From Cryoendolithus antarcticus (lineage: Eukaryota > Ascomycota > Dothideomycetes > Cladosporiales > Cladosporiaceae): a stretch of 64,000 bases of DNA. Each line of letters starts with the position of its first letter. The stretch's first letter is position 1. The stretch spans positions 124,001 through 188,000 of the forward strand of contig NAJO01000048.1 of assembly GCA_002077065.1 (NCBI GenBank). Direction: 5' to 3'. Positions 1 to 64,000 of this stretch are shown here, piece by piece. A program made the translations under genes and the position numbers. The notes below the pieces were generated by a model. That model was not told where the DNA came from, did not search any database, and saw only the letters and a list, made by a program, of their open reading frames with translations.

Positions 1-1533
1 TAGAACTTGTAGTACGCGAGCTGTATGATCATCTGCACGTATGCGTCGGGCGAGCACTTGAATTTCTTCATCATGCCCTTGCCGTAGCCCTGGTAAGCTT
101 CTACGCGGAGTTCGTGCTGTGCGATTTGTTTTGTGTGGAACGCTGTTGCTGTGGCGATATCTGCTACATTTTCCTTGCTGAGGTGGAAGCGAATCGGTGT
201 TGGCGGTGGGAGCTCAGAGCGAAGTTCTGGGTTGTCGAAGTCGAGTTTGTTGTTGAAGATCACCATGTTCACGTAGTCGTTCAAGCGGTGCGTGGGCGTG
301 CCGTCCATCATACTGTGCTCCCCCATGAAGCCGGAGGTGCCGTTCTCGTTGATGATGAATTGGAGAGGTTTGTCGAACCAGCGGTTGGAGCCGTCGCCGT
401 GCCAGTATTGGTGAGCGCGTTCTGTGAGGGTGACGGGCGCTGCGTCGTCGAGGCAGACTACGAATGATGCAGCTTGTATAGCCTCCAGTGCTGCCTCATT
501 GCTAGGGTTGCTGCTGATGAGGCGCTCCCGCATGTCGGTCCATGTATCGCGGTTCTCTGCAGTCATAGTACCCACTGCAGGGCCCTTCTCCGCTGCCTTG
601 TAAATCCTTCTGAACTGCTCCTCGAGCTCCGTCGTGTTCAACTGCTTGCCATTGACGACGTAAGGCAGCTTGTAAAATGAGTTCTTCCGAATGACCAGGA
701 TGTGCTCATGCTTCGCGTAGTCGTACTTGATTGGCGCATCCGCAGGCTTCAGCGGCAGTCGACAGCAGTTGAACAGCCACTGACATTGCTCCATAGCCAT
801 CGGCATTTTCCTCATCAGCTCAGGCTCGAGTGTGCCCTCATTTACCTGCTTCGCGAAGTCCAATACCGCAGTCGAGATCGCAGCAGCCCGCTTGACTGGG
901 TCCCTTCGTTTTCGGTCATCGCGGTGGCTGTAGAAGTATGATACGTAGGGAACCACAGGATCGCGGTATGTGAGGTACGCTGTGTCGTTCCACCACTCGT
1001 AGATCCAGTTCTTGTGCTTCGGGTCTTCGCGGCGTGCTTGTAGTCGCCTTTGTAATGTTGCTCCCACTCCATTGGGCGATATGAACTCATCCACGGCTTT
1101 CTTCGTTCGTTGGTATTCGGTGTCGCTCGTGAGGGCGTGGACGGACTTCAAATATCGCTTGGCAGTCTCCTCGAGAGTAGGCACAGGTAATCGGGGCAGC
1201 GAGTCTTCGAACCGCAGCATAGCACCTTTCGAGGCATCCTCTTTGTACCCTGCCCGTCTTAAGATCAGCGCCTGCCAACTCCATTCACTCCTATTACGTG
1301 CCAGACGTACCTTCCGGTAATCCACTTTGCTTGCGCTTCTGCTGCGGCGTCATCCTGAACGTAGTCGCCTGTACCGAAGTCCATCAGCGCCCGGAACCAA
1401 ACACCGGCAGACTAGTCCAGCTATATAGCTCTTCCGCCTGCACGCAAGGGAAACTCACACTAGCAGCTGCAGCGAAAGATCCTCGGCTGAGTGGGAGAAG
1501 AGCTCTCTTCGACGCGGCTATGGCGCCGTACAT
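1..1533 (-). CDS. CAT2: Carnitine O-acetyltransferase (partial; 3' end beyond window)
   Basis: It transfers acetyl groups between CoA and carnitine, which lets acetyl units leave peroxisomes and enter mitochondria. Exons read 1533-1459, 1368-1311 and 1249 to the window edge; the introns are 90 and 61 nt, and the first has a GCTGATG branch-like site. About 460 residues are visible. Family marks include EWWNDTAYLTYRDPV near the N-terminus and GEHSMMDGTPTHRL, whose EHS holds the catalytic histidine. The first ATG (1533) opens a presequence-like stretch rich in Ala, Arg and Ser with no acidic residues. A second in-frame ATG (1353) follows intron 1 and would give a protein without it. Fungal carnitine acetyltransferases commonly serve both mitochondria and peroxisomes from two starts. 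The C-terminus, where a peroxisomal signal would sit, is outside the window. Confidence 0.92.
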
Positions 1534-1978
1534 GGGCGCAACGCGAGGGGCGAAATCGCTAGACAAGGGAAAGAAGAGGTTTCAAAGGAGTTTAATGTGC
1601 TTTTGTTGTATGCTATATGTCTTCAGCACGCGTCCAAGGAGGCATTTCTTATTCTGCCACACGTTGCCGTCAATCTCCCGGTGGAACCTTAGACCTCGGC
1701 ATGAGGTCAGGCCATCCGACGACCGACGACCAACGACATGAGTGGTCTTGGCATTGACATTGGGGTACCGGCGACATCGTGGATGTTCATACTGGCGACA
1801 TAGTCATGCGCACGGTGATGTCGGGCCCGAAATGCGCGGAACAAGTATTCCAGACACCTTGTGCAAAGCATCAGTGAGGCTAGGCTGATGAGGATCCCTC
1901 GTACGCACGTACTGGCAATCGTGTGGCATTTTAATGGAGCGTCTACATGTTTCCCCAGAACGCACAAAGAATTCCAAT
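1534..1978. other. Intergenic; upstream of carnitine acetyltransferase
   Basis: No gene is seen. It holds the 5' side of the carnitine acetyltransferase and the 3' side of the orphan gene, which lies on the same strand upstream. A heptamer, CCGACGA, occurs three times in tandem at 1716-1736 (the third copy reads CCAACGA). Confidence 0.5.
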
Positions 1979-3061
1979 CTACCTCAATCTTTCCCAATAG
2001 ACTAATGAGCCATTCATGAACGCTAAGTCAGGACTATACATCGTACTGGTGCTGCAACGGCCGACGCTCCAACAAACCCGGGAGGTGAAAGCCTCGCGAA
2101 GGCACCACCTCCATGGAGACATACGATCACTTGACAATGTATCCTCAACATCGAGAGTGTACTTGCGGTCATTCCAATGGGCTCTGCCAAGCTGCTGCTG
2201 GAACTGCTGCGATTTCAATTTCGAAGCCGGGAACACATCTGGACGCCTTTGCAGACTGCCCAGTCGAACGCGTGCTTGCTGGCGAATAATGCTGGACGTC
2301 GCTTGCCCTCGCTCGACGATAGTAAGTGTTGCCTGGCGATCTCTGTCATACGCTGTGCCGCGCTCGGAAGGGGCGTAGTCAGTGCTCGATATGTGCGCAA
2401 AGTCTCGTGCTTCAATAAGCATCTCTGTGCCTCCATCGATCCGGTCGAAGTGTAGTCTTGCAAAGGTTGAGATCTGCACTTGAATTCGCGCAGCCATCGC
2501 GGCGTTCGGGCATACACGAGGTAGTAAAATGTTGCGGTCCACCCAAAGCTTCTGCGCTAAAGCCTGCAGGCCTTGACTGTGCAGGACGCCGTGGTTGCTG
2601 CCTTTGAACAGGCCGAAGATACTCTGATGCTTGGCGAAACGGCTGACTGCATACGCAGCACATTCGACTGACACGTTGAGCGCTGCGCACGGCTCGTGAA
2701 GAAAGAAACAGAAGTAGGCTGCCATCTCCTCGCGATCGAGGTAGCTCATCTTGGTATTGGAGCTTGGCAATATGTCCAGAGCTTGGCTCATCTCGATGAA
2801 GTGCTGCTTGTCCGTAGCAGATAACGCAGGATTATGCTTACAGCGGTGATCGATGCATATGCAGAAGAGGAGGAAGTTCCGGAGGCGTTCGACTTCTGCT
2901 GCGGCGTCGGCCGAGGCAGGCACGCTCCGCTCTTTGGCCATTGTTGAGCTCAGTCGAGCCAGGAGCTTGTCTTGATCGCCCGTAGTGTACGATGGCGGGC
3001 CAAGTGGTGCAATTGGATCCTCACGCCCTTGAAGGACAGGCATTTCAGGGAAAGCAGGCAT
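1979..3061 (-). CDS. Hypothetical protein (360 aa), intact member of a local paralogue pair
   Basis: I do not recognise the family. It is a single open frame starting with ATG at 3061. The middle carries RLRNFLLFCICIDHRC (about 59-74), LHEPCAALNVSVECAA (about 121-136) and HGVLHSQGLQALAQKLW (about 157-173). All three are echoed in the broken copy at 43747-44650 on the same strand (LRTFLRFCLCVDYRC, THEPRKALHLSVECVA, HGVLRDHGLEALAQKL), so the frame has been under coding selection. There is no signal peptide or membrane segment. The last ~60 residues look less protein-like, so the true C-terminus could lie earlier or be spliced. No function is assigned. Confidence 0.7.
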   Translation of the reverse strand: MPAFPEMPVLQGREDPIAPLGPPSYTTGDQDKLLARLSSTMAKERSVPASADAAAEVERLRNFLLFCICIDHRCKHNPALSATDKQHFIEMSQALDILPSSNTKMSYLDREEMAAYFCFFLHEPCAALNVSVECAAYAVSRFAKHQSIFGLFKGSNHGVLHSQGLQALAQKLWVDRNILLPRVCPNAAMAARIQVQISTFARLHFDRIDGGTEMLIEARDFAHISSTDYAPSERGTAYDRDRQATLTIVERGQATSSIIRQQARVRLGSLQRRPDVFPASKLKSQQFQQQLGRAHWNDRKYTLDVEDTLSSDRMSPWRWCLREAFTSRVCWSVGRCSTSTMYSPDLAFMNGSLVYWERLR

Positions 3062-3739
3062 GGCTTCACCAATGCTAGCGGCGGAGTGTACAATGGTTGT
3101 TACTGGCGGCTTGCTGTCGTTTTATTTGATCCAGAGGCATAGATCGGAAGTATTCAGTACTTAAGACACGTGCATGGTGCGTGGCTGCCAAGTCATGCTG
3201 ACCTTTGCTTGCTGTACGATAGGTTTACCGGGAATACCAGATGTGTGTAGTACCCACGCGAAGTTGACGAGACGACGACCACTGTAAGACGATGTGGAAC
3301 TCACCATCGGCACGACGACTTTATTGAGCGCCTAGAACTCATTTGGTTCACTTCCAACCTTCCAGACGCGCACCGTGCCATGTGGTAGCCTGAACACCTG
3401 TTGTCCCCCGGTGGTCAGTCCACGCCTAATACTCGGGCTGTGTACAACATGGGGTCTAATCGACGCCCGCGCGAGAGTGCTCCGCTCGAGGAGGCGTGTA
3501 AATACACTGGCGTTGGAGTGTCAACAAGCTTCCAGCAGTGGTAACTTTCCAAAAGCAAGCGGCGAGATAGCCTGCGTCTTCATCCTCGAAAACGACGTTC
3601 AGACGGCGCCACGTGACGGGCTGTGGTGCGTCGCTTTAGTAAATCTACATGCATTACAGAAGCTCTATCGACACACTCTACCGCTCCTTGTACTCCTCTG
3701 TAACCGTCCATTCTACGCTGCGTAAATGCCTACATGCAC
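3062..3739. other. Intergenic between orphan gene and malate dehydrogenase
   Basis: About 680 bp with no convincing gene. It contains the 3' flank of malate dehydrogenase and the 5' flank of the orphan gene, both on the minus strand. A plus-strand frame of 116 codons has no recognisable motif. Confidence 0.5.
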
Positions 3740-4945
3740 CTACGGGTTCTCCTTGACGAACTTAACACCCTTCTCGATGTTGCCCTTGAGCTGTCCAACA
3801 GCAACATCAATGAGCTTTTGCTCGCCCTCGGTAACCTTGCCGATCGGGTGGATCTTCTCAACGCCATTGGGACCAAGCTCGACGTTGGTGGAGAAGTAAG
3901 TCACGCCCTGGTCCTTGAACAGCGGGCTCTCGACGTATGCGGGCTCGATGACGCCCTTCTCGCCCTGAGCAGCCTTCAGCAGCGATTCAGCAAAGCGCGC
4001 ACCAGCCATGGCCATGGAGAGCGTGGCCGAGCCAGCACCACCCTTGGCCTGCACAACCTCATCACCACCAAACTGCACACGCTTGATGTAGTCCGCGAGC
4101 TCCTGGCCGTCGAGGCTGTGGCCTGACTGGCTGAGCAGAGGGACGATGGTCTCACCGGAGTGGCCTCCAATGACGACAATGTTCTCGTTCGCTGGGTCGG
4201 TGCTCTTGAGCTGGGAGATGAAGCGGGATGCGCGGACGACGTCGAGGGTAGTCACGCCGAAGAGCTTCCTGGGGTTGTAGACGCCCTTGCTCTTGAAGAC
4301 CTCGGCGGTGATGGGCACGGTGCTGTTGACTGGGTTGGCGATAACGAGGATGGCGGCGTCGGGGCAGATGTCGGCGCAGGACTTGGCTAGGTCGCGGACG
4401 ATCGAGGCGTTGGTGTTGAAGAGATCTGCGTAGCTTGTCAGCCTGAGCTCATTCGAAAGATACATGAGGTTACGCACCATCACGGGTCATGCCTGGCTTT
4501 CGGGGCACGCCTGCGGGAATGAGGACGATCTCCGCGCCCTTGAGGGCAGCCTCAATGCCGCCATTCTTCTCGGGCTCGTAGCCAGTGACCTACTCACTTT
4601 GTCAGCGGCTGTTCCTCTCTCCTTTCATAGACTTTGACTCACGGTGCTCTTGGTATTGACGTGCGACACATCAGCGGCGACACCTGGTGCGCCTCGGATA
4701 TCGAAGAGCGAGAGCTCGGTGACTCGGGGGTTGAGCTTCAGCAGGAGCGACAACGGCTGGCCGATACCACCGCCGGCACCTAGGACTGCGACCTTGGTGG
4801 CCTATAATGCGATCATCATCAGTCCCATCACCCAATGCCTCAATCCCATCTTATTCAATTGATAGCTTACATGGCTTGCCGAGGCGGAGAAGGCTCTCCT
4901 CGAGACTGCACCGAACACTGACTTTGACGCTTGACGTGCGAGCAT
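3740..4945 (-). CDS. MDH1: Malate dehydrogenase, mitochondrial
   Basis: It interconverts malate and oxaloacetate with NAD+ in the TCA cycle. Four exons: 4945-4871, 4801-4643, 4589-4478 and 4425-3740, giving 343 residues; introns are 69, 53 and 52 nt. The first exon is a mitochondrial presequence ([20 protein letters not shown]). The second exon carries the nucleotide-binding loop [29 protein letters not shown] spans the third splice and includes substrate-binding arginines. [11 protein letters not shown] and the catalytic histidine loop [16 protein letters not shown] follow. Length and motif order are normal for the mitochondrial type. It is divergent from EXO70 across about 500 bp. Confidence 0.97.
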
Positions 4946-5448
4946 GTTGACTTTAGTTGGGGGAGGTTGACGTAGTTTGTGTAGTCCAATGGTGCAAATG
5001 CAATGCAGAGAGGGTCGCAAATGTTCGATGTCTCTCCCGTTGGCCCATCTCCGCTCCAGAGGAACTTCCGACTAACCCCTGCTACCGGGGAGATCTATGC
5101 CGACATCCGCAGAGCCGCACAATGCTGACTACACACTGCCAATGCTCCATTGCGTACCTAATGGATGTAACTACTTCTTTCAATAATTCCGAACAATCTT
5201 ATGCTGGTGTCATACCACTCGGAGTAACGGTCTCATATCATCCGTGCTTAGGAGAGAGCAAGTACTGTCTGTCGGACTTGCTCCCCCCTCTCTCTCACGA
5301 ACGTAGTAGCTTGAAGCTCCACTAACGCAGCTGCATCTATACGAGCAGTGGTGGTTCTCGAGATTCGAGGAGACATTGTGGACCACCAGGCCGACGAATT
5401 CACCGAGGACGTCATGCTTCGTACGACAAGACCATAACGTGAGCGAAG
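4946..5448. promoter_or_regulatory. Divergent promoter region MDH1 / EXO70
   Basis: About 500 bp between two outward-facing housekeeping genes. A pyrimidine run of C and T (about 5281-5298) lies some 150 bp before the EXO70 start and resembles the CT stretches common in fungal promoters. No gene is seen. Confidence 0.5.
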
Positions 5449-7332
5449 ATGGTGGCAAGACAGGCCGCCTTTGCGGAGGAATCCGCAGAGGTGGAGGTCC
5501 TCTACGCCAACCTTGAGAAGATGAAGTCCTTGACGAAGAAGATCCAGACGTCGATGTCGCGACTAGACGTCAGCGGGCGGACGGTGCAGGAAGCCATTAG
5601 ACCCATATACGGCAATACACAGCGACTCCAGACAACGAACACCAATGTCGACAGAATCATGGAGGCCATTGAGAAGGTGCGACAGCCACTGGATATGCGC
5701 AACAAGGAGGAGCAGATCTTGCGGGAGCGACCGGACAGAGTCGGCTTGGGACAGTACATTGCCAGCATTGATCGGACGAACCGTGCATTGAAGGCTATGA
5801 AGTCTTCGGGTATGCGATCGAATCAGAAGGCTGTCAATGAGCTCGGCGGACTACTGCAAGTCGGGTCACAGAACTTGCAGGAGGTGTTTCGGGACATCGT
5901 CAGGCAAGACTCGCAGCCCATCGAGCCACTGCAGCAGATCATGAGGGGAGCTGAGTTCCCTATGATATCGACGAACAAGTCTGCGGAGCTCAGGACGATC
6001 AACACACACATCTCGAATGCTCACGCGGCTCCCAACGGTGGGCTGTCTCCGTCGGCCAAAGTATACGCACAGGAGAGGGGTCAATACATTCAGCTATCGC
6101 TGCAGAATCTCTCGGCAGCATCGCTGTCGACCGCGAGGAAGGTCAATGCAGACGCCATCTACAAGCCAGGTAGCAATGGCATTGGCACGTACTGCGCTGG
6201 TATACAGGGCATGTTCACCGCCGAGTATGCATGCATATGTGAGATCTTCAGCCGAGACGAATGGGGTGCGATACTAGCTGCAACGTGCTCAGCCGCCTTG
6301 CAGACATTCGCTGGCACCTTGCGAGACCTCGACAACCACATCAAGGCGAACATGCTCACAGACTGCTATCTTGCGTACGAGATTGTGGAGCTCGTATCCA
6401 CTACGTCTTTCCATCTTGAGGACAAGACTGGCGAGCTGAAGCACGAGATTTCCGATGCAATCAAGCCCATTCGCGAGACAGCGAAGTCGTCACTCACGTC
6501 CTTACTGAACGACACACGGACGAAGATCCAGCAGACCATGGCTCTACCAGTCGACGGCTCAGCGATCCCACTCACTTCCGAAGTCATGCAACGCCTCCAG
6601 CTCATGACCTCCTACCTTCCACCCCTAACGAGCATCATGCGCAGTCTCGGCGACGGCGGCTGGAAAAACACCAATACCGCCATCTCCACTTCCTCTCTCC
6701 CAACTCTGAAGTCCTTCGATGTCGGCGCCGACGGCCAACAGCTTTTCGCGCACTACAGCATGGACGCCATCGACACGCTGCTCTCGAATCTTGAGAACCG
6801 TACGCGGAGTCTCCTCAAGGGTAAGTCCCTGCAGGGAGTCTCCATGGCGAACAATGTCGCGATAGTAGAGCGCATGATACGATCCTCTGAGCTGGCGCCT
6901 TTGCTGGCCAACGCTGCGCAACCAAAACTGGACGCAGCCAAGAAGAACGCCAAGAATTCCTACATGGACGGGTGGAATGAGGTTTTCAAGCTCATGCAAG
7001 ACGTGACGAATACGGCCAAGGCTCCTCGACCGCCTAGTACAGGCGCGGCGATCGATTCCGCGGCATTGCTCAAGTCCATGTCAAACAAGGATAAGGACGT
7101 CATCAAGGAAAAGTTCAAGGGCTTCAATCTCATCTTTGACGAACTGATTGCGAAGCACAAAGCTTTCAAGATGGAGGGAGAGGTCAGGAAGCAGCTTGGT
7201 ATCGAGGTACAGAAGTTCGTTGAGCCGCTCTATGCTAGGTTCTGGGAGCGGTATCATGAGATTGACAAGGGGAAGGGGAAGTATGTTAAGTATGATAAGG
7301 CGCAGCTGGGCGCTATTGTGAATGCGTTGTGA
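5449..7332 (+). CDS. EXO70: Exocyst complex component Exo70
   Basis: Exo70 is an exocyst subunit that helps tether secretory vesicles at sites of polarised growth and binds PI(4,5)P2 and Rho GTPases. The gene is intronless and encodes 627 residues, matching the usual fungal length. The N-terminal 120 residues are helical and coiled-coil-like (LYANLEKMKSLTKKIQTSM). The rest has the long helical-rod pattern of the Exo70 domain. The C-terminus, FWERYHEIDKGKGKYVKYDK, is the conserved basic membrane-contact end. The ATG at 5449 gives an N-terminus that aligns with known Exo70. SEC5, another exocyst subunit, lies about 28 kb away. Confidence 0.95.
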   Translation: MVARQAAFAEESAEVEVLYANLEKMKSLTKKIQTSMSRLDVSGRTVQEAIRPIYGNTQRLQTTNTNVDRIMEAIEKVRQPLDMRNKEEQILRERPDRVGLGQYIASIDRTNRALKAMKSSGMRSNQKAVNELGGLLQVGSQNLQEVFRDIVRQDSQPIEPLQQIMRGAEFPMISTNKSAELRTINTHISNAHAAPNGGLSPSAKVYAQERGQYIQLSLQNLSAASLSTARKVNADAIYKPGSNGIGTYCAGIQGMFTAEYACICEIFSRDEWGAILAATCSAALQTFAGTLRDLDNHIKANMLTDCYLAYEIVELVSTTSFHLEDKTGELKHEISDAIKPIRETAKSSLTSLLNDTRTKIQQTMALPVDGSAIPLTSEVMQRLQLMTSYLPPLTSIMRSLGDGGWKNTNTAISTSSLPTLKSFDVGADGQQLFAHYSMDAIDTLLSNLENRTRSLLKGKSLQGVSMANNVAIVERMIRSSELAPLLANAAQPKLDAAKKNAKNSYMDGWNEVFKLMQDVTNTAKAPRPPSTGAAIDSAALLKSMSNKDKDVIKEKFKGFNLIFDELIAKHKAFKMEGEVRKQLGIEVQKFVEPLYARFWERYHEIDKGKGKYVKYDKAQLGAIVNAL

Positions 7333-8175
7333 TTAGTGAGTGGACTTTGGATGGGGTTTGGAGGGAGCAGATGATACCCACTGGAGTTTTGGTGTCAAAG
7401 GCATGCGGCTGACTGCCACACCCTCACGTAGCTCGCGTGGGTATCTGCTGCATTAGCTCTATGGATGTGACAGGTACATATGCTGTACGCGTATGCAATA
7501 CTGAGTGATTACCTGGTGCTCGAGCAATCAATGAATGGCATGATTACGCGGGTATTGGCCAGGCTCGGACACAGAACTGATGGCAAACGGTATCGGCCGA
7601 CACAATGGAGAGACGTCGAAACAAAGTTGAATGACCTGGAGTAGTTAACGCTAATGGTGCATGGGCCATCCTGTCCCCTTTCTTGGAGACGAAGGGGAGA
7701 TTCAGCCATCATTCCCGTACCGCATGCACCCATTGCTCTGCCGAACACTGCACTACCTCACCTCACACCCAGCGCATTGCCGTCGAGCTTCACTTCTTGC
7801 CGCTCATTATTGCCATTGATTGTCATTCTATCATCGAGCAACACTGCGCACTGGGTCAGGCCATTGCTGCTTGAAACGCGGAGCACCGGAGAATTTACTG
7901 GTAAGCCTTGAGCCCGTTACTCTGCGCCGTTGAGGAAGGATACGACACTGCGGTGCAAGGAGGAGGTCGCGCCTGCGGTCAATGGCCATGTGCTGACAGT
8001 AATTGCGCAGAAGGAGCATAGCAAACACAGTCACGATGGGTAAGCCTTCCTAAACTTCAAGTTTCCCCTCCGACCTTCACCAAACATCACTCCCACCCAC
8101 GCGCGAAAACGACGACGGCTTCGAATTCGGCATACATCACGTGGTCAGGACAGTCGCGACATTCATTGGCAGACC
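7333..8175. other. Intergenic / septin 5' leader
   Basis: No gene is seen. An ATGG followed by a good donor (GTAAGC at about 8040) lies 135 bp before the septin start, but splicing it to the acceptor just before 8176 does not give an ATG in the septin frame. I read it as a possible 5'-UTR intron, not a coding exon. Confidence 0.45.
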
Positions 8176-9888
8176 ATGGCAGCCGCTGCAGCTCTGTCTC
8201 AACAACCCCACCCCGGCCCAATGACACCCGCCATATCGCCTGGCACCTCTATACCAGCGACCTCGAAGCCGCCATCAGCGCGCACGAGCATCGAGACCAC
8301 GGCGTCAACTCACAGTCGCGCAACGTCAGTCATAGCTAACAAGCCACCCCCCACAGCCACCGCCAACGGTAACCTCGGAGCTGCCTCCCCTCCATCACGA
8401 GCCTCGCCAATCCCCAACCAGGCCATCCCCAACGGCAAGCTCACATCCCCGCACGTCGAGCACAGCAACATCATGCCCAATGGGGGCGCCACAGCACCCC
8501 AGACCGTCTCCTCGAAAGACCCAAAAGCCGCGGCACAGGCGGCGAGCGACATGAAGAACATTGTGCGTAGAAAGCTCACTGGCTATGTCGGGTTTGCCAA
8601 TCTGCCCAATCAGTGGCATCGCAAGAGTGTGCGCAAGGGGTTTAACTTCAACGTTATGGTCGTTGGTGAGTACATATCCTGAACGTACTGTGAATGGGTA
8701 GTGCAGGGCTGACACACAGCACAGGTGAATCTGGCCTCGGCAAGTCCACGCTCGTGAACACCCTCTTCAACACCTCGCTCTACCCGCCCAAAGAACGCAA
8801 GCAGCCTTCCCTCGACTTCGCCCCCAAGACCGTCAACATCCAGTCCATCAGCGCCGACATCGAGGAGAATGGCGTCCGTCTCCGCCTCACAGTCGTGGAT
8901 ACCCCTGGCTTCGGCGACTTCGTGAACAACGACGAGTCTTGGCGTCCCATCGTTGAGAACATTGAGGCGCGCTTCGATGCGTATCTTGATGCTGAGAACA
9001 AGGTCAACCGCATGAATATTGTCGACAATCGCGTGCATGCTTGCGTGTACTTCATTCAGCCTACTGGTCATTCGCTTAAGCCGCTTGATGTGGAGGTCAT
9101 GCGCAGACTTCATACCAAGGTCAACCTCATTCCGGTGATAGCGAAGGCTGATACGCTTACCGATGACGAGATTGCCGCGTTCAAGCAGCGTGTGAGTGCC
9201 TGACATCCCGCTTTAGGGTCGCTAGCAAGCTACTGACACCAACCAGATCCTCGGCGACATCAACCACCACAACATCCAGATCTTCGAAGGCCCACGATAC
9301 GAGCTCGATGACGAAGAGACCATCGCCGAAAATAACGAGATCATGTCCAAAGTCCCCTTCGCAGTGGTAGGCGCCAACACCGAGGTCACCACGCCCGAAG
9401 GCCGCAAGGTCCGCGGCCGCCGCTACCCCTGGGGCGTCATCGAAGTCGACAACGAAGAGCACTGCGACTTCGTCAAGCTGCGCCAAATGCTCATCCGAAC
9501 ACACATGGAAGAGCTGAAAGAGCACACAAACAACTTCCTTTACGAGAACTATCGCAGCGATAAGCTGACTGCCATGGGCGTCGCCCAAGACCCGTCAGTC
9601 TTCAAGGAGGTGAATCCTGCTGTGAAGCAGGAAGAGGAGCGCAGCTTGCACGAGCAGAAGCTGGCTAAGATGGAATTGGAGATGAAGATGGTGTTCCAGC
9701 AGAAGGTTAATGAGAAGGAGAATAAGCTTAAGCAGAGCGAGGAGGAGCTGTATGCGCGGCATCGGGAGATGAAGGAGCAGCTTGATCGGCAGAGGGTGGA
9801 GTTGGAGGAGAAGAAGGGGAGGATTGAGAGTGGGCGGCCGGTGGATGAGAAGGTGAGGAAGAAGGGTGGGTTTTCATTGAGGGGTTAG
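8176..9888 (+). CDS. aspB: Septin, CDC3/AspB type
   Basis: A filament-forming GTP-binding protein of septation and polarity. Exons are 8176-8665, 8725-9191 and 9247-9888 (532 residues; introns 59 and 55 nt). The first ~130 residues are low-complexity Pro/Ser/Ala/Thr. Then come the basic lipid-binding stretch [20 protein letters not shown], the P-loop GESGLGKST (interrupted by intron 1 at the first Gly), DTPGFGD (G3), AKADTL (G4), the septin unique element around [19 protein letters not shown], and a C-terminal coiled coil from about residue 440. It matches Aspergillus AspB closely in order and sequence. The 8176 ATG is chosen because upstream ATGs are out of frame. Confidence 0.96.
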
Positions 9889-10796
9889 GTGCGAGGAGAG
9901 CGGTAGTATTGGCTCGGGTGTGACGTGTCGTTCAGGGGAGTGCGCTTGGCTGGCTTGCTTTGACATGCGCTGAGCCTGCTGGCGATACACGCTGTCTGCA
10001 GGCGAAGGCTATCGCGGCCAACCGGGACGAGACGGGGAGAGGTGCTACCCTAATGTCACTAATCTACATTACACACCACGCCTCCCACACCAGTCCGGGT
10101 CTATCTCAACCCGCTGAGCGGGCGTTGGAGTTGGACTGGACTTCGGCAACGGGCAAGCAACAGGAAGCGTCTCTTATGTGTGTATTAGGTTGGAGCGAAG
10201 ATTTGGGCGAGGAGACTGAAAGCTTGTGATACCAAATAGCGAGATTGTTTTATTACTTGCTTCTCTACCGGCCAGCTCCAGACGTTTCATGAAGAATTTG
10301 TTGGAATTGCGGCGATCATGAGTTCCACTCGAGTTGCGGACTGTCACAAGCCGTGACGGGGCTTGGCTCGAGTCGTGCCTCGAGAAACCTCATTTCCCAC
10401 ATGAACCGAACATGTAGCTTTCCAACATTCGGTATTGGACACATATCCAAACAGAACGAAATGTGACGTCAGGACATATGGCTGATTTGGTTGGCGGAAG
10501 GTCTCGGCCATGCATGTAGTGTCTGCGCCTCAATGTTTGCCTTCTTTTAGCCATGCGGTCACCATGCAGCATGCTGGTAAGTGGAGATGGTCTTGCCCGT
10601 GGCAGTCTCCTACTGGCGCCTGTGAGGTGAGGCAGCGTGGTGGCAGCAGTCACTAAATATCGCAGAAGGCGAAGGAAGAGATGCCCATCGAAGAACACGT
10701 ATCACGATAACTATCCTGAGACTCGTAAAGTCGCCAGCTGCATCTCTGGCACAGTATCTGGAGCTACCACTTGACTGTTCCGCCACTGGTCCTGAC
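9889..10796. other. Intergenic, no feature recognised
   Basis: About 900 bp between the septin and the HET gene. Short open frames on both strands show no motif or paired splice sites that I trust. Confidence 0.5.
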
Positions 10797-12822
10797 ATGG
10801 GCCCTCCAAGACAAGAATCTACTGGCAAGCGTGCACGGCGCCCAACCACGGGAGGCGTTGGCAAACGTCGACAGCCTGAGCGGGATCGAAGACATCACGT
10901 ACGGGATCACATATACCAACCATTGGACACGCAGAAAAGGCAGATTAGGCTGCTTGAACTGCTACCTGGGAGATACGTCAGCACTCTACGCGCACGTTTG
11001 GTGACCGTAGGCCTGGATGACATCGACCGGCCGCCCTACGAAACCATCTCATATGCGTGGGGTTGTGCGACCAGATCCGCATATCTCGTAATTGCGGGTA
11101 CCACGCTGCAGGTCCCAGAGGCAACTGCGGCGGTTTTGCGTCGGATGAGGCTGACAGACCGCACGCGGCTGGTGTGGATTGATGCTGTAAGACCTATCCG
11201 CCAACATAGAGGTCGTTGCACTCAAACGTTCCCGACAGGTCTGCATCAATCAAGATGATACTGACGAGCGCAGCGAACAAGTTAGTCTGATGAGGTACAT
11301 CTATGGCGGCTCAATTGGCAATCTAATCCATCTCACGGACAATGAAGAAATGGGTCGTCGCGTGGCTCAGTTTGCCGACAGCATGGACGAAGGGATACGC
11401 AAAGAGACTAATGACTATGAAAATTGGAGTAGCATAGTCTATATTGACAGGGAACAGGGAGCTGACCGTAGATCGAAATGCGAATACTGCTTTGGACTGG
11501 ATCAGAATGCCAAATGGTTCCTTATCCGTCTTCCTTGGTTTCGGTGCGCTGTCAAAGACTTGCCAAAGTCATAGTCCTTTTCACTGACTGCGTCAAACAG
11601 ACGTTTGTGGGTACTCCAGGAAGCCCGATTGGCACCATCAAACACATGCTACCTCGGATCTCAACAATGTTCCCTTGGCCTCCTCCTGCGTGTAATGAAG
11701 TGGCTGGCTTACAACGAACATTTGAGCTCCAATTTCGACCCTGCCCTGAGCAGAGCAACTAATTGTGTGTTAAATATGATCGAGCTAGTCGATCGTGAGC
11801 ACGGACGCTTCACTTGCGACGACTCACCAAATCTCATCAGATTGATGCTCCAGACCGCCAACTTTGAAAGATCAGAGCCACGGGATGGTGTATTCGGATT
11901 GCTTGGCATGCTCAAGGACATACCAGACGGCCTTGTTCCGGATTACAGGAAGAGTGTCGCAGTGGTCTACCAGGAGACAACCCGCTATCTGCTTCGAAGG
12001 TGGAATAATTTGGCGGTGCTGCAAAACATTCAGCACCCTCCTGGAGGCCCACGTGACTGCTCGTGGGCATTTTCCAACGATTTTGGTTCCGATCAAAGCG
12101 TAATCACTGATGGCGTGCTGTGCCATCATGACTATCAAGCGCATGGTGGGCTCGAGGATCCGAACCTTCTTGCTTCAGAAGGAGACGACCTGAATACGAT
12201 TTTGCTTCAGGGCATTGAGACTGACTCGATCCTAGTAGTCAGTACTGTCTGTACGATTGCGATCTGGCGAAGCTATTCCTTACTGTCGCCGTGGCTACTG
12301 AAAGTCGCTGAGGACCTCAGCTTGTCGCATTCACGTGACCCCGGCGGTCGTATCTCAATCATGGAGGAAGTCATCGAATCGTTGGCACGAACCATCGTAG
12401 CTGGATCTGGCGGTACGCAGTCCTCTGGCACGAAGAAGGCGACGCCAGAGCACGTCAAGGGTGTCGCGGCGTGGTTCAAGACTATACTTGATCATGATTT
12501 GGCGTCTTCTGATGCGGAAACATATTATACGATCTGCAAGACTGCAAGAATCAGGGCGCATGAGCGTGCCTCGCTCTCTCACCTCGTGAATCGAAGGCTC
12601 TTCAAGACCCGGGACGGCAAGCTTGGACTTGGCCCACAGGCAATGCGACCGGGCGACTCGATCACAGCATTGCGAGGCAGTGACCTACCTGTGATACTGA
12701 GGCCGTGCGAGCAAGAGTTCCGATTCATTGGGCTGTCCTATGTCAATGGCCTGATGTACGGAGAAACTGTACCGGCGTTACAAGCGGCGGGCGTGGAGGA
12801 GCATGTGTTTATCGTGCGGTAA
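10797..12822 (+). CDS. Heterokaryon-incompatibility (HET) domain protein
   Basis: HET proteins drive non-self recognition and cell death after hyphal fusion, though most members are uncharacterised. Exons are 10797-11186, 11239-11543 and 11601-12822 (638 residues; introns 52 and 57 nt). The HET core is clear: YETISYAWGCATR (block 1), LVWIDA joined across intron 1 to VCINQDDTDERSEQVSLM (block 2), and PWFRRLWVLQEARLA joined across intron 2 (block 3). Downstream are the usual RDGVFGLLGMLKD and a C-terminal region ending in SYVNGLMYGETV. All three blocks and splice phases agree, so the gene looks functional. No partner domain is attached and no incompatibility partner gene is adjacent. Confidence 0.92.
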
Positions 12823-13388
12823 ACGTCCGTTACCCTTGAGGGCAGTGGGCGTGTGAAGACACACATATCATAACGCCGAAGATCTCTCAGGCGGCCACCG
12901 ATCGCATCTGGCCCTGCTCAGACACCTTTGACCGTAACAGAGCCGCAAACATGACGTGCACGGCCGCCGAGAGGCAACGTTCAGCTTGTCTCAACATGTG
13001 CAGACACACCACCAGGTTGCGTCCGCTTCAGCGGTAGTCGGCTGCACTACGACTGGCAAAGCAATGGGCGGAGCACGCTTGAGAGACACGTTCAACCGTG
13101 GACTGGGGTCGGATCAGGGTACTACTGATACCCTCTCGCATCTGTGCGGCGACATCGATCAATACTTGCGGCGATTTAGTCTGCAGTGTGAAAGTGGCTT
13201 CGTCTTGGAAAGAGTTGAGACGAGGGACCTGAAACCAATGGTGGCCTGTTACACACTTGCAGATAACTCCTGGGGTATCATCTATCTAGTCTACACATGT
13301 ACTTTCAATTCAATAAGCCTTTGCCCCAATCGCCAAAACGCGATTCAGACCGCTGCCCGACCACAATCAGCACCAACAGATCTAAGTC
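12823..13388. other. Intergenic between convergent HET and phospholipase genes
   Basis: About 565 bp of 3' flanks. A 188-codon plus-strand frame (12956-13522) overlaps the phospholipase end and has no recognisable motif, so I treat it as chance. Confidence 0.5.
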
Positions 13389-15767
13389 TTACACAAAATG
13401 ATCCCCCCACCCCGTCCTCCCCAACGGCTCGCCCCTCCTCATCCTCATCCTGGCTCTCAGATCTCTCGCCTCCTTCTCCCTCCCCAACCGGCCCTCCATC
13501 TTCCTCTGCCAAACAGCCCTAACAGTCCTCTTAGTCTGCTCCTCCCCCTCCGCGAAATTCGCCTTCGCAAGCGCCATCACCTTGTCAATCTCATCTGGCG
13601 TGTAGACGAAGTTCCACGTAGACATATAGTCTGACGTTTGCGGGTCGACGCCGGGAACAGAGTCGTTGGTGATGAGCGGGAAGTAGATGACTGCTATGCC
13701 AGCGTCGGGCCGAGAGATCTCGGGGATTTCGAGATCCGAGGAGACGCGCTTGGCCGCGGGGATGTCTTCAGGTGCGACTGAGGATTCGGTCGTGCTGCCG
13801 ACCCATACAGTGCAGTGGCTCAAGTCGTCCTCAGCTTGGGCTTGGGTTACGGTCTCTTTAGCAGTCGCCTCGGCGTCAGCAAGCTCTTTCGCCACATCTG
13901 CATCCGGCTCTGCGCGTGGAGGCCAGCCAGCACCCAAAGGCCAGCCCTTGATCTTGCGTTGCTTGGCGTAGCCGCCTGCTACGCCAATCCAGTTGGCGTG
14001 TGGCGCATCGGCCGAGACGTCGAAGGCGATGATGACGTCGACGTTTCGGCCTGGGCGGAGCAGAGGGTATATAGGAAGGTTGTTGCTCATACCCGCGTCC
14101 ATGAGACGAAGGTGGGAGTCGTTATGTATGCTCTCTGGACATGTTGATGGCAGCTTGCCGCGAAGACCAAGAGCGAAGTTGGGTATCGAGGCCGGATCAA
14201 GAGGGTGCACTTTGACCATATCGGCGTCCTTATCTGATAGTAAGGCGTCCAGACTCGAGCCTAGACCAAGACCGCTGCTGCGGAGTAGTGGCTGGATCTC
14301 CTTGTAGTAGTCTGAAAGGGTGGCGCAGAATGCTGAGCCCCAGATGCCCATCATTAGTGGTACACGGACCTCGGGAAGCGCAAGCCCGTTATCTCGCCAG
14401 AGCGTCTCGCCGGCGTTGAAAGGTCGACCAGTTGCCCATGTCGGAATACCTGCGTTGAGTTCCTCACAGAAGAACTCGTATGGCGTCCATTCGAACCACT
14501 GAAAGTAAGCCGCCTCCTTACGCTTTCGCTCGACAGATGCACTCGCTTCTCGGCCGTCGTGCTCGACCTCGGGAATTTCATGGCGGACAGCAGTGTAGAT
14601 TGGCAATGGCTTGTCGCCGTGATCAACAAAGTAGCGTTGGTTCGAGACTTTCAGATCCCAATCACTGACACCGAGTTCACCTTTCGGTACTAGCAATCGA
14701 GCAGCGAGCAGCATGCCGTAGATGTCGACCACGCCAAATTCTGCATCGGGCACACCCTTCAGCTTCTCAACAACGCCACCCAGGAGAAACTTGTTAGTTG
14801 GCGCTTGGCCTAGCAAACCCAATGCGGCTGGTGGAAAGGCCAGGTGCACATTCAATCGTGCCTTGAAGTGATCGGCCAGACGGCCAAAGTCAGTCTGACC
14901 GATCGAAGAGTAGTAGAGCGTCTGGAGCCAACAGCTTCCACTGACGCCAGCAGTGTAAGTGGTACAGTCGAACAGGCCAGCCTGCTGCGCTGAAAGATAG
15001 GACGAAGTGCCAGCGATCAACGCGCGCAAACCGCCACCAGACCCACATATCGCTATCACCGGGACATCATCGGGATGCACATCGTTCGCAGGGACATCTA
15101 GATACTTTGCGAGCGCCTTTGCGACAGCGACCTTGCGCTTTGCAAGGTACTGCTGCTCCTCCAGACAAAGGTCGCTCGAGATGCGGACTTCGGCATCCCA
15201 GACGATCTCGGGATTCTTCTCAGGGTCATGAGCGTCCTCCCAGATCTCCCATGACAGTGACCAAGGTGCCATTGACATCTCATCTTGCAGCTTCGAGATG
15301 AGAGCTGGTAGACCTTTCACCCAAGTGGGCAAGACATAGTCCGTGATCGTATCGCCGATCTTGGCGAGGTTGATGTCCAGGTCGATGTTCGTGAATGTGT
15401 CGCGCGCTGCTGCGAGAGGCGCTGTGATAGTCGTCCATGCTGATGAAGCGGGCGCATCACTTCGCTGCTTCGATGCGCTGTAGTTGACGTGATCCTTGGT
15501 CTGCGGAGGCGGTGCAGGAGTTCGAGACTTTGACCTGTTACGTTCCGAGTCTGGCTGCTTGAACGCGTCGATGTGCGCACCTTCTTGAGCAGGTGTCCGA
15601 TTCTTTGATGCGGTCACTGTAGATTGAGCCGTCCATGATGTGGCTTTTTCTCCACTGTCTGCATGAAGTGGCTGTGAACGAGCGACGATCGTCCCAAAGG
15701 CAATTGCACTTCCTGCGACACTTCCGAACGCAAGTCGAGAATGCGCACGGAAGGCAGCGCGATACAT
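13389..15767 (-). CDS. plaA: Cytosolic phospholipase A2-like lipase, predicted mitochondrial
   Basis: A group IV-type phospholipase that hydrolyses acyl chains from glycerophospholipids. It is a single exon of 792 residues. The open frame reaches 15782 but only through a TTG, so the first ATG, 15767, is used. It opens a basic amphipathic leader (MYRAAFRAHSRLAFGSVAGS) followed by a hydrophobic stretch. The catalytic parts are present: the oxyanion loop GSGGGLRALIAG, the nucleophile elbow GVSGSCW with the active Ser, and LMDAGMSNNLPIYPL with the active Asp. Aspergillus PlaA proteins of this family were reported in mitochondria (from memory), which fits the leader. The C-terminal ~60 residues are rich in Arg and Glu. 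No C2 domain is seen, as is usual for the fungal type. Confidence 0.9.
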   Translation of the reverse strand: MYRAAFRAHSRLAFGSVAGSAIAFGTIVARSQPLHADSGEKATSWTAQSTVTASKNRTPAQEGAHIDAFKQPDSERNRSKSRTPAPPPQTKDHVNYSASKQRSDAPASSAWTTITAPLAAARDTFTNIDLDINLAKIGDTITDYVLPTWVKGLPALISKLQDEMSMAPWSLSWEIWEDAHDPEKNPEIVWDAEVRISSDLCLEEQQYLAKRKVAVAKALAKYLDVPANDVHPDDVPVIAICGSGGGLRALIAGTSSYLSAQQAGLFDCTTYTAGVSGSCWLQTLYYSSIGQTDFGRLADHFKARLNVHLAFPPAALGLLGQAPTNKFLLGGVVEKLKGVPDAEFGVVDIYGMLLAARLLVPKGELGVSDWDLKVSNQRYFVDHGDKPLPIYTAVRHEIPEVEHDGREASASVERKRKEAAYFQWFEWTPYEFFCEELNAGIPTWATGRPFNAGETLWRDNGLALPEVRVPLMMGIWGSAFCATLSDYYKEIQPLLRSSGLGLGSSLDALLSDKDADMVKVHPLDPASIPNFALGLRGKLPSTCPESIHNDSHLRLMDAGMSNNLPIYPLLRPGRNVDVIIAFDVSADAPHANWIGVAGGYAKQRKIKGWPLGAGWPPRAEPDADVAKELADAEATAKETVTQAQAEDDLSHCTVWVGSTTESSVAPEDIPAAKRVSSDLEIPEISRPDAGIAVIYFPLITNDSVPGVDPQTSDYMSTWNFVYTPDEIDKVMALAKANFAEGEEQTKRTVRAVWQRKMEGRLGREKEARDLRARMRMRRGEPLGRTGWGDHFV

Positions 15768-16989
15768 GTCAGATGTTATCAATCGTAGACATCATCAAAG
15801 GAGTGTGAAGTAGAAAGAGAAAGACTGGATGGATGGAGTGCAATCGTTGAAGTGCGATTGTTGAGAGAATTAGTTGGCAGGCGCGTCGCGAAAAGTGACG
15901 CCACGTTGCGCCACAACTCTAAATTGGATCCATGTCACAGGGCAGCGTCGAGCGCTTTGTGAGCGTGGGTATGTATCAAGGACGAACGAAGCTGTATCGC
16001 TACAGAAGTGCAGTACAGAGCAATGCTACGGGTCAATGACTATCATTCCACAACGAATGATCACCGAACATCTCAAAAGCTCTGGACAATTACCATTTCA
16101 ATGATGAGCAAACGGTGCAGCAATCTATGACTTCCCGACACCCAGGTCCTTGCCCCTAGACCTCCCAGTGTAGTAGCTTTTAGTCGACAGAGTAGTGCGT
16201 TGCTTTGCTGGCCTTCTGGCTGAGTTGCATTCAGCCCTGAATGGCGCAGAGTCGAGGAGCAATCTAGTCCATGACCCGGTCCAGAGTGGGAGGGCATCGA
16301 TGTGTTTGAGCTCGCAAGGACGTGGTCATCAGCACGATCCGCTGGAGGAGAGCACAGTCAAATCCACTGTCTTCCGTGAGCAGTGACTGGTGGACCGTCG
16401 GCCTGGTGGACTGCGGATGCACCTTGCATCGTCCAAGTAGTGGCTGAGTACGGAGAGTTAGCCTCTCATTGATCCCGCGACACCTGGTGCGTAGTCAAGA
16501 GCGGACTGACAGTAGCATTGTGACTGCGGTGGCATGCATCGAGAGGCTCCCTAGATCAGTGTAGTCGAGTGCATCTCGTAGGGTTAACTCGCTCTCAGTG
16601 AAGGCTGCGCTGTCTTGATCACTGCCGTAGCCTCGTGAATACTAGCATGAGCCAGAGAGCCTAACCAGAAAGAGCGCTATGGCGGCAGGCCGTTGAAGGC
16701 CCATTTCCGATGTGTTGCTTTCAAGGGTGCAGTGGATTCATTTATGCTGAATTGTCGCGAGTCGTATGCGCATGGTCTGTGCGCAGGCACGTCGCAGTGT
16801 CGGGCAAACCTTCTAGTGAATTCTGGCGTGTTCGTCAAAATTTAGCGACTATACTGCAAACACCGCCTACTCGCGTTCTGTAGCTACACCGCATACCTTA
16901 CCTTTCCATCCCCAAACTCCGACCGAGCGCATCAATCTCCTCATCATTGCAAATCCAGATCACATTTTCAGGGCACGGAATCCTTCACC
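15768..16989. other. Intergenic, 1.2 kb between divergent plaA and SSE1
   Basis: No gene, tRNA or repeat family recognised. The last ~120 bp before SSE1 is pyrimidine-rich (for example CTTACCTTTCCATCCCC), typical of a strong fungal promoter. I looked for a canonical alternating heat-shock element and did not find a convincing one. Confidence 0.45.
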
Positions 16990-19273
16990 ATGTCGGTCGT
17001 CGGGCTCGACTTCGGCACTCAAAATGCTGTGATCGCAGTTGCACGCAATAAGGGTGTCGATGTCATAGCGAATGAGGTCTCCAACCGTGCTACACCCTCA
17101 CTCGTGGGTTTTGGGCCAAAATGCAGATACCTAGGAGAGACGGCAAAGTCTCTCGAGATCTCCAATCTCAAGAACACGGTCGGCAGCCTTACACGGCTAG
17201 CAGGGCGTTCCCTCAACGACCCTGACGTTCAAATCGAGAAGGACTACCTGTCAGTGCCTTTAATCGAGAAAGATGGCCAGCTGGGAGCACGTGTCAAGTA
17301 CCAGGGCAAAGAGACGGATTTCACTGCAGCGCAACTGGCAGCCATGTTCCTCACTCGCGCCAAGCAGACTGCGAGCGCGGAGCTAAAATTGGCTGTGAAC
17401 GAGATGGTGATAGCTTGTCCTGCATGGTACACCGATGCGCAGCGCAGATGTCTGCTGGATGCAGCGGATATTGCCGGTTTGAAGATTCTCCGCTTGATCA
17501 ATGAGACCACTGCTACTGCACTCGGCTACGGTATAACGAAGCTGGATCTACCTACTGCCGAGGAAAAGCCAAGGAGGGTGGCATTCATCGATATCGGGCA
17601 CAGCAACTATACCTGCTCGATTGCGGAATTCAAGAAGGGAGAGTTGAAGATCGTGGCCACAGCATGTGACAGGCATTTCGGTGGGAGGAACTTCGATAAG
17701 GCGGTCATGGATCATTTCCGAAAGGTTTTCCAGGACAAGCACAAGATCGATATCTACTCGAACGATAAGGCGAAGGTGCGAGTCTCCGCAGCGGTCGAGA
17801 AGATGAAGAAGATCTTGAGTGCGAATGCAGGAGCACCAATTAACATTGAGATGGTGATGAACGATATCGATGTGTCGAGTTTCCTCAAGCGCGAGGAGCT
17901 TGAGGAGCTTGTTGCACCCCTTCTGGAGCGTGCGACTGGACCGCTGGAGCAGGCACTTGCGGACGCTAAGCTTACTCAGGACGATATCGACGTGGTCGAG
18001 CTTGTCGGAGGCTGCACGCGTGTGCCTGCCCTCAAGCGCGCGATTGCCGACTTTTTCAAGGACAAGACGCTTTCGTACACACTCAACGCAGACGAGGCTA
18101 TTGCACGCGGCTGTGCTTTCAGCTGTGCCATCCTGTCGCCAGTCTTCCGTGTTCGCGACTTCAGCGTGCAAGATATCGCCCAGTACCCTGTCGAGTTCAC
18201 CTGGGAGAAATCGCCAGACATTCCCGATGAGGATACCCAGCTCACAGTGTTTAACAAGGGTAACGCCATGCCTTCAACCAAAATCCTTACGTTCTACCGC
18301 AAGCAGCCGTTCGATCTCGAGGTGAAGTACGCAAAGCCTGATGCCCTACCTGGACGGATCAACCCATGGATCGGCCGGTTTAGCGTCAAGGGTGTGAAAG
18401 CTGATGCGAAAGATGACTTCATGATCTGCAAACTGAAGGCACGCCTTAATTTACATGGTGTTCTCAATGTGGAGCAGGGTTACTTCGTAGAGGAGCAGGA
18501 GATCGAGGAGCCTATCCCGGAAGCCAAGGACGAGGCTAAGAAGGAGGGCGATGCCATGGAGACAGACGAGAAGACGAATGGCGAAGCCAAGGCACCAAAG
18601 GTCAAAAAGGTCAAGAAGCAGGTTCGCAAAGGCGATCTCTCTTTGTCTGCTGGCACCGCAAGTCTGTCGCCGGAGGTCAAGGAGCGCTACTTCGAGCTCG
18701 AAGGGCAGATGCAATCGGAGGACAAGCTTGTGGCTGAGACGGAAGACAAGAAGAACGAGCTGGAGAGTGAGATTTACGGCATGCGAAACAAGATCGACGA
18801 GCCATATTCCAGCAATGGATACTCTGACTTCGCGAGCGAAGAGGAGAAGGAGAAGGTGAAGGCCAAGTGCGAAACGCTTGAGGTACGTCTACCAATAATT
18901 TCCTATGGTTCGTCTCCAAAGGACGATTGTGTACTGACAATATCTACAGGATTGGCTCTACGACGACGGCGAAGACGCCACAAAAGCGCAATACATCGCC
19001 AAGCAAGAAGAGCTTCGTGCTTCTGCTGGTCCAATCATCCAGCGATTCAACGATAAGCGGCAAGAGGAAGCCGATGCTCGTCGGGAGAAGGAGGAGGCTG
19101 CCGCTGCCAAGAAGCGAGAGCAGGATGAGGCTAACCGCAAAGCTGCCGAGGAGGCTAAGAAGGCTGAGGCTGAGGCCAAGAAGGCTGAGGCGCCTGCTGC
19201 GTCCGATGAGGAAATGAAGGATGCGCCTACTGAGGGCGATGAGAAGATGCCCGACCTTGAGGAGAGTGCTTGA
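16990..19273 (+). CDS. SSE1: Hsp110-family chaperone, Hsp70 nucleotide-exchange factor
   Basis: It acts in the cytosol as nucleotide-exchange factor and holdase for Hsp70 (yeast Sse1, Neurospora Hsp88). Exons are 16990-18882 and 18950-19273 (738 residues; intron 67 nt with CTGAC branch). The ATPase domain starts with [20 protein letters not shown], the Hsp110 form of the Hsp70 signature. It continues with [24 protein letters not shown] and [13 protein letters not shown]. The long acidic and basic insertion in the beta domain (about 495-545, with [19 protein letters not shown]) is diagnostic of Hsp110. The C-terminus is a charged coiled helix rich in Lys, Glu and Ala, ending KMPDLEESA. Confidence 0.97.
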
Positions 19274-19735
19274 GGAAGTGGTCTCCCAACAGACAGCGAG
19301 GAACGAGTATAGATGGCATAGCGCGCATGGTATTAGCTCAGCCGCCAGCACGCGGTTGGTGAGAGAGGCGCTGGCGAATGGCATGAATGGTAGACATGGG
19401 CACCTAGATAGATGTGAATGACATTATGCTTCTCCATGATGCTTGAATCTTTCATATGGTGCTATCGTGTAGACTGCAACGGCGTCTTGACAGTGTTGAA
19501 GCCATGTAGAGATTATGCATGTAATTGTTACCCACATGTGGTGAAGCATGCACGTCATTGTTTGAGGCTCTCCCGAAGCCTGCATTTTTGGCTGCACTGA
19601 CCTTGCCGTTTTCCCGACACTTCTCTTTCCACCAGAGCACATGGGTGTCGAAAGTATAGCATAGCATAGTATGGCATCGCTATCTACATTCGCTTCGATA
19701 ACTCGCTGATCCCCATTCCTCTTCCGTCCTTCACA
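19274..19735. other. Intergenic between SSE1 and the KHE1-like gene
   Basis: About 460 bp, 3' flank of SSE1 and 5' flank of the next plus-strand gene. A TAGCATAGCATAGTATGGCAT run lies near 19656-19676. No gene is seen. Confidence 0.5.
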
Positions 19736-20704
19736 ATGCGCCTCTTCCTCCTCCCAATTTCCACGCGCCGCACCCTCATCTTCTGCGAACGCGTGCCCTC
19801 TCTCCTTGCCCCCGGCCAGAAACCTCCCCTCCAAGAACGCGCCATAACCCGCGCGACCGAGACCTGGGCGTCCTGGGAAACGAAAACTTCCGGCTGGCAG
19901 AAATGGGTCACGACGTCCGGCAACTCGCTTTTCCGCCGTATACCGTTTGAGGAGTGGGGACTCAAGACTGTTCCGCCGCTGACGGCGAAGCGGAGACAGG
20001 AGGTCGAGGTAGGGAATGTGAAGATGGAGGTGCTGTTCCCGGGGGGGTTTGTGAAAGAGGAGGAGGTCATGGGGACGTTGGAGAGGATTGCAAAGGAGAG
20101 GCAGGGGTGGCATCGCCGGAAGCTTTGGTGGAGTGTGGGGTTGATGCCTGTTGTTGCGCCGTTTGCTTTGGTGCCGGTGTGAGTTCTACATGCTGAAGTT
20201 GGTAGGCGTGTGAGGATGTGGAGGCTGACAGGAGGGAACAGGATACCGAACCTGCCATTCTTTTATCTGGTCTTCCGAGCTTACTCTCACTACCGGGCCG
20301 AAGCTGGCGGGCGGTTACTACAGCTCCTCCTCGAAAAGAATCTCGTCACGCCTCGGGCTTCGAGACGATTGGATCTAGCGTACGCTTCTGGACTTATGCA
20401 TCCCTCGCGAGAGAAATCGAGAGACGCGCCCGAGCCAGCAGACGCGGATGTCGAGCAAGTGAAGAGCGAGGTTGCAGCGCAGAGTAGAGGCGATCAAGAG
20501 GAGGTCATGCTGCTGCCCAAGTGGAATGGGAAGCTTTTGGCTGAGAGCTTCAAGCTGCCCGAGATGGAGATTGAAATTGAGAGGGCGGTGGAGCAGGTGG
20601 AAAAGTCGTTGAAGGAGAAGGCTGCGGCTGGAGAGCAAGAGCAGGCGAGGCAGGAGGGATTGAAGAGCGAGGAGACGGAAAAGAAGAAGGACAAGATGCG
20701 ATGA
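19736..20704 (+). CDS. Mitochondrial K+/H+ exchange-related protein (Mit_KHE1 family)
   Basis: Members of this family (yeast Ydl183c, related to Mdm38 function) are linked to inner-membrane K+/H+ exchange and mitochondrial volume control. Exons are 19736-20178 and 20242-20704 (301 residues; intron 63 nt). Family marks are RIPFEEWGLKTVP near residue 65, a hydrophobic segment LWWSVGLMPVVAPFALVPV at the intron, and IPNLPFFYLVFRAYSHYRAEAG at the start of exon 2. The splice joins VPV and IPNLPFFY in frame. The N-terminus (MRLFLLPISTRRTLIF) is basic and hydrophobic, fitting mitochondrial import. The last 90 residues are a charged Lys/Glu coiled coil. Assignment is by motif recall. Confidence 0.78.
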
Positions 20705-20874
20705 TAGAGGTGGGATGAAGGTTGGCTACAAGATGTGTGTACAATATACTGTATGATACCCGACTCCTGGATACGGGGATGACCGTTTTAGAACCAAGAC
20801 ATCTTCGATCCGGCTTACGGTCCAGATGACGGAGAGGTAGGTGCGAAGGTATCCAGTCGAAGAGCTGATCATGT

Positions 20875-21755
20875 TCATCTCGCAGTGTAATCACCATCTA
20901 CAGGTATTGTCACCTAGCTCGATAGTCAGCAACCCGAAGCACAATGCTGAAGAAACCGCACAACTCACCCCAGTAACCCACTGCGCATCCTCACTAGCCA
21001 AAAAGACACACACCTTCGCCAAATCCTCCGGCCTCCCCAGTCCGCGGAATGGATGCGCCTTCTCCAGCTCCTTCTCCCGCTCGGGATTCTCGGCAATGGC
21101 CTCCATCATCTTACTCTCCGTATATCCCGGCGCGATGGCATTCATATGGATCCGATGGGGCGCGCATTCCAGCGGCGCTGCTCGAGTCAAGTTCACCACG
21201 AGCCCTTTGGAAGCGCAGTAAGCTGCTCCCCAGGTTGCGCCGACGAGCCCGAGGATTGAGGCCGTGTTTATGATCCAGCCGCGATCGTCGGAGGGGAGAG
21301 GGTCCTGCTTCAGCATTTGCGCGGAGGCGTACTTGATTCCCAGGAAGACGCCTTTCGAATTGATGTGCTGGGTTTTGTCCCAGTCTTCCGGGCTCACCTC
21401 CCCCACTGGCTTAGGCTTGTCGGGAATCCCAATCCCAGGCGTTGTTCAACATCACATCAAGCCTGCCGTACTCCTCTACCGCTCTCGCCACAACCCTAGC
21501 CACATCCTCCGCTTCGCCCAGGTCGGCTTGGACGAATATCGCGGATCCGCCGGAGGAGGTGATGGTGTCGTGGGTCGTGGCAAGGAGTTCGGAAGGGGAG
21601 GCGTCGTTGCGGCTCTCTGGGCGGAGGTCGGCGCAGACTACTTTTGCGCCTTCGGCTGAGTAGGCAAGGGCTATGGCTCTGCCTATGCCGGACGAGGCGC
21701 CTGTGACGATTGCGATTTTGCCTTGGAGGCGGCCTGGCATTGCGGGATAAGACAT
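20875..21755 (-). pseudogene. Short-chain dehydrogenase/reductase, frameshifted
   Basis: A classical SDR with cofactor loop TGASSGIG and active-site AAYCASKG. Coding pieces are 21755-20969 and 20913-20875 (intron 55 nt, GCTGAC branch), ending VDGDYTAR. One extra base at about 21437 breaks the frame exactly inside the NNAG motif: upstream reads LDVMLNNA, and one base later the frame continues GIPDKPKPVGEVSPEDWD. Without the extra base the gene would be a normal 274-residue SDR, and everything else is intact. No GT..AG intron can bridge the site without deleting NNAG. Either a recent inactivating indel or a sequencing error explains it. The substrate is unknown. Confidence 0.72.
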
Positions 21756-22318
21756 AGAGAGAGTTGTAAAGCTGATTTGCCTGACAGAATAAGATCAATG
21801 GAAATTGCCCTGGGGTGATACAAAGAGCGGAGAGGAAGGAAACATGGAAATGTTGAAATAACTTACAGAAACTCTGGCACAAACGAGTATCGGTCCCGTG
21901 CTTTGGCTGGACTGGTATTACGCTCAGTTATTCGAAAGCATCGTCAACAAGCTTTAGAAGGTCGAGCGCGAGGACCCCGCGATGCTGCGCCGTTTGACCT
22001 TCTCCATCGACTGCAAGGTTTGAGACCATTCAGGCATCACACGGCGACAAACGTTCAATCGAAACGGTACATGTCGATACTGCAGTGTCGTATGAGCGAT
22101 TTGACGGCGTAGCAGATCCATGTTAGGGTGATGTCAAACTTCGACCTCCATGAGCGATTTCGAAGATCACGGCTTCCGGCACATGACGTCGTCCAATCCA
22201 CGTCACCACCACACAGCTTACAGCTACTCAGCCTCTATGCTTAAATCGCCACTACGATGCTTGATACATAGCCAAGAGCCCCACCCGACTTGCATACTAC
22301 TCCACCTTACTTCCTAAG
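21756..22318. promoter_or_regulatory. Divergent promoter region SDR / VWA gene
   Basis: About 560 bp between outward-facing genes. No gene recognised and no clear motif. Confidence 0.4.
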
Positions 22319-24891
22319 ATGGCAGTATCTCAGACTTCAGTACAGGCGCTTGGCAACATATTGCCCCTCGAGCAGCACGAACGCGAACAGATCTTGTCGT
22401 ATGCTAGGACGTTACCGAAGGATGAAGCTGCAGCACACTTGCAGCAGCTGCTTGGTGATTCACCTGAAGCCGTGCGATTCATTGCGGACTTCAACGCGAG
22501 CCAGGCTTCATCAACCCAAGGAACCATACATGATGACCAGAAGTCAAGTGGAGACGTAAAGTCATCGCTAGGCCCGGCCGCCAGCAACGATGGACCGCCA
22601 CCACCGATGTATGCGCCACCACCGGGGCTACCGCCACCTGCGAACGGTGCTGCATCGAATGGCAAGGCAGTCACTGCACGCACAGGGTCAGTGAGCAATC
22701 GCATGACTGGCCGGAAGCACACGAACCCGGTGATCGAGGCAGCTTACTTGCGGGCGCAAGATGAAGTAAGTCATTGGCTTTCGTTCTTTAATGTATCGAG
22801 ATGCTGCTTCTCTTTCCGAATGAATGTATGCTTGCTATTGGATCGCTGCAAGATCATGCATGCGGTGCAGTCGCTGACCGGAATGTAGCAAGAAATGCAA
22901 AATCTGCTACAGACACTGCAATACCAATACGGCATCTACAACTCCGAGATCGAGCCGGAGCACGAGACAGACTATCCTTGCAATTGCCCAATTCACAAGT
23001 ACTACTGGCGCAAGTGGAGTCGATATGGCGTACAGGAGATCTGGTCGAAGGCCGTGATGTACCCTGGCGAGAAGGCATATAACGACAACAAACAGCAGAC
23101 CGTCTTCAGCCGCAATCCGTACATCTGGAATGTTATTTCTCCGTATGGCTGGAGGCAGATCTCGTGGGGTGCGCCGCTGAAGCCAGTACCTGGGGCACAT
23201 GCGCAATTCATCCATCAGACGATCGACCTGAACAACAAGCTTAATCGTGAGGCGCAAGCGAACGTCGACTCGAAGGAGCCGAAAGTGAATGTGTGGGATG
23301 ATGATGCACTCCAGTCTGCTATTGCAGGCCTAAGCGTTACCGACGATAAGAAGCCACAGGTCGATCGACCGAGAGACTCCAAATACGTGCTTGTTGAGAA
23401 GCCGGCTGCTCAGGAGTCGAACACTGTGCCTAGTACAGACCAACAAACTGTAGGCAAACCGAAAGCATCAAAATTCTCGAGCTTCCGCAAGGCTGTCGGG
23501 ATCAAGTCTTCGGATGAGCGAGCCGTAGCCAAGGTCGCCAAATCCGCTGGCAAAGGTCAAACCATACGAGATGAGATTCTAGAAGAAGAAGACAGCCGCT
23601 GGCCAGATGCGCAATGGCGCGAACTCGTGGCTACTTATCTTGAGAAAGTAGGAATGACGAAGTGGGTCTCTGATCTGCGGGCACATAAGCCAATTCAGTA
23701 CTTGCATCTGCTGCGAGCCGGCTACTTCGAGCCCATTCCAGTCGGATGGGCGACACAGAACAGCAATCCTCTGAAGTTCAGCATCGAAGCTGCAGCAGGC
23801 TGGCGCGGCATTACACCTGCGTGGCGAGGATACGAGGATACTGCCGAAGAGCGCTTGTACTGGGTAATGAACCACCGGGCTGGCAGTGCAGGCACGAGGA
23901 TGAAACCAGACTTCATTTCGGCGATGAACATGGCGCGAGATCGCATGGCAAGGGCTGTCGAGCCACCTCCACTATACTTCGATGCGACCGACACCTGCCA
24001 TACTCAACATACATCCGAAGGTTACTCAAAACAAGTTATGCCGCCGCCGTTCCAAGCCTATGATCGGCCCGAGACACCGTCCGACGACACGATGATTTTG
24101 CTTGATGTTTCCGGAAGCATGGACTTCAACGCGATGAGACCGGTGTATAATCAGTATCTCATCACTCAATGGATGAGGTCGACGCAGCCGAAGAACAAGG
24201 GTATGTAGAGTTGCGCAGTACAAAGTAGGCAGGCGCTGACACTTCGATAGACGTGGCAAAAGCCATCATTCGACGCTTCGTAGATGCTATGGCGAATCAT
24301 GACCACACTAGTAGTGGCTACGATCTGATCACTTTCTCTGATCGGTCGAGTGTGATCGGTACTGTCAATCATCGCAATCTCGAGAACATGTGGCGCAACA
24401 TCAAGCTTGGTGGCGGTACTCGGGTGATGACTGGCTGGCAGAAGGTGAAGGAGCTGCACTTTCAGAAACACTCCGGTATGCTTTCTGGCAAGACATAAGT
24501 CTGGCCGAGGTACTGACAATGCATAGAATCAGCAACCTACCACCCAGTCTACGGCTGGCAAGCTGGACCTCAGACGCCCATGCTTCGTCTCCTACTACTC
24601 CTCGACGGCGAAGCCCAGGACATGGACGAGTTCGAGCTCGATCTGCTCGGTCTCTCCTGGGCGCACGTCACGATCTTCCTGATCGGCGTCGATGGCTGTC
24701 CGCACCACCACCGACACGCCAATGAGCTACAACGAATCAGCGATGTGAACCATCATGTATCGTTTGTCGATGCGCAGGGCAATACGCCGGAGCGGTATGT
24801 GACGCATGAGCTGCTGAAGAGGCATTTAGGGTATGATATCTCGATGAGGGAATTTGAGGAGATGGAGGAGTTGCCTGCTTATACGGAGTAA
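22319..24891 (+). CDS. von Willebrand factor A (VWA) domain protein
   Basis: Exons are 22319-22765, 22889-24200, 24251-24475 and 24527-24891 (782 residues; introns 123, 50 and 51 nt). The N-terminus has a short helical segment (LPLEQHEREQILSYARTLP) and a Pro-rich linker (PPPPMYAPPPGLPPP). The middle has a conserved Trp/Tyr/Cys-rich block, ETDYPCNCPIHKYYWRKW, and RNPYIWNVISPYGWRQISWG. The VWA fold begins at MILLDVSGSMD, giving the DxSxS metal-binding (MIDAS) motif. It continues through GTRVMTGW and LLLLDGEAQDMDEF, which supply the other MIDAS positions. Such domains bind partners through a metal ion. I recognise it as a widely kept fungal protein of unknown role. No signal peptide is seen. Confidence 0.82.
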
Positions 24892-25454
24892 CCGAGAAGT
24901 GTAATGTAAGTATGGGGAAGTGCGTAGCATGCCGGTGGTCGATGGCGAGATGCTAACACAGACTACAGTGTAACGAATACATGTAGACGCCATCAATGCC
25001 TCGCACGAACCGATCTTCCAACTTTTGCGGTCGCTCAACCTTAAAAGCTGTTATCTCTTCATGTAAGCACCTTCCTTCCAATGCTCGTATGCTCACTCTC
25101 GTGCCGCTGGATCATCGTAACAATACGCCCAGGAGAAGATCCAATGCTGTATGATGAGTAGTGGTACGTGAAGTGCGTTGTGTGTACTGCTAAGGTAAGC
25201 TGACGATCTGGAGCGTCTTCATTCGTTGGATTTCCGTCAGAAAAGTATGTTCATGTCCTCAAACTTGAGTCACATCTTCCGAACGCCTCATATAACGATC
25301 GATCTCACATCCATCGCAGCACTCGACATCATCATACAAGAAGAACAACACTTGCAACAAACTGAGTCACATCAACATCACTTGATAATTATCATTTGAT
25401 ACGCATCAATTGATACACATCACTGACCAGCAATCACATCATCAACACAACGTT
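24892..25454. other. Intergenic with clustered GATA-type sites
   Basis: About 560 bp. In the last 80 bp, TTGATA or its complement recurs several times, including the 12-bp perfect palindrome TGATAATTATCA at 25383-25394. Fungal GATA factors bind such sites. The rest shows nothing. Confidence 0.45.
25383..25394. promoter_or_regulatory. Palindromic double GATA site
   Basis: TGATAATTATCA is a perfect palindrome made of two head-to-head GATA motifs, about 60 bp before the ATG at 25455, with more TTGATA copies beside it. Binding is inferred, not shown. Confidence 0.35.
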
Positions 25455-26486
25455 ATGGAGACAGCTCCTCACTCAATCTTCCGACAGATCGGCAAAGGCG
25501 CTTGCGGCAGCGTCTGCGCTGCAGATCGCCCAGGCGTCGCCTCAGCAATGAAGCGCGGAGACAACAATCAAGCCCGCTCAGTCACGCACGATTCGGCAAT
25601 GCACATCCTCGTCGAAGCAAGCCTCAGTTCAGTGCGGGACCATCACTCGCACTTGGCTCCTCGCCTCAACATCCCGGCTCACCGTGAGCTCATCACTGCC
25701 GAGGACACTCAATGGTGGCAAGCTCGTTCCCACCGCTTCCCTGAGTCATACGAACATTGCAGTACCCTCATTACCGAGCGCATCCTCCCTTTCGGCAAGG
25801 CGCCCCGTTACAAGGCTATCGATCGCTTCTGTATCCCTGGCTCACGGGATGAGATTAAAGCAAGTCGTACCAACGAGGACTGTCTGTTGCGTTGCTACAT
25901 GGGAAGACGAAAGGATCGCTTAGGGAGTCCAAGTCCCTTCTTCTCACTGCGCAACAAGCCAGTGCAGATTCACCAGCTTGAAGGCTTGGGTTTGCCGGTC
26001 GTGCAGTACGCAGAGACGATGGCAGATGCGCTTGCGGTGCTGTATTGGCATGCATAGGTGGATGCGAATGATGTGCAGTTCGTGCTCGTACCGCCAAGAG
26101 AGGGTGAAGAGGCTTGGGAGAGCGAAGTGCTGGGCCGCCATCGGTTGTGGCTATTGGACTTCGACTGCGCTAAGCCCATGAGCATGGATGAGGCTGGGAT
26201 CGAGCAGGCTGCGAGGGCGTTTTATAGGAATGATCCGTATTATCCACGGCCTGATGGGACCAATGAGGCGGATGATAAGTTGTGGGGGATATTGGTGAAG
26301 CGGTTTCTGGAGGCTAGCGAGAAGGTGCTTGGGGTGTCGGAATTGCCGGGGAAGATGGTGAGCATGCTTGAGCAAGTTGGGAAGGGAGAGGGGGAAGACC
26401 AGGGCGAATCTCCGGGCGGCGGAGGCCGCAGCAGGATCGTGATAGACGTTTATACCAAAGACGATCAGCAACAGCCTGTCTACTAG
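25455..26486 (+). pseudogene. DUF3669-like (kinase-like) protein gene with internal in-frame stop
   Basis: An open frame of 343 codons from the first ATG (25455; the 15 codons before it start from TTG) is split by one in-frame TAG at 26055-26057. Before it, IGKGACGSVCAADRPG and ASAMKR resemble a glycine loop and nearby lysine. The stop falls between ADALAVLYWHA and VDANDVQFVLVPP, a region that in this fungal family is normally continuous, and it is followed in frame by RHRLWLLDFDCAKPMSMDE, a kinase-like DFD element. The only GT..AG pair that would remove the stop (a 52-nt one) would also delete the conserved block. I therefore read it as a single nonsense mutation. The family name is from recall and uncertain. 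Confidence 0.6.
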
Positions 26487-27098
26487 TCATAGTCGGTGAG
26501 CATTCTTCGAGCTCGAGCGACCAGATCGTGCAGCGCCGAATAGTAACGCTGATGGGGATGCGAGTAAATTAAGAGGGTTGTGCCAAGAGATGGAAAGATT
26601 TGCCTGCACGAAGGTATCAAGTGAGACTTGAGGAGCTAAAATCGGACAAAGCATATGTGTCAACGCTTGACCGACTTCAAATATATCCTCTCGTGTGCTG
26701 CAAATACCGAGCTATCGCTGCTGAGTGTAAAAGCTCAACACCCTCGAGCAGCTGTAATCAATCGCATCATTGAAATTGTCTACCGCAGCGCTGTAAGCCC
26801 ATTCGTCCATGTGCCCATGTCATGCCCATCGCAGCTCGTTCTCCAAATTTCCAGCCGCTCAGCCTCGCCCTCTCGATTCTGCGTACAAGCTCGCGCAGCT
26901 GCGTTGTAACGTCATGAATCAGTCCTGCACCGCTTCTTCCTCTGTATTTGTGGCCTTGACACGCAACTCCAGCCTCTCCAGGTCAATTCCCAACCTTTCA
27001 CTCACATCCTTTCCCCAACGACGAAGCTCGGCCGACCCTACATCTGTGCGCGGATGCGGATTATGTAGTTTCACCTTGCCCTTCTCGAATTTGAAGTT
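26487..27098. other. Intergenic between convergent genes
   Basis: About 610 bp of 3' flanks. No gene recognised; small frames lack motifs. Confidence 0.5.
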
Positions 27099-29399
27099 TT
27101 ACGCCGACCCACCCGCAGCGACAACGGCACACCCGGCATCGACGAAAGTGGCTACGATGTCCGTCCACTCGGTCGGCCCGCTACGCTCGGCGTCGGGGGT
27201 GTACCACATTCTGCTGCAGATATCGAGGCTCTTCTGGAGCACTGGAATTGGTGGAAGGATGGGCTGAGGGACGATGTTGTTGAGCTGTGGAGCTAGTGCA
27301 TCGGGCGCCGTGGTGTTTTCCGTTTGTAAAAGAGTGTTGTTGCCACGCTTGTTGGGATTGAGAGCACGTCTTGTCGGTTTCGCCGTTCCATTTCCTCCCC
27401 ATATAATCTGTACGTTCTCAGCCTTCCGCTGACCGAGAGTCTGGTCTTTGCCGAAAGCCTTGCAGACACGACGCTCCTCAAAGACTGCGGCAACGTGCTC
27501 GCGTAGTCGAAAGAACTTGAGACTATTCGTCTCGACGCGGCCTGGCTTGCCTGAGTGTGCGAAAGTCAGACTAGCATACGCCGAAGCTAGTGCAGACCAG
27601 AGACGTTGCTGCTGCGTACGCGACTCCGTCGTTGCTTGAAACCAGCCGGCATCCTTGCGACCTTCCGGCCATGTGCTGCGCATGAAGTCTTCGACACGGA
27701 AGTACACTTGATCGCCGAGTGCAGTGTCGAGTACTGGGAAGGAGACATCGTCGATTCCACCAACGCGCGAGATCCGAGGAAAGAGGAGCAAGGCATTGCA
27801 GTGGTGTTCGTCCAAGATCTGGCCGTACTCGCAGATACTGGCGATGTTATCCGCGATGATGACATCGGTCAGCTGTCTCTGAAGACGCTCGTCGAAGCCA
27901 TGCTGGCCTGTCTTCTTGCTTGTATCATCCCACAGCTTCTCCAGCTCACGAAAGCACAGCTCCAATCGCCAACGTCTCGCGTCGCTGTAGTCCGCTTCAG
28001 TAAGCCTCAGTAGTGCATGCAGCTCGTCGCTTGCCGCACGTCCAGGAATCTGCTTCGCCTCAATTGCGCCATCCTTGCCATGCTTGATGTAGTAGAAGTT
28101 CTTGAACGAGCGCGTAAGGGGTATCAGAAGCTCCATGCGCTCGTAGTGCACTTTCACACAGATCTTCGACTCGCGTTGAAGGTCTACTACAGAAATCGCA
28201 AGCCTTCTCAAGGTCTCGGTCCTCGGACGCGTCAACTTAGCCAGCTTGGTGAAGACAGCACAAGTCTTGTTGCACTGCCTCTGGAGTCGCTCCCAAGTCA
28301 CGCGAATGTTGATCGTTTCGTCCAGTAGTGTCCGAGCTAAGACTTTGTGACGGTACTCCACCGGGACGGAAGGGTCGTTCCAACGCATGTCCCTCTGTGA
28401 GCTGTCCATAATATCGTGCATATATACTGGATCCGTCTGCATATGCTCGATCTGATCTTGAATTGAATCACATCTGCCGTCGACCATAGTCTCGATGGCG
28501 AAGACGTCGTGATTCTCTGGACACTGGCATGCTTGCGCGGTGTATGCGCCGAGACTCGTGGAACGGTCTTGACAAGATTGCGGCTCGCCTCTGCGGACCA
28601 GCGCGCGTTACCAGAAGGTTTCTTGTTGCTGATGAGACCGCGGACGGCATCGCACAGAAGTTGCAAGACTATCTGTTGGGTGAGTAGTACGTTCAGAGCA
28701 CGAGGAAAGCCAACGATCGCGAAATTGGAGGCTAGAGTGCCGTTCCGATTCACAAGTGTACCGTATAGTGCACCGTGCATGCAGACTGCAGAGTCATGAA
28801 GTATACGTTGCTGTAGCCCGGATCGAAGTCCACCTGTGACTGTCGAAGATCGAACGGAGCCTGTGCGCGTGTCAGTGTAGATCACATTCAAGTGCAAACG
28901 TGGGTCACGGTACCCATTCGGCGGGCGAGCGCCCTGCTCTCCCGTCAAGCAAACTCAGGAACTTGCTCGGGTCCTGTACAAGGTCGCTGATATTTAGCCA
29001 GTCTGCGCCCATGCGCACACGGTCAGGATTCTGTGGGTTCATTGAGGACGCGATGTACTGTTGCGGGTTGACAGCTATCGCTCTGGTTCCCGACGTCTTG
29101 CCGGCTGCCAGGCGCTTGGATCGACGTTTCGGCGACATGGTTGACCATGCATCGAACATAACGTATCCGTGACTTTGCAATGTGTCTTGCAGGTAGTTGC
29201 GGTTGCTGTCGACATCCTGCCGGATACCAGAGAGCAGGTAGGCAGCATCAGGTGCCGCTAGCTTCCCCAAGTAACTGTGATCTTCGCTTGCATGCTGCTC
29301 GACAGTACGGAAGTGGTTTGAAAACGACGCAAAGTGATCGTTGTCAACGATCGTTGGCAGGATGACTGTGTACTGCGCTTTGATCTGGCCCTTGGCCAT
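27099..29399 (-). CDS. Unrecognised conserved-looking protein (about 717 aa)
   Basis: I do not recognise this protein. The model joins 29399-28914, 28810-28612 and 28567-27099. Phases agree across both introns (103 and 44 nt), though the second has no clear branch site and is tentative. Exon 1 has a basic patch, MSPKRRSKRLAAGK, that could be a nuclear signal. Exon 2 reads NRNGTLASNFAIVGFPRALN. Exon 3 starts a long helical region with paired acidic and aromatic residues (DPVYMHDIMDSSQRDMRWND, LLDETINIRVTWERLQRQCN). It ends with Asn/Pro-rich and Gly/Ala segments. The start at 29399 follows an upstream stretch that is open but not protein-like. There are no membrane segments. The size and even composition argue for a real gene. 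Confidence 0.55.
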
Positions 29400-30574
29400 C
29401 GCGAAGCGTGAGTATGTAGTCGATGCGTCGATACTAGGGACGTCGAGGTGGAGGTAGAAGTCATGTGGAATGAAATCTGTGTATAGAAAGTGGGTGGCGT
29501 CATTTATAAGGCGCGAACAGGCATCCGTGCATGACAGAGAGAAATGAAGGAGATATACTGCCGGAGGTAGCGGAGGTTGCAAAGTGCGTGAGTGAAGTTC
29601 AGTCCTGTTTACATAGAGCAGAGTCACCACATGGGGGCCATGCCTTGTCGTTAGTCTGCTGTACAGACAAAAGGATAGAGGACGGAGTGCAACACTCTCG
29701 CTCGTTGTCCATGAGACGATGGTCGAAGCTGGAAGCACCCGGTCAGTGTTAAGTTAGACGCCGCGTCTGCTTCAGTTCTGGCACTTGTATATTCAGAGGG
29801 CTCCATCGGCAACGACCCAGTGCCGCGAGCCAGGTTCAAGACCATCGTGTGTGTAGACATGCGCGCCGTGTCGCGGAAAGAATACAGAAGCAGGTCCAGT
29901 GCAATTCTCAGAAGGTGAGCGGACAGGCGTCCACACCTCTCGTGACTACTCTTGAGAGGGCTGTGACGTGTCTGCCTTTCATAGCGGAATAAAGACTAGC
30001 AGTCGAGAGTCAGAGGCGAGGACTCTCTTTGTCGACGCTGCTCTGGGCCCAGTGGCACTGCTCAGATAATATACGACTCCTCAGATAACATACAGCTCCT
30101 CAGCCGTAACTTCTAGCCTAAAATACGATACACGTATGTCTGGCCCAGGTTAGGAGCGTTGATCCGGATCAATGCCATGGACATGGCCAGGTGGAAATGT
30201 GAAAGACCAAAAGGGATGAAGCCAGGAAAGGGATAAAGAGGCTCTCCGGATGCATGGCGGCAGCTCCCCGACTTCCCCGCGACTCCACAAATGCATGGCA
30301 GATCGTGGCGCAGATCTCACATCATCCCGGCAGCGAGCCGACAACTTGGTTGCCAAGGGCATGTCAATCTGTCCGACGTGACACTGCTGGTAGCTCAGGA
30401 TCGTGGGAGTCTCGGTGGATACGTACTAGATTTACGCTCGCCGTGCGCCAATCATTTGGTCACTGGACGAGAAGACACGGAGGGAGGACCACTCCAGCAC
30501 AGCCGACCCATCCATTCGCGTAACGACGACAACCCTCAGGCAGTCCCCCAGGCTTCGGCCTGTCCCGGGTCACG
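29400..30574. other. Intergenic, 1.2 kb, with a short tandem repeat
   Basis: No gene recognised. It holds a 19-bp tandem repeat (separate entry) and the 5' flanks of two divergent genes. Confidence 0.45.
30061..30104. repeat. 19-bp tandem repeat, about 2.3 copies
   Basis: CTCAGATAATATACGACTC at 30061-30079 is followed directly by CTCAGATAACATACAGCTC at 30080-30098 and the start of a third copy (CTCAG). Copies differ at a few positions. Confidence 0.7.
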
Positions 30575-31699
30575 ATGCCCGAGATGGCCCAACGCGCCTC
30601 CTCCTCCGCCACAGCCTCCCCAGAGACCGACGAGAAAGACCCTCACATCCCCTCCTCAATCCCCCCATGGGTCCACATCTCCTCCTCCGACTCAACACCC
30701 TTCCTCCCCCAGCCCTCTCGGCCAAATACACGGCACTACAAGCCCCCACCTTCCCACTACAAGCCTGGCCGAAAATGGGACGGCTACCGCACAGCCGAGC
30801 CGGCACTGCTCAGCGCGCCCATAGCGGAGCACCAAGTGCGATGGGCGGGGTTCATGGACAGCGGGCCCAATCCCGGCGTACGAGAGGAGGAGGGGAGATT
30901 GATGGGCGCGCAGTGGATGGCGGATAATGTCCCTATCACTACGCGAGGGTGGGAGGCGGAGGATGAGGCGAGGGCGGATATGCCCGAGACGTTAACGGGG
31001 TGGTGGCTGTTCAGTCCGGAGAGGCAGGAACGGACTGTGCGGTTGTTCTGGGTATGTCTTGGCCTTGAAATCACCCTATGTGTTACCACATGCTAACGAG
31101 CGATCTAGCGACTCCTACTCAAGAACCCCTTCACCCCCCTCCTCTTCCGCCTAACATGCCTCGCCTTCGCCGGAGCATCGCTAGGCCTTGCAGGCACGAT
31201 CTACCGAGCCGTATACAACGTCAACCACGACGCGATAGCTGACAATCAATGCGCCACCCGAGCCTCCACCTACATGGCACTCATAGTAGGTGCAGTTGCC
31301 GTGCCCTACATCGGCTACGTGACGTGGGACGAGTACATGTCGAAACCGTACGTCTCATGCCCCTCCCAGCTTCCCTGACTATCCACGTTCTGACATCATC
31401 ACAGCCTCGGTCTCCGCTCCGCAGTCGCGAAGACATTACTCCTCCTCTGCGATCTCTACTTCATCGTCTTCAGCGCCTCGAACCTGTCCCTCGCTTTCGA
31501 CGCGCTAGACGACCACCGCTGGGCCTGCTTCGACGACGGCTATGATGCCAATGTTGGCGGTGTTGGCGCTACGTGCCCAAACAATCCGTCGATATGCTCA
31601 CGACAGCGAGCGTTGAGCGGTGTACTACTAATCAGTCTAGTGGCGTGGTTGGCGACGTTCAGTGTCAGCGTTATGAGGGTTGTTGAGAAACTACGGTGA
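30575..31699 (+). CDS. Four-TM membrane protein, SRF1-like (phospholipase D regulator family)
   Basis: Exons are 30575-31051, 31109-31347 and 31405-31699 (336 residues; introns 57 and 57 nt, the first with CTAAC branch). The N-terminal 120 residues are polar, Pro/Ser-rich, with KPGRKWDGYRTAE and WAGFMDSGPNPGVREEEGR. Four hydrophobic segments follow, around LLFRLTCLAFAGASLGLAGT, YMALIVGAVAVPYIGYV, LLLLCDLYFIVFSASNLSLA and GVLLISLVAWLATFSVSVM. This layout and the GWW..W lead into the first segment fit the fungal family named for yeast Srf1, a regulator of phospholipase D. Four conserved-looking Cys lie between the last two segments (WACFDDGYDAN, ATCPNNPSIC). The family call is from recall. Confidence 0.6.
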
Positions 31700-31858
31700 T
31701 GATGGCTACGAAGTGGGAAATTCTGTGGGTTTTAGCGAAGGCGTTCATAGGTTGCATTCGATCGCATGATGACACGATAGTGAGGTACGGACAGCCACAG
31801 CTTGGTCGACATGTACAGAATCTATCTATGGTTGCACAGTGCCTTTTCGGCAAGGCGA
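31700..31858. other. Short gap between convergent genes
   Basis: About 160 bp of shared 3' flank between the SRF1-like and NmrA-like genes; nothing else seen. Confidence 0.5.
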
Positions 31859-32758
31859 TCACTTCCACATCTCCCAACACTTCCCCACCACATCATCGAG
31901 GTCCTCGTCCTCAAGCCCGAGCAACTTCATTGCAAAGTCCTCCTTCTTCGTCCAATCACTCTCCAAAGCCCCGAGCATGAACACCAGATTCTCGATCGCC
32001 TCCTTGTCACCATCATCCCGCTCCTTGACCCACGTCTTCTCATACTCTGCCGGATCGAAAGTCTGCACTTCCCACTTCTTCCCGCTGGCCTTCTCGAATG
32101 CCTTCAGAATCTGATCCTGGGTGACGGAGAAACTCTGCACATACACAACGCGGTTCTTCGTTTCCGTCAGCTTGCTGAGGACCTTGGCTGTAGCTTCACC
32201 TACGCGAGACAGCGTAGAATATGAACTCCTGACATCCTCTTGACCCAGAATGTCAGCCCGGCAGGACTTGGGGTAGAGATGCAGAAACTCAGCGCGCCAG
32301 TCGAAGAAATGACTACCCACCACCGCCGTCCATGAAAAGCCCGAGTGATTATGCGTTAGCTTGGTCAGGTAAGAACGAAGCTCGGTCTTCGCGCCAAACA
32401 GCGGCACCAGCATCTGCGCGTGCTCGCTGGCTGAGTCGCAGCTCCCGAAGTCCGCTGGTATGAGTCTCTGTACGCCTGCTGCGACAGCGGCGTCGGCAAG
32501 GCGTTTCTGTAGATCGACTTGTGTTCCTTTGATGGTTATGACTAGGGCATCTTGGCCAGCCAGAATAGGGACTAGATCGGAGACCGTGAACGATTCGTCC
32601 ACCTTTGCCACCTTCACGTTCGAGGGGTAGTCATCTGGTGACGACGAGTTGGCTCTCTTCAACACCGTGACCTCAAAAGCTGCAGCTAGGAGCGCAGTGA
32701 GAATAGCAGGACCGAGCTCGCCGTCGGCGCCAAGGAGTGTGACTCTCTTGATGGTCAT
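31859..32758 (-). CDS. NmrA-like / isoflavone-reductase-like NAD(P)-binding protein
   Basis: An atypical SDR with a Rossmann fold that binds NAD(P)(H). Members are redox sensors or reductases of small aromatic compounds. Single exon, 299 residues. The ATG at 32758 puts the dinucleotide loop at residues 4-13 (KRVTLLGADGELGPAI), where the family has GATGxxG; here it reads GADGELG, with Asp for the usual Thr. QDALVITIKGTQ and RLIPADFGSC (the PSEFG-like element) follow in normal order. The open frame upstream of this ATG is not protein-like. No neighbouring pathway gene suggests a substrate. Confidence 0.88.
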   Translation of the reverse strand: MTIKRVTLLGADGELGPAILTALLAAAFEVTVLKRANSSSPDDYPSNVKVAKVDESFTVSDLVPILAGQDALVITIKGTQVDLQKRLADAAVAAGVQRLIPADFGSCDSASEHAQMLVPLFGAKTELRSYLTKLTHNHSGFSWTAVVGSHFFDWRAEFLHLYPKSCRADILGQEDVRSSYSTLSRVGEATAKVLSKLTETKNRVVYVQSFSVTQDQILKAFEKASGKKWEVQTFDPAEYEKTWVKERDDGDKEAIENLVFMLGALESDWTKKEDFAMKLLGLEDEDLDDVVGKCWEMWK

Positions 32759-33408
32759 GTCGACGAAGTTGATCAACTGAGGTGCGTTGTGACACTTCCA
32801 CGGTGTTCGAAAGATTGTAGGAGAGACACTGCCAAAATTCCTCAAAGTCCGGTAGATCCAGCGAAGCAGTACGCAGACCTGCGAGGAAATGTCGAGAAAA
32901 TCGCAAGCGAGGGTCCAATTGAACTTTATGCTGACTGCAGCTCGATGTGAGATCGCAGTCGAGGAGCCACTGTCTGCAGCCTGGCAGGCAGCGTGGTCGA
33001 TGTAGGTCGGTTCGAGTTGCGTCTACAAGACTCACAGACACTCAGCAGGTGTAGGGGATGTCTGGATGTCAAGTCGCCGCTATCGTTCCGGGCTGGTCAC
33101 AATATTATTAAACGAACAAGGTGAACGATGATTCGTCTAGCAAACCCAAATATGCGGTAATGGTGTAGCAAGGCTACCACGTGGACGGCAGACGCAGGGT
33201 AACAAGGGAGTCAGGGACTATTCGCTAGCGTGATGCAGTGAGAGACCAGTCAGAGAGGACGACATCTGCAGGGCTGAAATCACACATTGGCATTATGAGC
33301 CACATAACGAGGTGACTTGGTCTTCTCCTAGGACCTGCAGCTCATACAGCCACACTCACAGCTTAGCAAATACTAGCTCAAGCCCTCGCCCCCGATCACC
33401 AGAGAACC
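32759..33408. other. Intergenic, 650 bp
   Basis: 5' flank of the NmrA-like gene and 3' flank of SEC5, both minus strand. No gene recognised. Confidence 0.5.
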
Positions 33409-36400
33409 TCACGTCCTAGCAGCACCACCACCGCTTCCACTCCTAACATCCCTCCCCCGTTTCTCGCGCCTAAAACACCCAAACTCCCCCTTCGTCCCCT
33501 CCCGTAACCGTTTCAACACCCCTCTCATAGCCGGCAACTCCCCTTCAAGCCTTGCACGAGCTTCATTATCCGTCCTCTCGTCCAACGTGAGATAAACTTG
33601 AGATTGCACCTCACTCGCCCTATCGGTAGTATAGTTATTGAGAGTTTGTGCCATGAATTCGACGTCCAGCGTGGCCTGCATAAGAGCCGAGAGGGTGTAG
33701 CGAGGTCGTGTTTTGAAGGCCGAGATCAGCGCGAGAGAGGAGTGCTCAAGGAGGTAGGAGAGAATTTGGTTCGTGAGTGGTGGGGCGGTGGTGGATACTT
33801 CGGAATGCACCAGGACCAATGCTAGTAGGACCTCGTAGACATACGGCCGGGCATCCGTTGGCCTTCCAGTCTCCGGTGCCCACGTGGGCGACGTGATACC
33901 GGCATTTATGGTGGCTTGCAGGGCTGTGATGGTAGGTTTGACGTAAGCTTGGAAGAGGCGGGCGTCGATCTGCGAGAGGACATCGCGGATCGTTTTGCTC
34001 TCTTCTGTGAGCTTGACGGAGAAGGACGACTCGAATTGCGCAATCAATTGGGGGATGATTTCGGATCGCAAATGTGCGAGGTTTGAGAGCGTAATCAAGC
34101 GGCGGACGTTCTGTAAGTTGTCGTCAGTATATTCTGGACCAGACGGCTGTTCCTCCAAGAATTGATAGTGTTTCCTGTGCGACTATCATGTGCACCACCA
34201 CTGTGATCATGAAGCGAGAGCATCGAAGAGAGACGAAGCTGGGGTGAACGTCTCTCAACGACGCTTCTCCTACATCTTCACAGCTGTGGTGCGCATGATC
34301 ATAGCACCTGCACCCACCAAATTTCCTCGAGAGCACGATGTTCACTCACCTGATTCCTCGCATCGAGCACCGCATTCTCTGCGTCCCCACCACTGCCACC
34401 AACAGCCCGGAGTGGCAGAGTCACTCCATCCGGATCATCCTCCTTCCTCCCATCAATACCCGGCCTTTCAGCATTCTCCACCGTGCCACTCAGCGCCTTA
34501 TACAGACTCGTAACAAAACAACCTCTTACAGCCTGCAGCAGCTTCGCGCTAGGCGGTACAATCACCTCCTCACCTCTCGCAGCGGCAGTCGTAGTAGCTT
34601 CGGAGATGTAAGCAATCTTCTGCATCCCCGCCAGGATCTTCTCTTCAAACGCCATGAATGTGCTAGGCATCGTTGTGAGATCTCTACGCTCTGTGTTCCG
34701 AACCCATAGCTCCATGTATTTGCAGCGCTCGGCGTCGGGCACCCAAGCAGCGCAGACGGCTTGGATGCAACGTTCTCGTGCTGCGCCAACGAGAAGCTTC
34801 AGTGGTTCGGCGCCGGAGCGCATGGTTCGAATGACGCCGAGGGAGGACATCTCGGTCGCTGCTGTGCCCACTAGAGCTAGTATGCGACTCAGGTAGTGCA
34901 CACCGCTCAAGCAGTTGCCTCCAGGTGGCCAGAAAGCGAATTTCTCCCACGATGCTCCGCTTCGAGGGCTAGGTGGCGGCACATCCTGCGGGAAGGAGAA
35001 GCTGCGCTTGATATGGGGATTCACAGTAGCTTGTGCCGAGTCAGGCGTAATGGGGGTAGGCGGTATGGGTGAGTACAGATCGCTCAAATCCTCGACTGGA
35101 GGGTCTGAGAAGAAAGTCAACACGTTCTCTCGTAACATATTCGCCAGGTCCTGTGCTCCTGAGCGTAGACTCGCAACATCGTCTGGTTCAAGTTCGAGAT
35201 GTTCGAGACCGGCTGCAAAGACTGCTGCAGGGAAGGCCTTTTGAGCCTTATTATCGATAAAAGACTGTGTGGCTTCCCAGAATTCGATGACTTCTCCCAG
35301 TACGCCCTCGGTTATCGATAGAAGGGCGTTGATACTGGCGTATACTTTCTCCCAGAAGGCAGTGATACTCGGCGTATCGATGGCCGAAGTGCTGCCCATG
35401 ACGAGTTGTGTCGACGTAACGCCTCCGGCTGAACGAAGGTATTGTGCAAGTGCTTTGGCATCGGGGTTCCCATTGTTAGCAAGTCGTCGTCGAAGGATCT
35501 CGATCTCAATCCTGCTCCGTTCGAACGATCGTGCTATCTTGTCTTTCAGATACAAAGAGCGGCTGTTTAGCCACTGCCATATGGGATTCTCATCAACGCC
35601 AAGCTGTAGCAAAACTCCAATAAGCTCCATGTGGAGCTCTTTATCAGTGTCATCAACAACGGCCTTTGGTTTTCGACCGTGACCCGTCTTCAATCGTCGC
35701 CACACCTCGCGTTTGAACGTTTCGATTTGCGCTGACACGTCATGCCACATACGCGCCGTTAGTATGATCTGATTGACTTCCTGCTCGGACAAGGACGCAT
35801 TGTTCGATCGTGCGTAGTCAGCAATGGTACGCGCCTCGTCGGCGTACTTCTTCGCGAGTCGACAATCTGCGATCACAGTGTCGTAGTCATTCTTTCGAAC
35901 GGCCTCAAAGACGCTCCCACTAAGCCTGAACACTTCTTTGTGTTGCTCCATGGAACCAAGTATGGCCTTCAAGCCCTCCTCGCGTTCTCTACCACCCAAA
36001 GCAGGTCCCCAGACCTCTTCAGCCTTGATTGCGACCTCCGTTAACGGTGCTTTGATCCCTTGTACACCATACTCGCTCTCCTTTGTCAGGGCATTCTTCT
36101 TCTTATCTGAAGGTAGGGGCTTATTCGCAGGGCTAAAAGGATTGCTCGAGTTCCTGAAATGACTCTGGTTCTTGCTAGTCTGCCGAGAATGCGGTCTACG
36201 GTCTTTAGCTGGCTCCAGAGGTTCTGCACCCTGTGTACGCATCTCCGTGTACACGTTGTCGATGGTGGCCTTAGCACGCACGAACTTCTCGAAATTGCTC
36301 TCCACCAAAACCTTCAAGGACGCGCTCTTCTGCTCGATGCTCCGACTCAGGAAGTCCAAGCCCTGTAGTAGCTCCTGTGTACTCGCGTCCTGGTGTACCT

Positions 36401-36815
36401 GGGCTAGGAACAGCTGCGGGGAGAAGCTAGTGCTCGATAGCATGAACTGGTTCCGCAGGCCGTCCTCGTCCACTGGCAGCCCTCGTCGCCGTAGTTCTGC
36501 TGCCACACTGGACGCCATGCCCAGCGGATCAGGCTCATCTTTCTGCACAAGACTATCCACTCCTCCAGCCGTCTTTTGGGTGCCAGATAGTCCCAGGGAG
36601 CGTAGGCTCGCATGCCGGTCGATAGACTTGTATGTGGCCGAAAGACGTGACTCTCTCACATTTCCGTTGCGGTGCTTCGGCTGCTGTACATCACTTCCGG
36701 AATCGGAATCGCTGTCGTCTTCACCGCGGAGAGGCTGCGGCCACTCATTTGGATACGGGTTCGTCAGGTGATATCGACTGAGCAAGTCGTGTTCCTTACT
36801 CGCGCTCACAGGCAT
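33409..36815 (-). CDS. SEC5: Exocyst complex component Sec5
   Basis: An exocyst subunit for vesicle tethering at growth sites. Exons are 36815-34350 and 34110-33409 (1055 residues). The intron (34349-34111, 239 nt) is long for this genome and ends TACTGACGACAACTTACAG, a good branch and acceptor. The open frame extends to a GTG at 36845, so the ATG at 36815 (MPVSASKEHDLLSRY) is used. The Sec5 N-terminal core is clear: KDEPDPLG, NQFMLSSTSFSPQLFLAQVH, QELLQGLDFLSRSIEQKSAS and VESNFEKFVRAKATIDNVYT. The rest is helical-rod sequence. The C-terminus is basic (KRGRDVRSGSGGG). Length is normal for filamentous fungi. Confidence 0.94.
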
Positions 36816-37768
36816 CGCGTTGGCGTGAACGGAGTCCCGACGCACAGTGTGTTATCGTAGGCTACGTGTACCAACCACTGAGATGCATTGGAGCTACGAG
36901 ACTCATATGAGGTCGGTGTCTCGGGATAGCCCGTTGCCGACAACAAGATTAACTCGAAGTCCTTCATTAGCTGTTTGTCACCATAACTTGCTCTCAGCAG
37001 CTCATCGGTCACGCCCTCGCCTCTGCCCGCTGTTACATTTCACGGCGCGAAAGGCTAGCAATGCAGCCAATGGCAGCATTTAAGTGCTCTGGCTGAACTG
37101 GGAGAGGCATCTTCATAACGGTTCGACTGATCACAGATCGACTATCAGCAACAGGCGCGTGTGCGTCGCTGGTGCTCTCATCTGAGCCTCTCAGAAGACC
37201 CTGCAACGCTTTTATGCTTGTGCAGATATACTCACCACAGCCAGTCGACTAGTCTGCCCCTGTGAGAGCCGCTCCCGCAGTAAACGACCCTCGTCAACGC
37301 GGTAGTAGATAAAGTCGTTTCACCAGCTAGTCTGATTGAAGCGCTGCCTGTGATTTATGCTCAGCGAGAGTTGAGAGCATTGTTTGACTTGCGGCTGGGA
37401 AGGTAGGGCAGTGTACATATACTGTCGATCTTGAACTCGAGATGGATCGCTGCTAAGAACGGAAGTCGACCGAGTGTTAGCATGCATGAGGAGCTAAACA
37501 AGCACTTCGATCCAGCGAGATCACTTTCACTGCTCTTGAGATTGGAAGAGATCTTATGCTGTCGACATTTACATCATGATTGTCTAGTCTTCTCGGGGCT
37601 GTGGTTTCGCTCGAAATATGGCGCAATAGCTCGGTCCCCTGTTAACGGACGAATTTCTTCAGCACCGTGCAAGCACGATGGCAGACATCCCGTCGACATT
37701 CACTCACTAAGCTCTGCTACCTGATCCTCGTGCTCGAGAGAGCACCTCTGCAGTACGCTACTTGTCGC
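36816..37768. other. Intergenic, about 950 bp
   Basis: Upstream of SEC5 and downstream of the DUF6594 gene. No gene, tRNA or repeat recognised apart from the hairpin at its right edge. Confidence 0.45.
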
Positions 37769-37783
37769 TCAATGCGACAAGTA
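37759..37783. other. Perfect 10-bp inverted repeat (hairpin)
   Basis: TACTTGTCGC, a 5-base loop TCAAT, then GCGACAAGTA. On the minus strand the loop contains the TGA that ends the extended DUF6594 frame. It could form an RNA hairpin at that gene's 3' end. Confidence 0.5.
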
Positions 37784-37852
37784 AATGACCAGAATGGCCA
37801 TGTATCCAGCAGTCCCTGTCAACACCTCAGCCGATTTGTTACCCATAGCGCC

Positions 37853-38762
37853 TCAAAGCCCGAGCGCAAACAGCGTGGTCGATCCGATGATCAAGCCCAG
37901 CCTCGATGCCTCGTTATCAACATGCTCGAGCCACCAGCATGATCCGAGAAGCATTCCAAGCCCCGCAATCAACGTGAGAAGTGTTGCAGCACTGTCCATC
38001 GCAGTATCACTCCAGTACTGGGCCACGCCTTCTTCGTCGTAATCACTTCGTCGTCTTGTCCGGAAGATGGAGCGCCTTACGGGCATATGTTGGAGGGTGA
38101 CGGCGAACATTGACTGTTGTAGTGGGATGAGTTGGAAGAGGTCATCCTCGTGACCGAGATCGTGGCGCTCGCTGTTGTCAATTGCATGGGCATAGGTGGC
38201 ATGCCAATTCTTCAGATTCGTGACGTCGCGCGCTGCAGCTCGGGGTAGAGCGCGCAGGGATGCGAAGCTGGAGAGCAAACCATCTGCAAGTCGAGAATCA
38301 GCAATTGTAAAGCACGGGCCCATTTGTCGAACCAAGAATCTTCAATGCTACTCACTATACTCTGAGAGCGTTCGAGTAAACTCGGCTAGGATCCCGCGTC
38401 GCTCAGGGACAGGATTATAGTCTAGACCAAAGCAGCTCAAGTTTTCCGAAGGATCCTTCATCCCGTACGCATCCCAATCGTGCAATCTTCGCTCGAGGAC
38501 TGCGATGTCATGCTGCAGGCTAAGCAGACAACGAGCTTGCGTTTGACTAAATCGTCGAAGGACCATACAGTCGTGGGAGGATCCCAGGTGCCGAGCATAG
38601 GCCGGATACCCGTAGTACTTCCATGCCTTCAATCGCCTTGCATCTGAGGTCTGACTGGCATAGTTGGCCTCGTTATTGGGAGAGAGAGCCAGTGGCTCCG
38701 TCTAGTCAAGACCATGTAGCTTGGGTTGAGTCCAGGACACTCACATATTCTCGAAGCGCCAT
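37853..38762 (-). CDS. DUF6594 protein, C-terminus apparently cut by a premature stop
   Basis: A fungal membrane-associated family of unknown role. Exons are 38762-38745, 38701-38356 and 38283-37853 (264 residues; introns 43 and 71 nt). The family start is clear: WKYYGYPAYARHLGSSHDCM and VLRRFSQTQARCLLSLQHDI, then a helical middle and a membrane segment, AATLLTLIAGLGMLLGSCWW. A second, RLGLIIGSTTLFALGL, runs straight into TGA at 37855-37853. Reading on in frame gives 27 more residues with the family-like tail NKSAEVLTGTAGYMAILVIY, ending at TGA 37771-37769. The family usually has that tail, so the first TGA looks premature. The start could also be 38861. Confidence 0.7.
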
Positions 38763-40375
38763 GTTTGGATTACGCCCAATCGCAACGAATCGACTAAAAG
38801 CACAGCGACAAATTCCAAGTGGACAAATTGAGTGATCCACGATGCTCCTCTGGAGAGACATGATAAAGAGCTGAGGTGAGGTCCTATCAATACGATGGCG
38901 TGACAGCGTTGTGTCACTCAAGCCACGGCGGTCTCACGAATGAGGAGAAGGGTGGCTGCAAGAAGCGAAAGATCAGGCGATCATAGAACTCGTCGAGTTC
39001 GCCGTCAGCATTGCTAGCTAAGCGTCTCAATTTGTACAAGATTACTCTGTGTCTTTGGTGGTGGCGGACTCCCATCGAATTGTTTGCAGATAGCTGTTTC
39101 TGGAGCACCTACATGACTCTGTGCAAAGCTTCCCACCAAGATCATTCCATCCCCTTAGGCTTGCCAGTGATCATTCTGTCCAACATGGCGCGGATCGGAA
39201 ATGATGGGAGCATCGCAATGAGTATGGCGGTGTATGAGCCGGGAATTCTACAGAGGGATGGCTTTCTACGCCGCACTTACCGTCGCATCGCGAACATACT
39301 ACAGCCCACGCGCCAGGGCACTTCAGCAATCCAAGTACAGCCGACTCAAACTACTCCAGCAGCAATTCCCAGACCGGATCGCATAGTCTGCACAACATGC
39401 AAGCATTGTCGAAGCTGCAACCAGTATGCCCGTCTCGGTGGACATGGTGCATGCTGGAGCTGGGAAGACAGATGCACCAAGCATACAAGCCCCTCGTAGG
39501 GTCAGAACTCTTCGACATTCACCGTCAGCGTTCACAAACGACTAATAGATGGCGACACGGGCTTGTCGCAAAAGGACGCACCGCCGACCTTGACAACTCT
39601 CGTGCTCGGGGGTTGTCTGCACGCGACATTGTAGAAGGCGGCTGTAGGCTCGTGAGCTCGCGTGCCGAGCTAGGCAGACCAAGAGCCATCACAGGATCGC
39701 CTGTTCGCTGATCGCATCTGGAGTACATGAGGCGGCTCCAAGATGGGTGTTGCTTATAGCGGCGTGTGGTAGGGCAGCGGAAATGGATGGTCAGCCAGCA
39801 AAGTGTCAATCTCCAGCTTCCAGATTCGGACTCATACGCCGCGTTGGTAGTTGACCTGTCCTAGTGTCGTTCCTTGACACGGCGCGGCGAACACGGATAC
39901 ATCAGGCAAAGATACCTCAGGCAAAGATACCTGACGGGAGAATGCTGCATTGATACAGTAGCAAGGTGGAGGTGACGGCTGCGCCCTGTGGCGCACGCCC
40001 CGGAGTGGGGAACAGTACATGAACAGCGCATGAACACCTCAGCTCTCGAGATCGACTCATGTGCAGGTAGAGGCCATCATTGGCTCTGGCATTCATGGCT
40101 GAGGCCAGGCAGCATTGCAGTCATCGCTTGCCGCACACCGGTGTCTCCGCATCTGCATCGCGGCGTGCTTAGCGTAGGCAGGTCTCGTCTATGAAGCTGA
40201 TCGAGTCTCGTATACATAAGGTGCCTACATATACCGCTAGCTGCTCCCGTACTTGTCGACGTGGAGCAGTAGGATCATTCATAGCTTTACTTTGATACAT
40301 CAAGCAGCTTCTAGATCCACATTCTTTGCTAGTACAGTCTATCTCATCGACCACTAGCAAGCATTCGAGGCATCA
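38763..40375. other. Gene-poor stretch, 1.6 kb
   Basis: No gene supported. A 162-codon plus-strand frame (39011-39499) begins with TTG and has a Cys-rich patch (CTTCKHCRSCNQY) but no family match or splice support. A 15-bp tandem repeat lies at 39901-39930. Confidence 0.45.
39901..39930. repeat. 15-bp tandem repeat, 2 copies
   Basis: ATCAGGCAAAGATAC is followed directly by CTCAGGCAAAGATAC, differing only in the first base. GATAC also precedes the first copy and CTGA follows the second. Confidence 0.75.
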
Positions 40376-43261
40376 ATGAACGAGCTACCAGTGAATCAGC
40401 TATCTGGGAACGACACTACATCAACTCCCTTAGGCGACTCTGCCATACATACTCCCGGATCATCCATCTCCAGCACGTCATCGAGCTCTCTCGGACGCCG
40501 CACACACAGAACTGGTGACAACATGGCGGACAGTACTACAGGGTCCGCGGCGACGGCGAGTGAGAGACAGGAAGAAGTCGCGACAGAGTCAACCCAGCTG
40601 GCTGCAAACACATCGGCAGACGCCGAGGCATCGAAGTGCGACAAGGCCGCCGCGAAGAAGGCGAAGTGCAAGAATCACAAGCACAAGACGAAGCAGACGT
40701 CAACGAAGCAGGATAAGAAACGCAAATCGCGGAGGAAGCCTGTCGAGGATTCGTCGAGCTCTGACAGCAGCTCTGTCGATGCTGAGTCGTCGAGTGACAA
40801 ATCATCTAGCGACGATGAGGCCGTCAAGACAAGGAGCAAGAAGCGCAAGTTCAAGGACAAGAAGCTTCGCAAGACAAAGAAGTTAGAGTCCAGTAGTGAG
40901 GAAAGCTCAGAGTCGGAGGCATCGGAGCAATCAGAGTCAGAGGACAGTGACAGCTCATCTGAGGACGAGAAGTCCAAGAAGAAGAAAAAGGCAGCCGCGA
41001 AGAAGGCATCCAAGAAAGCCGCGAAGAAGTCCAAGAAGGAGAAAGTTGCTTCTTCAGCCTCAGAAGACAAAGATGGCAGTGACCCCCGGCGAACGAGTAT
41101 GCAGACACTGCAAGCCCAGATCGATGAACTCAGGCTTCAGACCACGAAGAAAACCAAGGAGAAGACAGGGAAGGACAAGGGTCTGCCATTCAAGAAGGTC
41201 GATCAGCTCTGGGACACCACCCGCCACGAGTGGACTCTGCGGGAGAGCTCGGGCAGGGACGAGAGTGAGTACGCAGACTACGCCTTCCTTGTCCGGCGGA
41301 CGTTCAACTACGAGAACGAATTCGTGTGCACACTCATCGACATCAAGGCAAAAGCGTTGCGTGCGGCACTTTCAGAGGTGATGAAAGATTGTAAGCGAGT
41401 CAGCCTGGAAGCCGAGGAGCCGACCATCGATCCCAACTTGCTCTTCTTGTACCTTGAGGAGTTGCGTGCGTACTACAAGAAGACGCTGAAGGTCAAGATC
41501 AAGGCTGAGAAGAAGCGCAAAGCTGCTAAGAAGCTTGAGTCGCAACGCAAGATGGTCATGACTCTCGTGGCTTATATCGACGAGGACTACAGTGTCATCA
41601 AGAAGACTCTCTACCCGCTGATTGCAGCAGGGAACATCACCTTCGAATTGCTCTGGGCACTGTACAAGCCTAACGAGATCGCCATCTCATCCTGCTATGG
41701 CTCATGGGAAGAGCCGCGGTGCTTCAAGGTTGAGCACGCCAACAAGCTCAAGTCTATGACCCGAGGCGAGTGGTACGCAGTAGAGGGTCGATATCTCGAA
41801 TATGACGGCAAGAATTTCGGCTACGGCGAGTACGAGGCTGCTGTCGAAGAGTTCAAGGGCCCTCGCAAGATCACCAGCCTCGCCACGTATCCGTTGAAGT
41901 ATCATCAAGACCCAGAGGGCGTCAAGAAAATGATCATCGAGCGAGGCAGGCACTTTACAAGCTTGGAAGGAATGGCCTACCGCTTCCACAAAGGTCTCGC
42001 CTTCCACAAGAAGAAGAAGAACCAGATTGTCAAGATCAACATTAACGGCCGCGTAATGATTGATCCTCAGACCTTCCGCCGCATCAACCCGAACTATTCA
42101 ATCTCCTCTATCAAGCCGCATGAGGACGACGAAGTCTTCTCCGACGATGAGGAAGACTCCGACGACTGCTGCTGCGGCTCCGATTCCGACGACGATCAAG
42201 CACAGGCAGGCGGCGACGACCTTTCAGCCAAGAAGAAGTACCGCATGGTCAAAGTCGGCGAAGAATACCACATGGTCGAAGTAGACGTCGATGAAGACGG
42301 CGCCATCGTTCGCCCGAACACCGTCACAGCCATGGCCCAAGCCGGCAAAGCTCCAGTTTACACCGACGAAGACCTGCTGCTCACATCTCCCGTCGTGCTG
42401 GGCTTCGCCTTCAATGAGAAACTCTGGCTCGAATTCTCCCTCTCGGGTATCAGAGATATCGAATACAACGAAGCGGCCTTCTCCTCGCTCGTCCTGCCGC
42501 CAAACCAGAAATCGATCGTCCGCGCTCTGGTTGAGAGCCATAAATTCCACGCTGCAAAGACAATCGACGACGTCGTGCAAGGCAAGGGTAAAGGCCTCGT
42601 AGCCGTCCTCCACGGCCCACCAGGCACAGGCAAAACCCTCACCGCCGAAGGTATCTCCGAACTCCTTAAATGCCCCCTCTACATGGTCTCCGCCGGCGAG
42701 CTGGGCACAGACCCTGCAAAGCTGGAACTCGAACTCCAAAAGATCCTCGATATCGCGCATTCCTGGGGCGCCGTCCTGCTCCTAGACGAAGCGGACGTCT
42801 TCCTCGAGAAACGCGAAGTCCACGACATCCACCGCAACGCTTTGGTGTCAATCTTCCTGCGCCTACTAGAGTATTTCCAAGGCATCCTCTTCTTGACCAC
42901 CAACCGCGTGGAGACTTTCGACGACGCCTTCCAATCCCGAATCCACGTCGCGCTGCGCTACGGCGACCTGACAAGCAAAGCCAAACGTTCCGTGTGGGCC
43001 ATGTTCCTTGATAAGTGTCGCGCGCAGCCTGGCACCAAGGTCGCGGAGTTCGGAGATAAGGAGCTCGATGCGCTGGCGCGGCATCGCTTGAATGGACGGC
43101 AGATTAAGAATGTTGTCAGGACTGCGCAGGCGTTGGCGTTGAATGAGGAGGGCGTGCTGGGCATGGAGCAGATCGGAAGGGTGTTGGAGGTTGCGGAGAG
43201 TTTTGAGAGGGATTTGAGGGGTGGTGTGGGGTATGTGGAGGCCATGAGGAGTTATACTTGA
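40376..43261 (+). CDS. AAA-family ATPase with long charged N-terminus
   Basis: Single exon, 961 residues. Residues about 85-245 are extreme low complexity, alternating Lys-rich blocks (KKAAKKSKKEKV) and Ser/Asp/Glu-rich blocks (SSSSDSSSVDAESSSDKSSS). This looks like a nuclear or nucleolar charged tail with many possible casein-kinase-2 sites. A middle region (about 265-600, including DQLWDTTRHEWTLRE and SCYGSWEEPRCFKVEHANKL) matches the domain that precedes the ATPase in this fungal family (DUF7025-type, from recall). A Cys/Asp patch, DDCCCGSDSDDD, follows. The AAA module has Walker A GPPGTGKT, Walker B AVLLLDEADVFLE, sensor 1 FLTTNR, and an arginine-finger region FDDAFQSRIH. All catalytic motifs are intact, so it should hydrolyse ATP. 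The substrate is unknown. Confidence 0.9.
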   Translation: MNELPVNQLSGNDTTSTPLGDSAIHTPGSSISSTSSSSLGRRTHRTGDNMADSTTGSAATASERQEEVATESTQLAANTSADAEASKCDKAAAKKAKCKNHKHKTKQTSTKQDKKRKSRRKPVEDSSSSDSSSVDAESSSDKSSSDDEAVKTRSKKRKFKDKKLRKTKKLESSSEESSESEASEQSESEDSDSSSEDEKSKKKKKAAAKKASKKAAKKSKKEKVASSASEDKDGSDPRRTSMQTLQAQIDELRLQTTKKTKEKTGKDKGLPFKKVDQLWDTTRHEWTLRESSGRDESEYADYAFLVRRTFNYENEFVCTLIDIKAKALRAALSEVMKDCKRVSLEAEEPTIDPNLLFLYLEELRAYYKKTLKVKIKAEKKRKAAKKLESQRKMVMTLVAYIDEDYSVIKKTLYPLIAAGNITFELLWALYKPNEIAISSCYGSWEEPRCFKVEHANKLKSMTRGEWYAVEGRYLEYDGKNFGYGEYEAAVEEFKGPRKITSLATYPLKYHQDPEGVKKMIIERGRHFTSLEGMAYRFHKGLAFHKKKKNQIVKININGRVMIDPQTFRRINPNYSISSIKPHEDDEVFSDDEEDSDDCCCGSDSDDDQAQAGGDDLSAKKKYRMVKVGEEYHMVEVDVDEDGAIVRPNTVTAMAQAGKAPVYTDEDLLLTSPVVLGFAFNEKLWLEFSLSGIRDIEYNEAAFSSLVLPPNQKSIVRALVESHKFHAAKTIDDVVQGKGKGLVAVLHGPPGTGKTLTAEGISELLKCPLYMVSAGELGTDPAKLELELQKILDIAHSWGAVLLLDEADVFLEKREVHDIHRNALVSIFLRLLEYFQGILFLTTNRVETFDDAFQSRIHVALRYGDLTSKAKRSVWAMFLDKCRAQPGTKVAEFGDKELDALARHRLNGRQIKNVVRTAQALALNEEGVLGMEQIGRVLEVAESFERDLRGGVGYVEAMRSYT

Positions 43262-43746
43262 GCGCGAGAAGGGGTCGTGATCGAGATCATTTGGACGATT
43301 GATGAATTGACGGGAAGCATGATTGTATACGGTGTACAGGTAGATGGTTGTGTTGCATGGAGATCTCGCCTCCATGTACTACAGCTGCGATTGGGAGGCA
43401 TAGAGACTTCCTCAATTACCAGCATCTTTCAGGGCTTGATACTCGCATGACGCTAACGGCTGGCTGCAGGTCTCGTTGTTTCACAGCATAGCTGGTCCTC
43501 TCTGATTGATTTGCAACTGCATAGTTCTAAATAACGATCCCCATCTTCTGCTGCAAGGCATGCGTTGCCCACGTGGCAAGCCTGCTATAGTCCCGCCTAT
43601 TGTGTAACATTTCGAGGAGCGTCGATCATCACTGTTTTGCGAACAACATCTGTATTTTATGACGCAGAGCACTGGGTTCTAGCCAATGTAGTGGACCTCC
43701 CAATGGCTCGATGGTTCGACAGTCCCAAACTGTGTCTGCCCACAAC
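43262..43746. other. Intergenic, about 480 bp
   Basis: 3' flank of the AAA ATPase and of the decayed paralogue. No gene recognised. Confidence 0.45.
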
Positions 43747-44650
43747 CTAGCAGTATGTATGTTCCTGTTCCTTGCACTCTGATCTCGTCGGCGGTCGCTC
43801 GTGCATATCTGTCAATTGAGTTTGACTGTTCCAGCAACCACCCTTCCGAGAGACGGGTTTTCGGGTTTTGCACCTGTGCATACCATCTAACATGTTCTCA
43901 GAGAGAAGCTTGAACGATCCCGGAGGACTGCGGATCGAGTCAAACATCTTATCGCGATTTCTCTCATATGCTCGACCTCGTGCTGAGGCTGTGTAGGCTA
44001 CTCGCGGCACTTCGGCTCGAGACTGATTCTGGGCCTCTGGACTGATAGCAGAATTATCGAACACTCCTTCAACGTGCACAAAGTACTGCTGGGCAAGCTT
44101 GATCATCCGCTCTTCGAGATAGCTAGTCCGTCGTGCGTAGATCGCTGGGAGGACTTGGTGCTAGTCCGTCTAAAGTTTCTGAGCCAGCGCTTCGAGGCCG
44201 TGGTCCCGCAGGACGCCGTGGGGACTACCCTTGTAGCCCGCGAACATGCCCTGGTACTTGTTGAACCGCATGATCATGAGCGCGACGCATTCGACGGACA
44301 GGTGAAGGGCCTTGCGCGGCTCGTGGGTGTGCTTCCAAAACACAGGGGCGATCCGCTCGCGATCATTATCGGTGATTTTACATGGACACCCTGCATCGAA
44401 CTGCAGCAGTCGGCTCAGATGAATGTGATGATCACGGTCGGCCGTAGTGAGCGTGACATTGCTCACCCTGGCTTTGTCACAGCGGTAGTCGACGCATAGA
44501 CAAAACCGGAGAAACGTGCGGAGTTTTTCGACTTCTTCCGTCGCGTACTCGGCGTCCTGCTTATGCGCTACGACCGTGCTGAGCGGTTGGAGCAAAGAGC
44601 GCGGATTCGTAGTCTGGTATATCAACTGACGTGTACGGTGGCGGGTCTTG
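43747..44650 (-). pseudogene. Decayed paralogue of the orphan gene at 1979-3061
   Basis: Reading down the minus strand, DPPPYTSVD aligns with GPPSYTTGD of the intact copy. A frame change at about 44594-44596 (a run of three T on the coding strand) leads to LLQPLSTVVAHKQ, then LRTFLRFCLCVDYRC, THEPRKALHLSVECVA and HGVLRDHGLEALAQKL. Two in-frame TAG codons follow at once (44172-44170 and 44163-44161), just where the intact copy reads WVDRN. Similarity then resumes in the same frame (SARGRAYERNRDK against SERGTAYDRDRQ) to a stop at 43747. One frameshift and two stops mean it cannot make the full protein. The long open frame upstream of 44650 is not homologous and looks accidental. Confidence 0.75.
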
Positions 44651-45394
44651 TGCTGCCGAGATTGACGGCCCAGTGGGCTGACCTTAGCGTTGCCGTTCTT
44701 GCTCGTATGCTGCCTGGCGAGCCATGACGCCGGCTTGGGAAGACGGTCCCGCCGATTGGCTTGAGCGGAGTGGTTGTTGATCGCGCGCTGCGTGGCGGGA
44801 CATGACGACGGGTTGGGCAGTATGTCCAGTGGTCGGGCTTCGTGGTTGGTGTTCCATGACATCCGCGAGAACTCTTTCATATGTGTACTCCGCAACATGA
44901 GGCGAAGAATGAGTGAGCTCAGAGCGGGCGAGACGATCGATTGGGAACGACCTGCATGTTTAAGATGACTCGCATCGCGGGTAGGAGATGTGGGCGCGTG
45001 AAAAACATCTGCTGACCATTCAGCAGATGCTGTGCTCATAAGAGTGGACACGGACATACGTGCTGGCCATCGGAACAATTCTCTTGCGCTTGAAGTGCAC
45101 ATACTTTGAATGTTCCAATCCGAGTCTTCGCGTGATACCCGCATGGTCTCCGCGTGCAGCCATGTGGTCAATTGTACCTCTGTAGGGGAAGTGTATGGTC
45201 CCGGAAGGAGAGTGAATGCAAACTATAGGGTGGACTTCCAACTGGGGTTTCTGTCGCATTTTAATGTGTGTCCACCGCGCCGCAGTCGACAAGATCGAGG
45301 ACCTACTCTGTAGGCCTGTCCATTGTCACAGTGACATTATGATCGACCGCACTTTGTGACTCGAGTTACACGATCTACGCTCCATTCGCGAATC
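44651..45394. other. Intergenic, about 740 bp
   Basis: Between the pseudogene and the acyl-CoA dehydrogenase. It is open on the minus strand but shows no motif and no match to the intact paralogue. No gene supported. Confidence 0.4.
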
Positions 45395-46812
45395 TCACGC
45401 AAATTCCTCCTTCTCCACTCCCCACGTTCGACAAAGCTCCTCATATCTCTTCGCATAGCCATCATGCCTCCCCTTGATCGCCGCCGCAGTCTTCAATTGA
45501 TCCCTGCCGACCTGATGCCTATGTGCCGCATCAGGTCCATCGGCAATGCGCACGAATCGTGCATACATCCACATCTCGGGTAAAGCCGTGTGTTGTGTCA
45601 ATCCTTGACCTCCGTGCATCTGCATGCACTCGTCGATAATGTTGGCCGCCGTTTCGGGCACCATTATCTTCGAGGCTGCAATTGTTGCCCTTCCCGCCTT
45701 GTTACCGTAGACGTCCATGGTATGCGCTGCATTGAGTACCACAAGCCGCATCGAGTCGAGCTGAATACGCATGGCTGCAATGCGCTCAATGTTGGAGTCA
45801 AAATCGCCTATCAGCTTGCCTCTTGGCTTCTTGCGCGGGTCTGTTGCGCGTATGAGAGCCAGCTCGTAGGCTCGTTCAGTCTGACCGATGAGTCGCATGC
45901 AGTGGTGTATCCTCCCAGGTCCGAGACGGCCTTGTGCAATCTCGAAAGCGCGGCCTTCGCCCAGGATGATATTCGCGGCTGGTACGCGGGCGTTCTCGTA
46001 GATGTACTCGCCGTGGCCTTCCGGTGCACAATCGTAGCCCATGATAGTGAGATTGCGGACTATGCGAAAGCCGGGAGTGGATTTCGGGACTATAACCGTG
46101 GTGTGTCGTTTCCAGGGATCGGGATTTTCGGGATCTGAACATGCCATGAGGATGTAGACAGATAGGTCCTCGTTCCAAGCTACGTTGCCGTAGAGCTTGC
46201 GACCATTTACTACAAGGGTGTCGGGGTCTTTTGGGTCGCGAGTGATACGACAGGCGATGTTCGTGGCATCTGAGGACGCTACGTCGGGCTCTGTCATGCT
46301 GTATGCGGAGCTGGTCTCGCCATTCAAGAGGGGAAGAAGCCATTTCTGCTTTTGCTCCTCGTTGCAGTACTTCGCCAAAAGCTCGATGTTACCAGTCTCC
46401 GGCGCGTGACAGTTCATAGTCTGGCGTATCTTCATTAGCGTATTGTTCCAGACAAAGGAGAGGACATATTACTCACCTGCGCCGCCCAATAGCACCTCCC
46501 CATGATCTCCGCACAACAACTGTACTCCAAATTTGTCAAGCCAGGGCTCAAGTCCCCAAAGCTCTTCGGCAGAAAAAGATTGAACAGGCCTTCCTTCTTA
46601 GCTTTCACGCGTAGCTCTTGTATGAGTGGTGGTGTCTTCCACTTGTTCACCGCTAGCTGTGCCTTCACGACGCGTTCGGCGGGCACACATTCTGTCTCGA
46701 CCCAATGGTGTACGCGTCTTATGTAGTCTATCGCTTTCGGCGAGAGCTTCTCTTGAACCCACGGTGGAAGACGCGCGAACGCAGGATGAATGCGGTCCTC
46801 TGCGGATAACAT
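45395..46812 (-). CDS. Acyl-CoA dehydrogenase, ACAD10/11 type
   Basis: An FAD enzyme. Exons are 46812-46477 and 46420-45395 (453 residues; intron 56 nt). It has the ACAD fold in order: helical N-terminus (FARLPPWVQEKLSPKAIDY), SAYSMTEPDVASSDATNI (flavin and substrate loop), ITRDPKDPDTLVVNGRKLYG, the strand motif RVPAANIILGEGRAFEIAQG, RLGPGRIHHCMRLIG, and MQMHGGQGLTQHTALPEMW near the C-terminus. The TEPDVASSDATN and GRIHHCMR forms are those of the ACAD10/11 branch. In animals this branch is fused behind an APH-type kinase and converts 4-phosphoacyl-CoA to enoyl-CoA. Here the kinase is a separate gene (49484-50617) in the same cluster. No C-terminal peroxisomal tripeptide is seen (it ends EEFA). 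Confidence 0.9.
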
Positions 46813-47369
46813 CTTGGTGCAGTAGGACGCGAATCGATGATGAGTGGAATGTTGCGAGACGACTTACGATGTTTTGCTATACTACAACCATGTTCGTTGT
46901 GTTGAAGGGACTAGATGCATGTTACATGGTTTGGCCGAGGCGCGTCCATTGTTGGGGATGTCTGTCTCGTCTTTGCCGAAGAGGTGGTACAGGAAGACTG
47001 TAGCCGAACGAAAGCTTGGGCCGCTACAGCGAAATGCTGTGAACGCCGCCTAGAAGAGACTTCGGGAGAGACAATGCTCTCGCTGATTGTCTAAGTACGC
47101 ATGAACTTTCCGGGTGCGGGATAAGATAGCATTCTCGTCCATGGTGAGTTGCTGAGCGTTTCGCTGTGTTGCCACTTGCGTGGCCATTCACAAACGCAGA
47201 TGGCTTCGAGACACGAACAGACATGTAAAGGTGATAGTCGCAGCTCATTTCAACGAGGCCGAGTATAGTGGCATAGCTCCTCGGCCAGAAGGTATTTCAG
47301 GCTTTGCACAATTGGAGGAGTCTTTAAGTGGAGTCATGATCATTGATGTCAACTTTCCCTCATATCTGC
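46813..47369. other. Intergenic, about 560 bp
   Basis: Promoter side of the acyl-CoA dehydrogenase and 3' flank of the PRISE-like gene, both minus strand. No gene seen. Confidence 0.45.
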
Positions 47370-48621
47370 TCATGGTATGATCTTAGCCGCCCTAAACCTC
47401 TCGAACGCAGTCCACCAAGCCGTCTTCGAGTCAACCTCCTGCACCTCCCCACCATCACTCCACATCGCGTGCATGTTCGTCAAGTCCAATTGCCGGTCAA
47501 AGTTGAACATAGTCATGATGAAGTACTGGAACCCAGCGAAACTCCTATCATTGCCTACTCTCCCTGTTGCAAGCCCATGTTTCCTCTCCAGCGCCTTCCA
47601 CTGCTCGAGATGCTCGGTCAAATATTGGCCCGGTTGCGGTCCCGAGCCGCCAGCTGGTGGCGCTGTGCCTTTGAGACCGAAGAACTCGCAAATCACGGGC
47701 CATTTCTTGGACCACGAAGCGGGCTGGCTGTTGTCCGAGGTGTTCAGCGAACGGCCGCCACTGGCCTGAGGATTCAGTACACAATGGATTGCGAACCTTG
47801 CGACGATGTCCTGGGATGAGTCGTTGCTCAGGATCGGCCAGCTCTGCTCCGTGCCTGGGAACGCGACCTCGGCACCTTCTCCCTCGACTTCGCGGTAACA
47901 GGCCAGATAGGTTGCGAGGGTCTGAGCGAGGCAGTAGAAGTTGTTGTTTGGCACAAAGCCGATTACGACGTCCGGGCGCAGCTCGCACCAGGTCCAGGAC
48001 TTTGATTTGGCTTGCGACTCTAGCCAGTCGACCTGATTGTAGTAGAAGTTTTGGCTTCGGTAGGGCTCAGGTATCCGAGGGAGGTCTTCTGAAAGAGGCA
48101 GCTTGTCGGCGAAGGGAAACTCGGCCAGTGCCTGCACGCCGTATGCCTTGGTTCCTGTGGGCAGGAGGACGAACTGGAGAGCTGGTGAGAGATGCTCAAC
48201 GGCTAGGGTCGCACGCTCAAGGAGCTGAACGTTGATCCCAATCTCTTCGGTGGGGTCCTCCTTGAAGATGTATGCTAGAGCTGTGTCAGTCGACATACCT
48301 AGCAAGACTTCGCGTCTGTCACTCACCGAAGAAGAAGACATGGGTCACGGTATCAATGCCAGGCACCTTCTCTCTCATCTGCTGCTCCAATGCCTCTTGC
48401 CCGGCCTGATTTTGCAAGTCAATGCCACTGATAACTTGGAGCTTGTCACTCTTCGGCCATAGCATGTTCTCGCTCGGCGGTCGGTTTGCGAGCGCAGTCA
48501 CCTTGCTGAAGCTGTCCGGTGAAGGGTAGCCTTTGAGTAGCTCGTTGACGATGGCCCAGCCCTGGATTCCAGTGGCTCCGTAAATGAGTGCATGATTCTT
48601 CGTTTGATCGGTCGAGCCCAT
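47370..48621 (-). CDS. PRISE-type reductase (progesterone 5-beta-reductase/iridoid synthase-like SDR)
   Basis: PRISE enzymes are atypical SDRs that reduce the C=C bond of enones with NADPH; plant relatives act on steroids and the monoterpene 8-oxogeranial. Exons are 48621-48327 and 48280-47370 (401 residues; intron 45 nt). The dinucleotide loop is ALIYGATGIQGWAIV at residues 11-25. THVFFFALAYIFKEDP spans the splice. The catalytic Tyr is in QNFYYNQVDWLES, the NFYYxxxD form typical of PRISE in place of YxxxK. WTWCELRPDVVIGFVPNNNF and ARFAIHCVLNP follow. In this cluster it could reduce an enone such as an unsaturated cyclic ketone; that role is inference. It is divergent from the kinase gene across 860 bp. 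Confidence 0.88.
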
Positions 48622-49483
48622 GTTTGCAGTCTCACGTTCTCTAGGCTTGGGATTGTAACAACACGAGATAGGAAATGCTTAGTACCCTCTCTTATAAAAG
48701 ACCTCAAGGTCTTTCATTCGACCGTGAAAGCGGCTAAAGCGGAATGGATAAGTTGCGAGGACTGCTTAGAGCGCGACCACATGAGATGACCTAAGCGGCC
48801 TGCATGGCTTTCAAGCGAATATGATTGTTAATATGTAGGTATGTGGAATCAACGGGATAGCTTCGCTCCAAGCGCGAATCGCGCACAACGGCTGGCGCGA
48901 CTTGGTCGAAGTGGATATGATTGTTTAGCTGAGTGTAGAAGCCACCAGATAGCTTTGCTCGGAGAGCGAATCATGCACGTCGTCTGTCACGACCGGAGTG
49001 ATGCAGTGGGAGGGGAAAGGCAGAGTGGAGAACTCAGATGCGTAAAAGCAACTCCGCTGACTGATGGAGGCGCAATGGTGCGCGCCTAGTCCCAGTGGCT
49101 TCGTCCGCGGCGTATGGAATCATGCTGCACGTGTGGAACGGCATAGGCTCGTACTTGCCCTCACTGTAGCCAGAACTGTCTGTGCATGCACTCCCGGATA
49201 TTACCAACAGGCCCTCGTGCCTCGGGAGGTGCAAAAGTGTTCTGCACGAAAGGATGTAGCCACGTCCACACCTCAGACGGTAGGAGGTATGACTACGGTG
49301 CGCCGTTTGTTGTGTCGATGCGATTCCTTCTGAACTACATCAAGACCTCGGCCCAGCGCAGGGTACTGTGCATTGCCATGCGAGCTCCAGTTGGGAGCAT
49401 TGTGTAGCAACTATTGATCGACGGTAAGTACTAGTCTCTAATCTCACGTTCCCATCCGTCGACGCGAGTCCTTGCCATCCGAC
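48622..49483. promoter_or_regulatory. Divergent promoter region PRISE / APH kinase
   Basis: An 860-bp region between two outward-facing cluster genes. It holds a duplicated element at 48856-48886 and 48948-48978 (separate entry), each preceded by ATATGATTGTT. No gene seen. Confidence 0.5.
48819..48978. repeat. Imperfect duplicated element in divergent promoter
   Basis: Each copy has ATATGATTGTT (48819 and 48915) followed 22-26 bp later by a 31-bp block starting GATAGCTT (48856 and 48948). The blocks share GATAGCTT, GCTC, AG, GCGAATC and GCAC in the same spacing, with 25 of 31 positions identical. They lie 92 bp apart in direct orientation. A binding role for a cluster regulator is inferred only. 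Confidence 0.6.
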
Positions 49484-50617
49484 ATGGCAGGTGCAGTGCG
49501 GCAGCCCATTGACCAGGAGAAGCTGGAACGATACCTCGAGAAGCATGCGCCAGAGCTCAAGACACCGTTAGAGCTGAAGCAGTTCGGGTTCGGCCAATCG
49601 AATCCTACATACCAAGTCACAGATGCTACAAAGCAACGCTATGTGCTCCGTAAGAAGCCGCCAGGCAAGCTGCTATCGAAGACAGCGCACCAGGTCGACC
49701 GCGAATTCCGAATCATCCATGCACTGGAAAATACCGATGTGCCCGTACCACGAGCAATTTGTCTGAGCGAAGATGACAGTATTATCGGCACGAGCTTTTA
49801 TGTGATGGAGTTCCTAGATGGCAGGATGTTTGAGAACCCATGTTTCCCTGGTGTCAGCGAAGCGGAGCGGAAGGCGATGTGGCGGGGTGCCGTAACGATA
49901 CTGGGCAAGCTACATCGAATACGGCCGAAGGATGTTGATCTAGAGTCGTTTGGGAGGTCATCGGGGTTCTATAACAGGCAATTGAAGACTTTTACACGCC
50001 TGGCAGAGTCACAAGCTGCTGCAAAGGATCAGGACTCTGGCGAGGAGGTTGGCCAGCTACCGCACTTCAACGACTTTCTGGACTTCTTCCAGGGAAGCCA
50101 GCCTCAGGATCGAAGCACACTGGTGCACGGCGACTACAAAATTGACAACCTGGTGTTTCACAAGACGGAGCCTCGAGTGATTGGCATACTAGACTGGGAG
50201 ATGGCAACTGTGGGTCATCCCTATACAGATCTCTGTAACCTCGTCTCGCCCTGGACAATCAGTCAAGCAACGCCGTCGTGGCCACGGATTCATGCTGATA
50301 CGGCATTCCTCCCACCATTACATAGCAAGAGTACGGCTAGCCAGTATCCTGGCCTCCCCACTAAGGGAGAAGCTGTTGCATATTACGAGGAAGCAGTGGG
50401 TTTCAAGATACCTGCCAGAGAGCTCACGTGGGCTACCAGCTTTGCGCTGTTCAGGGATTCGATCATCTTCCAGGGCATTGCCGCCCGATATGCGACCAGG
50501 CAAGCTAGCAGCGAGAAAGCTGTCGCGTATGGTAGAGAGAGAGAGCCCTTTGCCGAGATGGCCTTTGAGATGGTCAAGAAGGTCAAAGAAGCTGAAAGCG
50601 GTCGATCGAAGCTGTAG
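49484..50617 (+). CDS. APH-family kinase, ACAD10/11 N-domain type, peroxisomal (SKL)
   Basis: Single exon, 377 residues. The frame extends 4 codons upstream to a TTG, so the ATG at 49484 is used. The kinase-like fold is clear: GFGQSNPTYQVTD (nucleotide loop), RYVLRKKPPGKLLSKTAHQV (lysine strand, RKKPPG form), VMEFLDGRMFENP, the catalytic loop LVHGDYKIDNLVFH, and the metal-binding ILDWEMATVGHPYTDLCNL. These are the exact motif forms of the APH domain in animal ACAD10/ACAD11 and in bacterial 4-hydroxyacyl-CoA kinases such as LvaA. The protein ends RSKL, a canonical type-1 peroxisomal signal. It would phosphorylate the 4-hydroxyl of a 4-hydroxyacyl-CoA so that the ACAD partner can eliminate phosphate. 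The substrate is inferred. Confidence 0.92.
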   Translation: MAGAVRQPIDQEKLERYLEKHAPELKTPLELKQFGFGQSNPTYQVTDATKQRYVLRKKPPGKLLSKTAHQVDREFRIIHALENTDVPVPRAICLSEDDSIIGTSFYVMEFLDGRMFENPCFPGVSEAERKAMWRGAVTILGKLHRIRPKDVDLESFGRSSGFYNRQLKTFTRLAESQAAAKDQDSGEEVGQLPHFNDFLDFFQGSQPQDRSTLVHGDYKIDNLVFHKTEPRVIGILDWEMATVGHPYTDLCNLVSPWTISQATPSWPRIHADTAFLPPLHSKSTASQYPGLPTKGEAVAYYEEAVGFKIPARELTWATSFALFRDSIIFQGIAARYATRQASSEKAVAYGREREPFAEMAFEMVKKVKEAESGRSKL

Positions 50618-51363
50618 TACAGATCATTTTGTCCACCATAGACTCCTGCTCCTACTTCTCCTAGATTTGGAACGTATACCGCAATCTCGGTGGCTTGTCC
50701 GTGGCAATTGGTGCTATGGTGGGTCTGGGCGAGGCATGGTTTCGGTGCAAAGGCGCCGACAGCCTTACTCTCTCGAAAACATAATACGTACCAATACCAC
50801 TATCGCAGCTGCACGTGTGGAAGTACAAGGGCCTTCAGACTTTGGCATCGAAGGCAAAATCACGTCGTCGCCGCGCTGTCACGTGCACTGCCACTCGAGT
50901 CATGTCAAGCTTTGTCCCTGGAGCTTTACGGAGGTGCATGTGGAGTGCGGAGCTCTGGACCTCACCTCCACTTTCGCCATGCTGGCAAACCTCTTCCGTT
51001 ATCGATCATGCGCGACGTCCCCGCGCGTCTCGTTGACCAGGCTTGTATTGCATAACCGGTAATCACCTCACCTTCGGCGCATGGCCATCGGCACGTTGTC
51101 GGACCCTCTTTTTGTTCACAAAGCAGCGCCGGCGACTGCAGACGGACCAAGGTATGACGATTTCTCTACTGTTGGAGGAGGATCTATTGCTTCCAACGCG
51201 TCGCGCCCCTTTGTCGTTTGTACAATGATCCATCCTTGCACCTCTTCTTCCTCCATCTACTATCCCCTTCCACCTCCGTCGAAACGTCAAGGATCCTACA
51301 CGTATCAGAGGAAACAATCGGCCCAACACATCGAGCATTCCGATCCACCGCCATCTTACTACA
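50618..51363. other. Intergenic, about 745 bp
   Basis: 3' flank of the kinase and 5' flank of the AtuA gene, same strand. Overlapping small frames have no motif. The last 60 bp before 51364 is rich in C and A. Confidence 0.45.
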
Positions 51364-53383
51364 ATGCCGTCCATGAAACGCCCCGTTCGCATAGCCGGCT
51401 CTTCAGGTGGCTTCACCGACCGACAACGCGCGATCTCCAGCCTGGCAAACTGTGATGTAGATGTTATCGTAGGCGACTGGATGTCAGAATGTACGATGTC
51501 CTGGCACGGAGCCGCGAAGGCAGACTTCGTGTCGAAAGGCGTCAGCGACGAAGATCGTGCTGGACTCTACGATCCTAGCTTCATGGAGAACTTGACGCCT
51601 GCCCTGGAGACGCTACAGAGGAAGGGGATCAAGCTCGCGGTCAATGCTGGAGCTAGTGACACAGAAAAACTGGCTAAGGCTGTTGTGGAAGTTGTGAAGC
51701 AGCAAGGACTGGACTTGAAAGTTGCGTGGATCGAGGGGGACGAGGTTATGGAGGCTGTCAATAAGCTGTTGGCTGCAGGTGAGAAGTTTGAGAACATATG
51801 TTTCGGAGGTGAGCTCAAGGACTGGGGGTTTGAGCCACTGGCAGCGCAGTGCTATCTCGGTGGCGCAGGCATCGCCGAAGCACTACGGCAAGGAGCTGAT
51901 ATCATCGTATGTGGCCGGGTTGCCGATGCAGCGCCGACAGTGGGTGCATGTATGTGGTGGCATGGCTGGAACCGCGAGAGCGACTTCGACCCGATTGCGA
52001 GCTCCCTGATGGCAGGACACTTGATCGAGTGGTCGGTCTTTCCATGTACCTCAATGTATTGCGTCTGCTGACGAACTGATATAGCTCTTCATACGTATGT
52101 GGGGGTTACTACTCCGGCTTCAAGGATCTCTTCGACGGCTGTGAAAACATCGGCTTCCCAGTTGCGGAGATCCATGCTGATGGTTCCTTCTACATGGAGA
52201 AGGAGCCCGACACAGGTGGCGAGATCAGTGTCGGTACATGTACGAGTCAGCTACTTTACGAGATCCAAGGCCCGCAGTACTACGGATCCGACGCTGTGGC
52301 CTTGCTCGAGGGCATCAAGATGACCCAAGTCGAGAAGGACAAAGTCTACGTCGAGGGTGTGAAAGGCAAGGCACCACCAACAACGACCAAAGTTGGTATC
52401 ACAGCGAAAGGCGGCTGGCAAGCGGAGTTTCACTACTATCTTTGCGGACTAGACTTGGAGCAGAAGGCTGAGTGGACTGAGAAGCAAGTACGCTACTCCA
52501 TGGGCAAGAACGCACAGAAGTTCGATGTGCTGGAATTCACTCTCAACGGCTACTCGCCTGACGATCCTCGAAACCAAGACGTCGCTACCGCAGATCTGCG
52601 AGTGTTTGTCCAGACCAAAGACCGCTCACTGGTCGTGCGAGATAGCATGGAGGTCCCTGGCTTCAATCGTTGGTGCATGGAGAACTTCTTGCAATCTTGT
52701 CCAGGCGCTACTATCGAGAACGACATTCGGCAAAGTGCCGGCAAGGAGTTTTACGAGTACTGGGCTGCACTGCTTCCGCAGAGTGAGGTGAAGCACAAGG
52801 TCAAATTGATGTGGACGAGCGATGCTATCGATATTGCAGTGCCCAAGTCTGTACAGGAGTATGGGTACAAGAGAGAAGAGAGGCAATGGAGCTATGAGAC
52901 GAGGAGTCCCAAGGCATTAGAGAGCTTTGGCATGACTACGAGGGCGCCGTTGGGATGGGTCGTGCTGGGGCGATCTGGAGACAAGGCGAGCGGTACGTTG
53001 CGCGTCAAGTCTGCTCAATTTACGTACACTGACAAGGAGCAGATGCAAATATCGGCTTCTTCACACGGCAGCAGGACGAATATGACTGGCTCAAAGCTCT
53101 ACTCACCATAGCCAAGATCAAACAACTACTCGGTCCTGAATACAATGGAGGTGGGGTGGATCGGTTGTAAGTACTGACAACACATCATCGCCCCAACGCA
53201 GACTGACATGGTCACAGTGAGATCCCTGGCATCCGGGCTGTACACTTCTTGCTCCACGATCACTTGGATCGATCGTACAATGCATCGAGTACGTACGACG
53301 GACTCGGCAAGAATGTGTGCGAGTACTTGCGGGCTAAGCACATTGAGGTGCCGAATGTCTTTCTACGACGAGGCAGGGTGTAA
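51364..53383 (+). CDS. AtuA-family protein (acyclic terpene utilisation, DUF1446)
   Basis: Bacterial AtuA belongs to the citronellol/geraniol degradation cluster; its reaction is not settled. Exons are 51364-52031, 52085-52992, 53043-53166 and 53218-53383 (621 residues; introns 53, 50 and 51 nt; the first donor is the weaker GTCGGT but keeps phase). Family marks: RIAGSSGGFTDRQRAI near the N-terminus, VIVGDWMSECTMSWHG, LAVNAGASD, GADIIVCGRVADAAPTVGAC, IECSSYVCGGYYSGFKD across intron 1, and LGRSGDKASDANIGFF across intron 2. The C-terminal small domain is ALLTIAKIKQLLG to the end, RRGRV. Length is normal. No peroxisomal tripeptide. The biotin-dependent carboxylase that partners the pathway in Pseudomonas is not in this window. 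Confidence 0.9.
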
Positions 53384-53890
53384 GGGTATGCGACCACGTA
53401 GCGTGATGAACAGTCTCATTAATGCTTTCACCAACACCAGCTCTTTGCAGCCTTTGTAACATGAGCTTTCCTGACCGTGATGGCATGCATTTCTCAACAG
53501 TCGTTGCGGAGTGATGATGAATCCACAACCAGCACGAGTCATGAGCCGTAGAGAGGCGGAAGCTGGCTCTTCTTTCCCGGGTGAGTCTTCCACGCATGCA
53601 CTCTCCACGCTCCAGTCTCCACACGGATGGCCATCGGCATTGCTTCTCATTTGCGAGCCCTCGGCGGGTCTCGACCTCGTACACTATTCGGTGGAGCTGC
53701 CGGGCATCTATTGACGCGTTCACGCGATCTGGCGTGCGCCCAGATATCTATAGATGCAACAGATGTAGGGTAAGTCAAAAGTGCTGCACGTCTGCACACA
53801 TCTCTCGCGTCTTTCTATCGTATATCTCCTCGCTCTTGTCAGTCTTGCGCTACTGAACTTCGAATCTAAAGCACGCAGTGGCATTTCACA
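53384..53890. other. Intergenic, about 500 bp
   Basis: Between AtuA and the monooxygenase, both plus strand. No gene recognised. Confidence 0.45.
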
Positions 53891-56018
53891 ATGGCAGACT
53901 TCCCTATTCGAGAAGCCATACGAGCACCAACGCTGGGCAAGCGGAAGAGCCGAGCAGACGACGATGCGAAGCAACGTCTAGGTGGTCCAATTCACCAGGA
54001 GAGACATGTCAAGATCATATGTGTGGGTGCCGGAGCTTCTGGCCTGCTTTTTGCCTACAAGATCCAGCGCCACTTTGAGAATTTCGACTTGACGGTGTAC
54101 GAGAAGAACCAGGAAGTCTCAGGTACCTGGTGAGTCGTACAACAGTCTCCTGAAATCTACGTTGAGAGTATCTCCGCTCGTCTGCGAGTCCAGAGGCCCT
54201 CTCCCTGGCTGTGAAGCCTTGACTGAGGGTCTTCACCCTCCACTGCAACAATCAGCGGTCGACCTCTGTATCCTTGAGAGCCATGCATGCTGGCGCACTT
54301 CTCGCGGGCGGAGTCGATGCAGACAGGGCACTCGTCATGTATATGGCAGTAGCAGAATGCTCTTTAGACGTTCGGAGGGCGAGCCCAGCTGACATTTACA
54401 ACAGGTGGGAGAACAAGTATCCAGGCTGCGCTTGCGATGTACCGGCACACAACTACACTTGGAGCTTCGAGCCAAAAGTCGACTGGTCTGCAGTCTACGC
54501 TGGCTCTGGAGAAATCTTCGAGTACTTCAACGACTTTGCACAACGGTATAGGCTACATAAGTACGTGAAGACGCGGCATCAGGTAGTCGAGTCTGTCTGG
54601 GATGATGGCGACAGTCGATGGCACGTCAAAGTCAAGGACCTCGCAAGTGGGGAGGAAGTACACGACTCGTGCGACATCTTGATCAACGCTTCGGGCATCC
54701 TGAACAATTGGCGATGGCCGGCGGTACCTGGATTGCACGACTACAACGGTACTCTGCTCCACACAGCCAACTGGGACAGCAGCGTGAACCTCGCGGGTAA
54801 GCACGTCGGTCTGATCGGGAACGGCTCCTCCGGCATCCAAGTACTGCCTACGATACAGCCGAAGGTCAAGCACGTCACGACGTTCATCCGCGAGCCCACC
54901 TGGGTGTCTCCAGTGCAGGGTCTTGAGCAGCATGTGTTTACCCCACAAGAGAGGAATGATTTCGAGACAAAGCCTGGGAATCTGCTCGAATATCGCAAAG
55001 GCATCGAGACTGGTCTCAATGGACAGTTTGGCCTCTTCCTCAAAGGCTCGACGGTCAACAATAACACCCACGACTACTTTGTTCAGCAAATGACGGAGAA
55101 GATTGGTGACGAGCGTCTTATCTCGAAGCTTATTCCCAAGTGGAGCGTGGGCTGTAGGCGTCTGACACCTGGCGTGGGCTATCTCGAGTCTCTTACCAAG
55201 CCGAACGTTACGGTAGTCTATGGCGAGATCGAGAAAGTCACAGAGCGAGGCTGCGTGTGCGACGACGGAAACGAGTACCCCCTTGATGTCCTCATCTGCG
55301 CTACTGGATTTGACACGACGTTCAAGCCTCGGTTCCCACTCATTGCGCCAAATGGCAAGAATCTGCAAGAAGAGTGGGCGAAAGAGCCCAAGTCATATCT
55401 CGGCGTTGCAGCAGCGGAGTTTCCGAACTATCTCATCTTCTTGGGACCAAATTGCCCAATCGGCAATGGACCGGTCTTGTCGGCCATTGAGCTACAGGCA
55501 GATTACATGTGCAAGCTGATCGATCATTGGCAAACGCACAACATCAAGACGTTCTCGCCGAAGAAGGAGGCGGTCGAGGATTTCATACAGCATAAGAACG
55601 AGTTCATGAGCAGCACGGTTTGGGCTGATCCTTGCCGGTAAGTGCCATTGGATTTGGTCACCAGCTGTAAGTACTGACTAGCCTCTTCAGATCCTGGTAT
55701 AAAAGTGGGCTTGTAGATGCACCCATCACTGCTCTATGGCCAGGTAGCACACTCCACTACATCGAAGCGTTGTCCACCCTACGCTTGGAGGACTTCAATG
55801 TCGAATACGCAGGGAATCGATTCGCATGGCTCGGCAACGGATATTCGCAGACTGAACTCGACCAAACTGCGGACTGGGCGTACTACGTTCGCGACCGCGA
55901 TGATGGAGAATGGCTCAGCCGGGGCAAGCGCAGGAAAGAGCTCACTGCGAGTGGCACTGTGAAGAGGACGGGAGGAGTCGACTTCACTGGAAGAGGGAGT
56001 GCAGAAGCGAAGCTATAA
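53891..56018 (+). CDS. Baeyer-Villiger monooxygenase (FAD/NADPH), ends AKL
   Basis: It inserts an oxygen beside a ketone to give an ester or lactone. Exons are 53891-54129, 54405-55637 and 55691-56018 (599 residues). Intron 1 is unusually long (275 nt) but its ends are good, and it joins EVSGTW to WENKYPGCACDVPAHNYTWS, the conserved GTW..NRYPGxxCD region. FAD loop VGAGASGLL; NADPH loop GLIGNGSSGIQV. The Baeyer-Villiger fingerprint FxGxxxHxxxW(P/D) is present as YNGTLLHTANWD, with Tyr for Phe. ICATGFDTTFKPRFP is the conserved ATG motif. The protein ends EAKL; AKL is an accepted type-1 peroxisomal signal, so I infer a peroxisomal enzyme, matching the SKL kinase nearby. It probably acts on a cyclic ketone. 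Confidence 0.92.
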
Positions 56019-56271
56019 GTAAAAAAGGCTGGCTCCACAGTTGTGAAGGTCCGGTGGTCTTCACAGTAGTCCTTGGGAGTGGAACAACCCAACACACCGC
56101 GGCAAAGGACCAATCAGCTGTCGCACTGTGGATAGATACAGAACATTATACGTAAGAAGTGTCTCTCGGATGTCCCACGAGAGCCAGATCTGGCACTGAC
56201 AGCGCATCGCTTAGTAGCGTACGAGCCTCAAGACTCTGCGAAGCGCGAGGGTCTATTTCAATGAGCACATG
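56019..56271. other. Short gap between convergent genes
   Basis: About 250 bp of 3' flanks; nothing else seen. Confidence 0.5.
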
Positions 56272-57164
56272 CTACTGGCATGTATAGCCACCGTCCACTG
56301 CGAGCCCTTGTCCGGTCATGAAGCTCGACATCGGGCTTGCCAGGAACGTGATTCCATCTGCGATCTCCTCCATGTCACCCAGACGTTGTTGCGGCACTTT
56401 CTGCACCTCCGCGGCCATAACTCCACCAGCCTAAATAATAGTCAGCTCTATGTTCCATCTCACTTGAAGAAACACACGTACAGTGGCAGCCTTCAGTAAG
56501 GGCGTTCCGACGTATCCAGGACACATTGCATTGATGCGTATCCCCTGGGCTGCATACATCACAGCATCGGTCTTCGTCAAGCCCATCACTCCATGTTTGC
56601 TGGCCGTGTAAGCTACGGCAGGCGTCGCAGGCGACGAAGCAACAAGACCCAGCATCGATGCCACATTGACGATGACGCCTCTGTTACCTCTCGGCAGAGG
56701 ATCGAGCGGTTCCTGTTCCAGCATCTGCCGTATCTGAGCCCGTTGGCAGAGCCAGACGCCGTCGAGGTTGACCGCCATGGTCTTGCGCCAGCTGTTGAAC
56801 TCGAGAGAATGCGTCGCCGCTTCACCCCCTATGCCTGCGTTGTTGACGGCTATGTCGAGGCGGGAGAAGGCTTTCACTGTCTGCTCGACAGCGGAGTTGA
56901 CAGCAGACTCGCTGCTAGTGTCCATCTGGATGTTCAGGACTTCAATGCCAGGGTACTGAGACTTGAGGTGGGCACTCGTGTCTTCCAGCGCCTCTGATCG
57001 GATGTCGCAGAGAGCCAGTCTTCGCACGCCATGATGCGCGAAGGCATAGGCTGTGTGTTGTCCGATACCTACATGTTGTGAGCTTACATCGGTACGTCGT
57101 GTACATCATGCGTACCAGACCCGGCTCCTGTGATAAAGGCCGTCCCTCTGAGCAGAGAACTCAT
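56272..57164 (-). CDS. Classical short-chain dehydrogenase (cluster member)
   Basis: An NAD(P)-dependent alcohol/ketone oxidoreductase. Exons are 57164-57116, 57068-56482 and 56430-56272 (264 residues; introns 47 and 50 nt). The 49-nt first exon carries the start and TAFITGAGSG; the loop GAGSGIGQHTA is completed across intron 1. Then DIRSEALEDT (cofactor-choice region; Asp suggests NAD+), NNAGIG, NVASMLGL (catalytic Ser), AYTASKHGVMGL (catalytic Tyr and Lys) and FMTGQGLAVDGGYTC at the end. All catalytic residues are present. In the cluster it would suit oxidation of a cyclic alcohol to the ketone used by the monooxygenase. That role is inferred. It is divergent from the MFS gene. Confidence 0.92.
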
Positions 57165-57955
57165 GTCTATTAGTTAGACTGGTGGCAGCCGTGTCATACT
57201 GTCCAGCATCGCGTTGTCTCGTATTACAAGCTCCCTCACGTGATGTCCACTGAGTGCATTGACTTGACTAAGGCCGCAGGGTAGTCCTGTTTGGACAACC
57301 TCCTCGAACTGATCCCGACATCCGACGAGCGTCTTGGAGTTGGTGAAGCGATGCTTTCACCAAGTCACACTGGAGTGGAGGAGATGAAGTGCTTGGAAAC
57401 ACCGGGACGAGCCGTCATGCACGACAGGGGTATGGGTATCGTTTTCCGGACCACACATCGCGCCGCGTCACCCGCCACTCGAGTCTCTCTCATGCTCGCG
57501 GACACGCATGTCGTATGCCGGAGTACTATAGCTCATCTCCACAACTTGTAGGGCTCACGACAGCTGAGCCGTCGTGGAGCACGGGTCACAGCCTGCACGA
57601 TGGACCGCCATCTCCGCTCCCCACAGACTGCCCGGACGATACACCCAGCGGTGCGCGAGCCCAGAGCATTGCCCATGTGGACGGAAGTCGCCAGCCACAT
57701 CAGCGTGCTATTGTTGATAGGAAGACCTCGCAGAACCGACTTGCGCCACGTGGATGCCATGTGTGCGTGGCCTGTTCAGATCTGAGGTGAAGTAGTCTAG
57801 GAGTAGGTCGCTCTCATCCCACAACGCCTCGAGCACGGTTCGTATCCCGATCGTCGTTTTTGGCAGAGTGTCTCTTGTCTATATATGTACGTTGCCTACT
57901 TCCTCCACAGCTTCGCTCGGTTTCACGCGCCGCCAGGAACTTCCGACATATCAAG
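57165..57955. promoter_or_regulatory. Divergent promoter region SDR / MFS transporter
   Basis: A 790-bp region between two outward-facing cluster genes. Short plus-strand frames carry no motif. A weak B-box-like GGTTCGTATCC near 57838 has no tRNA fold around it. Confidence 0.45.
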
Positions 57956-60282
57956 ATGGACCTCAATAAAGATGCAGTCCACCGACAGGACGATGTCGAG
58001 TCTGGCTACGATGCGAAAATCAGGGACGACGATGTAGTCATCCATAACGACACGTTCGCGATCAAGCGAGAAGCACTTGGCACCGATCTACCACCGAACT
58101 ACTGGCGATCCCCTGGCTTCATTGGCACTGTGGCAGCGTTGTGCTTTGGCAACATCAGCAATTACCTGTCCTTCGTGCTCCCAGCCAATTCGTTAGCCCT
58201 TATCAATGAGACTCTCGGGCCCAGTGAGTTCTCAACGGGATCTTGCGCACCCGACGAGCTGTCACACTGATTGTATCACCAGGCAACAACATCAGCTGGG
58301 TGTCTTTGGCCTACACGCTTGGACTTGCAGTCGGCTTCCTGATCGTTGGCCGAATGTCAGGTATGCGTCGTAGAGCCAATTATAGTGACCTTCGCACCCG
58401 CTGACACTCGAACAGACATTTTCGGGAGACGGTAAAGGTGCCTTGTTGCCTCTAGATCGCCTGAGCTAACGCAGCAAGTCAGATGGTTTTTCATTGGCGG
58501 CAATTTCCTTGCGTTGCTTTGCGGCGTTATGGGCGCAGTAGCCAAGGACATCAATACTCTGATCGGTGGCAACATACTGGGAGGTCTGGCGGGTGCTGTC
58601 CAGATCTCCTTCACAGTTGCCATCTCGGAATTGGTAAGCTACAGTAGCGAACTTCCAATGCAGGTATTACAGCTGACGAGCTTGACTAGGTGCCGAATAA
58701 ACGTACAGCACACAGCACCGTTGCGATGGACATGGCTGACAATGACCAGATCGACCTCTATGGGTGGTGGGCATCTTTGCATCAAGCTTCCAATTCGCAG
58801 CCTTTGGGCCGGTCATTGCGCAAGCACTCGTCGCCAACACCGTACTTGGCTGGCGCATCAATTACTACATTAACATTACTGTTGCTGGCATGGCCGTGGT
58901 GCTGTTCGTCCTGTTTTGTAAGCTCTGCATCATCGCGCTGGACCCTTGGAGTCTCCGGACTTTCCCCTGCACGGTGCTGACTCGGGCCAGATCATCCCCC
59001 GAACTTCAACCTCCTCCACCAGAATCGTTCCAAGATGCAGCAGCTCAAGCGTCAAGATGGCGTAGGTCTCGTGCTTTTCACCGGTGGTCTTATCTTATTC
59101 ATCATGGGGCTTTCCTGGGGTGGAACTGTAGGTCTAAGTCCTATGTCAAGTGATGACGCCAAAGCTGACTCCTTGCAGTCCTATCCTTGGAATTCGGCAC
59201 ATGTTGTAGCGACCATCGTCGTAGGCTTCTTGTGCCTTGTTGCCTTCGTCGCATATGAGGCTTTCGTGCACCGGGGCGACCCTCTACTTCCGCTTCACCT
59301 GTTCAAGACTAAAGGCTACCTCGCTATGGTATTGACCGCGATGGTCGGATCATGTGTCTACTACAGCATGAACATCCTATGGCCCAGCCAGATCGCGTAT
59401 CTCTTCGGCGGGAGCCCAGTACACAAGGTACATTGGCAGCGACAATCGAAGCGTTGGAAAGATTGCTAACATACTGAGATAGGGCTGGCTAGCCTGTGTG
59501 GTCGGTGGCTCCTGCCTCGTAGGCCAAATTGTTGGTGCCATACTCTGTCAATACATCAAGCAAAGCAGATACATCCTGATCGGTGGCTGCGTGCTGCTGC
59601 TTTCTTTCTCCGCGGCGATGGTCACCATCGAGCCTGGCCAAGAAGCTAAGGGTGTGGGATTGATGGTAAGCAGACTCGATCTTTGTGACTCGCGCCCCAG
59701 TCGCTGACGATTATCTAGTTCATGGCCTGCTTCTCCGTTGGTGTTGTCGAGATCTGCTCACTGGCCCTAGCACCTCTGGCTCTGCCGTCTGAGGATATTG
59801 GCGCCGCTACTGGTGCCTTGGGCTCAATCCGCTCCGGCGGTGCAGCAGTGGCAACGGCTATCTACGTCGCCATATTGAACAACAAGCTCAAGGTGTACAT
59901 CCCTCAGTACGTGACGCCAGCTGCCACAGGAGCTGGGTTGCCAGAGAGCTCCCTGCCGGATCTGTACTCTGCACTTACCACTGGCGTTCTCACCGCGGTG
60001 CCCGGCATCACACCAGCGATCGAAGCCGCAGTCGGAGCAGCAAATGCGATCGCTGCAGCGCAAGCCTTCCGGTAAGTCTGATCGCAGTCATCCGCTGCTA
60101 CTATCGTGCTAAACATGTGCAGGTATGTCTGGTACGCAGTCATCGCCTTCTGCTGTCTCGCCCTGGGAGCAGCATGTTTGACTGTCAACTATGGAGAACA
60201 TCTGACAGATACGGTGGAGCGGAAATTGCACGGAAAGACGGTGCACGTGGGAGCAAATCATGAGCCACCCGAGAAAGTCTAG
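57956..60282 (+). CDS. MFS transporter, TRI12-like (14-TM efflux type)
   Basis: A proton-coupled membrane pump. Eleven exons: 57956-58223, 58283-58360, 58416-58431, 58483-58633, 58690-58702, 58750-58917, 58991-59127, 59179-59427, 59483-59665, 59719-60071, 60123-60282 (591 residues). The two tiny exons (16 and 13 nt) are set by the motifs: GRMSDIFGRRW (MFS motif A) needs exon 3, and ELVPNKHRPLWVVGIFAS needs exon 5. A polar N-terminus of about 55 residues leads into repeated hydrophobic segments. The layout is that of the TRI12 group, named for the trichothecene pump. GSIRSGGAAVATAIYVAIL is typical of it. In this cluster it may import the substrate or export toxic intermediates. The 51-nt intron 7 is open in frame. 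Confidence 0.92.
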
Positions 60283-60928
60283 CCATGCTGTACGATGGGT
60301 AGCTAGAGAATGTACATATTGTCTATTCAGCAATTTGACTGTCACAAGATTGACACGTGCACTTCTGCATGACCGAGAAGCTTCATCGCGAGTCATTTCG
60401 GTAGTCGGCCAACTTGGGCGGGAGGAGTGGAGACGTGGAGAGGCGCGGAGGTGTGGACTCTTCCAAGACCTCACCTGCAGACGCGGGCCTGTATATCTGG
60501 GATGCGCATCTTCTGGTACGAGAATCTGTTTTTTGGTGCTGGGACCTGATTGCTATCAAGTCGGACCGATGCAGGCAACACGTAATCGACGATACGCCCA
60601 GCGAGCTCGCATCAGGAGGACAGTATCGGACTTCATCCCCGTGAACAGACAAGCCTGGCGATGCTCACGCTCGTGTGGCGTGCGGGGTCTCCAGATGGTC
60701 GTCCGACGATCTATTGACTCGTGGCCAATGAGCTGTGTTCCGACATTCTACCTTGACCCTCGAATGGTCTGGGCAAGGACAAGGCGTCAAGCATAGCTCG
60801 TGCACGGCTGTCGACGAGCCGGTCACACCTTGTGCATCCGTTCGCAGACGACCAGGTAAGCTTCTTTGGTTTCTGTGTACGCGTTTCAGTCACGCACCTT
60901 TCTGTCAACCGCTCTTTCACAACTCTGT
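60283..60928. other. Intergenic, about 645 bp
   Basis: Between the transporter and the regulator, same strand. No gene recognised; several overlapping small frames look accidental. Confidence 0.45.
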
Positions 60929-63647
60929 ATGAACGACAGAATGCCTCCTGCCGTAGTGCCAGATGCTCCAATGCCCGCCAACTACGAGGTGCCGGGTGCG
61001 ACAGAAAACGAGCAGGGAAGTTCAAAACGTCAAAAGTCACGGCATCGTGCAAGCGTTGCATGTGTGAGCTGTAGAGAGCGGCGAATAAGGGTCAGTCTGA
61101 TCGTAGCGAGCACACACATTGTCCCGGCGCTAACCCTACCAGTGCGTTGTACCAGCGGGCGACAGCGAGTGTGAACAATGCAAGCGCACCAGCCAGGACT
61201 GTGTAATCCGGATCGACGACGAGAGAAGACGACCAATCTCAAGAGCCTATGTCAGCACACTTACAGATAGAGTGTCGATGCTGGAGACCATGCTCAAGGA
61301 CCAGGGAACTGAGCCACCGACCATCACATATCCTGCAAAGACTACGAGAGGCGAGTCCTCGCCGGCACGACCGACATCAATACATCAGAACACTGGAGGC
61401 GGCGACGAGCAAAATGATGCTGAGCAGAGCACCACAAGTCCGGAGAGCAACCTCGATGAGACTACAGATTCCATGCAGGTAGAAGCGGCACCTGTCATGC
61501 TCGGCACATCTGATCAACAGGTCCATCATGAACAGGAGATCACGCATGGAACTCCAATTGACGACAAGAACCAGAACATGGTCACTCGTCTTCTATCAAC
61601 TCGCGGGCATCTCTCGTTTGACCAGCTGAGTGGCCGGCTTCGATACTTTGGACCTACCGTAAACTCACATGTCTACTCAGCGCTGGGAGCAGACTCTGCA
61701 GCGAGCAATCGCGAGTCGCTGGAGCAAGCGCGTCGCGCCGAAAAGATAATTCGGACATTACCGCTAGAGACCCACGACTATCTCATGGACATGTTCTGGA
61801 ATTTCTACAACTCTGTCTTGCACATCGTCTCAATGGACGCTTTCAACGCGGACCGGGAAAGAGGCGGGACTCAATATTACTCTGGCTTTCTCCACATCTG
61901 CATACTTGCTATGGGCTTTCGGTTCGCCGATAAGACCAGGGAGGACATCAATCGCATCGCTTTGCCAGACCGGGAGAGCACATTGCATAGAGAGGCGAAG
62001 TACATGCTCGATCTCGAGCTTGAACGGCCCGGTGGGATTCCTTCAGTGGCTGCTCTGCTGATCCTCGGGGACTCAGAGGTTGGTGTGGGACGTGACAATA
62101 CTGGCTGGCTTCTCAGTGGCATGGGAATGAGACTGGCGTACGATCTCGGTCTTCACCTTGACAGCAGTCAGAGTGGTATGTCTCAACAGGAAATTGACGT
62201 ACGACGCATGACACTTTGGGCTTGCATCATCTACGATCGATACTGGTCCCTCTTCCTAGGACGACCGACGGCGATCAAAAGCGACGATGTAGAGATCTAC
62301 TCCCTCGCCGCACAATTCGAGAAGCTTGGAACTTGCAGACCGGCGGGAGCGGGAAAGACAACGAACACACGAATCTACGAGGCGCTACTGGATCTTATGG
62401 AGATTGCTTCGAGTATCGTGGAACATCCGAATCATCGCAAGCAAGGAGAAGATGTTCGGACACCCGATCAATCAGCGTATCTCCGCATGGCAGCTGTCGA
62501 TCGCGAGCTTCACGCTTGGGCTCAACGATTGCCGGCTGACCTACGCTATACGGAAGAGAATCGCGTGTCGGCACCGTACTCGTTCTATCTGTTACATCAA
62601 CAGTACTACGCTGTGCAGATCTTGCTACACAGGCCGTTCGCTCGATACGACGATACCAATAGCCCAGAGAGCGATGATCCCACTGTAAGTGCTTTGGACC
62701 GGCACTTCTCGGCCGCCAGCAGAGCGATTTGCACAAAGGCCGCTGTAGCTGTTGCCAGGATCTTCTGGCAACACAGGCAGCGATTCGATGGCAAGCAGAT
62801 TTTCTGCATCGGGATGCAGCATGCAGGTACCGCAGCTACGGCTCTGATCGCTGCACTAGCGTACATACCGGATACGACAGATCGTAACAACAACCTACAG
62901 TACCTCGAGGTACTACATGCTGCACTGCGAGATATGGCACACGGCTATCAGCCCGCAGAACGGATGGCAGCTGTACTCGACGCAGTGATGGTAGAGCTAC
63001 GTGGCGGTCCTCTAAGTCCAGGCAAATTACCACCTTTACCACCTCAACAACCATCGACCGTCCCAGCACGGCGTGGTAGTGCGGCACTTGGCGCCAGCAG
63101 TGAACGACCAAGCATAAAACGACGGCAGACATCGAAAACAAAGAAGGCAAAGACTATGAATCCGCCTCCAGTGGGTACCATTGCGCAGCATTGGGCAAGT
63201 GATGCAAGCGACCGTCAGATCTTGCAGCCCATACACAGACATCAGCCCAGCGACGCCAGCGATCGCCTAAGCGCGACTTCGCAATCACTAACGGCACCCA
63301 ACGACTTCGTCATGATCACTCCTCAATCGCAGAACGCCGACCTCATGCAGGCCGGTAGCTTGTTGCCTACACCAGGCATGCCGAACATCCTATCAACAGC
63401 TCGTAATGACTGGGCAGGACCCGACTTGAACGATTTCCCCTCCATGCCGTCCCTAACTGGTCTTCCGAATTTGCCTGACGCAGAAATGACTACTTTCGAC
63501 TTTATGACCTTTCCGACTGAGGATGATTGGACAAGATGGCATTCGGGCACTAGCGAAGCGGTGGATCTAGACTCTTTCCGGCCTCGGGGAAGGTCACAGA
63601 TGCTCAATTTCGCAAGTCCACCAATGGGCGGGATCATGAACGGTTGA
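60929..63647 (+). CDS. Zn2Cys6 transcription factor (likely cluster regulator)
   Basis: Exons are 60929-61090 and 61143-63647 (888 residues; intron 52 nt). The binuclear zinc cluster is split by the intron before its third Cys: CVSCRERRIR joins CVVPAGDSECEQCKRTSQDC, giving C-x2-C-x6-C-x8-C-x2-C-x6-C. A coiled linker (YVSTLTDRVSMLETMLKD) follows, as usual for dimerisation. The fungal-specific factor domain spans about 250-480 (YLMDMFWNFYNSVLHIVSMD, GWLLSGMGMRLAYDLGLHLD, RMTLWACIIYDRYWSLFLGR). The C-terminal 220 residues are Pro/Ser/Thr-rich with an acidic-aromatic end (TTFDFMTFPTEDDW), a likely activation region. The frame is open to a TTG at 60866; ATGs at 60929 and 60941 are the real choices. 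Position at the cluster edge suggests local control. Confidence 0.93.
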
Positions 63648-64000
63648 TGGAACCACGGACTCCACGGTCAAGATGTTTATGTTTGTACGCTATGAACGGC
63701 AGGTATCCATAATAGGGAGCTCAGGGTAAGTTAGTCCACCATCGAGTGTTCATCGTGAGCGGGATATTCCAGCTCCAGCGGAAATCCAATGCTCCATCAT
63801 TCCTGCTCCGCTTGTATGCAATTCCACTCCCAGATCGCCCTCCCCTTAGTCTACACTCCAGTCGGTATCTGTCGCAATGTCAGTTGCTGCCGTTATATCA
63901 GAGACTGCTTCCATGTACTGACCGCTGCTCCGCATATATGTGCTCAGCCCGGCGACATCCCTACTTGCCGTAGCCTTCACATCTCCATTTCCCAGGAACG
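63648..64000. other. Intergenic to window end
   Basis: 3' flank of the regulator. No gene recognised in 350 bp; cluster genes could continue beyond the edge. Confidence 0.4.

Follow-up and report, generated by a model that had tools for sequence, protein, structure and literature searches.

A conserved, probably catabolic gene cluster in Cryoendolithus antarcticus with a kinase-acyl-CoA dehydrogenase pair and two Baeyer-Villiger monooxygenases

A bypass of the ACAD10/11 type was worked out in bacteria in 2017 and in mammals in 2024-2025; where its 4-hydroxy acid substrates come from is described as largely unknown (PMC12440821). Pseudomonas putida LvaA/LvaC and mammalian ACAD10/ACAD11 both combine an APH-type kinase with a special acyl-CoA dehydrogenase (ACAD), as does the locus described here. 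Two bacterial ring-degrading pathways are outlined in PMC4097962. In Rhodococcus erythropolis DCL14, carveol/limonene is taken from alcohol to ketone, through enone reduction, by a Baeyer-Villiger monooxygenase (BVMO) to a seven-membered lactone, and on through hydroxy acid, CoA activation and beta-oxidation, which resembles the route proposed below; the camphor pathway of P. putida (camABCDEFG) uses a P450, a dehydrogenase, a BVMO, a CoA synthase and a second BVMO in that order, enzyme kinds with counterparts here. Among fungi, Grosmannia clavigera carries a 30-gene cluster responding to terpenes (PMC3680317), with primary descriptions in DiGuistini 2011 and Wang 2014. The Grosmannia BVMOs CMQ_6956 and CMQ_7007 are listed as peroxisomal (PMC8120277), and the transcript of the acyl-CoA ligase CMQ_6959 is given a change of 1107 in response to a mixture of monoterpenes (PMC4368105). 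These three genes have nearby numbers, and we infer that they belong to the 30-gene cluster.

The window analysed was a stretch of 64,000 nucleotides from Cryoendolithus antarcticus (contig NAJO01000048.1, in which contig position equals window position plus 124000). All eight genes of the original prediction were recovered at their predicted coordinates and in their predicted families by gene models and Pfam searches, and clean spliced models were obtained for seven, the exception being MFS1. The features of the window are as follows.

45395..46812, minus strand, ACAD10/11-type acyl-CoA dehydrogenase (453 aa, 2 exons, gene model)
47370..48621, minus strand, PRISE1, predicted enone reductase (401 aa, 2 exons, gene model)
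49484..50617, plus strand, APH-type kinase of the ACAD10/11-LvaA kind (377 aa, 1 exon, C-terminal SKL)
51364..53383, plus strand, AtuA family protein (621 aa, 4 exons, gene model)
53891..56018, plus strand, BVMO1 (599 aa, 3 exons, C-terminal AKL, gene model)
56272..57164, minus strand, SDR1 (264 aa, 3 exons; main exon Pfam adh_short, E=8.3e-43)
57956..60282, plus strand, MFS1, TRI12 type (~9 exons; Pfam TRI12, E=9.9e-37), frame less sure because several inner splice sites are weak
60941..63647, plus strand, Zn2Cys6-type regulator with Fungal_trans (884 aa, 2 exons)
63846..64000, minus strand, 3' end of BVMO2 (whole gene 63846-66047 in window-based numbering)

The cluster had been placed as a set of eight genes within the window, but it continues for ~20 kb past the window edge on the same contig, and the window holds about half of a total of ~19 genes in 39 kb. 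The eleven extra genes (BVMO2 plus ten further) run to ~84.5 kb in window-based numbering and comprise BVMO2, PRISE2, two SDRs, an ADH, an ALDH, a P450, two small EthD-like proteins, MFS2 and an acyl-CoA ligase. A lactonase and a CoA ligase had both been reported missing; the ligase sits ~9 kb beyond the window edge, and no lactonase or esterase was recognised between 45 and 89.7 kb in a Pfam scan of clear open frames only. Judged from the open frames over the same interval, the cluster showed neither a PKS or NRPS nor a terpene synthase.

The best PDB matches of the ACAD were human ACAD11 (2wbi, E=8e-95), a bacterial protein (4hr3, 7.1e-94) and mouse ACAD11 (8v3u, 1.9e-90), and the next ordinary ACAD in the comparison stood at 9.1e-31. 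The phosphate-binding Arg/His/Arg set (QGRLGPGRIHHCMR, from residue 275) and the catalytic Asp replacing Glu (within RIADGPD, from residue 403) are both present, and QGRLGPGRIHHCMR is identical across 12 of 13 ACAD orthologues. The kinase matched 3dxp (E=3.6e-61) and the kinase part of mouse ACAD11 (8v3v, E=2e-54); it keeps HGDYKIDN from residue 215 (catalytic Asp and Asn, HGDxxxDN), DRE from 72 and NRQ from 164. Its CoA-side Arg residues are present, the Arg beside the alpha-C Glu having been matched by description (residue 84 as counted in the aligned chain, 86 in the paper). The signature residues, checked against PMC12440821 and PMC11342911, uphold the prediction that kinase and dehydrogenase form a 4-hydroxyacyl-CoA bypass, and the pair looks like that of ACAD10/11 and LvaA/LvaC down to the catalytic residues. 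The site of the helix-breaking Pro463 of human ACAD11, placed by our own residue numbering of the 2wbi alignment, is Ala111 in the window ACAD, Ala in 12 and Pro in one of the 13 orthologues, and Ser in the second ACAD that this genome encodes. Because this site is not Pro, we assign the pair to the wider kinase-ACAD group that also includes LvaA/LvaC and do not claim identity with ACAD10/11. The genome encodes one further kinase and one further ACAD of this type; both are on different contigs and, by visual inspection, have other neighbours.

The predicted Baeyer-Villiger enzyme and PRISE reductase were likewise borne out, although the full cluster holds two of each. By its relatives BVMO1 is plainly a type I BVMO (cyclohexanone monooxygenase 4rg3, E=4.9e-62). 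The type I fingerprint is FxGxxxHxxxW(P/D); BVMO1 carries YNGTLLHTANWD, near this fingerprint with Tyr in place of Phe, and FAGPKMHSASWD of BVMO2 fits it. With the pattern used, both Rossmann motifs were found in BVMO1 and the first only in BVMO2, whose orthologues are 67-96% identical. The main exon of PRISE1 matched Pfam PRISE (E=4e-119) and the protein matched 3-oxo-delta4,5-steroid 5-beta-reductase (6el3, E=2.7e-24); it carries TGTKAY and NFYY motifs, the latter absent from PRISE2.

The two main exons of AtuA matched the Pfam family with E=1.6e-75 and 5.2e-80, and no PDB relative was found by sequence. AtuA occurs at six places in the genome, which look like three homeologous pairs, and neither an AtuC/AtuF geranyl-CoA carboxylase nor an AtuE hydratase, which accompany AtuA in the Atu pathway (PMC4847356), is among the cluster genes identified, AtuA alone being shared with that pathway. 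AtuA is therefore a weak pointer to terpene-like carbon, and "terpenoid" is unproven as the substrate class. The regulator is the largest open frame of the cluster; its main exon matched Fungal_trans (E=2.4e-22), and six Cys were seen by eye in CVSCRERRIRCVVPAGDSECEQCKRTSQDC of the spliced model. A promoter motif search returned nothing beyond shuffles, so co-regulation is unsupported. The acyl-CoA ligase belongs to the 4-coumarate:CoA ligase type; its best PDB match had E=1e-75, and both genome copies end in ARL.

The predicted peroxisomal location is partly supported, fitting the kinase and, in part, BVMO1 and the ligase (ARL): of the full-length proteins, 40 of the 54 kinases and 16 of the 38 BVMO1 carried a PTS1 signal. 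The signals are mixed across the cluster, since PTS1 was rare in the ACAD (1 of 13, the window protein itself lacking it) and absent from BVMO2 (0/26), PRISE1 (0/15) and PRISE2 (0/53), again counting full-length proteins.

The cluster is kept in both homeologous copies (subgenomes) of the genome, and its genes are under purifying selection between homeologues: of the 17 cluster genes or cores tried, 15 had a Ka/Ks of 0.007-0.104 and the MFS2 core one of 0.186, the ADH core was not computable, and two flanking control genes gave 0.10. Orthologues were sought for seven families (kinase, ACAD, both BVMOs, both PRISE reductases and the ligase) and were listed for six; for the ligase none was listed among the best 120 matches. 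Among the matches listed, 28 of 106 contigs carry at least two of the six families, and in all 12 contigs with comparable tags the orthologues are no more than 20 serial locus tags apart. The grouping is more than chance, since both subgenomes retain it and the six families share contigs in other fungi. A lack of co-conservation in related genomes had been named beforehand as evidence against the cluster; co-conservation was found as far as tested, with orthologues for six of the seven families. The gene set, the families and their conservation support one cluster of degradative type.

Gene set, conservation and the kinase-ACAD pair are read directly from sequence; from them we infer every reaction below, the sequence of steps, the type of substrate and that the neighbouring regulator controls the genes. 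The P450 and the dehydrogenases (SDRs, ADH) would convert a ring compound to a ketone, the PRISE enzymes would saturate conjugated enones, and the BVMOs would insert oxygen beside the ketone, giving an ester or lactone. The acid released on opening, formed directly or via the ALDH, would be activated by the acyl-CoA ligase and shortened by beta-oxidation until a 4-hydroxyacyl-CoA arises, whose 4-hydroxyl would be phosphorylated by the APH kinase, and the ACAD10/11-type enzyme would turn the 4-phosphoacyl-CoA into a normal 2-enoyl-CoA. The cluster thus looks made for breaking down a probably ring-shaped ketone and for removing the hydroxyl that would otherwise block further oxidation. On balance we consider it probable that this is a conserved catabolic cluster of ~19 genes, probably with its own regulator, encoding a route from a ring compound to the kinase-ACAD bypass. 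Points that tell against it are the unrecognised lactonase or esterase among the clear frames, Ala at the proline site of the ACAD, the NFYY motif missing from PRISE2, the mixed PTS1 signals and the promoter search that found no motif beyond shuffles. A more specific version, in itself rather unlikely, is a camphor-like, two-ring, two-compartment fungal pathway in which cytosolic BVMO2, with P450 and dehydrogenase, would open ring 1, the ligase would activate the resulting acid, peroxisomal BVMO1 would open ring 2 on the CoA thioester and a peroxisomal 4-phosphoacyl-CoA step would remove the hydroxyl, the cluster predating the split of the two main Dothideomycete lineages. It draws on the absence of PTS1 from 26 of 26 full-length BVMO2 orthologues and its presence in BVMO1 here. 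The first BVMO of the camphor pathway is of another type.

P450s, BVMOs, PRISE-type reductases, TRI12 MFS transporters and Zn2Cys6 regulators are common in fungal biosynthetic clusters, and the two TRI12-type pumps here would suit the making or tailoring of a secondary metabolite, an oxidised, BVMO-rearranged product exported by such a pump. This is nevertheless improbable, given that no backbone enzyme was seen between 45 and 89.7 kb, that the bypass pair, CoA ligase and ALDH are degradative in character, and that purifying selection and wide conservation are found. Chance gene order, with the kinase-ACAD pair taking no part in a BVMO pathway, is very improbable: the second kinase and second ACAD elsewhere in the genome would fit a general role for the pair, yet among the matches listed the cluster-clade kinase is on one contig with members of further cluster families, BVMO and PRISE orthologues included, in 14 of 31 named cases, against none of 54 family kinases outside the clade (fungal matches listed), and in Recurvomyces the kinase, ACAD, BVMO1 and PRISE2 genes are all within 20 locus tags of one another.

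Linear ketones can also be substrates of BVMOs. A linear or lipid-derived substrate, with sub-terminal oxidation of alkanes or methyl ketones to esters, or gamma-lactones or 4-hydroxy fatty acids handled via kinase and ACAD, is rather unlikely in our estimate. The ALDH and CoA ligase agree with it, as does the action of ACAD10/11 on linear 4-hydroxy acids, from 4-hydroxyvalerate (C5) to 4-HDHA (C22) in cell tests (PMC12440821). Ester cleavage, however, needs an esterase, and none was recognised, a gap that weighs equally against lactone opening; the PRISE reductases may point to ring or iridoid-like enones, by analogy only. As the gap is common to both and the PRISE pointer is analogy only, the ring and linear readings are not far apart.

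A separate copy of the bypass pair thus accompanies two Baeyer-Villiger enzymes in a fungal cluster that appears to be old. Under the favoured ring-compound reading, opened lactones would be a concrete, testable source of 4-hydroxyacyl-CoA. Use of ring ketones is predicted for C. antarcticus and plant-associated relatives, and chemists would gain a new BVMO set. Were the two-ring version true, ACAD10/11 chemistry would be tied to terpenoid or other alicyclic breakdown.

Compared with known systems, this is a real, conserved cluster, probably catabolic and a variant of an already known kind. Residues R626, R631, H634 and R637 and the catalytic D753 of mouse ACAD11 (PMC12440821) are all kept here, while Pro463 of human ACAD11 (PMC11342911) is replaced by Ala; kinase and ACAD are separate genes, as in LvaA/LvaC, and not fused as in ACAD10/11. 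The pair is accompanied here by two BVMOs, whereas a BVMO was found at none of the 80 bacterial loci with such a kinase, many of them short. DCL14 has a dedicated epsilon-lactone hydrolase, with none seen here, and the available part of PMC4097962 mentions no kinase-ACAD bypass for DCL14 and no PRISE, kinase or AtuA for the camphor pathway, which is bacterial. No Grosmannia protein was named among the matches listed in searches with the cluster-family proteins. The original claim that no fungal cluster with this set had been described stands in that none was found in the literature searched, but it must be qualified by the Grosmannia cluster (PMC3680317): judged from gene descriptions, that terpene-responsive cluster of 30 genes is the closest described fungal analogue.

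All eight genes of the original prediction were modelled from open frames and splice sites (8/8) at the coordinates first given, and Pfam searches, run mostly on the main exon, returned AtuA, adh_short, Fungal_trans, APH, PRISE, Acyl-CoA_dh, FMO-like and TRI12. Inner splice sites were weak in the model of MFS1, one of two TRI12-type pumps. The cluster is real and conserved and probably catabolic, and it is larger than could be seen at first reading: the window does not hold its full extent, since further genes lie in the 40 kb that follow it on the contig, and the CoA ligase that had been called missing is found past the window edge. In total the cluster comprises ~19 genes over ~39 kb. Its left flank and the genes to the right of the first eight are as follows.

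Left flank and right-hand genes of the cluster (window-based positions, strand, product)
40.4-43.3 kb, DUF7025/AAA ATPase, left flank of the cluster
63.8-66.0 kb, -, BVMO2 (Baeyer-Villiger monooxygenase)
66.8-67.8 kb, -, SDR2
68.4-70.1 kb, +, ALDH (model incomplete)
70.6-72.0 kb, -, P450 (model incomplete)
72.9-74.7 kb, -, acyl-CoA ligase
75.2-76.1 kb, +, SDR3
76.1-77.5 kb, -, PRISE2 (predicted enone reductase)
77.9 kb (77.9-78.6), +, small EthD-like protein (by eye; first exon without Pfam match)
from ~79.3 kb, +, ADH (model incomplete)
81.1 kb (81.1-81.7), +, EthD protein
82-84.5 kb, +, MFS2 (model incomplete)

The EthD1 gene model was also incomplete. To the right of the cluster lie DUF6594 frames and then, by eye, unrelated genes from ~89.7 kb. 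Frames resembling one unnamed family were seen by eye on both sides of the cluster (window 43747-45222, 1985-3121 and ~98.0-98.6 kb window-based; examples '...SPHGVLRDHGLEALAQKL' and '...SNHGVLHSQGLQALAQKL'), and the two that were scanned (44170-45222 and 1985-3121) gave no Pfam match.

The source genome (47 Mb in 149 contigs, the window being C93:124001-188000) is that of Cryoendolithus antarcticus, placed by taxonomy look-up in Dothideomycetes, Cladosporiales. The habitat of the species is Antarctic rock. A protein search with the kinase matched B0A48_16163 of this species, located on C96, a 296,016-base contig that carries a second copy of the cluster; all genes looked for were present there in reversed order, with 92-98% protein identity for most pieces of the genes looked up. 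As the remaining matches of these genome searches were mostly paired too, the genome is duplicated or hybrid; a literature search on genome duplication in this species returned no paper. One of the subgenomes has SDR2 and ALDH inverted together, with both genes kept (C96:91886-94775 against window-based 66840-70113). When window 30001-100000 was compared with C96:70001-130000, collinearity stopped on the left at ~43.7 kb (within window 43700-45300), less than 2 kb past the gene for the ACAD10/11-type dehydrogenase (ACAD), and persisted on the right to ~93 kb, the end of the C96 stretch compared.

Ka/Ks between the two copies was 0.037 for ACAD, 0.100 for PRISE1, 0.036 for the kinase, 0.027 for AtuA, 0.026 for BVMO1, 0.030 for SDR1, 0.024 for the first exon of MFS1, 0.041 for the regulator, 0.033 for BVMO2, 0.036 for SDR2, 0.007 for the ALDH core, 0.033 for the P450 core, 0.104 for the ligase, 0.053 for SDR3, 0.074 for PRISE2 and 0.186 for the MFS2 core; no value could be computed for the ADH core, and the comparison did not include the two EthD genes. 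Two flanking control genes gave 0.102 and 0.100. Ks was 0.13 for PRISE1 (window 47370-48621 against C96:112494-113742) and 0.35-0.85 for the 15 remaining cluster genes in which it could be calculated, as if PRISE1 had undergone gene conversion. Read in the frames of the window models, the C96 genes contain five stops (one each in BVMO2, the ligase and the MFS2 core, two in PRISE2); by tblastn the ligase has two, at likely introns, BVMO2 one, near the C-terminus, and PRISE2 one, adjoining a frame change. Missed introns best explain the stops in the ligase.

Conservation was assessed by three protein searches (kinase; ACAD, PRISE1 and BVMO1 segments; ligase, PRISE2 and BVMO2 segments), from which the best 120 matches each were taken and all 360 proteins listed were classified by best hit. 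The groups were clean for ACAD, BVMO1, BVMO2, PRISE1 and PRISE2 (BVMO1, for example, 63-89% against 33-42% to BVMO2), and the best 120 matches of the third search contained no acyl-CoA ligase. The kinase classes were not clean, many entries scoring alike against both kinase types, and kinases were therefore grouped by tree. In a tree of 51 kinases the window kinase fell inside a group of 15 entries (100/100), sister to 11 Dothideomycete entries with joint support of 94/72; a FastTree of 85 kinases, being all those with a named organism and contig among the 120 listed, recovered the same clade, its extent read from the tree, as 31 named entries plus the window kinase (support 0.975). The expected co-conservation in related genomes was borne out for six of the seven families searched: with contigs told apart by their length and the best 120 matches of each search taken into account, the kinase contig was shared with another of the six families counted (kinase, ACAD, BVMO1, BVMO2, PRISE1 and PRISE2) for 14/31 kinases in the clade versus 0/54 outside it (Fisher 7e-8, related species being treated as independent, and the genome's own second kinase copy, P0001, scored as a miss), and two or more families occurred on 28 of 106 contigs among the matches listed. 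A smaller count on the 50 named kinases chosen for the tree gave 14/25 versus 0/21, plus 0/4 Sordariomycete entries. Serial locus tags were available on 12 of those 28 contigs and, by eye, spanned at most 20 tags in 12/12, as in Recurvomyces (LTR86_002565, _002569, _002571, _002584), Saxophila (LTR77_005751, _005757, _005758), Zasmidium (PRZ48_013293, _013294), and Coleophoma (BP5796_11479/_11486) and Polytolypa (AJ80_01938/_01944), the last two of which we take to be outside Dothideomycetes. One 46 kb contig of Melanomma holds the kinase, PRISE2 and BVMO2. Kinases from either side of the kinase tree are linked to PRISE2 or BVMO2, which suggests that the cluster is old.

The closest solved structures to ACAD were those of human (2wbi, E=8e-95) and mouse ACAD11 (8v3u, 1.9e-90), with a putative bacterial ACAD ranked between them (4hr3, 7.1e-94), and the next structure after these three stood at 9.1e-31. 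In PMC12440821, R626, H634 and R637 are described as absent from conventional ACADs, R631 is described as general, and the catalytic base is D753; the aligned residues of the window ACAD, in QGRLGPGRIHHCMR and RIADGPD, are the same. Pro463 of human ACAD11, called highly conserved in PMC11342911, corresponds in contrast to Ala111 of the window ACAD (own numbering of the 2wbi alignment). This site is Ala in 12/13 orthologues and Pro in 1/13, and Ala111 is a real deviation from ACAD10/11. The kinase was nearest to 3dxp (3.6e-61) and then to mouse ACAD11 (2e-54), and retains the HGD..IDN, DRE and NRQ motifs. Outside the cluster, the genome encodes one more kinase of the same kind (59% identical, on C97 and C79) and one more ACAD (43% identical, on C64 and C67); in both cases the two loci are apparently homeologues. 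Around the extra kinase on C97 and the extra ACAD on C64, neither the partner nor a BVMO or PRISE was seen by eye, so the cluster has a pair of its own. At the best 80 of 323 confirmed bacterial kinase loci, many of them with short flanking DNA, neighbours were an ACAD10/11-like protein at 56, another ACAD at 11, a CoA ligase at 19, an SDR at 34, and a BVMO or AtuA at none; a strict form of the ACAD signature was present in 17/80.

The cluster had been called peroxisomal as a whole, which is supported in part by the targeting signals. C-termini in both genome copies are SKL for the kinase, AKL for BVMO1, ARL for the ligase and EEFA for ACAD. Among the matches listed, PTS1 was found in 40/54 full-length kinases, 16/38 BVMO1, 1/13 ACAD, 0/26 BVMO2, 0/15 PRISE1 and 0/53 PRISE2 proteins, full length being defined by chosen length limits. 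Judged from this distribution of C-terminal signals, the last steps of the route are likely to take place in peroxisomes and the first steps likely outside them, while ACAD could act in either place. A PTS2 on ACAD was rejected: RIHPAFARL near the N-terminus is similar but lacks the His/Gln position that the PTS2 motif includes, and by eye it is not kept in the 13 orthologues listed. Two candidate signs of co-regulation were likewise discarded, namely CGG N17 CGG, the best of 84 gapped Zn2Cys6 patterns (7 seen versus 2.2 expected), and the commonest 7-mer (10 copies in 14 promoter segments), which was equalled or exceeded in 7/60 first-order Markov shuffles.

No lactonase was found among the cluster genes; an EthD-like protein might stand in for it. 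The EthD fold class, the dimeric alpha-beta barrel, includes lactone-handling enzymes. AtuA (621 residues, window 51364-53383) had no structural relative by sequence. It had been taken to point to terpene-like carbon, and with six AtuA loci in the genome it remains a weak pointer only.

Among titles and abstracts of the open-licence literature no published fungal cluster with this gene set was found, in agreement with the original prediction. A 30-gene cluster responsive to terpenes is described for Grosmannia clavigera (PMC3680317). The BVMOs CMQ_6956 and CMQ_7007 of that fungus are listed as peroxisomal terpenoid enzymes in PMC8120277, and its acyl-CoA ligase CMQ_6959 changes 1107 with a monoterpene mixture versus mannose (PMC4368105, Table 3); the nearby numbers suggest that CMQ_6956, CMQ_6959 and CMQ_7007 belong to one locus. 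The present cluster is of a partly known kind, with its own predicted 4-hydroxyacyl-CoA bypass pair. The ketone-lactone-acid logic of its putative route is common to the bacterial carveol and camphor pathways (PMC4097962).
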